This document shows positions 1 to 46,101 of a stretch of 46,101 bases of DNA, piece after piece. The notes under the pieces are model-generated. The model saw only the letters and a program-made list of their open reading frames with translations. It ran no database searches and had not been told where the DNA came from. The DNA comes from Desulfovibrio cuneatus DSM 11391 (GTDB lineage Bacteria > Desulfobacterota > Desulfovibrionia > Desulfovibrionales > Desulfovibrionaceae): contig NZ_AUCY01000027.1 of assembly GCF_000430005.1 (NCBI RefSeq), positions 1 through 46,101 on the forward strand, written 5' to 3'. Made by a program: the position numbers and the translations under genes. Positions within the stretch are counted from its first letter, which is position 1; each line of letters starts with the position of its first letter.

Positions 1-90
1 ACACCCAGTCTCCATTCCGAACCTGGAAGTTAAGCCCCTCATCGCCGATGATACTGCCTATTTATAGGTGGGAACGTAGGCCGGGGCCAA
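1..90 (+). rRNA. rrf: 5S ribosomal RNA, 3' part (5' end outside window)
   Basis: The first 90 bases match the 5S consensus from loop B/C onward: the CCATTCCGAACCTGGAAGTTAAG block, the CGCCGATGATACTGC block and the closing GGGAACGTAGGCCGGGGCC helix. The first roughly 25-30 bases of the gene lie before the window, so this is a partial feature and presumably the last gene of an rRNA operon. A strong terminator follows within 15 bases. Confidence 0.93.
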
Positions 91-102
91 CATTAATTAC
101 CG

Positions 103-136
103 AAACGGGAATCTGTAAAGATTCCCGTTTTCTTAT
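103..136 (+). terminator. Intrinsic terminator of the rRNA operon
   Basis: An 11-base-pair perfect stem (AAACGGGAATC, loop TGTAAA, GATTCCCGTTT) is followed by TTCTTATTT. It sits immediately after the 5S gene and is the expected end of the rRNA transcript. Confidence 0.9.
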
Positions 137-137
137 T

Positions 138-239
138 TCGCTCCTGCGGCGGGTACATGCTTCGGCGGCAAAGCTACCTGCGCCCCGCCTTATCGCTCCA
201 CGGCTCGCTAACGCTCGCGACTGCCGTCGGCTTTAGGGA
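138..239. repeat. Dispersed intergenic repeat, copy A
   Basis: This stretch shares long blocks with 35756-35860 and 40886-40975: a GCGGCGG-type start, CCCCGCCTT.GCTCCA.GGCTCGCT, then GCGACTGCCGTCGGCTTTAGG. Copies A and B are the closest; copy C is more diverged. No copy lies in a gene. The internal GGCTCGCTAACGCTCGCGAC resembles the conserved core of short non-autonomous repeats, but no transposase or target duplication is visible. Confidence 0.7.
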
Positions 240-598
240 AGATGTTAACATAAGCCTCCATGGCAATACTCCCGACTCCATATTGGTCCCCTGTCTGCCA
301 AACGCGGCCAGGGGGCTTTTTTATTGGTGCCGTCACCATGAAGAATGGGTGCATGCTTCGCGTTGTGTGCATCGATGTGGGTGCTTATGCGTTGAGCGTT
401 GCCGCGTCCTCCTCTTACTCATAGACCATACACGCCTTAAGCGCACCTGCACCTTCACAGTGCAATATACAGCCCTCAAATGGCTTCATCAGCACCGCAC
501 ATCTGCCAAACGGCACAAACACCCTTAAAACACCATTTATGTCGTTTTTCCAGGAACCCTTACTACTCTCCTTATAAGACACCACACAAATAAAAAAA
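240..598. other. Non-coding stretch, no supported gene
   Basis: I see no credible gene here. A short imperfect hairpin (CCCCTG at 288-293, CAGGGG at 309-314) followed by TTTTTTA could be a weak plus-strand terminator. On the minus strand a frame runs open from about 585 down to 415 with a plausible AAGGAG, but the start is unclear and I recognise no family. It may be a decayed gene remnant. Confidence 0.4.
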
Positions 599-622
599 CC
601 GCCGGAGCATATGCTCCGGCGG
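599..622 (-). terminator. Palindromic terminator of ddh
   Basis: A perfect 24-base palindrome (CCGCCGGAGCAT and its complement) lies 77 bases beyond the ddh stop. Read on the minus strand it is followed by TTTTTTTATTTG, the right polarity for ddh transcripts. On the plus strand it is followed by GGTATTTTT, so it may act in both directions. Confidence 0.85.
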
Positions 623-698
623 GGTATTTTTGCGGCAAGTTTTCTGCTGTGGGTGCAGGCACGTCTGCTTCTCCCACGCATTGTCCTTGCGCTGCGGG

Positions 699-1625
699 TT
701 ATACCAACCGTGCAACATGGTCCAAACGCTCGCCAGGGAGCAAGGCCACGGGGGGCACGTCAATCAGGGTGTAAGCCCCAGGTGCAAGGCGTGTGGTGGC
801 GCGTGCAGAGGCCACCAGCACACTGGCGGTCATGGCTGGGTTGTCAATGCGCATGTCAAACTGCAAGCGCTGGTTGGAAGTCAGGCCGGAAGCCCCGGTG
901 CGTTCCATGAGCACACCATGGGAATTGTCGGCAACGCTGGCCAGTTCATGCGGGGTGCGCACAAAGCGTACTTCCAGGGGGTCGTGCATGAAGTAGGGGT
1001 CTGCGGCAATGGCTTCGCGTATGCTGGCTTCGCTTATGCCACTTTGGGGCAGCACGTAAACCAGGCGTGAATGGCGGCCGCCACCCATGGGAATGGTCAA
1101 AGAGGCCGCGTCGGCCACACCAGGCAAGGCTCTTACTGCCACGGAATGGCCCATGGAACGGCCAAGGCCGAAGTTGGTGAAGGTGGTGCCAGAGGGAGCC
1201 ATGGCTTCAAACAAGGCACGGAAAACAGAATCTGTGCCGGGGTCCCAGCCAGCACCGCTAATGCTCACGCAGCCATGTGCGCGGGTAGTTTCATCCAATT
1301 TCTTCACCAAAGGGAGAATTTCCTGGTGAATGTCAAAACTATCCACGGTGTTTACGCCGGCGGCAAGGTAGGCGGCTGCATCGGCTGGCACAGCACGGGA
1401 AGGCCCGCACAAAATAACCACCTGCGGTAACTGGCCCTGTGCCTTGGCAAGCTCTGTGAGGCTGGTAAACTCAGGAACGCCGCGTAATGCCGGGCTTTCA
1501 GTGCCCAGGGAAGAAGCACGACGAAGCACCCCAAGGCAGCGCATATCCGAAGCCGCTTCCAGCGATTCAATCACTTTTTTACCAATATTGCCAAGACCAT
1601 GAACGGCAACGGTAATGTGAGACAT
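699..1625 (-). CDS. ddh: meso-Diaminopimelate D-dehydrogenase
   Basis: NADPH-dependent enzyme that aminates tetrahydrodipicolinate directly to meso-diaminopimelate, a one-step route to the peptidoglycan and lysine precursor in the cytoplasm. The protein has 308 residues (family about 310-330). It starts with a Rossmann motif (VHGLGNIGKK), has the family block SGAGWDPGTDS in the middle, then GLGRSMGHSVAVR, and ends with a TLIDVPPVALLPGE segment typical of Ddh. I chose ATG at 1625, 23 codons inside the longer open frame, because it follows a GGAG and begins exactly at the Rossmann strand. It stands alone between a palindromic terminator and a divergent regulator. The next step, diaminopimelate decarboxylase, is encoded at the other end of the window. 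Family assignment is strong; cofactor preference is inferred from the family. Confidence 0.9.
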   Translation of the reverse strand: MSHITVAVHGLGNIGKKVIESLEAASDMRCLGVLRRASSLGTESPALRGVPEFTSLTELAKAQGQLPQVVILCGPSRAVPADAAAYLAAGVNTVDSFDIHQEILPLVKKLDETTRAHGCVSISGAGWDPGTDSVFRALFEAMAPSGTTFTNFGLGRSMGHSVAVRALPGVADAASLTIPMGGGRHSRLVYVLPQSGISEASIREAIAADPYFMHDPLEVRFVRTPHELASVADNSHGVLMERTGASGLTSNQRLQFDMRIDNPAMTASVLVASARATTRLAPGAYTLIDVPPVALLPGERLDHVARLV

Positions 1626-1968
1626 ATAAAACTCCAGTCCGTTAAAATGAAATAAACAAGACTTGCGCACAATGGCCTTGAAGCGCCTACCCACTGGGGG
1701 GACGCTTTAACACGTAGTTTTGCAATGGTCTTATTAACCAGAAAGAAAAAGTAATAAGCCTTGGCAAGAATGTAAAGGATAAGGTGCGGTAAAATGCAAG
1801 AACGTAATATGGCCTGTGCCGTAATTAGATGCGGCAAGAGGCTATTAAAAATTAGGAAAACATCTGCCTAATGATAATAGTTCCCTTGACTAAACGTATA
1901 TGATGTTTACCTATAACGTAAGGCACCTTTTACTAACATACTAACATCCCATACATTGTGGGGGTAAT
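1626..1968. promoter_or_regulatory. Divergent AT-rich intergenic region between ddh and the CII-like gene
   Basis: This 343-base gap separates two divergently transcribed genes and is clearly AT-rich. A TTGACT at 1886-1891 could be a -35 element for the rightward gene, but the best -10-like TATAAC (1912-1917) is 20 bases away, so the promoter call is weak. The minus-strand side supplies the GGAG of ddh. I see no gene in it. Confidence 0.35.
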
Positions 1969-2214
1969 ATGAGAAAGCAATTGAATACGATAATACATTC
2001 CCTGGTGGTTGAAAGTGAAGTCCCGGCAAAAAACATTGCCAAAGCAGTGGGCAAAGCCTACCCTACGCTGCTACGCGAAGTTAATCCTTATGATAAAGGG
2101 GCAAAGCTGAGCGCAGAAACATTGCTGGGTATTATGCGGGTGACCAAAAATATCGCTCCGTTGCAATACATGGCAAATCGCTTAGGCTATGACTTAATAC
2201 AAAAAAGTGAGTAG
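1969..2214 (+). CDS. Phage CII-like regulatory protein (Phage_CP76 type)
   Basis: An 81-residue helix-turn-helix-like protein. The pattern of an N-terminal helix, AKNIAKAVGKAYPTLLREVNP, then LSAETLLGIMRVTKN and a final LQYMANRLGYDL matches the Phage_CP76/CII regulatory family found in prophages and as single chromosomal genes in Desulfovibrio. In phages it would influence the lysogeny decision; here it has no phage neighbours, so it is probably a domesticated or orphan regulator. The start is an ATG preceded by GGGGG. It precedes the HU gene by about 190 bases on the same strand. Whether it controls HU is unknown. Confidence 0.7.
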   Translation: MRKQLNTIIHSLVVESEVPAKNIAKAVGKAYPTLLREVNPYDKGAKLSAETLLGIMRVTKNIAPLQYMANRLGYDLIQKSE

Positions 2215-2320
2215 CACATGCGTATCGCTGTAATTTAACAGGCAAAACAGTTGTTTTTGCAGGGTGTTGTCAGCTTAATTTTATAAAATAATAAAAAAAG
2301 TGTTGTCTAGGTATCGGTTG

Positions 2321-2366
2321 AGCGCTATTGTAGCGCTACCTGTAAATGATACGATGGATGCGTATC
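2321..2366. promoter_or_regulatory. Two inverted repeats upstream of the HU gene
   Basis: Two AGCGCT boxes 11 bases apart (2321-2326, 2332-2337), the second inside the palindrome GTAGCGCTAC, are followed by a GATACG/CGTATC inverted repeat (2348-2353, 2361-2366). The word ATGCGTATCGC also occurs just after the CII-like gene (2218-2228). Spacing of about one helical turn suggests protein binding, possibly by the CII-like regulator or HU itself. This is inference. Confidence 0.35.
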
Positions 2367-2407
2367 GCATTTTCTTTAATCTTAATTAAAAGAGAGGGGG
2401 GTGTGTT

Positions 2408-2695
2408 ATGACCAAAGCTGAGTTCATTGCCACACTGAAGCAGGAAGTACCTGACGTTTTTGCCACCAAAGCGGCTGCTGAAAAAGCATATAACGCATTT
2501 TGCAGCATTTTAGCCAAAGCAGCACTTACGGAAAGTGGCACGCGGTTGCCCGGTGTAGGCACCTTGGCGCTTACCCAGCGCTCCGCGCGCACAGGCAGAA
2601 ACCCTCGCACAGGTGTAGCCATAAAAATTCCGGCACGTAAATCTGTTAAGTTTACACCGGCTGCTACCTTGGCGGAGAAAGCCCACAAACACTAA
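2408..2695 (+). CDS. HU-family DNA-binding protein
   Basis: Small (95 residues) nucleoid protein that bends DNA non-specifically as a dimer. The N-terminal helices (MTKAEFIATLKQ, then a second alpha helix to about residue 40) are followed by the beta arm: LPGVGTLALTQRSARTGRNP and the conserved RTGVAIKIPARKSVKFTPAATL. The GRNPRTG arm sequence and the final KFTP are diagnostic for the HU/IHF fold. The gene has a purine-rich ribosome site (AGAGAGGGGGG) 8-10 bases before ATG, and a clear terminator downstream, so it is probably monocistronic. HU versus a specialised IHF-like paralogue cannot be settled from sequence alone. Confidence 0.92.
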   Translation: MTKAEFIATLKQEVPDVFATKAAAEKAYNAFCSILAKAALTESGTRLPGVGTLALTQRSARTGRNPRTGVAIKIPARKSVKFTPAATLAEKAHKH

Positions 2696-2770
2696 CAGCA
2701 CAGGTGAAGCTGTTTGTGTGTGGGGTCCATTGCCCAGGGTAATGGACGTATTCCTTGGTTTATTCACAGT

Positions 2771-2802
2771 ACCGCAGGCTCCTTACAGGGCCTGCGGTTT
2801 GT
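2771..2802 (+). terminator. Intrinsic terminator after HU gene
   Basis: A 9-base-pair perfect stem ACCGCAGGC/GCCTGCGGT with a 10-base loop is followed by TTGTTTATG, 75 bases after the HU stop codon. Confidence 0.8.
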
Positions 2803-3081
2803 TTATGAAAACGTCACTGCAACCCCCCTTGCCCAGGCTGTTGTTTTGCCACATTTGCCGTGGGTGCCTGTTCCCATTTTGCGGCAAGGGCGGTACGCGG
2901 GGGAATTTAATTTTGTATATGCTTGGGCGGACCCCATTCCGGCAGGCGGGCATGCAAATACCCTTGCGGGACTAATGTTTTGCGCCTGTATTGCCTCATT
3001 TCAGAAGCAGTACATTTCAAGGGCATGGCGCTTTTTTAAGGCGTAAAGCAACACTGTTTGCAATTTTCCCCATTTTTAGCC

Positions 3082-3110
3082 TTGCTAATATCCGCCGGGT
3101 TTGCTAGAAC
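3082..3110 (+). promoter_or_regulatory. Likely promoter of tRNA-Ser
   Basis: TTGCTA (3082-3087) and TAGAAC (3105-3110) are separated by 17 bases, and the -10-like box ends 12 bases before the mature tRNA start. The remaining sequence back to the HU terminator (2803-3081) holds no gene that I can support. Confidence 0.45.
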
Positions 3111-3122
3111 GTGCCTCGATAC

Positions 3123-3211
3123 GGAGAGGTGTCCGAGCGGCCGAAGGAGCACGATTGGAAATCGTGTGTACTCACAAGGTACCAAGAGTTCAAATCTCTT
3201 CCTCTCCGCCA
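3123..3211 (+). tRNA. tRNA-Ser, anticodon GGA
   Basis: Acceptor stem GGAGAGG pairs with CCTCTCC, followed by discriminator G and an encoded CCA (3209-3211). The anticodon arm is CACGA-TTGGAAA-TCGTG with GGA at 3157-3159. A long class II variable arm and the T arm AGAGTTCAAATCTCT follow. The 3' half and the terminator behind it recur, degraded, at 11574-11705, which marks this gene as the integration site of the adjoining island. Confidence 0.96.
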
Positions 3212-3285
3212 TCAATGGCAAATTAACCGCCATGTTGTGTAAAAGCAGCATGGCGGTTTTTTGTTGTGGCGGGGCAGGTGGGGGG
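3151..3285 (+). repeat. attL-like: intact tRNA-Ser 3' half plus terminator
   Basis: From the anticodon arm to about 3285 this segment is matched by 11574-11705 with scattered substitutions, and its last part by 31145-31200. The similarity covers the tRNA 3' half, the CCATCAAT.GCAAA.. linker, the terminator hairpin and the TTTTTTGTTGTGGC tail. This is the signature of site-specific integration at a tRNA gene with duplication of the target. Confidence 0.75.
3226..3263 (+). terminator. Intrinsic terminator of tRNA-Ser
   Basis: ACCGCCATG (3226-3234) pairs with CATGGCGGT (3249-3257), extended by TTG/CAG with one wobble pair, and is followed by TTTTTTG. The same hairpin is found at 11650-11681 and 31147-31182. 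Confidence 0.85.
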
Positions 3286-3404
3286 GGTGCCCTGCTAAGT
3301 AACAGGAAGGCCAGAATACGTTACTTATAGCCGCTTTGAGATTACGCTAAGCATCCCGCTGCATGAGTTGTAGGGGTAAGAGCAAACTTATTCTGACAGA
3401 GAGT

Positions 3405-3434
3405 GGCCCCCGGCAATTCCAGGGGCCGTTTTTT
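3405..3434 (+). terminator. Orphan intrinsic terminator upstream of res
   Basis: GGCCCCCGG, loop CAATT, CCAGGGGCC and then GTTTTTTTG form a textbook terminator. No open frame ends in front of it. The preceding 3290-3400 may therefore hold the end of a lost gene or a short RNA. The rest of the gap to 3630 is AT-rich and presumably holds the res promoter, though I see no clear boxes. Confidence 0.65.
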
Positions 3435-3630
3435 TGTGTTCAGGTGTGAAAAAAAGTATTCACACTGCACCATGCCATTACCCCCGAAATAACAATCTCT
3501 CCCCGTATAATGTAAGAAGTAACGTGCCTGGAATTTGCATTTACTGCATTTTTGAAGTAACTTTACAAGAGCGTAATTCTTTTTCCGTTTGCCGTTCTGC
3601 CCCTCCATTTACAACGCCCCTGGAGTTTCT

Positions 3631-6600
3631 ATGCGTCAGGTTGTCATCGAAAATCCAATTATCAACACACCTTTTGCGGAACCCACAAGGCATTTCCATT
3701 TTACGGAAGAAGGCATAACCGACCAGATAGACGAGGGCAGGCGTGTTAGCTCATATTTTATTCCCATTGCCCAATCCAAAAAAAATCGGGGTAAGCAACT
3801 TGTTTTGCCGGGCACTGAATGGACACAAGACCGCATTGAAGAAAACCGCTTTGTGAATGACGTTCGTGCCAGGGTGCGCATTTGGCGGCAGCGTGGTTAC
3901 CCGGAAGTAACCCATGTAACCCGTGAATTGCTTACCTACTGGACAAACCAGGAGCGCGAGAAAAAGCTGTTTTTCTGCCAAATTGAAGCGCTGGAAACCG
4001 CTATTTACATTACAGAAGTTGCCAAACAAGCCAATGATGCATGGATACAAAACGCCCTGCACACCGCTAACGAAAATGCCAACCCCGGCCTGTTCCGCAT
4101 GGCCTTCAAAATGGCCACCGGCACGGGCAAAACTGTGGTTATGGGAATGCTCATGGCGTGGCAGGCCCTGAACAAACTGGCCAACAGCAAAGACACCCGC
4201 TTTTCCGATGCGTTTTTATTGGTAGCCCCCGGCATAACAATACGCGACCGCCTGCGCGTTCTGCTGCCCAATGACCCTGCCAACTATTACCGCCAGCGCG
4301 ACCTGTTGCCCCCGCAACTTCTTGAGCGCCTGGGGCAGGCAAAAATTGTTATCACCAACTACCATGCCTTCCAGTTGCGGGAAAAAATTAAGGTGGGCAA
4401 GCTTACCAAGGTCATTGCCACCCAGGGGCAGCCCGGGGTGTTTACAGAAACACCCGACCAAATGGCCCGCCGTGTGTGCAGGGAACTTGGCAATAAAAAG
4501 AACATTATTGTTATTAACGATGAAGCCCACCACTGCTACCGCAGAAAGCCCGATGCCGAAGCGGAAAAACTGGATGCCGATGAACGCGCAGAAGCCAAAA
4601 CACGGGAAGAAGAAGCCCGTGTCTGGATTTCCGGGCTGGAGGCCATTAAGGCAAAAATAGGGGTGCGCTGCGTATACGACCTTTCTGCCACGCCGTTTTT
4701 CCTGAAAGGCTCCGGCAACCCGGAAGGAACTTTGTTCCCTTGGGTTGTTTCCGACTTTTCCCTTATTGATGCCATTGAGTCCGGCCTTGTAAAAATTCCC
4801 CGTGTGCCAGTGGAAGATAACTCCATGACAGGCACCCAGCCCACCTACCGTGAACTGTGGCACCGCATACGCGAAGAGCTGCCCAGAAAAGGCCGTAAAA
4901 CGGAAGCTGTGGGCGGTGAACCCAAACTCCCCCTGGAATTGCAGGGTGCGTTGCTTAGCCTGTATGGCAACTATGAAAAATGGTACCGCCAGTGGGAAAA
5001 TAACCCGGAAGCAAAAGCCAGCGGCCTTACCCCGCCTGTGTTCATTGTGGTGTGTAACAACACCAACGTTTCCAAAATGGTTTACGATTATATTGCAGGC
5101 TGGGAAAAAGACTTTGACGGAGAAAAACGGGCACAGGCCGGGCAGTTGCCCATTTTTCGCAACGATGACGGCAACGGTGGCTGGCTGCACCGCCCCAATA
5201 CTATTTTGGTCGATAGCGAACAGATTGAATCGGGCGAGGCTATGAGCGATGACTTCAAAAAAATTGCTGCCCGCCAAATTGATGAGTTCAAAGACGAATA
5301 TAAATTGCGCTTCCCTGGGCGCGATGCCGAAAACCTTACCGATGAAGACCTGCTGCGCGAAGTCATGAACACGGTGGGCAAAACGGGCAAGCTTGGGGAG
5401 CATGTTAAATGCGTCATCAGCGTTTCCATGCTTACGGAAGGGTGGGACGCCAACACCGTTACCCACATTCTTGGGGTGCGGGCCTTTGGTACACAGCTTT
5501 TGTGTGAACAGGTGGTGGGCCGGGCACTGCGAAGAATTAGCTACAGCGTGAACGAAGCTGGCTATTTCGATGCCGAATATGCAGAAGTGTACGGCGTGCC
5601 TTTTTCGTTTATTCCATGCAGCGGCTCCGCCCAGGGGCCAAAACCCGGCCCCACGCCCACCCGCGTGCGGGCGCTGGAAAGCAGGGATGCTTGCCGCATT
5701 CGCTTCCCGCGTCTTGCTGGCTACCGCTACGAACTGCCGGGGGAACACTTGGAAGCCAGCTTTACGGAACGCTCCACCATGACCCTTTCCACCAAAGACA
5801 TGCCCACACAAACGGAAAACGCCCCCATTGTGGGGGAATCCAGCATTCATACCCTGGATGAACTCAAAGAACACCGCCTGAACGAAGTGGCCTTCAAGCT
5901 GGCCCGCTACATGCTGGAACAATATTTCCGGGACGATGCAGGCCACAGCAAGCCCTGGCTTTTCCCCACACTGGTGGGCATTGTGAAGGAATGGCTTGCC
6001 CACCATGTGGTGTGCCACGACAACACCTACCCGCAACTCTTGCTGCTTACCCAGCATGTGGCCAATGCGGCGGAACGCATTTACCACGCCATTGTGCGGG
6101 GGCAAAGCGGTACCGTGCGCCTGCAACCCCTAATGCAGCCTTACGACCCCATAGGCAGCACAGACTATGTTGATTTTGACACCCGCCGCGCCGTGTACCC
6201 CACCAAAGCCAGCAAATGCCACATTTCCCACGTAGTGGCAGACACAGGCACCTGGGAACAAAAACTGGCCCAAAGCCTGGAAGCGGAAGATATGCCCCAG
6301 GTGCTGCGCTATGCGAAAAACCACAACCTTGGCTTTACCATACCCTACACCCACAATGGGGAAAGCCGTAATTACCACCCGGACTTCATTGTGTGCCTGA
6401 ATGACGGCCACGGGCAGGAAGACCCCTTGCATCTTATTCTTGAAGTAACCGGGGAAATGAAAAAAGATAAAGAAGCCAAAACCGCCACTGCCCAAACCTT
6501 GTGGGTGCCTGCCGTGAACAACCATGGCGGCTTTGGGCGCTGGGCCTTTATTGAAATTACCGACCCCTGGAATGTGAAAAACGCCATCAACGCTCTTTTG

Positions 6601-6633
6601 GCGGAAGGCAATAAGGAAACTCCCCATGGCTAA
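3631..6633 (+). CDS. Restriction helicase-nuclease (type III Res-like, BPTD_3080-type)
   Basis: Restriction subunit expected to translocate on and cut DNA lacking the partner's methyl mark. The 1000-residue protein has a superfamily 2 helicase core: Walker A ATGTGKT (about 162-168), DEAH box 297-300, and motif VI QVVGRALRR (about 627-635). At the C-terminus a PD-(D/E)xK-type nuclease domain shows YHPDF (D918) and LILEVTG (E938), with lysines following. The usual ExK is ExT here, as I recall for the BPTD_3080 subgroup. I chose ATG 3631, preceded by CTGGAG, over an upstream TTG at 3589. The stop overlaps the start of the methyltransferase by 8 bases, so the two are translationally coupled. It lies just inside an island at tRNA-Ser. 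Confident on restriction role; exact subtype less so. Confidence 0.88.
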   Translation: MRQVVIENPIINTPFAEPTRHFHFTEEGITDQIDEGRRVSSYFIPIAQSKKNRGKQLVLPGTEWTQDRIEENRFVNDVRARVRIWRQRGYPEVTHVTRELLTYWTNQEREKKLFFCQIEALETAIYITEVAKQANDAWIQNALHTANENANPGLFRMAFKMATGTGKTVVMGMLMAWQALNKLANSKDTRFSDAFLLVAPGITIRDRLRVLLPNDPANYYRQRDLLPPQLLERLGQAKIVITNYHAFQLREKIKVGKLTKVIATQGQPGVFTETPDQMARRVCRELGNKKNIIVINDEAHHCYRRKPDAEAEKLDADERAEAKTREEEARVWISGLEAIKAKIGVRCVYDLSATPFFLKGSGNPEGTLFPWVVSDFSLIDAIESGLVKIPRVPVEDNSMTGTQPTYRELWHRIREELPRKGRKTEAVGGEPKLPLELQGALLSLYGNYEKWYRQWENNPEAKASGLTPPVFIVVCNNTNVSKMVYDYIAGWEKDFDGEKRAQAGQLPIFRNDDGNGGWLHRPNTILVDSEQIESGEAMSDDFKKIAARQIDEFKDEYKLRFPGRDAENLTDEDLLREVMNTVGKTGKLGEHVKCVISVSMLTEGWDANTVTHILGVRAFGTQLLCEQVVGRALRRISYSVNEAGYFDAEYAEVYGVPFSFIPCSGSAQGPKPGPTPTRVRALESRDACRIRFPRLAGYRYELPGEHLEASFTERSTMTLSTKDMPTQTENAPIVGESSIHTLDELKEHRLNEVAFKLARYMLEQYFRDDAGHSKPWLFPTLVGIVKEWLAHHVVCHDNTYPQLLLLTQHVANAAERIYHAIVRGQSGTVRLQPLMQPYDPIGSTDYVDFDTRRAVYPTKASKCHISHVVADTGTWEQKLAQSLEAEDMPQVLRYAKNHNLGFTIPYTHNGESRNYHPDFIVCLNDGHGQEDPLHLILEVTGEMKKDKEAKTATAQTLWVPAVNNHGGFGRWAFIEITDPWNVKNAINALLAEGNKETPHG

Positions 6634-9232
6634 AAAAATTGCTGCCCCCACCCCTGTTACTTCCTTGCGCCACCAGGACAGCCGGGTGAACATACCCACC
6701 GAAGAGTTGCGCGACTTTGTACAGGATGATGAAAACAGCCCCAAAGCCATGCGCTACCCAAGGGATGTTTCCCTAGACCCGCAACTGGTGTGGAAAGGCA
6801 AGGACGAGCAGGACGCAGCAGACCTGAACGTGCCTGTGGTGCCCATTTACATACAGGAAAAAATTCACCCCCAGGCCATAATTGATGACATGCCCCGCAA
6901 GGCCAAGCACAGCGCAGACCAGCTTACCCTGTTTGCCGACTTCAACGGCCTGCCCAAAGAGTTTGACCAGCGCGTGGACTTTTACAACCACCAGGGGCAC
7001 TGGCAAAACCGCATGATTCTGGGGGACTCCCTGCTGGTAATGAACAGTCTTGCGGAAAAAGAAGGGCTGAAAGGCCAAGTGCAGTGCATTTACCTGGACC
7101 CGCCCTATGGCATCAAATTCGGTTCCAACTGGCAGGTAAGCACCCGTAAACGCGATGTGAAAGACGGCAAAGCCGAAGATGTAACCCGCCAGCCCGAACA
7201 GGTGCGGGCCTTTCGCGACACCTGGGAACTGGGCATACACTCCTACCTTGCCTACCTGCGCGACCGCCTTGTGGTGGCACGGGAACTGTTGACCGAAAGC
7301 GGCAGCGTGTTCGTGCAGATTGGTGACGAAAACGTACACTTGGTGCGTTGCTTGCTGGACGAAGTGTTTGGTGCGGAAAATTTTGTAGCACAAATTTCTT
7401 TCCAAAAAACAGGAGGAATAGAGGCAAGCTATCTATCCTCTACTGTTGATTATGTATTATGGGCAGGAAAAAATAAGGCTCATTTGAAATATCGCTCATT
7501 GTATAGCGAAAGAAATGTAGGCGATACGTCACTAGATCGCTATGATATGCTTCTCAATACATGCAATGAAAACCGTCGACTTACTAAGGAAGAGATGCTT
7601 ACGGGTAAAATCCCCGCAGGCACTAAGCGCTACCAGCTTGCTCCTCTTTATTCAGATGGAGCATCTTCAGAGATTCAGGCATTTGAGTTCCAAGGGAAAA
7701 AATATATTCCTCGAGGTGATACGCATTGGAAAACAACAATACCAGGACTTGAACGACTTGCAGTTGCAAATAGAATTGAAGTCATGGGGACTGTTATCCG
7801 CTATAGAAGGTTTGCAGATGATTTTCCCGTAATCCCCATTGGGGATCGCTGGGATTCCATGCAAATTGGAGTCCAGAGAACATATGTTGTACAAACTGCA
7901 ACTAGCGTTATTCAACGCTGTCTCCTTATGAGCACCGACCCCGGCGACCTTGTGCTTGACCCCACCTGTGGCAGCGGCACCAGCGCCTATGTGGCAGAGC
8001 AATGGGGCCGCCGCTGGATAACCTGCGACACCTCTCGCGTGGCCTTGGCCCTAGCCCGCACACGGCTTATGGGTGCCAGCTTCCCCTATTACCTGCTGGC
8101 AGATTCCCCCGAAGGGGAACAGAAAGCAGCCGAACTGGAAAACCGCCCCACTTCGCAGGAAGCTTTGCGCGGCGACATCCGCAAGGGTTTTGTCTACAAG
8201 CGTGTGCCCCACATTACCTTAAAAAGCATTGCCAACAACCCGGACATTTCCAAAGGCATGAGCCAGGAAGCCCTAGACGCCGCCATTTTACGCCATGCAA
8301 AAACAGAAACCCTGTTTGACCAGCCCTATGAAAATAAAAAGGCCGTGCGGGTGGCTGGCCCCTTTACGGTGGAAAGCCTTTCCCCCCACCGGGTGCTGGC
8401 CGTGGCAGACGCCAACCTGGACGGCACCGTGACAGAGCAGGAAGCAAAAAAACAACAGGATTTTGCCAGTATGATTCTGGAAAACCTGAACAAGGCCGGG
8501 GTGCAAAACACCAATAAAGCGGAACGCCTGAAGTTTGACCGCATGGAGCCTTTTGCCGGAAAATACATTCAAGCCATAGGCCATTATACCGACAAAGAAG
8601 GCAAAAACCGCCGGGCAGCCATTAGCATTGGGCCGGAACACGGCACCGTGGGTTCTGTACTGGTGAAGGAAGCCGCCAAAGAAGCGGTGCTGGGCATTGG
8701 CTTTGACCTGCTTATTGTGTGCGGCTTTGCCTTTGACCCCAGCGTGAGTGAAGAAGCAAAACGCTATGGCAACCTTACCGTACTGCCTGCCCGCATGAAC
8801 CCGGATTTGGCCATGGGCGACGACCTGCTGAAAAAAACCGGGGCAGGTAACCTGTTCATGGTGTTTGGCGAACCAGACGTGCTGGTGCACCCGCAAAAAG
8901 ACGGGCAAATTGTGGTGGAAATTAAAGGGCTGGATATTTACGACCCCACCACCGGGGAAGTGCGCTCCAATTCCACCAAAGACATTGCCTGCTGGTTTAT
9001 TGATACCCAGTACAATGGCGAAAGCTTTTTTGTGCGCCACGCCTACTTTACGGGCGAGGGAGAACCCTATGCCCGCTTAAAACGCGCCCTGAAAGCGGAA
9101 ATTGACGAAGCCGCCTGGGCCAGCCTTTACTGCACCCAAAGCCGCCCCTTCCCCAAGCCGGAAACAGGCAAAATTGCCGTTAAGGTTATTAACCACTACG
9201 GCGATGAAGTGATGCAGGTATTTGGGGTGTAG
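6626..9232 (+). CDS. Site-specific DNA methyltransferase (type III Mod-like)
   Basis: Modification subunit that methylates, probably adenine N6, the site recognised by the system and protects host DNA. The 868-residue protein has catalytic motif IV DPPYG (158-162) ahead of the AdoMet motif I DPTCGSG (445-451), the beta-class order seen in type III Mod proteins. Between them, about residues 252-433 (7381-7925), the DNA turns AT-rich with different codon use; this is where the target-recognition domain sits, and looks like a replaced cassette. The long C-terminal part (450-868) includes a second conserved region of unknown role typical of Mod partners of this large Res family. Its start overlaps the res stop by 8 bases and the next gene begins 2 bases after its stop. 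Confidence 0.88.
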   Translation: MAKKIAAPTPVTSLRHQDSRVNIPTEELRDFVQDDENSPKAMRYPRDVSLDPQLVWKGKDEQDAADLNVPVVPIYIQEKIHPQAIIDDMPRKAKHSADQLTLFADFNGLPKEFDQRVDFYNHQGHWQNRMILGDSLLVMNSLAEKEGLKGQVQCIYLDPPYGIKFGSNWQVSTRKRDVKDGKAEDVTRQPEQVRAFRDTWELGIHSYLAYLRDRLVVARELLTESGSVFVQIGDENVHLVRCLLDEVFGAENFVAQISFQKTGGIEASYLSSTVDYVLWAGKNKAHLKYRSLYSERNVGDTSLDRYDMLLNTCNENRRLTKEEMLTGKIPAGTKRYQLAPLYSDGASSEIQAFEFQGKKYIPRGDTHWKTTIPGLERLAVANRIEVMGTVIRYRRFADDFPVIPIGDRWDSMQIGVQRTYVVQTATSVIQRCLLMSTDPGDLVLDPTCGSGTSAYVAEQWGRRWITCDTSRVALALARTRLMGASFPYYLLADSPEGEQKAAELENRPTSQEALRGDIRKGFVYKRVPHITLKSIANNPDISKGMSQEALDAAILRHAKTETLFDQPYENKKAVRVAGPFTVESLSPHRVLAVADANLDGTVTEQEAKKQQDFASMILENLNKAGVQNTNKAERLKFDRMEPFAGKYIQAIGHYTDKEGKNRRAAISIGPEHGTVGSVLVKEAAKEAVLGIGFDLLIVCGFAFDPSVSEEAKRYGNLTVLPARMNPDLAMGDDLLKKTGAGNLFMVFGEPDVLVHPQKDGQIVVEIKGLDIYDPTTGEVRSNSTKDIACWFIDTQYNGESFFVRHAYFTGEGEPYARLKRALKAEIDEAAWASLYCTQSRPFPKPETGKIAVKVINHYGDEVMQVFGV

Positions 9233-9234
9233 GT

Positions 9235-10287
9235 ATGGGTAAGCAAAATAACAAAAACGCCGTGCGCCTTATTCGCAACAGCACAGCAGAGTTTCTCATT
9301 TTCACCGGGCAGGCAGGGGAACAGAGCATAGAGGCCCGGTATGAAGAGGAAACTGTCTGGCTTTCGCAAAAGCTCATGGCAGAGCTTTTTGGTGTTAGTG
9401 TGCCCACCATCAACGAGCATTTGAAAAATATCTATGATACTGGTGAGTTGGTACGCGAGGCAACTCTTCGGAATTTCCGAATAGTTCAAACGGAAGGTGG
9501 GCGCAATGTTTCCCGGCAGGTGGATTTTTATAACCTGGATGCCATTATCTCTGTGGGGTATCGGGTCAACTCCGTGAGGGCCACCCAGTTTAGGCAATGG
9601 GCCACGCAGGTCTTGCGGGAGTTTGCCATTAAAGGCTTTGTGCTGGACAGGAAACGCCTGGAAAACGGAGCCTTTCTTGGTGAAGACTATTTTGAGCAGC
9701 TACTGGAAGAAATTCGGGAAATCCGCCTCAGTGAGCGCAAGTTCTACCAAAAAATTACCGACATATATGCCACCAGTGTGGATTACAATAAGGATGCCCC
9801 AACCACCCGTGCCTTTTTCGCTACTGTGCAGAACAAATTGCACTTTGCCATTCATGGCCATACCGCCGCCGAGTTGATACACGGACGGGCTGATAGCGAC
9901 AAGCCCCACATGGGCCTGACAAATTGGGAACGTGCCCCGGAGGGCAAAATACTGAAGACAGATGTAGCCGTTGCCAAAAATTATCTGGCAAAAGAGGAGC
10001 TTGAGTCCTTAGGCCGCATTGTCAGCGCATGGCTCGACTTGGCGGAAGAGCGGGCAAGGCGCAAAGTTCCCATGACAATGGAAGACTGGGCAACCCGGCT
10101 TGATGGCTTCCTGACCTTTGCGGATATGGAAGTATTGCAGCATAACGGCAAGATAAGCATGGATGCGGCAAAACAATATGCGGAGAGTGAGTTTGAGAAA
10201 TACCGCATTGTGCAGGACAGGTTGTTTGAAAGCGACTTTGATAAAACCATCAAAATGTTGCTGAGTGGTGAAAGGGTTATATTATAA
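9235..10287 (+). CDS. RhuM-family protein
   Basis: A 350-residue cytoplasmic protein of the virulence RhuM family (named after a Salmonella pathogenicity island gene). The family block is plain: ARYEEETVWLSQKLMAELF, PTINEHLKNI, the basic VSRQVDFYNLDAIISVGYRV, and RATQFRQWATQVLREF. The N-terminal 110 residues resemble a winged-helix DNA-binding region. Molecular function is not established. RhuM genes often travel with restriction-modification systems on mobile DNA, and here the gene starts 2 bases after mod, so it belongs to the same operon. A regulatory or accessory role in the system is inference. The length agrees with the family's usual 330-350 residues. Confidence 0.85.
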   Translation: MGKQNNKNAVRLIRNSTAEFLIFTGQAGEQSIEARYEEETVWLSQKLMAELFGVSVPTINEHLKNIYDTGELVREATLRNFRIVQTEGGRNVSRQVDFYNLDAIISVGYRVNSVRATQFRQWATQVLREFAIKGFVLDRKRLENGAFLGEDYFEQLLEEIREIRLSERKFYQKITDIYATSVDYNKDAPTTRAFFATVQNKLHFAIHGHTAAELIHGRADSDKPHMGLTNWERAPEGKILKTDVAVAKNYLAKEELESLGRIVSAWLDLAEERARRKVPMTMEDWATRLDGFLTFADMEVLQHNGKISMDAAKQYAESEFEKYRIVQDRLFESDFDKTIKMLLSGERVIL

Positions 10288-10303
10288 AAGTAGCTCATGA
10301 TAT

Positions 10304-10445
10304 ATCCATGCATACCGCCGTGCATACCTTCCCACCACCAATCCCCAGTACTCCCCCCCGTCTCATAAAAAACAGTAATGCCGCCACTCTTCACCCCTCA
10401 GTAATCCCCTAAAGCCGCCTTGATTCGCTTGGAAATCACGTGTAT
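10304..10445 (+). repeat. 140-base direct repeat flanking fic, left copy
   Basis: Imperfect match to 11450-11591. Shared blocks are CATGCATACCGCCGTGCATA (10308 and 11452), CAGTAAT.CCGCCA, and CTTGAT.CGCTTGGAAAT followed by a GTGTA resembling the tRNA-Ser anticodon arm. The block GGTATGCA.GGCGGTATGCAT (minus strand) is itself a tandem 12-base repeat of the kind integrases bind. No gene in 10288-10640 apart from this. Confidence 0.7.
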
Positions 10446-10640
10446 TTGTAACGCAGGTTAAAATGTGTTTTTTCCTTGCGCGGGCAGCTTGCAATGGCAT
10501 CCTCGCAACACACGATACCATTATGTTGGTATTCTCATTTTTACTATTCCAGAATATCAATTAACATTGCATGTTATTTGCTCAATTCAAGTGAGCCCCC
10601 CGCAAAAACAGCTACAGAAATACCTGGAAGAACTGGGCCT

Positions 10641-11378
10641 ATGAAATCATTTGACTTTGAAAGCCTCCAGCGCAAGCAAGAGCAGCTTGCCGCCCTGCGC
10701 CCCTTAACCGCTGGTGAAGTAGCCCGCTTGCGCGAAGAATTTATCATAGAGAACACTTACAACTCCAATGCCATTGAGGGCAGCACCCTTACCCTGGGGG
10801 AGACGGCCCTGGTGCTGGAGGGCATAACTATTGATAAAAAGCCCCTCAAAGAGCATTTGGAAGCCGTGGGGCACAGGGACGCCTTCCTGTATATTCTGGA
10901 GTTGGTACAGCAACAGGTACCTGTTTCGGAAAAAGTCATTAAAGACATTCACAGCCTTGTGCTGGTGGACAGGGCGCAGGACAAAGGCGTGTACAGGAGG
11001 GTTCCGGTAACCATTGCCGGGGCAGTGCATGCTCCGCCGCAGCCATACCTGATTATGCCGCAAATGGAAGAGCTTATACAAAAGCACGAAGCTATGCAGA
11101 ATAACAACTTTTTTGAGCGTGCAGCCCTGTTCCATCTTTTATTCGAAGGCATTCATCCCTTTATTGACGGCAATGGCAGAACAGGCAGATTGCTCATTAC
11201 CCTTCAACTGCTGCAACATGGCTATTTGCCCATTAGTGTAAAATTTACAGACAGAAAACGCTACTATGACTGCTTTGGCAGTTTTTACAGCACTGGTTCC
11301 GCAGAGGCCATGCTCAATCTTATAGGGGAGTATGAAGAAGCGGAATTGGATAGATATATTGCCATGCTGGAAGGGTAG
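10641..11378 (+). CDS. Fic-domain protein (probable AMP-transferase)
   Basis: Fic proteins transfer AMP or related groups to hydroxyls of target proteins. The 245-residue product carries the complete active-site motif HPFIDGNGRTGR (172-183) and an N-terminal inhibitory helix SNAIEG (42-47, consensus S/T-x-x-x-E-G/N), so it is a class II, self-inhibited Fic. I chose ATG 10641, preceded by GGAAG, over the longer frame from 10476, whose extra N-terminus looks like translated non-coding repeat DNA. It is flanked on both sides by a 140-base direct repeat and stands apart from the restriction operon. Target unknown; no separate antitoxin is needed because the inhibitory helix is in cis. Confidence 0.88.
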   Translation: MKSFDFESLQRKQEQLAALRPLTAGEVARLREEFIIENTYNSNAIEGSTLTLGETALVLEGITIDKKPLKEHLEAVGHRDAFLYILELVQQQVPVSEKVIKDIHSLVLVDRAQDKGVYRRVPVTIAGAVHAPPQPYLIMPQMEELIQKHEAMQNNNFFERAALFHLLFEGIHPFIDGNGRTGRLLITLQLLQHGYLPISVKFTDRKRYYDCFGSFYSTGSAEAMLNLIGEYEEAELDRYIAMLEG

Positions 11379-11449
11379 AAAAGAGCTTGCAATGCCACAC
11401 CCAAGAGCGCATAAGCGGCATCTAGCGAGGTGAAATACCGTAGGGGTAC

Positions 11450-11591
11450 CCATGCATACCGCCGTGCATACCTTCCCCCCACCAATCCTCTTTGCTCCGC
11501 TCCCGTCCCTCTCGGAAAATGCAGTAATACCGCCATCCTTTAGCCCTTAGTAAACGCTCAAAACCACCTTGATCCGCTTGGAAATTGTGTG
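11450..11591 (+). repeat. 140-base direct repeat flanking fic, right copy
   Basis: Partner of 10304-10445, about 70 percent alike by eye. Its right end runs directly into the tRNA-Ser remnant at 11574. The arrangement (conserved end sequence next to a tRNA-derived core, twice) is what two related elements inserted in tandem would leave. Confidence 0.7.
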
Positions 11592-11705
11592 TACTCACAA
11601 GGCACCAAGAGTTCAAATCTCATACCTCTCCGCCATCAATAGCAAATAAACCGCCATGGTGCATAACAGCAGCATGGCGGTTTTTTGTTGTGGCAGGGCT
11701 GGTGG
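11574..11705 (+). repeat. attR-like: degenerate tRNA-Ser 3' half with terminator
   Basis: Matches 3151-3285 from the anticodon arm (CTTGGAAATTGTGTGTACTC) through the variable and T arms, CTCCGCCA, the linker, the hairpin 11650-11681 and the T-rich tail. The 5' half of the tRNA is absent and the anticodon stem is broken, so it is not a functional tRNA. The hairpin can still act as a terminator, including for the minus-strand gene ending at 11739. Confidence 0.75.
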
Positions 11706-11738
11706 GATTAGCCCCGTTTCACGCAAGAAGGGTGCTTG

Positions 11739-12128
11739 TTATTCATGCCCCTCGCACCCGCCAGTGCAGGTGTTTTGGGTGCTGAAGGGTTGCAGTTTGC
11801 CTTCGGTATAGGCGTGCAGCGCTTCCCCCACGGTGGCGCAATTGCCTGCAAAGCACACAGTAACGCCAGCCTGCTGGAAGCCCATAAGTGGGCGCATGCC
11901 CATGCCCCCGGCCAGAAGGGTGGTTACGCCGTGGGAGGCAAGGTGGTTCACCGGGGCAAGGCAGCCCCCCTGGGCATGGGGGATGCTTTCAAGCGTTGTT
12001 ACAGCAGTAATTTTTCCGTTTTCCACCTTGGCAATGGTATAAATGCCACAATGGCCAAAGTGCATGTCTACCTTGGCATCTACGCCACCGGGCTGTGTGG
12101 AAGGAACGGCAATTGTCCCTGTTGTCAT
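11739..12128 (-). CDS. NifX/NifB-type cofactor-binding protein
   Basis: A 129-residue protein of the dinitrogenase iron-molybdenum cofactor biosynthesis superfamily, which folds like RNase H and carries metal-sulfur clusters. Visible family features are an initial beta strand, DMHFGHCGIYTIAKVENGKI, the GGCLAPVNHLASHGVTTLLAGGMG block and the VGEALHAYTEG end. A Cys-rich tail (NTCTGGCEGHE) could bind metal. It follows two ferredoxin-containing ATPases in the same minus-strand run (42-base gap), with its own AAGGAG. In Desulfovibrio such genes belong to the orange-protein clusters, whose protein binds a mixed Mo-Cu-S cluster. I infer a similar role, but not nitrogen fixation. Confidence 0.8.
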   Translation of the reverse strand: MTTGTIAVPSTQPGGVDAKVDMHFGHCGIYTIAKVENGKITAVTTLESIPHAQGGCLAPVNHLASHGVTTLLAGGMGMRPLMGFQQAGVTVCFAGNCATVGEALHAYTEGKLQPFSTQNTCTGGCEGHE

Positions 12129-12170
12129 AGTGTGTCTCCTTGTATATTGCAGAGTTAAGAATAAATATGG

Positions 12171-13067
12171 TTACAAAGGCAACGTGCGTTTGCGCGCGCC
12201 ATTCTTCAGTTGTATCAGAATATTTTCCCAGGCATCCACCACCATTGCCCCAAGGGGGGAGGCCGTTTCTGTTATGGCCTGTTTGGCAATCATGGCGGTT
12301 GTTATGTCCATGTTGAAGGGCAGCTTGCCAGCCACAGCATAGCCCCGTTCTGTGCACAGGTTTTCAATGGCAGCGGCTATTGCAAGGTTCAGGTCTGCTT
12401 TATTGATGATAATGCTGGCCGGAATATGAAAGTGGTCGCACAGGTCTGCCACCCGTAAAAAATCATGCTGGCCGGAGGGGGTAGGCTCCACCACCAGCAC
12501 AGCCAGGTGCGCACCGGAAAGGGAGCTGATTACCGGGCAGCCGATTCCTGGTGAGCCGTCGCACAGTATCAGGTCCAGGGCATTTTTTTTGGCTGTTTCC
12601 CTGGCCTGCTGTTTCAGCACGGAAACAAGCCTGCCGGAATTTTCCTCACCTGGGAACAGTTGGGCATGAACCATGGGGCCAAAGCGGCTGCTGCTTTCAT
12701 ACCACTGGCCGCAATGTTTTTGGGTAAGGGAAATGGCGTTGCTTGGGCACACAACGTGGCACACGCCGCACCCTTCACAGCGCAGCGGGTTTACCGCAAG
12801 GTTGTTGCCCTGTTGGTGTATGGCTTCAAAACGGCACATTACTTCGCAACGGCCACAGTATGTGCAGTGTTCCCGGGCTATGCGGGCTTCCACCCCGGAA
12901 ATGAAGGCATGTTCCTGCTGCACTTGGGGTGCAAGAAGAATGTGTAAGTCCGGGGCATCTACGTCCAGGTCGCACACAATGCCGTTGTGCATAAGGTGGG
13001 CAAAGGCGGCGGTGAGGGAGGTTTTGCCTGTTCCCCCTTTGCCACTTAAAACAACAATTTCAGGCAT
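12171..13067 (-). CDS. MinD/Mrp-like ATPase with two 4Fe-4S motifs (second of pair)
   Basis: A 298-residue P-loop ATPase of the MinD/ParA group with an inserted ferredoxin. The N-terminus has the deviant Walker A SGKGGTGKT (8-16) and DLDVDAPDLH. Two clusters follow: Cys 68, 71, 74, 78 and Cys 97, 100, 103, 107. Start ATG 13067 lies inside the end of the upstream gene (overlap 8 bases), and the open frame further upstream is shadow. Pairs of such ATPases next to NifX-type proteins are the hallmark of Desulfovibrio orange-protein operons, where they are linked to cell-division-related positioning and cluster handling. ATP hydrolysis and electron or cluster transfer are family expectations. Confidence 0.88.
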   Translation of the reverse strand: MPEIVVLSGKGGTGKTSLTAAFAHLMHNGIVCDLDVDAPDLHILLAPQVQQEHAFISGVEARIAREHCTYCGRCEVMCRFEAIHQQGNNLAVNPLRCEGCGVCHVVCPSNAISLTQKHCGQWYESSSRFGPMVHAQLFPGEENSGRLVSVLKQQARETAKKNALDLILCDGSPGIGCPVISSLSGAHLAVLVVEPTPSGQHDFLRVADLCDHFHIPASIIINKADLNLAIAAAIENLCTERGYAVAGKLPFNMDITTAMIAKQAITETASPLGAMVVDAWENILIQLKNGARKRTLPL

Positions 13068-13965
13068 TGGCAAGCTCCTTTGCGGCAAAGGCCTGCAACG
13101 TGTCACGCAGGTGGGTGAAGTGCTTTTCCCAGGTACTGGAACACGTGGCTGCAATGCCCCCCTGGGCGTAATGCCCGGCTATTTCCTGGGAAAAGGGCAA
13201 CAGGCCCAGTATGGGCAGCCCCTGCTGCTGGCAATAGGCGGCAAGTTCCATATCCCCTGCATTGCCGGGTATGCCTGCACGGTTCATGACCACGGCAATG
13301 GGTTTTTGCAGGGGTAAGAATGCCCTGTGTGCCAGTGTAAAGTCGTGAATGCCAAAAGGGGTTGGTTCCACCACCAGCAAAATAATATCCGCTTCCTGGG
13401 CCACCGTCATGGCCGGGCAGCTTACGCCGGGGGGGGCGTCAATAAGGGCGTCTGTATACGGTTGTGCCGTTGTTTTGCTTTGCGCAAGCAGCAACTCCAG
13501 TTTTTTCTGCAAGGCCCGCAATTGTGGCGGGGTCATGGCTTCACCAATGCGGGAGCGGCCCATAAGGAATGCGTGCTTGCCCCCCATGGCTGTGCCGCAT
13601 TCCAGTGTGCCCAAAAGGCGCTGGCCTGGGGCAAGGGCTTTTTCCGGGCACAGGGCAATGCAGCCGCCGCAGCCGTGGCACATTTCAGGAAAAAGCGAAA
13701 TTGTTTTACCCAGTTTGGCAAAGGCCATAAACCTGCACACTTCCCGGCAGGTGCCACACTGTGTGCACGCGGTGGCATCCAGAATGGGCACTTCCAGAAA
13801 GGTGGACGTGCTGGAAGTAATGGCGGGCGCGCAGAAAAGATGCAAGTTGGGGGCTTCCACGTCGGCATCCACTAGAATGGCGGGTGTGTTCCACACCTGT
13901 GCAAGGGAGGCCGAAACCGTAGTTTTGCCTGCCCCGCCCTTACCGCTGGCAATGGCTATGCGCAT
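13060..13965 (-). CDS. MinD/Mrp-like ATPase with two 4Fe-4S motifs (first of pair)
   Basis: A 301-residue paralogue of its downstream neighbour. Walker A GKGGAGKTT starts at residue 8, followed by LVDADVEAPNLH. Ferredoxin cysteines are 67, 70, 73, 77 and 96, 99, 102, 106, and the switch region ALIDAPPGVSCPA is typical of the group. ATG 13965 is the natural start because it begins exactly at the first beta strand; the extra 32 codons upstream are shadow. It starts 5 bases after the end of the NifX-type gene upstream. The two ATPases probably form a heterodimer or act in succession on the same metal-sulfur partner; this is inference from tandem arrangement. Confidence 0.88.
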   Translation of the reverse strand: MRIAIASGKGGAGKTTVSASLAQVWNTPAILVDADVEAPNLHLFCAPAITSSTSTFLEVPILDATACTQCGTCREVCRFMAFAKLGKTISLFPEMCHGCGGCIALCPEKALAPGQRLLGTLECGTAMGGKHAFLMGRSRIGEAMTPPQLRALQKKLELLLAQSKTTAQPYTDALIDAPPGVSCPAMTVAQEADIILLVVEPTPFGIHDFTLAHRAFLPLQKPIAVVMNRAGIPGNAGDMELAAYCQQQGLPILGLLPFSQEIAGHYAQGGIAATCSSTWEKHFTHLRDTLQAFAAKELANA

Positions 13966-13970
13966 GGCAA

Positions 13971-14324
13971 CTACTTGTTGGGGGCTTCGGCAAAGGGAAC
14001 ATTGCCTGCCTGAAAGTGGTGCAGCGCGTCCCCGGTGGTCATGCCGTCTATGTTTTGGCATATCTTAATGCCCGCGGCTTGCAGCGCCTGAAATGCCTTG
14101 GGGCCAACGTAGCCGCTGAGCACAATTTCCACGTTCGCTTCGGCCATGCGTTCTGCCGTGGCAATGCCTGCCCCCTGGCCCAGCACCTGCGAAGCGCCGT
14201 TATCAATATAGCTGGTGGCGCTGTTTGCTGTGTCAAACACAACAAAGCCCCCTGCCCTGCCAAAGCGCGGGTCCACCATGCTTGTAAGGCCTGGGCCTTC
14301 ACTTGAAATGGCAATCTTGCTCAT
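13971..14324 (-). CDS. NifX-type / orange-protein-like cofactor-binding protein
   Basis: A 117-residue protein, first gene of the minus-strand cluster. It opens with KIAISSEGPGLTSMVDPRFG, the usual start of the MTH1175/NifX-like family, then AGGFVVFDT, and has the central GAGIATAERMAEANVEIVLSGYVGPKAF and GDALHHFQAG end. One cysteine (KICQNIDG) is positioned as in several relatives. The start ATG 14324 has GGAGAG 5 bases before it; longer frames upstream are shadow. Of the two NifX-type proteins here this is the better candidate for the orange-protein equivalent because it leads the operon and faces the UPF0251 regulator. Binding of a Mo-Cu or other metal-sulfide cluster is inferred. Confidence 0.8.
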   Translation of the reverse strand: MSKIAISSEGPGLTSMVDPRFGRAGGFVVFDTANSATSYIDNGASQVLGQGAGIATAERMAEANVEIVLSGYVGPKAFQALQAAGIKICQNIDGMTTGDALHHFQAGNVPFAEAPNK

Positions 14325-14349
14325 GCGTCTCTCCTTTGGGAACCTATTG

Positions 14350-14398
14350 TTGACATATGCCGGAAATAGATGTAGCTCGGGTATATGACATATGTCAA
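14350..14398. promoter_or_regulatory. Inverted repeat in divergent promoter region
   Basis: TTGACATATG (14350-14359) and CATATGTCAA (14389-14398) form an inverted repeat, and the right arm lies in a perfect 12-base palindrome TGACATATGTCA (14386-14397). It sits between the divergent cluster halves, the expected place for an operator read by the UPF0251 protein encoded 300 bases away. I looked for a GG-N10-GC sigma-54 pattern and found none. Confidence 0.55.
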
Positions 14399-14418
14399 TA
14401 ACTTTTTGGAGGTGCCCC

Positions 14419-14658
14419 ATGCCTGAACAAAACAGAATGAACAGTCGTTGTTGTGGCAAGCAAGCCGGAAAACGGCGTGTATTGAGCAACTTGAAAAATG
14501 AGGCAACAGTGGGTACACAGGATGCAAGCATGGCAGCAAATGACAGTGCCGTGCCTGTTCCTTGCGGAAATGGCCTGGGCAACGGTTGTGGCAACGGCAA
14601 ACGAAACGGCAGAAGAAATGGGAACAGATATGGGGCCAACCCCCAGGGCAAACAATAA
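14419..14658 (+). CDS. Small Gly/Asn/Arg-rich protein with paired cysteines
   Basis: A 79-residue soluble, basic, low-complexity protein. It begins MPEQNRMNSRCCGKQ and ends in a run of N-G and R-N-G steps (GNGLGNGCGNGKRNGRRNGN). It has four cysteines, two adjacent near residue 11. Its ATG has TTTTTGGAGG 8 bases upstream, close to ideal. I recognise no named family, although short Gly-rich proteins beginning MP.QN. (DUF5320-like) are common beside NifX-type and UPF0251 genes in anaerobes. It is the first gene of the rightward arm and precedes the UPF0251 gene by 59 bases. A metal-handling or structural partner is only a guess. Confidence 0.7.
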   Translation: MPEQNRMNSRCCGKQAGKRRVLSNLKNEATVGTQDASMAANDSAVPVPCGNGLGNGCGNGKRNGRRNGNRYGANPQGKQ

Positions 14659-14717
14659 CGAGTGACGTGGCAGGAAGGCGTTTTGCCTTTTGGCGGAACG
14701 GGTTCAGGAAGGAAGAT

Positions 14718-15128
14718 ATGGCAAGACCACAGAAAATGAGAAAGGTATGTGCCCCCCCTTGCAAAAGGCGCTTTGGCCCGTTGGGGGAAGGGGCTGGAAC
14801 CCGTGGAACAGTGACCCTGACTGTGGATGAGTATGAAGTGCTACGGCTTATTGATTATGAAGGCTTACTTCAGGAAGAGTGCGCGGAAAAAATGCAGGTT
14901 GCCCGCACCACGGTGCAGGCCATGTATGGGGCTGCCCGGAAAAAACTGGCCATAATGCTGGTGGAAGCCACTGCCCTGCGTATTGAAGGCGGTAATGTGC
15001 GCCTGTGTGAAGGCACCGACCTGCATTGCCATAAAAAAGGGTGCTGCCGGTTTCAAAGACATGTGGAACAACTAGGCTCCCCGGCAACCGAGGAAACGCA
15101 AGTGCCTGGGGTGTGCCCCAAAAAGTAG
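14718..15128 (+). CDS. UPF0251 (DUF134) DNA-binding protein
   Basis: A 136-residue predicted transcription regulator. The family core is complete: MARPQKMRKVCAPP at the start, then VTLTVDEYEVLRLIDYEGLLQEECAEKMQVARTTV, a sigma-factor-region-4-like helix-turn-helix, followed by YGAARKKLA and VEATALRIEGG. The C-terminus has Cys/His (CEGTDLHCHKKGCCRFQ), which may bind a metal or a cluster. ATG 14718 is preceded by AGGAAGGAAG and begins at the conserved MARP; the longer frame is shadow. UPF0251 genes usually sit beside NifX-type proteins, and this one faces that cluster across a palindrome, so control of both arms is likely. Confidence 0.88.
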   Translation: MARPQKMRKVCAPPCKRRFGPLGEGAGTRGTVTLTVDEYEVLRLIDYEGLLQEECAEKMQVARTTVQAMYGAARKKLAIMLVEATALRIEGGNVRLCEGTDLHCHKKGCCRFQRHVEQLGSPATEETQVPGVCPKK

Positions 15129-15158
15129 CAAGGCCACTGCCCTGGGGCGAGGGCCTTG
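15129..15158. terminator. Shared hairpin between convergent genes
   Basis: CAAGGCC (15129-15135) pairs with GGCCTTG (15152-15158) in the 32-base gap between the UPF0251 stop and the kinase stop. It lacks a T run on either side, so termination may be weak or may need Rho. Confidence 0.35.
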
Positions 15159-15160
15159 GC

Positions 15161-16360
15161 CTAGAGGGCTGAAGCGCTTTCTACCCGCACGCTAAGGCGT
15201 ACCTCCATCCCCCCTGAAGGGAGGGGGGTAAAGCACAACTCTGCCCCAATTTCATGGGCAATTTTACGTGTGGCAAACAGGCCAATGCCATTGCCCTGCT
15301 CTTTGAGGGAAACAAACGGTATGCCCCCCGGCCCTTGCCCCCCACCTGCGGTGTCAGGTTCAGCCTGCGCTTTCTTGCCCTGCTCAGGGTGCGCCCCTCC
15401 GTTCTGCCCGGAATCCTGCACATAAAACACAAGTGTTTCCCCCATGTTTTCCGTCAGTTCCCGCGTCACTCCAAGCTGCACCCACGCTTTGCCGCCTGCG
15501 GCGGGCAGGCTGGCTTCCAGGGCATTCAGGGCCAGGTTCATAAGGCAGGCGTGCAGGGCCTGGGCATTCAGAAGGTAGGGCCCGGTGCCCGCTGCGCAGT
15601 GTGTTTCAACCACTATTCCGGCAGCCGTGCCTTGCGGGGTAATAAGGCGTGCCACTTCCTGCAATAATGCTTCGGGGTTTGTGGGTTCATGCACGGCAGG
15701 GGTGGGTTTGCCAAGGTCCAAAAGGCTCATGGCCAGTTTGCGCAGCCTGTCCACATCGTTACGCACCATGTGCCAGCCTTCTTCCAGCAGTTCCGGTTTG
15801 TTGCGCTTCAGGCCTTCTTCCACCACAAACATGGTGCCTTCCAGTGCCCCGGCAATATTTTTTATGGCGTGGGCAAGGCTGGCGGCAGTTTCCCCCACTG
15901 CGGCAAACCGTTCTGTTGCAATCAGTTCTTGCGTGCGCTGCTGGACAAGTTCTTCAAGCTGGGTGGTATACTGGCGCAAGGCTTGCTGCATGGCAATGCG
16001 CTGCCTGGCCCGCTGCAAGGCAACCTCCAGGGCATTTTCCGCCACCGGTTTTGTTAAAAAATCGCCAGCCCCAAGGCGCAAACTGGTTACGGCAAGTTCC
16101 ATGTCTCCATGCCCTGTCAGCATAATCACTTCAGTTTGCGGCAACGTCTGCTTTATGGCCTGCAATAACGCAAGGCCGTCCATGCCAGGCATTTTGATGT
16201 CTGTTATGACAATATCCGGGTTCACCGCGCCAAGCATGGCCAGGGCGGCTTCCCCGCTTTCTGCCAGGGTAACGGCATAGCCCATGTCTTGCAGCAACAG
16301 CCCAAGCACGGTGCGAATGCCTGCTTCGTCATCCACCAAAAGCAGTGAATTTCCCTGCAT
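15161..16360 (-). CDS. Receiver-histidine kinase hybrid (N-terminal REC)
   Basis: A 399-residue cytoplasmic protein with an N-terminal receiver domain (acidic pair D10-D11, phospho-acceptor D54, K104), a coiled linker to about residue 150, a HisKA-like helix with H164 (SLAHAIKN) and a C-terminal ATPase domain (NLALNALEA, DSGQNGG, GNGIGLFATRKI). The ATPase domain holds a Gly/Pro/Gln-rich insertion of about 35 residues between its D and G boxes. There is no DNA-binding output. ATG 16360 has GGGGG upstream and lies 2 bases after the upstream kinase stop, so the two are coupled. The domain order suggests it is regulated by phosphorylation from another kinase, most simply the heme-motif kinase upstream. 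Confidence 0.88.
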   Translation of the reverse strand: MQGNSLLLVDDEAGIRTVLGLLLQDMGYAVTLAESGEAALAMLGAVNPDIVITDIKMPGMDGLALLQAIKQTLPQTEVIMLTGHGDMELAVTSLRLGAGDFLTKPVAENALEVALQRARQRIAMQQALRQYTTQLEELVQQRTQELIATERFAAVGETAASLAHAIKNIAGALEGTMFVVEEGLKRNKPELLEEGWHMVRNDVDRLRKLAMSLLDLGKPTPAVHEPTNPEALLQEVARLITPQGTAAGIVVETHCAAGTGPYLLNAQALHACLMNLALNALEASLPAAGGKAWVQLGVTRELTENMGETLVFYVQDSGQNGGAHPEQGKKAQAEPDTAGGGQGPGGIPFVSLKEQGNGIGLFATRKIAHEIGAELCFTPLPSGGMEVRLSVRVESASAL

Positions 16361-16362
16361 AC

Positions 16363-18648
16363 TTATGCCCCCCCGGTGCAAGGAAAACGCACGCAAAACA
16401 CGGCGCCCTGGGCCTGCGGGTCTTCGTCTTGCCTGTTGTAGGCGGTTATGGTGCCACCAAACTCTTTTACCAGCCCGTAGCTGATGGAAAGGCCAAGCCC
16501 TGTGCCTTTCCCCGCTTCTTTGGTGGTAAAGAAGGGCTCAAACAGCCGGGGCAGGCGGGCCGGGGCAATGCCTGTGCCTGTGTCTTGCACCAGAATTTCC
16601 ACCACGTTGTTGGTAAAGCAGGTGCGCAGGGTAATGCGCCGGGGCGCATCGGGATTTTTGTTGCCCTGTTCTTCAATGGCATCTCTGGCATTGATCATAA
16701 GGTTAATGATAACTTGCTCAAGGCGATTGGGCACAGCCATAATGGGGGGCAGGTCACTTGCCAGTTCATGCACCAGTTCAATGTTTCTGTGGGCAAGCTG
16801 GCGGTTGAAAAACCGGCAGGCATCGGTAATGACTTCGTTCACATACACCCGCTCCAGTACAAGGTCTGTGGGCCTGCCAAACACCCGCATATGGCTGATA
16901 ATTTCCGTGGCCCGGTCTACCTGGGCATCCACTTCTTCCATAAGCTGGGCCAGTGTTTGCGGCACTACGGGTTCTTGCTTTCTGGTTTTACGCAACAAAT
17001 AGCCGCTGGCAGATTTAATTACCGTTAAGGGCTGGTTCAGTTCATGGGCAACGCCTGTGGCCATTTCCCCCAGCATGGCCATTTTTCCGGCCTGCACCAC
17101 CTTTTGTTCCGCTTCCACATGGGCCGTAATGTCGTTGGCAATAAGCAGAAAAACGGATTGTTCCTGATATTCGGAAGGGGAAAGGAAGATGTCCACCGGG
17201 AACACGCGCCCATTGCGGGCGTGCACGTACGCCCTGTGAATAAGGGTGAAGGTGGTGAGCTGGGAAGCATACTGCTGGCGTTCTTCTTCCATGAAGTATT
17301 CCAGAAAAGAACTGCCCACCAGGGCTTCACGCGGGGTAGCATACATGCGCTCCGCTGTGGTGTTGCAATCAATTATTTCCAGGGTGGTTGTATCCAGAAC
17401 AAACACGGCCGTGGGAATGTTGTTCAATATGGCGCGGTACTTAAGCTCGGAGCAGCGCAGGCGTTCTTCCAGGTTTTTCCGCTGCGTAATGTCCTGGGTC
17501 ATTTCCATAACAGCCACAGCGTTGCCAGCGGTGTCCAGCACGGGGGAAGTATGCACCAGCCAGTGCAGCCTGCTGCCGTCTGGGGCAATGGTGCTTTCTT
17601 CACTGCAATGGGCAAGCCCGGTGAGCAAGGTTTTTTCCACCGCGCAGTTGGGGCATTTTGTTTGCCTGCCTTTATAGGCTGTGTAACAGTGGTCCCCCAG
17701 CTTGGGGTGGAACCGTTCGCGGAACAGCCTGTTGGAACGCAGTACCTTGAAATTGTTATCTTGTACCGTAATGGCGCATGGCACCTGGTCGAACAAGCGC
17801 TGGTATTCGTCATATTGGCGGTGCAGGTTGGCCTGGGCCTGGGCAATGCGGCGGTGCATGGTGGTTATGGATTGTGCCAGTTCACCAATTTCGTCCTGCT
17901 GTTGTACCTGGGCCAGGTTGGGCGCTTCCCCCATGGCCACAGCACGGGTGCCTGCAATAAGCTGTTGTATGGGGTAGGTTAAAAAGCGCTTTAAATACCA
18001 GCGCACACTGATACCCCCCAGGAACAGTAACAGGGCGGCAAAGGTAAAAATTGTCCCCTGAAAACTGCGTATGCCCTGCACAGAGGCTGTAAAGGGAATA
18101 ACTACGTCAAGAACACCCAGCACCTGTTGGCTTGCGGGGTGAAAGTGGCAGGGCGGGCCGGAACAGCTTGGTTCATTCATAACCGGGGTTATAACCCCCA
18201 GCATTTGCCTGCCGTCGTGCCCGGTAAACAGGCGGGTGCGCTGGGTGAGGGAAAGTTCGTTACGTGGCGGTGCCGTGGCGTGGCATGTTTGGCAAGGGGC
18301 CTCCTGTGGGCTGGCCCGCTGGCCAACTTCCCCCTGGCGGGAGGAAAACATGACCTCCCCTTCTTTGTTGTAAATGTGCAACAGGTCAATTTCGCTGCTG
18401 TTGCCAAGGTTTTGCACAATATGGGCCAGCTCTTCCCTGTCGTTCAGCAGCATGGCATAGCGCACGCCAAGGCGAATGGTGTCGCCCAGGCGGGCAGCAC
18501 TGGCGGCAAGCCGTGCTTCCAGGTGGCGTTGCTGGTTCCATATGCTGGCAGCGGAAAGCAGCACAACACAGCCAAACAGGGCAGCACCTGTAACCACAAG
18601 TAATTTTGTAGCAAGGGGTTGTTTTGCCAGCCGGGTGAGCAAAGCCAT
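16363..18648 (-). CDS. Membrane sensor histidine kinase with cytochrome-c-type heme motifs
   Basis: A 761-residue inner-membrane kinase. TM1 (about 14-35) and TM2 (199-217) bracket a periplasmic domain that contains CQTCH (119-123) and CSGPPCH (162-168), one standard and one CX4CH heme-attachment motif, so it probably binds c-type heme and senses redox state or a ligand such as NO, CO or O2. Then come HAMP (218-270), PAS1 (about 275-390) with C321-Y and C332-x-x-C335, PAS2 (400-520), HisKA with H535 (GVAHELNQP) and an ATPase domain (NLMINARDAI, DTGTGI, GTGLGLSI). It is coupled to the REC-kinase downstream and lies 56 bases below the other REC-PAS kinase. The heme assignment comes from motifs only. 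Confidence 0.88.
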   Translation of the reverse strand: MALLTRLAKQPLATKLLVVTGAALFGCVVLLSAASIWNQQRHLEARLAASAARLGDTIRLGVRYAMLLNDREELAHIVQNLGNSSEIDLLHIYNKEGEVMFSSRQGEVGQRASPQEAPCQTCHATAPPRNELSLTQRTRLFTGHDGRQMLGVITPVMNEPSCSGPPCHFHPASQQVLGVLDVVIPFTASVQGIRSFQGTIFTFAALLLFLGGISVRWYLKRFLTYPIQQLIAGTRAVAMGEAPNLAQVQQQDEIGELAQSITTMHRRIAQAQANLHRQYDEYQRLFDQVPCAITVQDNNFKVLRSNRLFRERFHPKLGDHCYTAYKGRQTKCPNCAVEKTLLTGLAHCSEESTIAPDGSRLHWLVHTSPVLDTAGNAVAVMEMTQDITQRKNLEERLRCSELKYRAILNNIPTAVFVLDTTTLEIIDCNTTAERMYATPREALVGSSFLEYFMEEERQQYASQLTTFTLIHRAYVHARNGRVFPVDIFLSPSEYQEQSVFLLIANDITAHVEAEQKVVQAGKMAMLGEMATGVAHELNQPLTVIKSASGYLLRKTRKQEPVVPQTLAQLMEEVDAQVDRATEIISHMRVFGRPTDLVLERVYVNEVITDACRFFNRQLAHRNIELVHELASDLPPIMAVPNRLEQVIINLMINARDAIEEQGNKNPDAPRRITLRTCFTNNVVEILVQDTGTGIAPARLPRLFEPFFTTKEAGKGTGLGLSISYGLVKEFGGTITAYNRQDEDPQAQGAVFCVRFPCTGGA

Positions 18649-18704
18649 AGCATTTCCTTATTCTTTCTTCCGCTTGGGCTGCGTGGAGATGTACAGGGTG
18701 CGGG

Positions 18705-20675
18705 CTACTCTTGCGGCTGCTGCGGGGTGCGGGGCAGGGTTATGGTAAAGGCAGAACCTTGCCCTGGGGCCGATTCCACAGCAATGTGGCCCCCGTGCTG
18801 GGCCACTACCTGGTTGGCAACAAACAGGCCAATGCCCGTGCCAGCAGCCCCCTTGGAGGAAAAGAACAGGGTAAACAACTTTTCGCGTGTTTCCGTGTCC
18901 ATGCCATGGCCTGTGTCGCGTATGCAAAAGCAGATGGTTTCAGGCGTGGTTTCCACGGCAAAGGTAACTGTGGGGGGGGTGGCAGGTGGGCTTTGGGTGG
19001 CGGTGCAGGCTTCCACCGCGTTTTCCAGAATATTCACCAGGGCAGAAGACATGGCGCTGCTGTCTACAGTAAATGTGCCCCATTCTTCTTGCCGGGCAGG
19101 GGCAAAAACAAAGTGTACCCCGCGTTCTTCGGCCTTGCTGCGCCCAATGGTGGCATTTTCCGCGGTAAAGTCAGCCACGGCAAGTGTTTCCCACACCATG
19201 CTGCGTTCTTTGGAATAGTAAAGAATGTCCAGCACCAGTTTTTTAAGTCGGGCGGAAAGCTGGCGCATGTCGGCAAAGGCGTCTTCAACCCGGGCCGGGT
19301 TATTTTTTTCAAGGCCACTGCCCATGCGGTACACAGCACCATCCATGCCCGTAAGCAGGCCTTTTATGCCGTGGGCCGTGGAGCCGAGCAACAGCCCAAG
19401 CTGGGCAAGGCGGCTTTGCAGGTTGCGCAATTCCGTAATGTCTGTGGAAAGTTCCAGCACTTCCGCCACATTCCCTTTGGCGTCATACAGGGGAGCTGTG
19501 CTTACAAGCACATTGACCTGCCGCCCGTTTTGGGCTGTAACCACCGTTTCATGCTGGTGGGTGCCCCCGTCCTGGAACGTGTGCTGGGCCGGGCACCCGG
19601 AACAAACAGACTGGCGGTGGGCGTACAGTTCGTGGCAGGATTTGTTCCCGGTTTCGCCAAAATCATCGCGGAATTTGCGGTTTGCTTCCACCACCCGCAT
19701 GCCTTTATCCATAACCGCAATATAGCAGGGCGAGGCATCAAACAGCCTTCGGTAGCGTTCCTGGGTTTGGCGCAGGTCTTCGCGCAGGCGGCGCACTTCT
19801 GAAATGTCTACGGAAAGTTCAAGTACCAGTTCCACTTCGCCATCATTGTCATAAATAGGGGCGGTGTGGACAATAACCGGAATTTCTGTGCCTGTTTTAT
19901 CCACAATAAGTTGGTCACTTCTGTGCCCAATGCCCGTTTCAAGCACCTCACGCACCGGGCACATGCGTTTGGGCACCGCATTGGGGGCATAAGCCGCCCA
20001 ACTGTTGCCCCCCACTAGGTTGCCCAGGCGTTCCCTGTACAGGGCATTAATGGCAACAATTTTCAGGTCGGCATTATGCACGGCCACAAAACACGGCAGT
20101 TCGTTGAAAATGCCTTCGGGCACAGGCACGTCAGTGCCAAGGCCTTCTTGTTCTTCCGTTACTGCAAATGTGAGGGAACGAATGCCGGAGGCAATGCCTT
20201 CCATCACCTGCATGGCCGCAAGCTGGCGTTCCGCTTCCACCAGTTGGGCAGACTTTTCCCGCACCATGTCTTCAAGGTTCTGGGCATAGGCGCGCAGGTC
20301 TTTACGCATTGAAATACGTTCCACCGCACGTTGCAGGGCAATTTCCAGCACGTCCTGGTTTACGGGCTTTAACAGAAAGTCAAAGGCATCCAGCTTCAGG
20401 CTTTCAATGGCCAGGTCCATGTCGCCATGGCCAGTAAGCATGATCACTTCCGCTTCAGGGCTATGCTGTTTTACACGGGCCAAAAGCTCCAGGCCGGAAT
20501 GGCCGGGCATTTTAATGTCGGTAAGTACCAGCTCAAAGGGCAGGGCAAGGAAGCGTTCCCATGCTTCTTCAGCGTTGGCAGCAACGGTTACAGCATAGCC
20601 GCAATCGTTCAGCACCAGGGAAAGTACGTTGCGTATGCCTTCTTCGTCGTCCACAAGCAGCAGCCGCGTTTTCAT
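18705..20675 (-). CDS. REC-PAS-PAS-histidine kinase of the tmc locus
   Basis: A 656-residue cytoplasmic protein: receiver (D9-D10, D53, K103), coiled linker, PAS1 (about 188-298), PAS2 (about 305-418), HisKA-like helix with H435 (STAHGIKG), and ATPase domain (NILENAVEA, DTGHGM, GTGIGLFVAN). PAS2 carries C347, C358, C361 in the same Cys-His/Tyr...CxxCP layout as the heme-motif kinase; PAS1 keeps only a single CP and may have lost the ligand. No transmembrane segment or DNA-binding domain. A strong AAGGAGGGGG precedes ATG 20675. It corresponds in position to the sensor kinase that I recall as DVU0258 at the D. vulgaris tmc locus. It may take phosphate from or give it to the two small receivers upstream. 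Confidence 0.87.
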   Translation of the reverse strand: MKTRLLLVDDEEGIRNVLSLVLNDCGYAVTVAANAEEAWERFLALPFELVLTDIKMPGHSGLELLARVKQHSPEAEVIMLTGHGDMDLAIESLKLDAFDFLLKPVNQDVLEIALQRAVERISMRKDLRAYAQNLEDMVREKSAQLVEAERQLAAMQVMEGIASGIRSLTFAVTEEQEGLGTDVPVPEGIFNELPCFVAVHNADLKIVAINALYRERLGNLVGGNSWAAYAPNAVPKRMCPVREVLETGIGHRSDQLIVDKTGTEIPVIVHTAPIYDNDGEVELVLELSVDISEVRRLREDLRQTQERYRRLFDASPCYIAVMDKGMRVVEANRKFRDDFGETGNKSCHELYAHRQSVCSGCPAQHTFQDGGTHQHETVVTAQNGRQVNVLVSTAPLYDAKGNVAEVLELSTDITELRNLQSRLAQLGLLLGSTAHGIKGLLTGMDGAVYRMGSGLEKNNPARVEDAFADMRQLSARLKKLVLDILYYSKERSMVWETLAVADFTAENATIGRSKAEERGVHFVFAPARQEEWGTFTVDSSAMSSALVNILENAVEACTATQSPPATPPTVTFAVETTPETICFCIRDTGHGMDTETREKLFTLFFSSKGAAGTGIGLFVANQVVAQHGGHIAVESAPGQGSAFTITLPRTPQQPQE

Positions 20676-21032
20676 GCCCCCTCCTTACCTTGGCCAGCAG
20701 TTTTTTCTATGCAGAACCCACAACGCAAAATTGTATGCAGACATTGCAAAATACATATGTCATAGAAAGAGTGTTTGGCTATCTTTTTGTTCTCAGGCAA
20801 GAGTTTTACCAAAATGAGGGACAAAAAGAGGTGGTGGTAAAGACAAACACACGCTATGCGAGGCAATTTTGCTTGCAGACTTGCCCCAATGTTGTTCGGC
20901 TAAAAAGCTGGACAACATTGATGCTATAGGCAAAACAGTAAGCGCTGGCAGGTTGGGGGGCAAGCTAAATTATGCGGAAGTTGGCGCGGCAGGGTAGTTG
21001 CGGTGTAATCTGAATAGCCTGAAACAAGGAGA

Positions 21033-21071
21033 GGGCTGTAGTTTGTGCCTTGCAACACAAGGCTACAGCCC
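21033..21071. other. Nested hairpin in a 450-base untranslated gap
   Basis: The gap 20676-21126 inside the minus-strand run has no gene. It holds GGGCTGTAG (21033-21041) pairing with CTACAGCCC (21063-21071) around an inner GCCTTG/CAAGGC stem. The T run (TTTTCC) is on the plus-strand side, so for the minus-strand genes this is not a standard terminator; it may be an RNA-processing or attenuation site that lowers expression of the kinases. Confidence 0.5.
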
Positions 21072-21126
21072 TTTTCCAAAAGTAAGCCCCGACCCTTGTG
21101 CAGTGGGCCAAGGCGAACGAGCAACG

Positions 21127-21483
21127 TTAGTCACCCAGCGTTGCTTTGATTGTTTCCAGTAACTTGTGTGGGTCGAAGGGCTTTTTAAAAGAAGCCACAG
21201 CCCCGTGAATGGCAAGGTGAATGCCGGAAAGCCCGCTGATGACAATAACAGGTGTATTTTTAAACGCTTCTTCTTTCACCATTTTACGGTAAAAGCGGGG
21301 CCCCCATTCATTGGGCATTTCCAGGTCCAGCGTTATCAGGTCTGGCTTTTCCCTTTTCAGCACTTCCAGTGCTTCGGCCACATCCGGGGCAGAGCAGGTT
21401 GCGTAACCGCTGTCAGCCAAAAAATCGGTCATGTATTTGACTATGTGCGGATCATCGTCAACAATCATTATCTTGTGGGCCAT
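21127..21483 (-). CDS. Stand-alone response regulator receiver (DivK-like)
   Basis: A 118-residue single-domain receiver with D9-D11, phospho-acceptor D53 (ITLDLEMP), an S/T in VIVISG and the conserved lysine in SFKKPFDP. It has no output domain, so it must act by protein-protein contact or as a relay between kinases. ATG 21483 follows GGAGGAAGG. It lies between two untranslated gaps of 450 bases. The position matches the DivK-like regulator that I recall as DVU0259 beside tmc in D. vulgaris. Its partner kinase is probably the REC-PAS-PAS kinase that follows. Confidence 0.88.
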   Translation of the reverse strand: MAHKIMIVDDDPHIVKYMTDFLADSGYATCSAPDVAEALEVLKREKPDLITLDLEMPNEWGPRFYRKMVKEEAFKNTPVIVISGLSGIHLAIHGAVASFKKPFDPHKLLETIKATLGD

Positions 21484-21707
21484 GGTTGTACCTTCCTCCG
21501 TGCGAGTTCACGCGTAAACGCCATGCTGCGTTGCCTGCGAAATTATGCACAGCCATACGGCTGCGTAAGTATACCTATTTTGGCAGTGCTTGCCACCATT
21601 CGTTTTTGCCACTAAACAGAAAGGGGCAAGCAACTGCCGAGCTGCAAGAAAAGGGAAGCTCTGGGTAACCAGGGTATTCCCAGGTGCACTGCTTGCCTGG
21701 CACATGC

Positions 21708-21837
21708 CCCCCAGCCAGGACTGCCACGTAATGGCTGGGGGAAAGGCATATGCCAGGGGAAGCATGCGGTGGTTGTTACACCACTTTGGCGGCACCCCAT
21801 GCCAGCCAGGACTGCCACGTAATAGCTGGGCATGGGG
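21708..21837. repeat. Two related hairpins with a shared loop, intergenic
   Basis: The gap 21484-21933 has no gene. Hairpin 1 is CCCCCAGCCA (21708-21717) with TGGCTGGGGG (21732-21741). Hairpin 2 is CCCCATGCC (21795-21803) with GGCATGGGG (21829-21837), plus inner pairs. Both present the loop GGACTGCCACGTAA, and the copies share CCAGCCAGGACTGCCACGTA. A smaller CTGGG/CCCAG stem lies at 21661-21683. Different stems with an identical loop suggest selection on the loop as RNA. Confidence 0.65.
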
Positions 21838-21933
21838 GGCCACCAAAATTATACTCTGTGGTAAATGTCTGGGCATTTACCCGTGAACAAAATCTTGGTT
21901 TCAGTAAGAACTTTCGCCTGCTGGCTGGTCAGG

Positions 21934-22344
21934 CTAGAGCACCCCTTGGGGGGGTGGCCTATGCAGCGCTGTGTGTGCAAGGGCCAAAATTGTTTCTGGT
22001 GCTGGTGGTTTTTCCACGTAAGCGAATGGTTCAGGCAGTGCCCCTTCCTGCATGCTATTCATTGCCAGGGCATGAACATACGCTTCCTGTGTCACTCCGC
22101 TCACCATAATAACCGGAATGTGCCGCCATGCAGGGGTCATGCATATGGCCCGGTAAAGGCCCAGCCCACTTTCTTCCGGCATCATCACGTCCAGGGTAAC
22201 AAGGTCTGGAAGTGTTTGCCCAAGAAGTGTTAGCCCTTCGTTTCCGTTGCGGGCTGTGCTTACTGTGAACCCTTGCAGGGCAAACAGGTTTTTCAAAAAA
22301 AAGCGGAATGAAACATCGTCATCAACAACCAGAATATGTGGCAT
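21934..22344 (-). CDS. Stand-alone response regulator receiver
   Basis: A 136-residue single-domain receiver: DDD at 8-10, phospho-acceptor D52 (VTLDVMMP), VSG (switch residue) and the lysine of VEKPP. A 15-20-residue insertion (ALAMNSMQEGALPEPF) before the lysine strand and a Pro-rich tail (HRPPPQGVL) set it apart from the second receiver. No DNA-binding domain. It is 19 bases downstream of the universal stress gene, so co-transcribed. It fits the position that I recall as DVU0260 at the D. vulgaris tmc locus. A long untranslated gap follows it. Confidence 0.87.
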   Translation of the reverse strand: MPHILVVDDDVSFRFFLKNLFALQGFTVSTARNGNEGLTLLGQTLPDLVTLDVMMPEESGLGLYRAICMTPAWRHIPVIMVSGVTQEAYVHALAMNSMQEGALPEPFAYVEKPPAPETILALAHTALHRPPPQGVL

Positions 22345-22363
22345 GGTGTTGCAGGGGGCTGGC

Positions 22364-23296
22364 TCAGGCCAGTTCCGAAACTTTATCCATGCGGTTCACG
22401 CTGGCCACAGGGCAGGCGGAGCGCAGCACCACCTGTTCCACGGTGGAGCCAATTTCCGCCTCATCTTCGTGTACGTCGTGGGTGTGGTGGGCCATTACAA
22501 TAAGGTCTGCCTTTTTATCTCGGGCAAATTTCAGAATTTCCACGTATGGGGTGCCTTCCCAAATTTCCACTTGGTAGTTGTCAAACCCTTCCATGCGGGA
22601 AATATAGCGCTCCTGCATCATTTCCCGTGCTTTTGCCAGCTTGCGTTCAATTTCCACCTGCCCGGCATATACCCCGAGCAGGGCATTGGAAATGTCGCAG
22701 GCATGGAACAGGTACAGCTTTGCCCCTACTTCCTTGGCCGTTTTATAGGCAAACTGGAAGGCGGCATCTGCTGCCTTGGAAAAGTCGGTACAAAAGATAA
22801 TGTTTGAAAACATGCGCCAGCAGGTGGTGCAGGGGCGGTTTACAATAAGCACAGGGCACTTGGCAGCGCGGGCAACTTTACGCATGGTGTTGCCAATAAC
22901 AGCGCGGGAACGTGAAGAGGTGTTGTCCTCTTCACTGTTATGGGCCCCCATAACAATAATATCCACATCTTCTTGCCGGGCGAAGCGCAAAATTTCTGTG
23001 TGCGGCACCCCCACAGCCAGTTGGGTTGCCAGTGTGCCTTTACTGAGGCCCTTAATTTGGTCTGCATATATGGTGTGCAGTTCTTCCTGCACCCATTCGC
23101 GGTAATCGGTATCCACAAGGTCTTCTTCACCAGACTTTAAATCACGCACAAGGTGCCCAAAACCACGGGTAGGTGCGCCAAAAACGTGGAACAGATACAG
23201 CCGTGCTTCATTACGTTCGGCAAGGTCGAAAGCAGATTTTGCAGCATTGTTGCTGCCAGGTGATGCGGTGGTGGCAAAGAGAATTTTTCCAAACAT
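22364..23296 (-). CDS. Tandem universal stress protein
   Basis: A 310-residue protein made of two UspA domains. The first (1-155) begins FGKILFATTASPGSNNAA and ends with VMGAHNS...SRAVIGNTMRKVARAAKCPVLIVNR; the second (160-305) begins MFSNIIFCTDFS and has IVMAHHTH...IGSTVEQVVLRSACPVASV. The G-2x-G-9x-G(S/T) ATP-binding pattern is partly kept in the first domain and weaker in the second. A CTTC pair lies in the linker. The gene starts 4 bases after the upstream hypothetical gene ends. A universal stress gene at this point is part of the tmc neighbourhood in Desulfovibrio (DVU0261 as I recall). Its task in the complex is not known. Confidence 0.9.
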   Translation of the reverse strand: MFGKILFATTASPGSNNAAKSAFDLAERNEARLYLFHVFGAPTRGFGHLVRDLKSGEEDLVDTDYREWVQEELHTIYADQIKGLSKGTLATQLAVGVPHTEILRFARQEDVDIIVMGAHNSEEDNTSSRSRAVIGNTMRKVARAAKCPVLIVNRPCTTCWRMFSNIIFCTDFSKAADAAFQFAYKTAKEVGAKLYLFHACDISNALLGVYAGQVEIERKLAKAREMMQERYISRMEGFDNYQVEIWEGTPYVEILKFARDKKADLIVMAHHTHDVHEDEAEIGSTVEQVVLRSACPVASVNRMDKVSELA

Positions 23297-23300
23297 TGTG

Positions 23301-23891
23301 TTATACTCCCAGGCTACATTGTTGCGTTCCTCCCCGGAAGCTGAACTCCCAGGCCAGTCCGTCTACAACTTCAAACAGTGTAAACCTGCTGGTACACATA
23401 AGCTCGTGGTTCACATTGCCCAATACGGTATGTTTCAGGGCACCAAGTACCAGCGGTATATCCAAAAGCAGTGTAGCAGGAATAAAGCGTACTTCCACGT
23501 TTGCCAGGGCTGTTGCCATTCGCTCTTCTCCCCCTTGGGCCTGCCACTGGGCGGTGTGTTCCGGGGCTATGCCCCGCAACCACAAAAATTGCTCAACCCT
23601 GGGGGGGGGAGGGAAGCCTAAAAGTTCATTTGTTTTTCCCAAAACCAGTTGGGCTACTTCCGGGCAGGAACACCCTTGCTCTGGGCTTTGGGAGGCTTCT
23701 GCCACCCAGTCTGGTAAAAATTCGGAAAGCTCTTGCAGTATGGGGTAGTGCACAAACATGCGTAAAAAGGAACGCAATGTGCAGCCAGGTTGCAGCACAA
23801 GCGTCCTGCCAAGAATAGGCAGTGGGGTATGTACTTGAAGGCATGCCCCGCCCAGCAATGTGCCTTCTGGTGTTACTACCACAGTTTCCAT
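23301..23891 (-). CDS. Conserved hypothetical protein of the tmc locus
   Basis: A 196-residue soluble protein of unknown function, positioned like DVU0262 in D. vulgaris as I recall. Features: N-terminal beta-rich part (METVVVTPEGTLLGGACLQVHT), a middle helical part with CSCPE (two cysteines), a hydrophobic segment near residues 145-165 (FIPATLLLDIPLVLGALKH) too polar at its ends for a clear membrane helix, and a beta-rich C-terminus. I chose ATG 23891, with AGGA 7 bases upstream, over a start seven codons earlier. It lies between tmcA and the universal stress gene in one transcription unit, so it may serve the Tmc complex or its signalling. No motif allows a firmer call. Confidence 0.75.
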   Translation of the reverse strand: METVVVTPEGTLLGGACLQVHTPLPILGRTLVLQPGCTLRSFLRMFVHYPILQELSEFLPDWVAEASQSPEQGCSCPEVAQLVLGKTNELLGFPPPPRVEQFLWLRGIAPEHTAQWQAQGGEERMATALANVEVRFIPATLLLDIPLVLGALKHTVLGNVNHELMCTSRFTLFEVVDGLAWEFSFRGGTQQCSLGV

Positions 23892-23990
23892 TTGTTTTCC
23901 TACCTTGCGCAAACAGGGTGCAAGCCTTTTTGGGGGGCCGCCGGGAAGGAAAACTTGTTATGGGTTTTCCTTCCCTTTTTTGACTTGGGG

Positions 23991-24404
23991 CTACCCGTTT
24001 GTGTGGCACCCGGTGCAATGCAGTGGCCCTTGCTTGCGTTCCTGGTGGCACCCCATGCATTGCAGGTGGAATGCGCGGCGCAGTGCGGTTTGCCCTTTTA
24101 CCGGGGAAACGGCGTGGCATTCCACACAATCGGTGCCTGCGGTCATGTCTGCCATGTCGCGCTTGCCATCCTTGTCTTTTCCGTGGTGGCAGGTGGCACA
24201 GTCGTCAATGCCTGCTTTTTCATTGTGTTCATCGTGGCGGAACAAAGCAGCAGGGCGGGTGTGTGGCTTCAGGGCTTCTGAGCGCACATGGGTAATATCT
24301 TCCTGGGAGGAAAAGGCTGGCGGCAGGCCCAGGCACAGGCCCCCCGTAGCTACCAGGGCCGCACAAACAAGTACTTTGCACACGGTGCTGTTCAGTTTTT
24401 TCAT
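23991..24404 (-). CDS. tmcA: Tetraheme type II cytochrome c3, TmcA
   Basis: Periplasmic electron carrier that accepts electrons from type I cytochrome c3 and hydrogenases and passes them to the Tmc membrane complex. The 137-residue precursor has a signal peptide (basic KKLNSTVCK, hydrophobic core to about residue 30, cleavage near AFS) and four heme sites: CATCH 69-73, CVECH 93-97, CMGCH 116-120 and CTGCH 130-134. Extra histidines (H48, H57, H60, H74, H113 region) supply the second axial ligands. Four CX2CH motifs and no CX4CH agree with the acidic/type II c3 group. It is followed by the locus hypothetical gene and preceded by tmcB 23 bases away. Confidence 0.94.
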   Translation of the reverse strand: MKKLNSTVCKVLVCAALVATGGLCLGLPPAFSSQEDITHVRSEALKPHTRPAALFRHDEHNEKAGIDDCATCHHGKDKDGKRDMADMTAGTDCVECHAVSPVKGQTALRRAFHLQCMGCHQERKQGPLHCTGCHTNG

Positions 24405-24427
24405 GCGTGGCTTTCTCCTTGCCAGGG

Positions 24428-25747
24428 CTATTCAGCGCCCGGTTTTTCCATGAGCTCAAAAATCAGGTCGCCAATAAACTTGGTGTGCATGCCAAGCTTG
24501 TAGTGGGAGATAATATCTTCCAGCCCGCCGTGACAGTTGTGGCAGGGGGCAATAACATATTCCACCCCGGTGGCGGCAAGTACGTCTGCCTTTACTTTGT
24601 TGCCTGCCACGCGGGTGCCCTTGAACGGAGGCCCGCAGTTAATAACGCCCCCCCCGGCACAGCAGCAAATGGTGTGTTCGCGGTTTGGGGTCATTTCCAC
24701 CACATTTTCACACAGCATGTGCACCACTTCACGCAGTTTTTCCATAAGGCCATACCCGCGGGTAATGTTGCAGGGGTCGTGAATGGTGACTGGCTTTTGA
24801 AACTTTTGGGGGATCTTGATTTTGCCAGTAGTGAGCAGTTCCCAGAAAAATTCCACAGAGTGGACAATGGGCACAGGCCAGTCTTTAAACCCAAGCCAGC
24901 GGTTGCCCGTGTCGTATACGGAACGGAACGCATGGCCGCATTCCCCCATAACAATGCGTTTAACACGCAGGCGCTGGGCCATTTCATAGTGTGCGCGCTT
25001 CAGGCGGCCCATCATTTCCAGGTTCCCTGTCATCATGCACATGTCGCTGTTGTCCCAGCCGGGGCCAGCAGGCATGGTCCAGTCTATGCCGGCCTGGTTC
25101 ATAATGGCTGCGGCCTGGTAAATAAGCTGGGTGCGGAATTTTGGTTCTGGGGCAATAACGGAATACAGCACATCTGACCCTTCCTTATCCAGCGGAATAC
25201 GCAGCTTGGGGAATTCGTCGCGTGCTTCATCTTCCTGCCACATAAGGCTGTCAATCCATTCGTCTTCCTTCACCCACATCTGGTTCATGGTGGCGGAATG
25301 GCTGTGGGCCGTGTCCAGAATATACATGGGAACAACGCCCAAAAGGTGGCAAATGCGGCGCACAAGGCTAATGATGTAGCCAGTATCAATGCCTACCGGG
25401 CAAAAGTGCACACAGCGTTTGCACATGTTGCATTCGGTAAAGGCAATTTGTGCCATGTTGTAAATTTCATCAGGGGTAACGCGGCCGTCGGTGCGCAGCA
25501 GCCGCCACATGGTTTGTTCCATTTTGCCCACCGGGGTATAGGTGGGGTCGCCTTTGTGGGAAAGGCTGAAGTGGCAGGCTTCGGCGCACATGCCGCAACG
25601 CATGCATGTTTCATGGTACACGGCAAGGCGTGCCCCCGCTTCCCCTTTGGTGACGCTGCGCACCACTTGCTGTATTTTATCCGGCGTAAGGGCTGCCACC
25701 GCCTTCAAAAGGTTGGCGTCTTCTATTTTTCGTTCAGCTATGCCCAT
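24428..25747 (-). CDS. tmcB: Tmc complex iron-sulfur/CCG subunit, TmcB
   Basis: Cytoplasm-facing subunit related to HdrD and HmcF. The 439-residue protein has two 4Fe-4S motifs near the N-terminus (C48, 51, 54, 58 and C106, 109, 112, 116) and two cysteine-rich CCG regions: GECGHAF with HDPCN, and CCCAGGGV...APCHNCHGG near the C-terminus, which in HdrB/D bind a catalytic non-cubane cluster. It probably delivers electrons from TmcC to the sulfate-reduction pathway, for instance a DsrC or disulfide-type partner; the real acceptor is not shown by sequence. I chose ATG 25747 with AAGGAG 7 bases upstream; the 46 codons before it are shadow. A 180-base gap with a hairpin separates it from tmcC. Confidence 0.93.
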   Translation of the reverse strand: MGIAERKIEDANLLKAVAALTPDKIQQVVRSVTKGEAGARLAVYHETCMRCGMCAEACHFSLSHKGDPTYTPVGKMEQTMWRLLRTDGRVTPDEIYNMAQIAFTECNMCKRCVHFCPVGIDTGYIISLVRRICHLLGVVPMYILDTAHSHSATMNQMWVKEDEWIDSLMWQEDEARDEFPKLRIPLDKEGSDVLYSVIAPEPKFRTQLIYQAAAIMNQAGIDWTMPAGPGWDNSDMCMMTGNLEMMGRLKRAHYEMAQRLRVKRIVMGECGHAFRSVYDTGNRWLGFKDWPVPIVHSVEFFWELLTTGKIKIPQKFQKPVTIHDPCNITRGYGLMEKLREVVHMLCENVVEMTPNREHTICCCAGGGVINCGPPFKGTRVAGNKVKADVLAATGVEYVIAPCHNCHGGLEDIISHYKLGMHTKFIGDLIFELMEKPGAE

Positions 25748-25803
25748 GTTTTTCTCCTTGTTCTGGCGTATTCCAGAGCAGGTTTCTTGCAAAGAACCGT
25801 ATT

Positions 25804-25849
25804 TGGCAGCCGCAGGGAATGATCTTTCCTGAATGACTTTGGGCTGCCA
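25804..25849 (-). other. Hairpin in tmcC-tmcB intergenic region
   Basis: TGGCAGCC (25804-25811) pairs with GGCTGCCA (25842-25849), with an inner AGG.AA/TT.CCT stem. It lacks a T run for the minus strand. In the only large gap among the four tmc genes it may stabilise or process the mRNA to set the ratio of TmcB/A to TmcC/D. Inference. Confidence 0.5.
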
Positions 25850-25927
25850 GAAGCCTTTATGCTGTGCAGCCAGAGTATGCTGCACGTATGTGCACCCCAG
25901 CGCCTGCCATGCAGGCCGTGTGCTTTG

Positions 25928-26587
25928 TTACCAGTCTGGGCAATGGCGCACTGCGCCAAATTCAGACCCCATGTACGCCCTGGTAAACGGCACAAACAGC
26001 GCGTGGGAAAGGCGTGTAAACGGAATGGCAACCAGTACCGCTTCACCTGAAAGAACGTGCAGCAGTGTCATAAGCAGTGGGTCGCCCACACTTTGGCGCA
26101 CAAGAAGGGCCGTAATAAAAGGCAGGGTTGCCAGGCCCAGGGCCAGCCAGTCGCCGGGGGTGGAAACAAAGCGAACAGTGGAGTTGCTGAGGCGGCGCAC
26201 AAGAAAATAGGCGCAGGAAAGTGTGGCAATAATGGTTAGCGCGGAAGCCACTTGCGGCGGCAACGCCCACACCCGCATCCCAAAGGCATATTCCCATAAA
26301 ATGGCATGCCCCTGTGCGAACAGGGCAAGCAGAATGAAGGAAATGTGGAAGGCAAAGGTAGCAAAAGTCAGCACCGGGTTTTTCTGCCAGCCAAGGGTGG
26401 CAAAGGGGGTCATCCAACGGGCAATGGAACGCATGCCATAGGCTGTGTCAAAATAGGCAACGGCAGCCATTTCCTTGTTTTTAGCAAGGGATGCCATGCT
26501 GAAAATGCGCCATGCGGAACCCACCAGAAAAACAGCCCAGGCGAACCAGGCAAGGGGGCCAACTGCAATGGTATAAAACGTCTGCAT
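25928..26587 (-). CDS. tmcC: Tmc complex membrane subunit, TmcC
   Basis: Integral membrane subunit of 219 residues with about five hydrophobic helices: 4-30 (TIAVGPLAWFAWAVFLVG), 73-95, 110-132, 148-165 and 170-195. It resembles the b-type cytochrome subunits NarI/DsrM/HmcE, with histidines in the helices (for instance near ATFAFHISF, FAQGHAI and LLHVLSGE) able to bind two b hemes and exchange electrons with the quinone pool. It starts 12 bases after tmcD ends and is co-transcribed. Length is normal for TmcC. Assignment rests on the four-gene context plus topology, since the sequence itself is not very conserved. Confidence 0.9.
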   Translation of the reverse strand: MQTFYTIAVGPLAWFAWAVFLVGSAWRIFSMASLAKNKEMAAVAYFDTAYGMRSIARWMTPFATLGWQKNPVLTFATFAFHISFILLALFAQGHAILWEYAFGMRVWALPPQVASALTIIATLSCAYFLVRRLSNSTVRFVSTPGDWLALGLATLPFITALLVRQSVGDPLLMTLLHVLSGEAVLVAIPFTRLSHALFVPFTRAYMGSEFGAVRHCPDW

Positions 26588-26599
26588 TGTATACTCCCC

Positions 26600-27886
26600 T
26601 TAAAAAAGTTCGTTTAACGGCAATACACAGCGCACCAGGGCTCCGTTTTGTACGCCCCTTAGCAAAAGGGACGAACTGTCCGGGCTGAATGCGGGCTGCC
26701 ATGCCTTGGTGAAGGTTTGGCCCACAGGCTTGTTGTCTATAAACACTGTCATGGTGTCTTTTTTGCGCACCAGGGCGGCAACATGCTGCCCGTTCGGGCT
26801 GAATACAGGGGGGTAAGCCATGTCCCAGGCATCATTCCAGGCCACACCATCAACCACCACGCGGAACTCTTCATTTTTGTGCGAAGCAAGGGCCGCAGCG
26901 CGGGTGCCTTGGGGGGAAAGCACCAGGTCGGTAACAACGGGGAAAAGAGCATTCCAGGGGGTGTTGTTGCAGGCCACGGTGAACTTGCCGTATTCCGGGG
27001 CGACTATTGCCCACAGTTTTTTGGCGTCAAAGCTCCATTGCTGGTTCCAGCACTGGTAGTAGGTGGGCTTCCAAAATTCTGCCCCGTCTACCGCCATGCC
27101 CCAGCGCCCGCCTTTACGGAAAGGGGCTGCCACAGCAGAGCCCAGCGGGTCAAAGCTTGGGGCCCATACGCAGTTGTAGGTTGTTGGCCAGGGGGTGCCA
27201 TTTACGGCAATGGTGTACTCAAATTCGTTTAAGCGCACCTGGGCGGCAACTTGTTCTTCCCCCAGGCAATTAAATACTGGGGTCCAGGCGTTTACAAACG
27301 TTTGTTCCCAGGCGGTGCCATTGACGGCTACGGTGTATGCACCCTTGGCAAACGTTTCCAGGTCTGCCTGCTTCAGCGGCACAACCTGCACTACAGCGGC
27401 ACTATTCTTTCCTGTGGGGGAAAGGGAAAAGTCGGTAGCGTTGTCATGCAATTCGGCCCATGGCTCGCCTTCCTTGCACATGCCATATTGCATGTCGCTT
27501 TGGATGGAAGCATAAATTTGGCTCTGGCCCCCAAACATGGTGTTCCAGATAAAGTCGAAGCGTTCTTCCCATGGGGTGCCGTCTACTGCCACTGTCCATT
27601 GGTCGTCTTCCATCACCAGGGCAGTAAGGCGGCCGTCTGGGGCAAAGCGGGGCATCCATGCTTTTTCAAATGACTGTTCCCATTGCCCGTCATTCACGCG
27701 CAATGTAAAGCTGTCATCTTCAAGGCGTACAACTGCCGCCATGTGTGTTCCATCCGGGGAAACGTACAGCTCTTCCTGCCACGCTTCGGGGTCTTTGGGC
27801 AAAACAGAAGCCACTACTGTTTTTTTGCCTTTTTCCCAGTCCCATTCACTTGCGAAAGAAGCTGGCTGAGAACCAGAATTCTTCAT
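26600..27886 (-). CDS. tmcD: Tmc complex subunit, WD40/beta-propeller-like TmcD
   Basis: A 428-residue soluble protein without signal peptide, so cytoplasmic. It is built from roughly eight repeats of 45-55 residues, each with a strand like YTVAVNGTAW, YTIAVNGTPW, WTVAVDGTPW or FRVVVDGVAW, followed by W-x-P-x-F-(S/D)-P-(D/N/L)-G and an AA-x-V strand. This is the pattern of a PD40/WD40-like beta-propeller and matches TmcD. Its role in the complex is probably structural or partner-binding. It is the first gene of the tmc run (GGAGG before ATG 27886), and the AT-rich region to its right should hold the promoter. Confidence 0.9.
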   Translation of the reverse strand: MKNSGSQPASFASEWDWEKGKKTVVASVLPKDPEAWQEELYVSPDGTHMAAVVRLEDDSFTLRVNDGQWEQSFEKAWMPRFAPDGRLTALVMEDDQWTVAVDGTPWEERFDFIWNTMFGGQSQIYASIQSDMQYGMCKEGEPWAELHDNATDFSLSPTGKNSAAVVQVVPLKQADLETFAKGAYTVAVNGTAWEQTFVNAWTPVFNCLGEEQVAAQVRLNEFEYTIAVNGTPWPTTYNCVWAPSFDPLGSAVAAPFRKGGRWGMAVDGAEFWKPTYYQCWNQQWSFDAKKLWAIVAPEYGKFTVACNNTPWNALFPVVTDLVLSPQGTRAAALASHKNEEFRVVVDGVAWNDAWDMAYPPVFSPNGQHVAALVRKKDTMTVFIDNKPVGQTFTKAWQPAFSPDSSSLLLRGVQNGALVRCVLPLNELF

Positions 27887-28549
27887 GAACGCCTCCTTGG
27901 AGTACTCTTTGTTTCACCTGTATTTGCCCTTCCCGGTAATGAGAAGTGCCTAAATAGGGTGAAGAATAAATAGAGTTCACATATAACCAAATATTTTAAT
28001 AATGCTAATTAATGATTTGTATAAAGTAAACATAAAATAGTGGTATGTGTTGGTGTGCAGGGTAAAAAATACTGTATTAAATTGATAGTTACTTGTAGCA
28101 CTTTGGTGTTTTTTTTGCATTTTAATTTAGACAAAATACATATGATATTGTTCATTTTTTATATTGCTAGTAATTTCTAGGGTAATAACGGTATTATTAA
28201 ATTTTGATTTTGAGTTTCAGTTGCTTTGTATCATATTCATACGAATGCCTGTGCGGTGTTGCTGTTTGCAATGGCCCGCAGGAATTGTTTGTGGACTTAA
28301 CTATTATGTGTTTTTCCTACAATGTGCCGAATTTTCCCCTTGATTTGCATGCCATGGGATTGATGGTGGAGTGGTATGCTAGATGCACTATGCTCTTTGT
28401 CGTGTGGCATTTTCGTCAATAGATAGTTTTTACATACAGCATGAAGACGTAACAGCCCTATTCTAGAAAATACGAGACAACTTGCCATGAGCCTTTATTT
28501 GGCTGTAATTTAGGGTAAGGAATGCCAAAGAGCCGTTTATGTGCCCAAG
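27887..28549. other. AT-rich intergenic DNA upstream of tmcD
   Basis: About 660 bases of clearly AT-rich sequence with no credible gene on either strand. It must contain the tmcD promoter near 27900-28000, but I could not pick a convincing sigma-70 or sigma-54 pair; a GTGCC at 27946-27950 lacks the partner GC at the right distance. The shift in composition continues to 31.1 kb and marks accessory DNA. Confidence 0.45.
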
Positions 28550-28553
28550 CCAA

Positions 28554-28708
28554 ATTATTAAGTCCATCAGCTATGTGGAGGCCCACAGGCCCCAGTTCTG
28601 GAACAGGTGAATACATCTGGCCCTATGTTAATTACGCAGAACGGCGAAGCCGCTGCCGTACTCATGGGTGTCAAAGAGTATGAATAGCTTGCTGAAAGCA
28701 TGCCCTGC
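28554..28708 (+). pseudogene. Broken Phd/YefM-type antitoxin
   Basis: Two frames together give a recognisable antitoxin. One reads IIKSISYVEAH (28554-28586). After a frameshift between 28587 and 28594 the other reads VLEQVNTSGPMLITQNG then EAAAVLMGVKEYE up to 28684, the canonical Phd/YefM sequence. A TAG at 28685-28687 interrupts it, and the same frame continues LAESMPC before another stop. Normal members have 80-90 residues. The gene thus has at least one frameshift and one nonsense change and cannot make an intact antitoxin. No longer single frame covers it. Confidence 0.65.
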
Positions 28709-28724
28709 TGAAAATACTTTTCCT

Positions 28725-28810
28725 TGGTGTATATTCTATCGTCCGGAATCAGATGAAGTTTTTGTGCTGCACGTGCTGGAAGGAAGGGGGATGGCGGAGC
28801 TGTTGCTGGG
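28725..28810 (+). pseudogene. RelE/ParE-type toxin C-terminal fragment
   Basis: The frame across 28725-28800 reads FYRPESDEVFVLHVLEGRG, which resembles the final strands of RelE/ParE toxins (Y-R-x-E-x-D-x-V-x-V-L-R-V-x-H-G-R). The N-terminal two thirds expected before it are missing: the distance from the antitoxin remnant is too short for a whole toxin gene. Together with the antitoxin remnant it represents a decayed toxin-antitoxin pair. The region to 29028 shows no further gene. Confidence 0.45.
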
Positions 28811-29028
28811 TAAGGGGGGATACTTCAATTCTCTTCAAATACGTGGCGGTGATAGCAAATTTTCATATCAAATTCGGTCTTGACTTCAACCTTCACGGAT
28901 TTCCCGTGTCTTTGCCGACTCGATCTTCCGATGGGTAGTTTACAGGTCAATGTAACTGTTGTATACGCGTTCAAGCTGATGACGATAATGTCGTTTTCTC
29001 CAACGTACCTAAGCAGGGAAATTATCGA

Positions 29029-30468
29029 GTGAGCTCCATCCTTCCGGCAACCAAAAAAACATATGCAGGGCGCATACGCGATCCGCTATATGATCTTATC
29101 GAATTTGATGGTTCTCTTCTTGGGAGGGCTCTATGGAAAGTCATCCAGTGCCCCGCCTTTCAACGGTTACGCCGCATCAAACAGCTTGGGTTTTCCGATT
29201 ATGTTTATCCTGGGGCAACGCATACAAGATTTGTTCACAGCTTGGGCGTATTTCATACAGCCAAAAATCTTCTGGGGCTTATTGAAGCGATTTTGGGTCA
29301 AAATGACTACGACTCAAATAAGGCGGACGAGGCTCTAGCGGCGGCTCTGCTGCATGACATTGGGCATGGCCCGTTTAGTCATGCCTTTGAACGTGTAGGG
29401 GCTGAGTTTGAATTGTCACTTGCAGATCATGAAAAAGTAAGTAGTCTTATCATTCGGGACTCCGAAATAGCGAAAATTTTAAACGGGTTCCGAAAAGGGT
29501 TTAGCGACAGTGTCGCGGATATGATTTTGGCGAAAGGTTCCGACATATATGGTGCAGTTGTCTCAAGCCAATTTGATGCTGATAGATTGGATTATATGCA
29601 GCGAGACCGTCTTATGACAGGAACTAGGCTCAGCGGGATTGACCTAACTTGGCTACTTTCTAATCTTGAAATTGGATACATTCCTACAGGCATGGACGAT
29701 TCCGAGCTAGATTCACTACAAACATTTGTATTAAATAAAAAAGCTCGCCACGCGGCGGAAGCTTATGTTTTGGGTTTGTTTCAGCTCTATCCGACAATCT
29801 ATTATCACAAGGCAACCCGCTGTATGGAAACAGTGGCAGCTCGAATGTTAGTGCGGATTTTTAGCCTAGTTAAGGATGAACAAGTCGCAGCAACAGGCTT
29901 ATCGGAGGATCATCCGTACATTTTATTTTCTCGGTATCCGAATGAACTTGGCAGGTTGTTGTCTCTTGATGATACTGTCATTATGGGGGCTCTCCCTATG
30001 CTTATGAAAGCGGCCGACCCCGAAATAAAGAAATATGCAACGCTTTTGTATAATCGCATTATGTATAAATGTTTTGACATTAGCCTTAAATTTGAAAAAA
30101 ATATTCTTGATGCCTTGCCGCCAGAGGCTACCGAAGAAGTAAAACGAATTACTTTGAAGACAAATTGGGATAAACTTGAACATGAGATTAGGGGAAGATT
30201 GGCCTCTGCCGGAATATGTAACTGTCAAGTTCTCATGGACTCCGGAGACAGATCTCCTTACAAAGAGTTGGACCCTAGCAAACGGGCATCCCCGTTGAAC
30301 CAAATTCATGTCCATGACAGTGCCGGACAACGTGTCGATATTAGTCATGATTCTGACATTATCCGCGCGGTTAAGGTTTTTCGATTTTATCGGATTTATG
30401 TTGACAGAAAAGATGTCAACAGTTTGCAGTTGGTCGAACAGTACATAAAGGAGAATCGCTATGCCTAA
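29029..30468 (+). CDS. HD-domain phosphohydrolase (dNTPase/SAMHD1-like, YwfO group)
   Basis: A 479-residue cytoplasmic metal-dependent phosphohydrolase. The metal ligands are in place: H70 (RFVHSLG), H109-D110 (LLHDIGHGPFSH) and D183 (FDADRLDYMQRD), with the N-terminal DPLYDLIEF and PAFQRLRRIKQLG typical of the dGTPase/SAMHD1-like group. Relatives such as YwfO and EF1143 hydrolyse dNTPs. The start is GTG 29029 with AGGGA upstream, somewhat far; no other start fits. It overlaps the next gene by 8 bases. It lies in AT-rich DNA between a dead toxin-antitoxin pair and a tRNA-terminator fragment, so it looks horizontally acquired. dNTP depletion as antiviral action is a reasonable hypothesis but not shown. 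Confidence 0.82.
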   Translation: MSSILPATKKTYAGRIRDPLYDLIEFDGSLLGRALWKVIQCPAFQRLRRIKQLGFSDYVYPGATHTRFVHSLGVFHTAKNLLGLIEAILGQNDYDSNKADEALAAALLHDIGHGPFSHAFERVGAEFELSLADHEKVSSLIIRDSEIAKILNGFRKGFSDSVADMILAKGSDIYGAVVSSQFDADRLDYMQRDRLMTGTRLSGIDLTWLLSNLEIGYIPTGMDDSELDSLQTFVLNKKARHAAEAYVLGLFQLYPTIYYHKATRCMETVAARMLVRIFSLVKDEQVAATGLSEDHPYILFSRYPNELGRLLSLDDTVIMGALPMLMKAADPEIKKYATLLYNRIMYKCFDISLKFEKNILDALPPEATEEVKRITLKTNWDKLEHEIRGRLASAGICNCQVLMDSGDRSPYKELDPSKRASPLNQIHVHDSAGQRVDISHDSDIIRAVKVFRFYRIYVDRKDVNSLQLVEQYIKENRYA

Positions 30469-30967
30469 CAAAGACTCTGCCACCAAAGTGGTGGATATTA
30501 TACGTGATTCCGGTGGGCGTCTGGTTGGCAGAACACGGCTCCAAAAAATTGCATATTTATTGGAAGTTGCCGGGTGCGGAAATGGTTTCCAATTTAGCTA
30601 CCATTATTACGGTCCGTATAGCGAGCAGGTTGCTGATGCTGCAATACAGGCACAAACGCAGGGGCTACTGCAAGAGGAAGAGAAGCATACAACTTGGGGC
30701 ACAACTTATTCTGTATATAAAACAAATGTAGAAAATGTTCAGGTAGACACCGCCCGCTGCCGATTGATCAAGGTAGCCAATCAAGCTGACGCTGTGGATC
30801 TGGAACTTGCCGCTACAGCAGCATACTTGGCAAATCAAGGTAGCCAAGATGCGTGGATTTCCACTGCAAACTTAAAGCCCGATAAGGCGAAAAAGCATCT
30901 TGATTCTGCTAAGAAGTTATATAAAGCATTACATCGACTTTCTGGTTGTCTTCCAGACATTAAATAA
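30461..30967 (+). CDS. YwgA-like protein, partner of the HD phosphohydrolase
   Basis: A 168-residue soluble protein. The diagnostic part is GGRLVGRTRLQKIAYLLEVA, then FSYHYYGPYSEQVADAA and GLLQEEE, a winged-helix-like arrangement resembling YwgA and more distantly the Panacea/SocA antitoxin fold. A C-terminal helical half (about 105-168) is rich in Ala and Lys. Its ATG lies in the last 8 bases of the HD gene, so the two are coupled. In Bacillus subtilis ywgA and ywfO are adjacent as well, as their names imply, which supports a conserved functional pair. Whether it inhibits, recruits or senses for the HD enzyme is unknown. Confidence 0.72.
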   Translation: MPNKDSATKVVDIIRDSGGRLVGRTRLQKIAYLLEVAGCGNGFQFSYHYYGPYSEQVADAAIQAQTQGLLQEEEKHTTWGTTYSVYKTNVENVQVDTARCRLIKVANQADAVDLELAATAAYLANQGSQDAWISTANLKPDKAKKHLDSAKKLYKALHRLSGCLPDIK

Positions 30968-31144
30968 AGTTTGAGTTTTGGATTTTAATTGTATTCAAAA
31001 TTTTTTCTCTTCATCTATGCATGTTCAGTTCGAAGTATGAGAAATTTAAATTTTATGTATGGGTAGCTTGATAAGTATAATTTTTATTCCGGTTTGGAAT
31101 GCTTGATTATTTAATGTTTTTTTGCATGTTTATGATCTATTCAT

Positions 31145-31200
31145 CTCCGCCATGTAGTGTAAAAACAGCATGGCGGTTTTTTGTTGTGGCGGGGCAGTGG
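31145..31200 (+). repeat. Third copy of tRNA-Ser tail and terminator
   Basis: CTCCGCCATG.....GTGTAAAAACAGCATGGCGG TTTTTTGTTGTGGCGGGGCAG matches 3203-3277 after removal of 22 bases between CTCCGCCAT and GTTGTGTAAA. The hairpin is CCGCCATG (31147-31154) with CATGGCGG (31169-31176) and six T. No tRNA body precedes it; the sequence to the left is AT-rich. It reads as the right border of the 28-31 kb accessory segment. The rest of 30968-31436 has no gene that I can support. Confidence 0.7.
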
Positions 31201-31436
31201 GGCTGTGGGGGGAGTGCCACCGGGCTCTTTGTCTTTTTCGCGGAGGAGCAAACAAACCAGAACAACAGGCTGGCGCGGTAGCTGCACACACATAACAACG
31301 GGTTGCTGCCTCTTCTGCCTTATGCCACACGAACTATACAACTATACACCTAAAATTTTCTGTGGTAGTTTTTCACTGTTCAAGGTCGTTCCGCGCCTAA
31401 GCCATCTGCTCCTGCATTAACGAAGAGGGAACCGTT

Positions 31437-32891
31437 TTGTCACTGCTGAAAAAAAGTTTTTTCCCCTGGCGGGTTGTTGTTCATATTGCTTTTCCCCTGT
31501 GCCTTTCCTTTTTTTTCTTTGTGGGCAGCCTTTACAGGCTGTATAGTTTTCGTGTGCATGACGGCGACTATGGCATTTTCACCAATATTTTATGGAACTT
31601 TGCCAACGGCAACGGGTGGCGCTGCTCTTTGTATGAAGGAGAGGTAAGGGTTAACTTTTTGGCAGACCATTTTGCCATGCTTGTTGCCCCCCTTTCCCCG
31701 TTATTCAAGCTGTTCCCCAGCCTCTATACCCTTTCTGTATTGCATTCCCTGGCTTTTTCCGTTTCATTTTTTCTGGTGCCATTTCTTGTAAAGGAAATTT
31801 GGCGCGCTGGGGGAAGAAAGGACTACCTGCCTTCTGCCTTGTTCCTTATGTCCTTGCTGGCGTTCTATAAACCATTCATTGCAAGCTGGCTTTTTCAGGC
31901 CCACATGACAACCCTTGTGGTGCCTTTTGCGTTTGCCACACTGCTGTTGCTGCACAAACAGCGCCTTTTTTGGGCGGCAGTATGTGCCGTTATTGTTGCG
32001 CTGGCGCAGGAACGCGCTGTGGTTGCTGTGTTTGGGCTGGGTATGTATGCCTTTGGTATTACCCGTAACAGGCGGCTTGGCGCGGCATTATGTATTGCTT
32101 CTGCGGCCTATTTTTTTGCTATTGTCAAATTCATTATTCCTTCCTTTTACCAGGGGCAGGGGGCATATTATTACAATAGCTTTATTCGGCCATTTTCCAT
32201 GCTGGGGGAAAAACTGTTATTTTGTTTCAGCCTGCTCTACAAACTGTTTTTTTTGCCGGTTCTTGGTAAAAACGCTCTTTGGGCATGCGCCTGTGCCCTG
32301 CCTGTGCTCGGCATTGCCCTTGTTTCCAGCCGCGACGTGATGCTGGGGTTTGCCTACCATTACCAAGACCTTCCTTCTGTGTTTCTCTTCACAGCAGCGG
32401 TACACGGGTTACTCTGGTTACAGGCCCAAGCCTTTTTTAAACGGTTACGCCCTCAGGCCGTGTTGCTTGCCGTTATTGTGTGCATGGCAATTGCTGGCCA
32501 AAATACATGGAGAGCCTCGCCTTTCAAAGTAGTTCTTGGCATACGCCCCGATGCGGCCGTGACCCAATTACATGCAGAACTTGCTCCCTTCCTGCACTTG
32601 CCAGAACACATACATGTCTATTCAGATTGTTTTATTGGCCCGCAGCTTTCCTTACGTAAATACCGGTTCCAAATTGTTCCCTGGAATGTAGAACAAACAT
32701 TCACCAGCAGCATTGTTCTTGTTGGCACACACCAGGTGCCTTTTGATAAATACCGCGATGCCATTGCCAAAGTTGGGGTGAACAAAAGTCTTACTCTGGT
32801 GAAACAGACAGACGTGCTTTCAATCTATTTGAGCAATGACTTGCTGGGGACAGATTTGTATACACAAATTCGTGCGTCAGATTCGCAGTAA
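31437..32891 (+). CDS. DUF2079 multi-pass membrane protein (GT-C-like)
   Basis: A 484-residue inner-membrane protein with about nine hydrophobic helices (12-32, 78-100, 112-130, 145-155, 160-200, 208-230, 250-275, 280-300, 325-350). The family signature DGDYGIFTNILWNF near residues 40-55 and the HF/HDF-like DHFAMLVAPL block place it in DUF2079, which resembles lipid-linked GT-C glycosyltransferases such as ArnT. The final 120 residues are extramembrane. The start is TTG 31437 with GAAGAGGGA upstream. It precedes a glycosyltransferase-GtrA fusion by 235 bases on the same strand, consistent with a role in surface or polyprenol-linked glycan modification. The substrate is unknown. Confidence 0.82.
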   Translation: MSLLKKSFFPWRVVVHIAFPLCLSFFFFVGSLYRLYSFRVHDGDYGIFTNILWNFANGNGWRCSLYEGEVRVNFLADHFAMLVAPLSPLFKLFPSLYTLSVLHSLAFSVSFFLVPFLVKEIWRAGGRKDYLPSALFLMSLLAFYKPFIASWLFQAHMTTLVVPFAFATLLLLHKQRLFWAAVCAVIVALAQERAVVAVFGLGMYAFGITRNRRLGAALCIASAAYFFAIVKFIIPSFYQGQGAYYYNSFIRPFSMLGEKLLFCFSLLYKLFFLPVLGKNALWACACALPVLGIALVSSRDVMLGFAYHYQDLPSVFLFTAAVHGLLWLQAQAFFKRLRPQAVLLAVIVCMAIAGQNTWRASPFKVVLGIRPDAAVTQLHAELAPFLHLPEHIHVYSDCFIGPQLSLRKYRFQIVPWNVEQTFTSSIVLVGTHQVPFDKYRDAIAKVGVNKSLTLVKQTDVLSIYLSNDLLGTDLYTQIRASDSQ

Positions 32892-33125
32892 CCATGGGTT
32901 TATTCGGCAAGGCCTGCCTAGCCAGAATACGTTTGACCGCACCAAAGAAGGGCCATGCACATGCAGGGCAACGGGGGCAACTGGTGCATTTACCAAAACC
33001 ATGCTATTGGGTTTTCCTCAAACGGGTTTTCAGCCTCTGCTACAGGGAATAGTTAGCGGAACCGATTGAGCTGAACCTTTGATGTATTGCCCCAACCATT
33101 TCATAGCCGAGGGTGAATAGATTCT

Positions 33126-34208
33126 ATGTCCGAATATGCCGTCATAATCCCCACGCTTAACGAAGCTGGCAATGTGAGCATTCTCGTGGAGCGTCTGGAA
33201 AAAGTCCTGCAAGGCCTGGACTGGGAAGCTATTTTTGTAGACGACAGTTCCACAGACGGCACCCTGGCAGAGTTGCATGCCCTGGCAGTAAGCAACAGGC
33301 GTGTGCGTTACCTGCGGCGTATTGGCAGGCGCGGCCTTGCCTCTGCCTGTATTGAAGGGATGATGTCTACAGCGGCCACTTACATAGCCGTTATGGATGC
33401 CGACCTGCAACACGACGAAAGCAAGTTAACAGATCTTTTCGGGCCGCTTGCTTCCGGTGAAGCCACGGTGACCGTTGCCAGCAGGTACACAGGCGACGGT
33501 GGTACCGGTTCATGGGACAAAAAACGGGTGGGCATGAGCAAGCTGGCAACTTGGTTTGCCCAGCACAACCTTACGGCGGCATGTTCAGACCCTATGAGTG
33601 GTTTTTTTGCCCTGCACCGAAGCATTATTGACGCAGCGGCCCCCAAAGTGCAGTCCCGCGGGTTCAAAATTTTGTTTGATGTACTCACTATTCCGGGCTT
33701 GCCTGTGCGGGTGAAAGAAGTGCCGTATACCTTCAGGGAACGCACCCTTGGCAGCACCAAGCTTTCCTATTCCGTTATTGTGGATTTTTTATGGCTGCTC
33801 CTTAGCAAATATGTAGGCCGCCTGTTCAACCTGGAATTTGTTATGTTCTGTATTATTGGCCTGCTGGGTGTGCTTGTGCATATGGGTGTTTTGTTCGTTG
33901 TATACCGGCAAATGGATTTTTCTTTTTTGGTGGGGCAAACAGCCGCCAGCCTTTGCGCCATGACATCCAACTTTTTATTGAATAACAGAATTACTTTTGA
34001 AGAAAACAAACTGACAGGGAGCCCCCTGATTCTCGGCTATTGCAAGTTTGTGGCAGCCTGTTCACTGGGGATGTTTGTTAACATTGCGGTTTCCGACTAT
34101 TTGCTCGAAAATGGTATGTTTTGGCTGTTTGCCGCAGGCACAGGCACAGTTATTGCCTCTGTTGTTAACTTCTTTTTTGCCCGGTTCTTTATTTGGCGTT
34201 TGGAATAA
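33126..34208 (+). CDS. Family 2 glycosyltransferase fused to GtrA-like flippase domain
   Basis: A 360-residue fusion. Residues 1-230 are a polyprenyl-phosphate sugar transferase: AVIIPTLNEAGNVS, the donor-binding DDSSTDGT, the metal-binding DADLQHD, and the acceptor-side LGSTKLSY, as in dolichol-phosphate mannosyltransferases. Residues 235-360 form four transmembrane helices of a GtrA domain (LEFVMFCIIGLLGVLVHMGVLF at its start; NFFFARFFIWRLE at its end), which is thought to flip the lipid-linked sugar. Having both on one chain couples synthesis and flipping. The DUF2079 protein upstream may then transfer the sugar outside. The start is ATG 33126 with a weak ribosome site; the 234-base gap before it contains nothing I can name. 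Confidence 0.9.
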   Translation: MSEYAVIIPTLNEAGNVSILVERLEKVLQGLDWEAIFVDDSSTDGTLAELHALAVSNRRVRYLRRIGRRGLASACIEGMMSTAATYIAVMDADLQHDESKLTDLFGPLASGEATVTVASRYTGDGGTGSWDKKRVGMSKLATWFAQHNLTAACSDPMSGFFALHRSIIDAAAPKVQSRGFKILFDVLTIPGLPVRVKEVPYTFRERTLGSTKLSYSVIVDFLWLLLSKYVGRLFNLEFVMFCIIGLLGVLVHMGVLFVVYRQMDFSFLVGQTAASLCAMTSNFLLNNRITFEENKLTGSPLILGYCKFVAACSLGMFVNIAVSDYLLENGMFWLFAAGTGTVIASVVNFFFARFFIWRLE

Positions 34209-34292
34209 CCGGAAATACACAAAGCGTCCTTTCCCCCACATTCCGCAAAAAAAGTCGAGCAGGCCACGCCCTGCCACGCTATACCTGTGCCC

Positions 34293-35207
34293 ATGAAAGC
34301 CACCCAACTCTCGTACCAAGACCGTTTACGCCACGTGTTGCGCCATATTGAAGACAATTTGGACAACTCGCCCAGCCTGGAAGAACTCAGCCGCATTGCT
34401 TGCTTTTCTCCCTACCATTTTCACCGTATTTTTACGGCCATAATGGGGGAGTCGGTTGCGGCGTATGTGCGCCGCCTATTGTTGCAGCGGGCCGCGGCGC
34501 AGCTTTCTTATTCCGGGGAAGCCATAACCCAGGTGGCGCTGGGGGCAGGGTATGACAGTGTGGACGCTTTTACGCGGGCTTTTCGCGCGGCATTTGGCGC
34601 ATCCCCTTCTGTTTACCGCCGCAATGGCGGTTCCCTGGCCGCTGCTGCCCGGCAAAACGCAGGGGTGCCTCTTTTTTACCACCAAATTGTGGGAGTACCT
34701 TGCATGAATGTGACCATTAAGCCTTTTCCCCCGCGCCTTGCTGCCACGGTGCGCCACGTTGGCCCCTATGTAGACTGTGGCTCGGCCTGGGGGCAACTGT
34801 GTGCCGCTGTAACAGCGCAAAATTTGTTTACTCCGCACACCCTCTCAGTCAGTATATGCCATGACGACCCGGACATTACCCCGCCGGAAAAATGCCGCAT
34901 GGATGTGTGCGTGACCCTGCCGGAAGGCATGGGGGAGAAAGACCCGGCCCTTGCCCCGCTGCTGGAGGGAACAGGCGTGTACCTGACCACAGTGGGCGGT
35001 ACTGGGGAATATGCTTCTGTGCTGGTTAAAGGGCCATATTCCCTGCTGCACCCCACCTACCGTTCCCTGTTTGGGGAGTGGCTGCCAGCCAGTGGCAGGG
35101 AAGTGGGCAATGCTCCGGGCCTTGAAATTTACCACAATTGCCCAGAAAAGGTTGCCCCGGAAGAGCTGCTCACGGAAATACTCATTCCCTTGCAGCCGAA
35201 ACAATAA
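34293..35207 (+). CDS. AraC-family regulator with GyrI-like effector domain
   Basis: A 304-residue regulator. The two helix-turn-helix motifs of the AraC domain span residues about 8-108 (SLEELSRIACFSPYHFHRIF and ITQVALGAGYDSVDAFTRAF). Residues about 130-304 form a GyrI-like/SOUL-fold effector domain (VTIKPFPPRLAATVRHVGPY ... VYLTTVGGTGEYASV ... LEIYHNCPE). This Rob/SbmC architecture binds hydrophobic small molecules and turns on efflux or stress genes. An alternative GTG start lies two codons earlier; neither has a good ribosome site. A perfect terminator follows, so it is monocistronic or the end of its unit. The target genes are not visible here. Confidence 0.88.
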   Translation: MKATQLSYQDRLRHVLRHIEDNLDNSPSLEELSRIACFSPYHFHRIFTAIMGESVAAYVRRLLLQRAAAQLSYSGEAITQVALGAGYDSVDAFTRAFRAAFGASPSVYRRNGGSLAAAARQNAGVPLFYHQIVGVPCMNVTIKPFPPRLAATVRHVGPYVDCGSAWGQLCAAVTAQNLFTPHTLSVSICHDDPDITPPEKCRMDVCVTLPEGMGEKDPALAPLLEGTGVYLTTVGGTGEYASVLVKGPYSLLHPTYRSLFGEWLPASGREVGNAPGLEIYHNCPEKVAPEELLTEILIPLQPKQ

Positions 35208-35222
35208 GGGCCTGTACATGGG

Positions 35223-35251
35223 GGGAGGGGCGTAACGCCTCTCCCTTTTTT
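35223..35251 (+). terminator. Intrinsic terminator after AraC-type gene
   Basis: GGGAGGGGCG (35223-35232), loop TAA, CGCCTCTCCC (35236-35245) with one G-T wobble pair, then TTTTTTCTC. It starts 15 bases after the stop codon. Confidence 0.88.
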
Positions 35252-35258
35252 CTCGGTT

Positions 35259-35741
35259 TTAAGAACCAGTTTTTTTGCCCCACTGGCTGAATGGCAGTGC
35301 CACCAGACTGGAATTATAGTAGCGGGGGTCGCCTGTTACTTCCTCCCCAAGCCACTCCGGTTTTGGGAAGGGAGCGTCTTCGCGCTCCAGCTCAATTTCT
35401 GCCACAATCAGGCCCTTGTTTTCCCCTAAAAATTCATCCACTTCCCACACCACACTGCCCACAGGAATAATGGTGCGTATTTTCTCGATAAGGGGCTTTC
35501 TCGCCAGCGTGTCCAACATAGCATTGGCGTCTGCCACGGGAATGGCATATTCATACTCGGCACGGGTTATGCCCACAGTAGCGCCCTTGATGGTTAAAAA
35601 GGCCTGCTCCCCTGCCGTGCGCACCCGCACGGTGCACTCCCTGGCGCTGTTCAGGTAGCCTTGGCGCAGCAAAATGCCTTCTCCTTCCTTGCGCCAGGCA
35701 TTGCCTGTGACCAAAAACTTGCGCTCAATTTCTGTTGCCAT
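35259..35741 (-). CDS. CYTH-domain protein (inorganic triphosphatase-like)
   Basis: A 160-residue protein of the CYTH fold (adenylate cyclase CyaB, thiamine triphosphatase). It begins with the signature EIERKFLV (ExExK), followed by LRQGYL, VRVRTAGEQAFLTIKGA, YEYAIP, EVDEF and AEIELEREDAPFPKPEWLGEEVT. The acidic and basic residues that line the tunnel and bind metal and triphosphate are present. Most short bacterial members of this type hydrolyse tripolyphosphate; cyclase activity is possible but less likely. ATG 35741 is preceded by GGAACTCC, and the conserved start directly follows it. A dispersed repeat lies directly upstream of the gene and may contain part of its 5' region. Confidence 0.88.
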   Translation of the reverse strand: MATEIERKFLVTGNAWRKEGEGILLRQGYLNSARECTVRVRTAGEQAFLTIKGATVGITRAEYEYAIPVADANAMLDTLARKPLIEKIRTIIPVGSVVWEVDEFLGENKGLIVAEIELEREDAPFPKPEWLGEEVTGDPRYYNSSLVALPFSQWGKKTGS

Positions 35742-35755
35742 GGGGAGTTCCTTTT

Positions 35756-35860
35756 TCCGCTTCTGCGGCGGTAAAGATGCTTTGGCGGCACAGCCGCCTA
35801 TGCCCCGCCTTGGCGCTCCAAGGCTCGCTACGCTCGCGACTGCCGTCGGCTTTAGGGGAA
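35756..35860. repeat. Dispersed intergenic repeat, copy B
   Basis: Same family as 138-239 and 40886-40975. It shares CTGCGGCG, CTATGCCCCG with copy C, and CTCGC.ACGCTCGCGACTGC with CGTCGGCTTTAGG with copy A. It sits 15 bases upstream of the CYTH start. Confidence 0.7.
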
Positions 35861-35930
35861 AATGGCACGGAGATAGCTCTGGCACTAGGGAAACTATTTA
35901 AATAAGTGGAGCGTGTGGCAAGGACAAGGA

Positions 35931-35994
35931 AAAGGCTGTTTTTTGCGAAAGGAGTGGACTCTTTGGTCCTCGACTAGAGCAAAAAACAGCCTTT
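35931..35994 (-). terminator. Long hairpin terminator downstream of the GlcG-like gene
   Basis: AAAGGCTGTTTTTTGC (35931-35946) and GCAAAAAACAGCCTTT (35979-35994) form a perfect 16-base-pair stem; the 32-base interior folds again (GGAC/GTCC with AGT/ACT). On the minus strand it is followed by TTCCTTG, 25 bases after the stop of the secreted gene. It might also be a small structured RNA. Confidence 0.7.
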
Positions 35995-36019
35995 GACGCA
36001 GTAATTGCCCGCGATACGC

Positions 36020-36508
36020 TTATTTGAAGGAGGAGACACCGGCTTTTGCAACCGCCATATCCTCCTCAACACTGCCGCCGCTCACGCCAATGGCACCCAC
36101 AATGACGCCGTCTTTGTTCTTCAGCAGTTCGCCGCCGCCAAAAATCATCAGGCCATTGTTAGAAACTTCAATGCCGTACAGGGGCTTGCCCACCTGGGAA
36201 GCGGCCCCAAGGTCTTGGGTAGACATGTTGAAATAGCGGGCTGTCATGGCCTTTTTAATGGAAATGTCGATGCTGCCAATGAATGCGCCGTCCATGCGTT
36301 CAAATGCCCGCAAATGGCCGCCTGCATCCACAATGGCAATGTTCATGGGCACGCCCTGTGCTTCTGCCTTAACCATGGCAGCGTGCATAACGGTGCGTGC
36401 CTGGGTCAGGGTAAGGTCCCCAGCAAGTTGCAGCTTGCTTACATCTGCGGCCATAGCAGTGGCGGTGAACCCAAATACAAAGCAAATAACCAGTAATAAA
36501 GAACGCAT
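36020..36508 (-). CDS. Secreted GlcG/HbpS-family heme-binding-like protein
   Basis: A 162-residue precursor with a clean signal peptide (MRSLLLVICFVFGFTATAMA, cleavage after AMAA), so it is periplasmic. The mature part is the DUF336/HbpS fold: LTLTQARTVMHAAMVKAEAQ, MNIAIVDAGGHLRAFERMDGA, KKAMTARYF, YGIEVSNNGLMIFGGG and the Gly-rich GAIGVSGGSVEEDMAVAKAG end. Relatives bind heme or cobalamin or act as small-molecule chaperones, and several are secreted. Start ATG 36508 with GGAGG 6 bases before it; the 230 codons upstream in the same frame are shadow. It diverges from the methyltransferase gene at 36683. The ligand is not determined. Confidence 0.88.
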   Translation of the reverse strand: MRSLLLVICFVFGFTATAMAADVSKLQLAGDLTLTQARTVMHAAMVKAEAQGVPMNIAIVDAGGHLRAFERMDGAFIGSIDISIKKAMTARYFNMSTQDLGAASQVGKPLYGIEVSNNGLMIFGGGELLKNKDGVIVGAIGVSGGSVEEDMAVAKAGVSSFK

Positions 36509-36682
36509 GTGTGCCTCCGGGGCAAAAGGATTGTGGAGCCAAAAACATGAAGTAATTATACGTGAAGTTGCGGTGCCTGTCACGCAGTAAGGGGACGCCT
36601 TGCTGCCCAGTGGTGCGTGTGCTACCTTTTGTACTGGCATGGCAGAAATGCCTTGCCCATGTATGCACCGTAAGGAGTCTCT

Positions 36683-37243
36683 ATGAACGAAAAAATTCAG
36701 CGCAAACTGGGCAAGCTGGAATCGCCTGTTCGCCTTGCCGAATTGGCCCCGCACATATGCCTGGACATGCTGGGCCTGACCCCGGCAAAGGTGTTTTGCG
36801 ACATGGGCGCTGGCACAGGGCTGTTTTCCTTTGCGGCAAGCCCAAGGGCAGCGCAGGTGTACAGCCTGGAACTGGATGCCGACCTGCTGACCTATATGCA
36901 GGAAAAAGCCGCGGCCCTTGGCATTACCAACATGCATGTGGTGCAGGGGGAAGAAAACAGCCTGCCTTTGCCTGCGGCTTCCTGCCATGCCGTGCTGCTG
37001 TGTACGGTGCTGCATGAACTGGAACACCCGCAGCAAACCCTGGAGCAAATACGGGCTGTGCTGCGCCCCGGCGGCACCTTGGGTATTATTGAATTTCATA
37101 AAAAAGCCACCCCGGTTGGCCCGCCAGAGGCGGTGAGGGTGGCTGAAGAAGACGTGAAAGCCCAGGTGCAGGCCGCAGGCTTTACCTTGCAGCACTCCCG
37201 GCACCTGGGAGAAAACTTCTACTTTCTGGTGTTTGGCGTGTAG
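36683..37243 (+). CDS. Class I SAM-dependent methyltransferase
   Basis: A 186-residue Methyltransf_11/UbiE-type enzyme. Motif I VFCDMGAGTGLFSF (about residues 37-50) binds AdoMet, ELD at strand 2 contacts the ribose, and motif III-like VLRPGGTLGIIEFH closes the fold. The N-terminal 30 residues (RKLGKLESPVRLAELAPH) are found in a small group of uncharacterised methyltransferases of anaerobes, with motif EFHKK suggesting a basic or metalloid substrate; this point is weak. The start has AAGGAG 6 bases before ATG. It is followed by a cluster of hairpins. The substrate cannot be told from sequence. Confidence 0.85.
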   Translation: MNEKIQRKLGKLESPVRLAELAPHICLDMLGLTPAKVFCDMGAGTGLFSFAASPRAAQVYSLELDADLLTYMQEKAAALGITNMHVVQGEENSLPLPAASCHAVLLCTVLHELEHPQQTLEQIRAVLRPGGTLGIIEFHKKATPVGPPEAVRVAEEDVKAQVQAAGFTLQHSRHLGENFYFLVFGV

Positions 37244-37264
37244 GGAGTTTTATTGATTTTTATT

Positions 37265-37421
37265 GGGGGACGCTGTCCCCCAGCCCCCTGCAAGGGACGT
37301 GACGCCCCTTGACCCCCATTAGCGTTCAGTTTTCCGCTTTGCGGAAAGCTGAACGCAAGGGTGGGGTTCCAAGGGCATCATGCCCTTGGCGGAGGGGGTT
37401 GGGGAGGCAGAGCCTCCCCAA
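37265..37421. other. Cluster of five hairpins between convergent genes
   Basis: In 157 bases lie GGGGGAC/GTCCCCC (37265-37281), AAGGG/CCCTT (37292-37310), GCGTTCAG..TTCCGC/GCGGAA..CTGAACGC (37322-37356), CCAAGGGCAT/ATGCCCTTGG (37369-37389) and TTGGGGAGGC/GCCTCCCCAA (37399-37421). The last can end transcription on either side. Strings of GC-rich hairpins like this are common intergenic debris in Desulfovibrio and may come from a mobile structured element. Confidence 0.65.
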
Positions 37422-37443
37422 TGAAAATAATCGGTTACCCCGC

Positions 37444-39042
37444 CTACCCAATTTCTCTGGTGGTGCGGAACTCCACATGCGGGTAGCGTTCCTCGGCTGA
37501 TTCCAGCTTCCACGGGTTGGGGGCCAGGTAGGTGAGCGCGCCTTCCGCATCCATTGCAAGGTCGTGGTGGTAATAGTCCTGAAAGTCGGCAAACTGGGCC
37601 TTGTTGGTGGAATGCACCCAGCGGGCCGTGGAAATGTTCACGGGCTCATAGCTTGCGTTCACGCTGTATTCATCGGCAAGGCGGGAAACAATCACGTCGA
37701 ACTGCAACACGCCCACAGCCCCTAGAATGTAGTCGTTGTTCACCAGGGGGCGGAAAAGTTGCACAGCCCCTTCTTCGGCCAGTTGTTCCAGGCCTTTTTG
37801 CAACTGTTTCGTTTTCAGAGGGTCGCGCAGGCGCACCCGGCGGAAATGTTCCGGGGCAAAGCTGGGTATGCCCACAAACTTCAGCGGCTCTTTTTCTTCG
37901 GTGAAGGCGTCGCCAATTTTTATGGTGCCGTGGTTAGGAATGCCAATAATGTCACCTGCATACGCTTCTTCCACCCCGGCCCTGTCCTGAGCCATGAACA
38001 TAAGGGCGTTGGCCACAGCCACTTCCTTGCCTGTTCTGTGGTGGCGCAGCTTCATGCCACGGGTAAATTGGCCGGAGCAAATGCGTAAAAAGGCCATGCG
38101 GTCGCGGTGGGCCTTGTCCATGTTGGCCTGAATTTTAAACACAAACCCGGTAAAGGCTTCTTCGTCTGGCTGCACCATGCGGGAAACGGTTTCCCGCGCT
38201 TTGGGGCCAGGGGCCAGGGTTACAAAGGTGTCCAGCAGCTCTTTTACCCCGAAGTTGTTCACGGCGCTGCCAAAAAACACGGGGGTCAGTTCCCCTTTCA
38301 GGTAGCGTTCCACATCAAAGGGGGTGCCTGCTTCTTCCAGCAGGGCAAGGTCCAGGCGCAGGTTATCTGCCAGGTCGCCCAGGCATTCGTCCAGCTTGGG
38401 GTCTTCCAGGCCGTTAATAATAATTTGCGGTTCCTGCACCCGGCCCCCGTGGGTGGGGGAAAACAGCCGCAGCATGCCTGTGCGCAGGTCGTAGGTGCCT
38501 TTAAATTCTTTGCCCATGCCCACAGGCCAGGTAAGGGGCACGCATTCAATGCCCAGGTGGGCTTCAATGTCGGCCATCACTTCCAGGGGGGGCAGGCCTT
38601 CGCGGTCCAGCTTGTTCACAAAGGTCATAATGGGCGTTTGGCGCATGCGGCATACGTCCATCAGCTTTTTCGTTTGTGTTTCCACCCCTTTTGCGGAGTC
38701 AATAACGAGCAGGGCAGAGTCCACAGCGGTAAGTACCCGGTAAGTGTCTTCTGAAAAATCCTGGTGGCCTGGGGTGTCTAGCAGGTTCACTTCATAGTCG
38801 TTGTACGTGAATTTCATCACCGAGGTGGTTACGGAAATGCCCCGTTGCTTTTCCATGGCCATCCAGTCGGAAGTGGCGTGGCGGCCCGACTTTTTGGCTT
38901 TTACCGTGCCTGCAAGCTGAATGGCCCCGCCAAAAAGCAGTAACTTTTCGGTAAGTGTTGTTTTACCGGCATCCGGGTGGCTGACAATGCCAAAGGTGCG
39001 GCGGCGGGCAATTTCCTGCGTAATGGTGTTGTGTAGCGACAT
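37444..39042 (-). CDS. prfC: Peptide chain release factor 3
   Basis: Translational GTPase that removes RF1/RF2 from the ribosome after termination. The 532-residue length equals the E. coli factor (529). It has P-loop SHPDAGKTT (21-29), switch [26 protein letters not shown], the NKLDRE guanine-specificity motif, and the RF3-specific [13 protein letters not shown]. The C-terminal domains end with [17 protein letters not shown]. It is followed by the hairpin cluster and preceded by the acyl-CoA ligase gene, whose stop lies 6 bases upstream of its ATG, so the two share a transcript. Confidence 0.97.
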
Positions 39043-39048
39043 ATGGTT

Positions 39049-40743
39049 TTATTCCGGTTCAACGTACAGATAACGCTTGATTTTGTGGGTGGGTGTTTTT
39101 TCAAAGGGTTCTGGCTGTTCCAAAATTTTGTGAATTTTGGCAAAGGAAGAAACCCGCAAGTTGGCCGTTTCGCGTATTTCCTGCAACAGGGCGTTGCGTT
39201 TTTCCGCCATTTCCAGGGCGCTTATGCGGCCAAAGGCTTCGTCCATTTTTGCGGCATCAAGGTGCACTTTTGCGGCCACTTTGCCTTCCGACTGGTACAC
39301 CAAGGCTTCCAGCACCAGGGGCGATTCCATAAGAAGCGATTCCACTTCTTCCGGGTAAATATTTTCCCCGCTGGGGCCAAGAATCATGTTTTTGGAGCGG
39401 CCGCGCACGTACACATAGCCGTCTTTGTCCATAAAGCCAAGGTCTCCGGTGCGCAGCCAGCCGTCGTCAAACGTCAGGGCAGTGCTTTCCGGGTCTTTAT
39501 AATAGCCGCGCATAATGCTGGGGCCTTGCACCTGAATTTCCCCTTCCCCGGTTTCCGGCTTCACGTTGGCAATGCGCATACGTATGTCTTGCACGGGTTT
39601 GCCCGCGCTGGTAACGCGTTGCCGTTCTGGCAGGCAACCAGAAAGCAGGGGGCTTGTTTCCGTAAGGCCATAGCCAATAGTGTAAGGGAATTTGGCCTCA
39701 TGTAAAAAAAGTTCAGTGCCATAGGAAAGGGGCGCCCCGCCAATGGCAAGTACCCGCAGCCTGCCCCCAAACACTTCGCGCAGTTTTTTGCCGGCAGAGC
39801 GGTTCATGAATTTACGCATGAAGGGAATGCGGTACAAAAAACGCAAAAGCGGGCTGGCCGTCAGCTTGGGGAGAATGGAACTTTTATACATTTTTTCCAT
39901 GACCAGGGGCACAGCAAGCATGAACTGGGGCTTCACCTGGGCCAGGGCAGGCAGCAGCACCCTGGGGGTGGGGGGCTTGTCCAGGTACACCACCTGCATA
40001 CCCTGTGAAATGGGCAGGGCAAGGCCAAGGGTGCATTCAAAGGTGTGGGCCAGGGGCAAAATGGAAATCATGCATTCTTGCGGCAACAGCTCCACCAGGT
40101 TTCGCGTCATCATGACATTGGAAACAATATTGCGGTGGGTCAGCATAACCCCTTTGGAATGGCCTGTGGTGCCGGAAGTGTAAATAATGGCGGCAAGGTC
40201 TTCTTCCCCCGGGGCCTGGGGCGGGGTGGAAAAGTGGGCCATGGCCTTTTCCCGCAATTTGCGAAATTCGCGCAGGCCCGCTTCCTTCAGTTCTTGCAGC
40301 CTGTCTTTGGGTGGGCTTTGTTCAATGGGAGAAAAGGTTTCAAGGTGCACAAACAGCGGGGCAGGGTTAAATTTCGGCTGTTCAATTTTGGGCAGGAGTT
40401 TTTCCGAAACAAATACCACTTTTGCGGCGGAATGGCGAATGATGTGGGCAATGGCGTCCGGGTGAAATTCCGTTAAAATGGGCACAGCCACAGCGCCCAT
40501 GGTGGTAATGGCAAAATAGGCAATGCCCCAGTGGGGGCAGTTTTCCCCAAGAATGGCCACGTTGTCGCCAAAGGCAACGCCCTGCTCGGTAAGCCATGTG
40601 GAAAGGCTTTTAACGGACTCGCCCAGTTCTGCATAGGTAAGGGGCTCTTGCCCCAGCCGGGTTAGGGCAGGCAGGGCGGCATAGCGTTCCGTGCTTTCCA
40701 AAAATAAATGCCGCAATGTGCGGGCAGGGAGGGTATAGGGCAT
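39049..40743 (-). CDS. Long-chain fatty acid--CoA ligase (AMP-forming)
   Basis: A 564-residue adenylate-forming enzyme that activates fatty acids to acyl-CoA via an acyl-AMP. The P-loop YTSGTTGHSKG lies at 188-198, followed by the family's GYGLTETSPL (A5), WLRTGDLGFMDKDGYVYVRGR (A7-A8, with the ATP-binding D and R), and the C-terminal catalytic lysine in THKIKR (A10). It resembles FadD-like synthetases without transmembrane segments, although a basic patch after residue 300 may hold it at the membrane. It is the first gene of a two-gene unit with prfC. Chain-length preference is unknown; medium-chain or other carboxylates are possible. Confidence 0.92.
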   Translation of the reverse strand: MPYTLPARTLRHLFLESTERYAALPALTRLGQEPLTYAELGESVKSLSTWLTEQGVAFGDNVAILGENCPHWGIAYFAITTMGAVAVPILTEFHPDAIAHIIRHSAAKVVFVSEKLLPKIEQPKFNPAPLFVHLETFSPIEQSPPKDRLQELKEAGLREFRKLREKAMAHFSTPPQAPGEEDLAAIIYTSGTTGHSKGVMLTHRNIVSNVMMTRNLVELLPQECMISILPLAHTFECTLGLALPISQGMQVVYLDKPPTPRVLLPALAQVKPQFMLAVPLVMEKMYKSSILPKLTASPLLRFLYRIPFMRKFMNRSAGKKLREVFGGRLRVLAIGGAPLSYGTELFLHEAKFPYTIGYGLTETSPLLSGCLPERQRVTSAGKPVQDIRMRIANVKPETGEGEIQVQGPSIMRGYYKDPESTALTFDDGWLRTGDLGFMDKDGYVYVRGRSKNMILGPSGENIYPEEVESLLMESPLVLEALVYQSEGKVAAKVHLDAAKMDEAFGRISALEMAEKRNALLQEIRETANLRVSSFAKIHKILEQPEPFEKTPTHKIKRYLYVEPE

Positions 40744-40885
40744 TATGGGTGTCTGGCTTTTATTTTACGGAATGGTAAAGGGGGGGACGCTATACAAAAA
40801 ATGGACTATGCAAGTCAATACATGTCTCATTCGGGCTGTAAGGCTGTATCATGAAGCAAGGTACGCGGCAAGTATCGTTCAGTGC

Positions 40886-40975
40886 CGTTTTCCGCTCCGG
40901 CGGCACAGTTGCCTATGCCCCGTCTTGTCGCTCCACGGCTCGCTCTGTTCGCGACCGCTATCGGTTTTAAGGCCC
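40886..40975. repeat. Dispersed intergenic repeat, copy C
   Basis: Diverged third member of the family at 138-239 and 35756-35860. Shared stretches are TTTTCCGCT.C.GGCGGCACAG, GCCTATGCCCCG and GCTCCACGGCTCGCT. It fills much of the gap 40744-41012, which holds no gene. Confidence 0.6.
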
Positions 40976-41012
40976 CGCCAGGGGGCTGTGCTTGGGCGAG
41001 GCGTGTGTTTCC

Positions 41013-43778
41013 CTAGTGCTTTTTGCCCTGAGGGTGAAAATACTCACGCAACGCATCCCCCAGCTTGTGCAGCATGGGCTCCAGGGCGTCCAGTTGGCTG
41101 AACAGGGTGGGGTAGTTTACCTCGCGCAGGGTGTCCAGCATGGCCTGCACATGGTTGCCCAGGTGCCCCGCACCAATGTGCAGTGCTTCCCCGCGCAGGC
41201 TGTGCAGCATGGCTTCTAGTTGGCTGGCTTGCCCTGTCATTACCGCACTGCTTATTTCTTCTTGGTAGGCCGGAATTTTTTCCGAAAGGGCAAGCAGCAG
41301 TTCACGGTACAGCACGCGGTTGTCCTGGGTGTTGGCAAGGCCTGCTGTCATGTCTACCCCCGGCAGGAACAGGGGTAAATCATCTTCCGCCATGTTCGGG
41401 CTGTGCACGCCAATAAACTGTGGTTCCCGCCGCTGGGTTGCCCCTGGGGCAAGCCATTTGTGAATAACCTGCACCACCTCGCCTGCGTCCAGGGGCTTGG
41501 CAATGTGGTCGTTCATGCCTGCCTTCAGGCTTCGTTCCTTGTCGCTGGCAAGGGCGTGGGCTGTCATGGCAATAATGGGCAGGCTGCGCAGGTGGGCATG
41601 TTTACGAATTTGCTTTGTGGCGGTAAGGCCATCCATTATGGGCATTTGGATGTCCATAAAAATGAGGCTGTAATTGTTTTGCAGCGCTTTTGCCACAGCC
41701 TGCTTGCCGTTTTCCGCCACATCCACCTGAAAGCCCGCACTTTCCAAAATTTCCACCGCAATGATGCGGTTAATTTCGTTGTCCTCCACCAGCAGAATAT
41801 GCGCCCCGGCAAGGGAAGGTGCTTCTTCCTCAGGAATGGCTGCTGGTGCTTCAACGGCCAGAATGCGTGTTTCCTGTTCTGTCAGGAAGGCATTTGCGTC
41901 TACTGTTTCAAAGCGGGCGGTGAACACAATGCGGGTGCCTTTGCCCTGCTCACTGTGGCAGGTGACTGTGCCGTGCATGAGTTCTGCCAGCCGGTGCACA
42001 ATGGAAAGGCCAAGCCCTGCCCCGCCATATTGCCGGGTGTTGGAAACATCGGCCTGGGAAAACAGGGTAAACAGCTTGTGCATGTGCTGCTGTGGAATGC
42101 CAATGCCGGAATCTTCCACCACAAAACGCAGGGTGGTTTCCTGTTGGGTAACGCTTACAGGTTCCACAGAAAAGCGCACAAACCCCTGCCGGGTAAATTT
42201 GATGGCATTGTCCATGAGGCAGCCAATGGCCTGGGTAAGGCGCTGGGCGTCGCCATGTACCACCCCTGGGGTATGGGGCAGAATGCGCACTTCAAAGGCA
42301 AGGCTTTTAGCTTCTGCCGCAGGGCGGTACGTTTCTGCAATGTCTTTGATAATGTCAATGACAGGGAAGGTGTGTTCTTCCAGAAACAGTTTGCCAGCTT
42401 CCAGGTTGGAAGAATCCAGAATGTCGTTAATAAGCCGCACAAGGCCTTTGGCCCCGTCTTCAGCCTTTTCCAGGTAGTCGCGCTGGTGGGCTGTAAGGCT
42501 GGTGCCCAGCACCAGGTGAATCATGCCCAGAATCGCGTTCATGGGGGTACGAATTTCATGGCTCATGTTGGCAAGAAAGGCGTTTTTTGCCAGGGAACTT
42601 TGCTGGGCGGCGTCACGTGCCTGGCGCAGCTTGCGTTCCTGTTCGCGCATTTCCGTCACATCCAGCAGCCAGGCCATGGTGCATTGTTCCCCGTGGTAGT
42701 CTGCCAAAAAGGCGTTTACCAGCATTTCCTTGTTCCTGCCATTGGCTGCCTGAATGCCAATAACCCGCCAGGAAAGGGTGCCCTGCCGGTGTAATTCTTC
42801 CAGGAACAGCGCGCGCTGGGCTTTGTCTGCATAGGCATTTTCAATGGAATCACCAAGGTGAATGCCCATGAATTCCATGGCAAAGGGGTTGGCAAAGCGA
42901 ATGATGTTGTCCAGAATCACCACAAAGCACACCGGGCTTGAATCCATGACGGCTTTGAGCAGGCTGCGTTCATCGTCGCGCTCTTGCTGGGCCGTGCGAA
43001 CTTCAGTGAGGTCCTGGGCATAGCCCACCACAATGGGACCGTGGTGCCAGTTCACCCGTACCAGGGTCACTTCCGTAGGCACCGGGGTGCTGTCTTTTTT
43101 CATGTGCAACCATTCAAAGTGCTTGTGGCCTTTGGTGAATGCTTCATGCACATATTCTTTTGCCAGTTCCCGGCTCACGCGGCCGTCTGGCTGCCTTTCC
43201 GGCGAAAAGGACATAAAATTGTCGCGGTATTCTTCTTTGTGGTGCAGCCCGAACAGGCGTACCACGGCGTCGTTACAGTCAATAACGTTGCCTTCCGCAC
43301 TCCAGAAGGTGCTGGCCATGGGGCTGGAATTGAGCATGATGCGGGCGCGTTCTTCGCTTTCATCCACAGGCTTGTCTTGAATGCAGCCCACAAAAACGGT
43401 TGCCCCGGCCTCTTCCTGCTGGCCCGCAGGCTGGGCGGTGCCGTCCAGCACCACAGGTTGCCATGCCCCGGTGGTGCGGTTCAGCATACGAAACTCAAGG
43501 GAAAAAGGCTCTCCCCCTGTGGGCAAGTGTTTTAAAAAGGCTGCCAGTACGGCATGCTGGTCTTGTGGGTGTACCCATTGCAGGAAAAATTCGCGGGCCA
43601 GGGTGGTTTCTTCCGCCCCGGCCCAGCCAATAAGCTCGGCATATTCCGGGTTCAGCTCAAAGGTGGCCGTGTGGCCCTGCACGCAAAAACGCCACATGCC
43701 GAGGCGTGCGGTTGCCAGGTGTGTAAGCATTGCTGCCACAGAAGGGGCAAAGGCAGAGGGGGGCAGTGGGTTTGGCAT
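41013..43778 (-). CDS. Hybrid PAS-histidine kinase-receiver-HPt protein
   Basis: A 921-residue, apparently cytoplasmic BarA/TorS-like hybrid kinase without membrane segments. Domains in order: PAS1 (about 20-135), PAS2 (145-262), PAS3 (270-378), HisKA with H407 (MSHEIRTPMN), ATPase (DNAIKF, EDSGIGI, GGAGLGLSIV), receiver with acceptor D709 (FMDIQMPIMDG) and K760, and HPt with H858 (HSLRGEALHIGAGHLG). All four phosphorelay stations are thus intact on one chain, and a separate regulator must be the final target. ATG 43778 with AAAGGA upstream fits better than a TTG seven codons earlier. It lies 35 bases after lysA and could be co-transcribed, a connection with no obvious meaning. Confidence 0.9.
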   Translation of the reverse strand: MPNPLPPSAFAPSVAAMLTHLATARLGMWRFCVQGHTATFELNPEYAELIGWAGAEETTLAREFFLQWVHPQDQHAVLAAFLKHLPTGGEPFSLEFRMLNRTTGAWQPVVLDGTAQPAGQQEEAGATVFVGCIQDKPVDESEERARIMLNSSPMASTFWSAEGNVIDCNDAVVRLFGLHHKEEYRDNFMSFSPERQPDGRVSRELAKEYVHEAFTKGHKHFEWLHMKKDSTPVPTEVTLVRVNWHHGPIVVGYAQDLTEVRTAQQERDDERSLLKAVMDSSPVCFVVILDNIIRFANPFAMEFMGIHLGDSIENAYADKAQRALFLEELHRQGTLSWRVIGIQAANGRNKEMLVNAFLADYHGEQCTMAWLLDVTEMREQERKLRQARDAAQQSSLAKNAFLANMSHEIRTPMNAILGMIHLVLGTSLTAHQRDYLEKAEDGAKGLVRLINDILDSSNLEAGKLFLEEHTFPVIDIIKDIAETYRPAAEAKSLAFEVRILPHTPGVVHGDAQRLTQAIGCLMDNAIKFTRQGFVRFSVEPVSVTQQETTLRFVVEDSGIGIPQQHMHKLFTLFSQADVSNTRQYGGAGLGLSIVHRLAELMHGTVTCHSEQGKGTRIVFTARFETVDANAFLTEQETRILAVEAPAAIPEEEAPSLAGAHILLVEDNEINRIIAVEILESAGFQVDVAENGKQAVAKALQNNYSLIFMDIQMPIMDGLTATKQIRKHAHLRSLPIIAMTAHALASDKERSLKAGMNDHIAKPLDAGEVVQVIHKWLAPGATQRREPQFIGVHSPNMAEDDLPLFLPGVDMTAGLANTQDNRVLYRELLLALSEKIPAYQEEISSAVMTGQASQLEAMLHSLRGEALHIGAGHLGNHVQAMLDTLREVNYPTLFSQLDALEPMLHKLGDALREYFHPQGKKH

Positions 43779-43813
43779 GGGTGTTCCTTTTATCTTCAAT
43801 GGGGGCGGTGCTG

Positions 43814-45061
43814 TTATGCAATCTGATACGGCCGCAAAATATCTTCAAGGGTGTCGCGGTGGCGAATAAGCTTGGCTTCCCCTGTTTGGGTAATAAGCAC
43901 TTCAGCCGGGCGCAGGCGCTGGTTGTAGTTGGAACTCATGGTTATGCCATATGCCCCGGCGTCCAGCACGCCAATGGTGTCGCCTTCACGCAGTTCAGGC
44001 AGCATGCGGTCTTTGGCCAGCACGTCGCCTGTTTCGCAAATGTTGCCTACCACCTGCTGGGTGAGCTCTGGGCGCGCTTCCCCTGCCGGGGTATACACCT
44101 CAAGGTCGTGGAAGGCGTCATACATCATGGGCCGGGCCAGAATGGAAAAGCCAAGGTCTGTGCCCACATAACGCTTGCCGTGGCTGTTTTTTACGGCATG
44201 TACCGTGCCCAGCAAAATGCCGCTTTCCGCCACCACATAGCGCCCTGGTTCAGTAAAAAACTGCCCGGCATAGCCTGTTTTTTCCGCCCAGTTGCTTACC
44301 ATGGCTGTTAAGGCTGCCCCAAGTGTAGCAAGGTCCAGGCGGGGGGTATTTTCATACTTGTTGTAGGGAATGCCAAACCCGCCGCCAAAATCAATCACTT
44401 CCAGGGTGGGGAATTGTTCTGCCGTGTGCAGCAGCCATTCCGCTGCGGCAAGGTAGGCCTGCCCTTCCAGAAAAAGCGAACCCACGTGCTGGTTCAGTCC
44501 TACCAGGGTAAGGTTATGCTGGCGCAGCAGGGCCACAAGTTCCGGCAACTCTTCCGCAGAAACGCCAAACTTGGTGTTTTTGCCCGCAGTAACTACCTTG
44601 GCATGGTGCCCTGCCCCCACGCCGGGGTTCAGGCGCACCATAATGCGGCCACCGGGCACTGCCTTGCCAAAGGCTGCCACCTGAGAGAGGGAATCCACAC
44701 TCACATAGGAAGCTTCTTTAGCGGCAAGGGCCAGTTCTGCGGCGTCCACGTTATTGCACACATAGCAAATATCTTGCTTGGTGAACCCGGCAGCCTGCAC
44801 CAGGGCCAGTTCACCGGGGCTCATGGCGTCTACCTTCAGGCCTTCTTCACGAATAATGCGCAGCAGGGTGGGGTTGGCGTTGGCTTTTGTGGAATAGCTG
44901 GCCCGAAAGCCCGGGTGCTGGATAATGCCAGCCATTTCGCGTGCCCGCTGGCGCAGCAGGGTTTCATTGTATACGTATACGGGGCTGCCAAAACGCTGGG
45001 CAAGGGAAGCCGGGGTGTGGGGGCCAAAAAACTGGAGGGAAGTGGAATATGCACTGCGCAT
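43814..45061 (-). CDS. lysA: Diaminopimelate decarboxylase
   Basis: PLP enzyme that converts meso-diaminopimelate to L-lysine, the final step of the pathway. The 415-residue protein (family 410-430) carries PLP lysine K59 in SYSTKANAN, the HVGS motif, the phosphate-binding GGGFG, EPGRY with the conserved arginine, and the substrate-binding Cys-Glu of NICETGDVLAKDR that comes from the neighbouring subunit. ATG 45061 has no strong ribosome site (AAAGG..TTTTTC is the nearest). The kinase gene lies downstream, 35 bases away. The substrate is made by ddh at the left end of the window, or by the normal Dap pathway elsewhere. Confidence 0.95.
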   Translation of the reverse strand: MRSAYSTSLQFFGPHTPASLAQRFGSPVYVYNETLLRQRAREMAGIIQHPGFRASYSTKANANPTLLRIIREEGLKVDAMSPGELALVQAAGFTKQDICYVCNNVDAAELALAAKEASYVSVDSLSQVAAFGKAVPGGRIMVRLNPGVGAGHHAKVVTAGKNTKFGVSAEELPELVALLRQHNLTLVGLNQHVGSLFLEGQAYLAAAEWLLHTAEQFPTLEVIDFGGGFGIPYNKYENTPRLDLATLGAALTAMVSNWAEKTGYAGQFFTEPGRYVVAESGILLGTVHAVKNSHGKRYVGTDLGFSILARPMMYDAFHDLEVYTPAGEARPELTQQVVGNICETGDVLAKDRMLPELREGDTIGVLDAGAYGITMSSNYNQRLRPAEVLITQTGEAKLIRHRDTLEDILRPYQIA

Positions 45062-45138
45062 GAAGAAAAACCTTTAGGTAACTGGCTAATGCCATTGAAT
45101 TTTAGGCCTGTGCCTGAGGAAAAGAAAGAGGCACAGTA

Positions 45139-45170
45139 TTGACTACCCGGAAAATATAGCCATTTATAAT
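45139..45170 (+). promoter_or_regulatory. Possible promoter for the small hypothetical gene
   Basis: TTGACT (45139-45144) and TATAAT (45165-45170) are near-perfect boxes but 20 bases apart, longer than the ideal 17. A transcript from here would have a leader of about 125 bases. The whole region lies between divergent lysA and the small gene. Confidence 0.3.
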
Positions 45171-45303
45171 GAATAAGACAACCCGGCTGACCCCTAAGGA
45201 AATGCTGATTTATTCCGTTTGGCGGCCTGTAGCATTGGGGCACAACGCACTACACCATATGGGCGCATGGTTGCGCCGAAAAATATACGGACAGGAGTAG
45301 CCC

Positions 45304-45651
45304 ATGGGCGCATTATCGCAATTTTCCGACCTGATTATAGACTGGAACCTGACCCCGGAACACGCAGTGACCATGTACCTTGAATGGGGGAACAACGACT
45401 ATAGCGCGGAATACCCGCCAGTGCGTTCCAAAAACGATGTTTCCACCTATTTTGTGGTGGATACCTGGTCGCCGGAAGGGGCTGTGGTGCGGCTTGTGCG
45501 GCGTAATTCTGAGCAGGCAGAAGATTTGGTGACGGTGCCGTTGCCGGAGCACCTTATTCCCAGCCTGAAGGCTGAATGCGGGAATATTAAAGGGATTTTT
45601 GCTCCTACGGAGGCGATTAAGGAATGGCTGCGGGAGCAGTTGGGGCATTAA
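45304..45651 (+). CDS. Conserved hypothetical protein, 115 residues
   Basis: A soluble, acidic 115-residue protein. The first half (FSDLIIDWNLTPEHAVTMYLEWGNN) looks helical; the middle has a beta-like TYFVVDTWSPEGAVVRLVRR; the end is helical (TEAIKEWLREQLG). I recognise no named family, but the compact shape, its AGGAG at 8 bases before ATG and a perfect terminator after it show a real gene. The phrase D.W.PEGA.V.LV.R gives the impression of a small Desulfovibrio-specific family involved in binding. No function can be inferred from its position beside lysA. Confidence 0.75.
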   Translation: MGALSQFSDLIIDWNLTPEHAVTMYLEWGNNDYSAEYPPVRSKNDVSTYFVVDTWSPEGAVVRLVRRNSEQAEDLVTVPLPEHLIPSLKAECGNIKGIFAPTEAIKEWLREQLGH

Positions 45652-45675
45652 TAACTTTTTGAGGAAGAGAATGGA

Positions 45676-45707
45676 AAAGCCTGTGCAGAGATGCATGGGC
45701 TTTTTTT
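45676..45707 (+). terminator. Intrinsic terminator after the small hypothetical gene
   Basis: AAAGCCTGTGCA (45676-45687) pairs over 12 bases with TGCATGGGCTTT (45692-45703), loop GAGA, with two wobble pairs, followed by TTTTG. GNRA loop and long stem make it strong. Confidence 0.88.
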
Positions 45708-45734
45708 GTTTTGGGATTTTGGGAGAGTTGTGCG

Positions 45735-46101
45735 GCGTGTTTTTTTGCGGCGTGCCGCCACACCAGCCTGTTATTTTTTGCCGCTCCGCTTGGGTGGAAA
45801 CACGAAGTTTTTTCGTTTGGCAAGGCATTCGGCGCAAGCACCGTCATCCCCGCGCAGGCGGGGATCCAGTATTTTCAATGTGATAGCGCGTAGTTTTGTG
45901 CGGCGTGCCGCCACACCAGCCTAAGCACCGTCATCCCCGCGCAGGCGGGGAACCAGTATTTTCAATGTGATAGCGCGTAGTTTTGTGCGGCGTGCCGCCG
46001 CACCAGCCTAAGCACCGTCATCCCTGCAAAGGCAGGGATCCAGTATTTTTTGGGTGATAGTATTTTCTTGCGGCGCAAGCGCCACACCATTCCTCTTTTC
46101 T
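45735..46101. repeat. 87-base tandem repeat built from two palindromes
   Basis: CCGTCATCCC occurs at 45841, 45928 and 46015, exact 87-base steps. Each unit holds a REP-like palindrome (CCCCGCGCAGGCGGGG), a spacer CAGTATTTTCAATGTGATAGC, and a second palindrome GCGGCGTGCCGCC followed by CACCAGCCTAAGCA. A partial unit begins at 45735 and a decayed one runs to the window edge. The third unit has CCCTGCAAAGGCAGGG, with paired changes in both arms. It may continue beyond the window. Confidence 0.85.

Follow-up and report, generated by a model that had tools for sequence, protein, structure and literature searches.

The signalling genes that follow the tmc genes in Desulfovibrio cuneatus DSM 11391 probably belong to a redox regulatory system of the Rrf1/Rrf2 type, namely to its Tmc-linked branch, and the ancestral output of this system would have been transcription. 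In several lineages such a module accompanies tmc; it is conserved and carries redox-sensor motifs, which supports the earlier proposal that it is tied to the Tmc complex. It was also described as an output-less phosphorelay. The lack of an output is a property of this locus and not of the family, as a DNA-binding Rrf2-family protein is encoded near the receiver in many relatives and is fused to it in a few.

The tmc locus and its signalling genes

The locus as described in the initial annotation is confirmed. In the window, i.e., the whole stretch of 46,101 nt that was analysed, all six signalling or stress proteins postulated to follow tmc on the same strand are present. The genes, called by our own ORF and BLAST rules with approximate starts, are listed below in their order along the minus strand (bit scores are given as score/cut-off).

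26600..27886, minus strand: tmcD, predicted beta-propeller subunit, 428 aa (NCBIfam NF045725, 597.3/440 bits)
25928..26587, minus strand: tmcC, membrane anchor, 219 aa (NF045723, 316.9/240 bits)
24428..25747, minus strand: tmcB, Fe-S/CCG protein, 439 aa, likely start ATG at 25747 from the translation (NF045724, 840.7/735 bits)
23991..24404, minus strand: tmcA, tetraheme cytochrome c3, 137 aa (NF045722, 136.8/114 bits)
23301..23891, minus strand: 23301 protein, conserved protein of the module, of no known fold family, 196 aa, likely start ATG at 23891, ending four bases before usp (alignment)
22364..23296, minus strand: tandem universal stress protein (Usp), 310 aa (two stretches of Pfam Usp)
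21934..22344, minus strand: REC21.9, lone receiver, 136 aa (Pfam Response_reg)
21127..21483, minus strand: REC21.1, lone receiver, 118 aa, DVU0259 family, Rrf1-like (NF045717, 191/160 bits; tree)
18705..20675, minus strand: REC-PAS-PAS-histidine kinase, 656 aa (Pfam REC, PAS_4 and HATPase)
16363..18648, minus strand: membrane histidine kinase, 761 aa (Pfam HAMP, PAS, HisKA and HATPase; N-terminal CxxCH and CxxxxCH)
15161..16357, minus strand: REC-histidine kinase, 398 aa (Pfam REC and HATPase)

All four Tmc subunits exceed their equivalog cut-offs, which identifies the complex as TmcABCD. The AF2 model of TmcD (pLDDT 93.8) has 491 PDB matches at E≤0.001, with TolB, WD40 and YVTN propellers among the 50 listed, and is hence in line with the propeller fold that had been assigned to this subunit.

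The 23301 protein has no Pfam match, and its AF2 model (pLDDT 88.3) found no fold match at E≤0.001 in the PDB, where a sequence relative is likewise missing. Since 59 rows from the loci that were fetched can be aligned with the gene (60 including its own, some genomes being represented twice), we regard it as real. It had been taken for a Tmc subunit. In relatives, however, genes of this type come after tmcA or hmcF, the latter in loci such as L082, L144, L157, L165 and L183; the protein is thus not Tmc-specific and behaves as a part of the signalling module, to which we assign it.

Within the two-component proteins, the phospho-acceptor His and Asp residues and the ATP-binding N box are conserved. 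Frequencies of 1.00 were found for D53 and K101 of REC21.1 (127 aligned rows), for D52 and K112 of REC21.9 (50 aligned rows, in which D9 alone of the acidic pocket reaches at least 0.90), and for D53, H163 and N278 of the REC-kinase (40 aligned rows). H435, N548 and the cysteines C317/C347/C358/C361 of the REC-PAS-PAS kinase are invariant among 16 aligned sequences. The PAS cysteines C291/C321/C332/C335 of the membrane kinase also have a frequency of 1.00, and both its CxxCH and CxxxxCH motif types occur in 62 of 76 aligned rows, some of which visibly have wrong starts. From these motifs, the membrane kinase is a putative c-type heme sensor kinase that would bind heme at CxxCH. REC21.1 belongs to the curated DVU0259 family by its 191 bits, a model that names a receiver family only and is also passed by the fused Rrf2-REC protein of locus L126 (169.2/160); REC21.9, with 80.3 bits against the cut-off of 160, is not a member.

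A Pfam scan of ten locus proteins gave no HPt domain, so the label of a classical phosphorelay is not borne out. As had been noted before, a DNA-binding domain is also missing (E≤0.001, the same ten proteins and TmcD).

Recurrence of the module behind respiratory complexes

In Desulfobacterota genomes, the genes in front of the module encode Tmc, Hmc or a sulfide:quinone reductase (SQR). The initial annotation had proposed to check gene-order conservation across relatives, and closely similar orders indeed recur in other genera, which is why the arrangement is not due to chance. At E≤1e-70, 106 of 199 genomes have a match to the REC-PAS-PAS kinase. Of the 128 kinase matches outside the window, 60 were picked to spread over genera, and their neighbourhoods were retrieved. 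The kinase pair at 16363 and 15161, previously regarded as a local extension (15161-18648), belongs to the conserved neighbourhood: many relatives carry it, either in convergent orientation or with tmcA on one side and the hypothetical gene on the other. Of the 29 tmc loci fetched from relatives, only 3 have the complete module following tmc. A receiver gene immediately follows tmcA in 13 loci (L147, L153, L167, L170, L171, L176, L185, L189, L193, L197, L200, L203 and L208), 12 of which are outside the taxonomic order of D. cuneatus by their titles or unassigned, and also in L047; in L189, L193 and L208, the kinase is located on the opposite side of tmc from the receiver.

One could imagine that phosphorylated receivers bind to Tmc on its cytoplasmic side (TmcB/TmcD), or to the Usp, and gate electron flow without any transcription step. 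The position of the receiver gene directly behind tmcA, its retention there when the kinase lies across tmc, the predicted propeller of TmcD, and the presence of intact receivers and kinases in a genome with neither a DNA-binding domain in the module nor a linked Rrf2 would all be compatible with such a direct output. From our point of view it is nevertheless unlikely, as the module also stands behind the SQR-type enzyme (Pyr_redox_2 and DUF1641), which has no homology to Tmc, and as Rrf2 proteins are linked or fused to the module in relatives. In O. alaskensis G20, Dde_3711, 3712, 3713, 3715, 3717 and 3718 share one fitness cluster with the Rrf2 gene Dde_3719 (PMC5193443, Table 1), in favour of a pairing with Rrf2, these genes being equated with the module by annotation and order, not sequence. 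In the same table, Dde_3707, a putative tmcD by gene order, falls off the pattern of the module (r from -0.22 to 0.30), which speaks against direct action on Tmc. The pairing with Rrf2 is in turn weakened by the fact that the table covers seven conditions only and that unrelated cluster-mates correlate equally well (Dde_0398, 0.86-1.00).

Rrf2-family regulators linked and fused to the module

Rrf2 is the namesake of a large regulator family. Of the 94 module locus groups, 56 contain a gene of this family within the same stretch (Hmc 23/34, SQR 16/27, Tmc 17/33), compared to 1 of 18 groups that have tmc but not the kinase; all counts refer to locus groups of 15 kb or more after de-duplication. 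Fisher p values against the latter are 1.5e-5 for all groups and 0.0016 for Tmc alone, with kinship of the genomes ignored, and the chance expectation is about 0.014 Rrf2 genes per 20 kb (60 matches over the cut-off in 31 genomes). Among the 16 of 33 Tmc groups without Rrf2, a few stretches start at or near tmcD, where an upstream gene would be invisible.

Full-length Rrf2-REC fusions without internal stops were found as 12 matches in 11 of 297 genomes. Pfam detects both domains in all four fusions scanned, and D9, D10, D53, S83 and K101 are retained in 11 of 11 fused receivers. At five loci with wide flanks (L044, L124, L126, L127 and L237), the fusion gene is divergent from tmcD. Three further matches across both domains contain a stop (genomes G114, G124 and G138); at one of them, L238, an Rrf2 gene adjoins a separate receiver-containing gene. 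A term search found no open-access paper on such a fusion. The absence of a local DNA-binding output hence stands for D. cuneatus, whereas an output-less design of the module does not.

In the receiver tree, which left out receivers on ORFs of at least 200 aa, including the Tmc receivers of genus g39 (L071, L072), the fused rows form a single group (100/96) nested in a 25-row group (100/96), the other members of which are 11 Tmc-linked receivers and 3 unplaced ones. Both hmc receivers in rrf1 position (L233, L234) join in a 44-row group (96/92), and REC21.1 is placed in an adjoining 16-row group. Tree and gene order thereby identify REC21.1 as a lone receiver of the Rrf1 type that accompanies a respiratory membrane complex; the L233 receiver in rrf1 position itself scores below the NF045717 cut-off (130.3/160). 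In the Rrf2 tree, a 49-row group (98/93) contains 11 of 11 fused, 10 of 14 Tmc-linked and 18 of 29 Hmc-linked proteins as well as both g39 hmc rows, and the linked proteins are mixed (9 changes for SQR linkage, 4 for Tmc linkage).

The closest known counterpart is hmc-rrf1-rrf2 of Desulfovibrio (Nitratidesulfovibrio) vulgaris, in which a lone receiver likewise follows a cytochrome/CCG transmembrane complex and for which a legend in PMC10924467, citing Keon 1997, states that hmc expression is regulated by rrf1 and rrf2. The gene order hmcA, B, C, E, F, receiver, Rrf2 was found in L233 and L234 of genus g39. In comparison, Tmc takes the place of Hmc in the D. cuneatus locus, which lacks Rrf2 and has in addition three kinases, another receiver, the Usp and the 23301 protein. 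A possibly analogous case is D. desulfuricans 27774, where Rrf2 and receiver genes with neighbouring tags (Ddes_0843, 0844) are co-induced by nitrate according to passages of PMC5701242. Term searches of open-access papers found none on DVU0258-0262; term look-up in PMC10102598, PMC3333781 and PMC4641369 gave no DVU025x or DVU026x gene, and passages of PMC4287179 and PMC5701242 do not describe tmc regulation.

The kinases might also phosphorylate a sigma54 activator or some other response regulator whose gene is located elsewhere. Of the 33 Tmc locus groups, 8 have a sigma54-activator gene within the same stretch; such a gene stands immediately upstream of tmcD in L043, L047, L053, L089, L103 and L201, and PMC5193443 places Dde_3711-3713 and 3715 under sigma54-dependent activators. 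However, tmc groups that lack the kinase have activators just as often (5/18), and high-scoring sigma54-like sites (at least 9) occur upstream of tmcD in 3 of 60 stretches compared to 3.65 expected from mononucleotide shuffles. Sigma54 control of tmcD as a general rule is rejected for lack of such an excess, and we consider this output quite improbable.

Proposed signal flow and output in D. cuneatus

Our preferred reading, the Rrf1/Rrf2-type system, would operate as follows. The membrane kinase may sense the periplasmic redox state via its paired c-type heme motifs, while the REC-PAS-PAS kinase would add cytoplasmic input via its cysteine-rich PAS domain and the REC-kinase would supply a further cytoplasmic one. 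By putative phosphotransfer, the three kinases would jointly set the phosphorylation of the two lone receivers. Ancestrally, an Rrf2-family DNA-binding gene would have been nearby, as it still is in about half of the Tmc locus groups (17 of 33), and the 21127-type receiver could interact with Rrf2 as a split response regulator that sets expression of the neighbouring respiratory complex from a presumed target promoter. The Usp and the 23301 protein would be accessories. We know of no mechanism by which a lone receiver (Rrf1) acts together with a DNA-binding protein of the Fe-S type, and found no published binding or expression test of the pairing.

In D. cuneatus, tblastn with 53 linked Rrf2 proteins, four fusions among them, detected no Rrf2 gene or remnant in the window, as matches arose only via the receiver parts of the fused queries. 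The genome, of which about 4% may be missing, encodes one Rrf2, unlinked to the tmc locus. It groups with six genus-mates without the kinase and outside the 49-row group that includes the fused proteins, and is for this reason unlikely to be the orthologous partner. Its next neighbours (83/72, weak) are the second Tmc-linked Rrf2 proteins of L071, L072 and L138, of which it could be the counterpart. Since the locus lacks Rrf2 and the sole genomic copy lies outside the fused-regulator clade, the last step would proceed here via an unlinked regulator, or would be changed or lost.

The module could also be a decaying remnant after the loss of Rrf2. Within the genus, the kinase occurs in just 1 of 15 genomes, several of which are incomplete, the own hmc genes of D. 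cuneatus are without the module, REC21.9 has a long end branch (1.71), and the gaps on the two sides of REC21.1 (450 and 451 bp) exceed those of most relatives. Every frame is open, however, the catalytic residues are intact, and identities to the best relative range from 43-44% (23301 protein) to 78% (REC21.1), which makes decay very improbable to us. It is similarly conceivable, if decidedly unlikely, that the module has shed Rrf2 and that phosphorylated receivers directly tune the periplasmic-to-cytoplasmic electron flow through Tmc post-translationally, the receiver of relatives being one of the two halves of a transcription factor, either split or fused, with both Fe-S (Rrf2) and phosphorylation inputs. 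For the output in D. cuneatus, the candidates are an unlinked regulator, direct action on Tmc, or decay.

Overall, the related sensor sets on Tmc, Hmc and SQR in Desulfobacterota point to one shared layer of control by which sulfate reducers would govern the electron flow of both hydrogen and sulfide. The Rrf2-REC fusions adjoining tmc make the idea of a split response regulator directly testable, and D. cuneatus, which has kept kinases and receivers without a linked Rrf2, offers a natural test of Rrf2-independent receiver action.

Gene run and sensor proteins

Analysis of open reading frames and domains gives eleven genes, all of them encoded by the minus strand between 27886 and 15161. The features discussed here are:

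27886 to 15161, minus strand: in this order tmcD, tmcC, tmcB, tmcA, a hypothetical 196-aa protein (23301), a tandem universal stress protein (Usp), two lone receivers (REC21.9 at 21934, REC21.1 at 21127), then three kinases, namely a REC-PAS-PAS kinase, a HAMP-PAS kinase (the heme kinase, which carries CxxCH and CxxxxCH motifs) and, as the last gene of the run, a REC-kinase
21700 to 21850, minus strand: two large hairpins that have TTACGTGGCAGTCCTGGC in common, within the 450 bp that separate the lone receivers
12171 to 15128, beside the signalling module: a NifX-like (Nitro_FeMo-Co) protein, two ferredoxin-MinD ATPases and a DUF134 HTH gene
9235 to 11378, plus strand: RhuM-family and Fic-domain genes
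1 to 92, contig end: a 5S rRNA gene represented by its 3' part

All four Tmc subunits exceed the curated equivalog cut-offs of NCBIfam; in D. vulgaris, DVU_0263-0266 represent TmcA-D (PMC10920352). The initial annotation had proposed TmcD, a predicted beta-propeller, and the 23301 protein as docking surfaces for receivers. The propeller fold is supported by the predicted structure together with PDB matches. The 23301 protein, which can be aligned with 59 rows from the fetched loci, gives a confident model (pLDDT 88.3) with no PDB match at E<=0.001, and we assign it to the signalling module since it mostly accompanies Usp and is found after either complex (tmc or hmc).

The Rrf1-like REC21.1 is a member of NCBIfam NF045717, the 'DVU0259 family' (191 bits, cut-off 160), and REC21.9 stays below that cut-off (80.3 bits vs 160). 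Phospho-acceptor Asp and Lys occur at a frequency of 1.00 in both types (127 and 50 aligned rows, respectively), and the acidic pocket of the REC21.9 type retains only one Asp at a frequency of at least 0.90 (50 rows). The H and N boxes of the kinases are conserved in the alignments. CxxCH and a second Cx3-4CH motif are present in 62 of 76 membrane-kinase rows, some of the remainder having wrong starts; four PAS cysteines have a frequency of 1.00 across these 76 rows, and the 16 REC-PAS-PAS kinases that were aligned share a similar cysteine set without exception. Heme motifs and PAS cysteines suggest redox sensing through putatively bound ligands. Because a Pfam scan found no HPt domain among the module proteins, the earlier label of a phosphorelay exceeds the evidence.

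The gap between the receivers folds far better than shuffled sequences (z -7.85) and gave no Rfam match at gathering score within 21700-21850. Genome-wide, the only exact copies of TTACGTGGCAGTCCTGGC are the two in this gap; one further copy, with two mismatches, lies on contig C8. The NifX/ATPase trio, which we take to resemble the orp operons of D. vulgaris, also lies close to the module or to tmc in L121, L122, L191 and L237.

Settings of the module in relatives

REC-PAS-PAS kinase matches at E<=1e-70 occur in 106 of the 199 genomes of the order, and neighbourhoods were compared at 60 fetched and 80 named loci (the best 80 of 319 from one GTDB scan). Conservation of gene order, raised earlier as a check, holds for the signalling module, which recurs in relatives behind Tmc, Hmc or sulfide:quinone reductase (SQR). 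Among these loci, the three main settings are after tmcDCBA, after hmc (class III multiheme cytochrome, Fe-S protein, NrfD protein, HmcE-like and HmcF-like; in L104, NCBIfam identifies the NrfD protein as HmcC) and after SQR plus a DUF1641 protein (the SQR of L081 is type III by NCBIfam). In this last setting, a paralogous module of receiver and REC-PAS-PAS kinase follows, and one or two Rrf2 genes frequently lie upstream (L080, L081, L083-L087, L096, L098, L100, L102, L107, L123, L125, L129). The heme kinase is present in 24 of 27 SQR locus groups, and it looks likely that the SQR-linked module is a separate sulfide-control branch.

Four of the named loci (L186, L189, L193, L208; Desulfosarcinaceae/Desulfobacteraceae, among the best 80 of 319) combine Hmc, module and Tmc in a single run of the order hmc-hypothetical-Usp-receiver-kinase-tmc-receiver. 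Here the lone receivers are split between the complexes, with the 21934 type after Usp and the 21127 type after tmcA (1.96 kb past it in L186). In 13 named loci, again among the best 80 of 319, a receiver gene comes directly after tmcA; this fixed order speaks for direct action of the receivers on Tmc, as initially suggested, which we nevertheless regard as unlikely.

TmcD matches were obtained in 32 of 59 genomes (relatives and window genome), 30 of them, window genome included, at E<1e-100. Within the genus, Tmc was matched in one further genome only (L037 of G010, TmcD identity 63%), on a 17-kb contig without any module gene; this genome is 65% complete. Among the 29 strong loci outside the window (L037-L065), only three have the full hypothetical-Usp-receiver-REC-PAS-PAS kinase set behind tmc (L040, L043, L044; the hypothetical gene of L043 was counted in the first survey and missed under later gene-calling rules), and Tmc therefore needs no adjoining module.

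Linkage and fusion to Rrf2 regulators

A recurrent additional gene at module loci encodes an Rrf2-family DNA-binding regulator (PF02082). Counted in de-duplicated locus groups with stretches of at least 15 kb, it lies in the same stretch in 23/34 Hmc, 16/27 SQR and 17/33 Tmc groups, in 2/9 kinase-bearing groups in which no complex was found, and in 1/18 tmc groups without the kinase, namely L042, which carries the heme kinase and Hmc-like genes. With relatedness ignored, 56/94 module groups vs 1/18 gives a Fisher p of 1.5e-5, and the Tmc groups alone vs 1/18 a p of 0.0016; by chance about 0.014 Rrf2 genes per 20 kb are expected (60 hits over the cut-off in 31 genomes). In genus g21, to which Halodesulfovibrio spirochaetisodalis (L141) belongs, Rrf2 stands on the opposite strand at the head of the heme-kinase/REC-kinase pair (L073, L077, L079, L140, L141, L143), and g39, which includes Desulfovibrio sp. 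A2, has two Rrf2 genes in that place (L071, L072). Output via sigma54 activators would be another route, which we consider improbable.

Two domains joined in one protein are the usual Rosetta-stone sign that separate counterparts cooperate. At L044, L124, L126 and L127, a single protein of 314-333 aa combines an N-terminal Rrf2 part with a C-terminal receiver, its gene being divergent from tmcD at 310-368 bp, so that separate receivers and separate Rrf2 proteins probably work together. Counted as full-length matches free of internal stops, such fusions number twelve and come from 11 of 297 genomes, ten of them of genus g34 and one (G054) of another family; the second copy of G205 (L237) is likewise divergent from tmcD. 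Three cysteines of the Rrf2 part are kept in 11/11 rows. Phosphorylation residues are likewise retained in the receiver part, apart from a single Asp-to-Asn change at position 11 in the numbering of REC21.1; the fused receiver of L126 exceeds the NF045717 cut-off (169.2 vs 160 bits). In a receiver tree (194 receivers, 126 columns, many forks unresolved), the fused receivers form one group (100/96) inside a 25-row group (100/96) that otherwise holds 11 Tmc-linked and 3 unplaced receivers. REC21.1 belongs to a neighbouring 16-row set (100/98), 14 of them Tmc-linked, and the rrf1-position receivers behind hmc (L233, L234) join at a 44-row group (96/92). According to a figure legend in PMC10924467, rrf1 and rrf2 control the expression of hmc.

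Published data and the window genome

In D. alaskensis G20, Dde_3711, 3712, 3713, 3715, 3717, 3718 and 3719, the last annotated BadM/Rrf2, fall into one fitness cluster (PMC5193443); matched by annotation and order alone, they correspond to the hypothetical, Usp, kinase, REC-kinase, heme kinase and Rrf2 genes as in g21. Table 1 of that paper, with seven conditions only and pre-selected rows, gives pairwise r of 0.93-0.99 among Dde_3711, 3712, 3713, 3717 and 3718, 0.77-0.90 between these and Dde_3715, and 0.77-0.93 between Dde_3719 and the six others. The signalling genes correlate negatively with HmcA, HmcB and HmcE (r -0.72 to -0.99), and Dde_3707, taken as tmcD by order alone, shows r of -0.22 to 0.30. 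Cluster members with no relation to the set, for example Dde_0398, also reach 0.86-1.00, which counts against the grouping. The fitness-cluster sections of PMC5193443 do not tie the signalling set to Tmc, and section 2.4.6 on Tmc, which matters for H2 oxidation in G20, does not mention it (Price et al., 2014, PMC4215793). Of two copper studies (PMC11434458, PMC11433944), one reports Dde_3717 as up in copper-grown biofilms and the other as unchanged on coated copper. In D. desulfuricans 27774, nitrate jointly induces two genes with adjacent tags, one for an Rrf2 protein and one for a receiver, which are putative homologues (PMC5701242).

The single Rrf2 gene of the window genome lies near an end of contig C8, at a distance of about 3 kb, next to what appear by eye to be flagellar-hook-, LepA- and signal-peptidase-like genes. 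A tree of 108 Rrf2 rows places it with six genus-mates (100/98), outside a 49-row group (98/93) of all fused, 10/14 Tmc-linked and both g39 hmc Rrf2 rows. Its next neighbours, with weak support (83/72), are the second Tmc-linked Rrf2 of L071, L072 and L138, of which it may be a relocated counterpart; however, the six genus-mates carry the related Rrf2 without the kinase, which speaks against this. Of 15 genomes from the genus, one carries the REC-PAS-PAS kinase. Behind hmcF of the own hmc operon (L068, contig C7) there is a transporter-like gene and neither the module nor rrf1/rrf2. Given the unlinked single Rrf2, its tree position and the module-less hmc operon, the earlier statement that the locus has no DNA-binding partner holds for this genome, where the absence looks derived. 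The genome is 96% complete, so a contig may be missing.

Decay of the module in the window genome would be a further explanation, and a very improbable one. From our point of view it is most likely, with moderate confidence, that the redox-sensing kinases would set the phosphorylation of Rrf1-type receivers, which in turn would act via Rrf2-type proteins on transcription of the adjoining complex, and that in the window genome this last link may be unlinked, replaced or lost.
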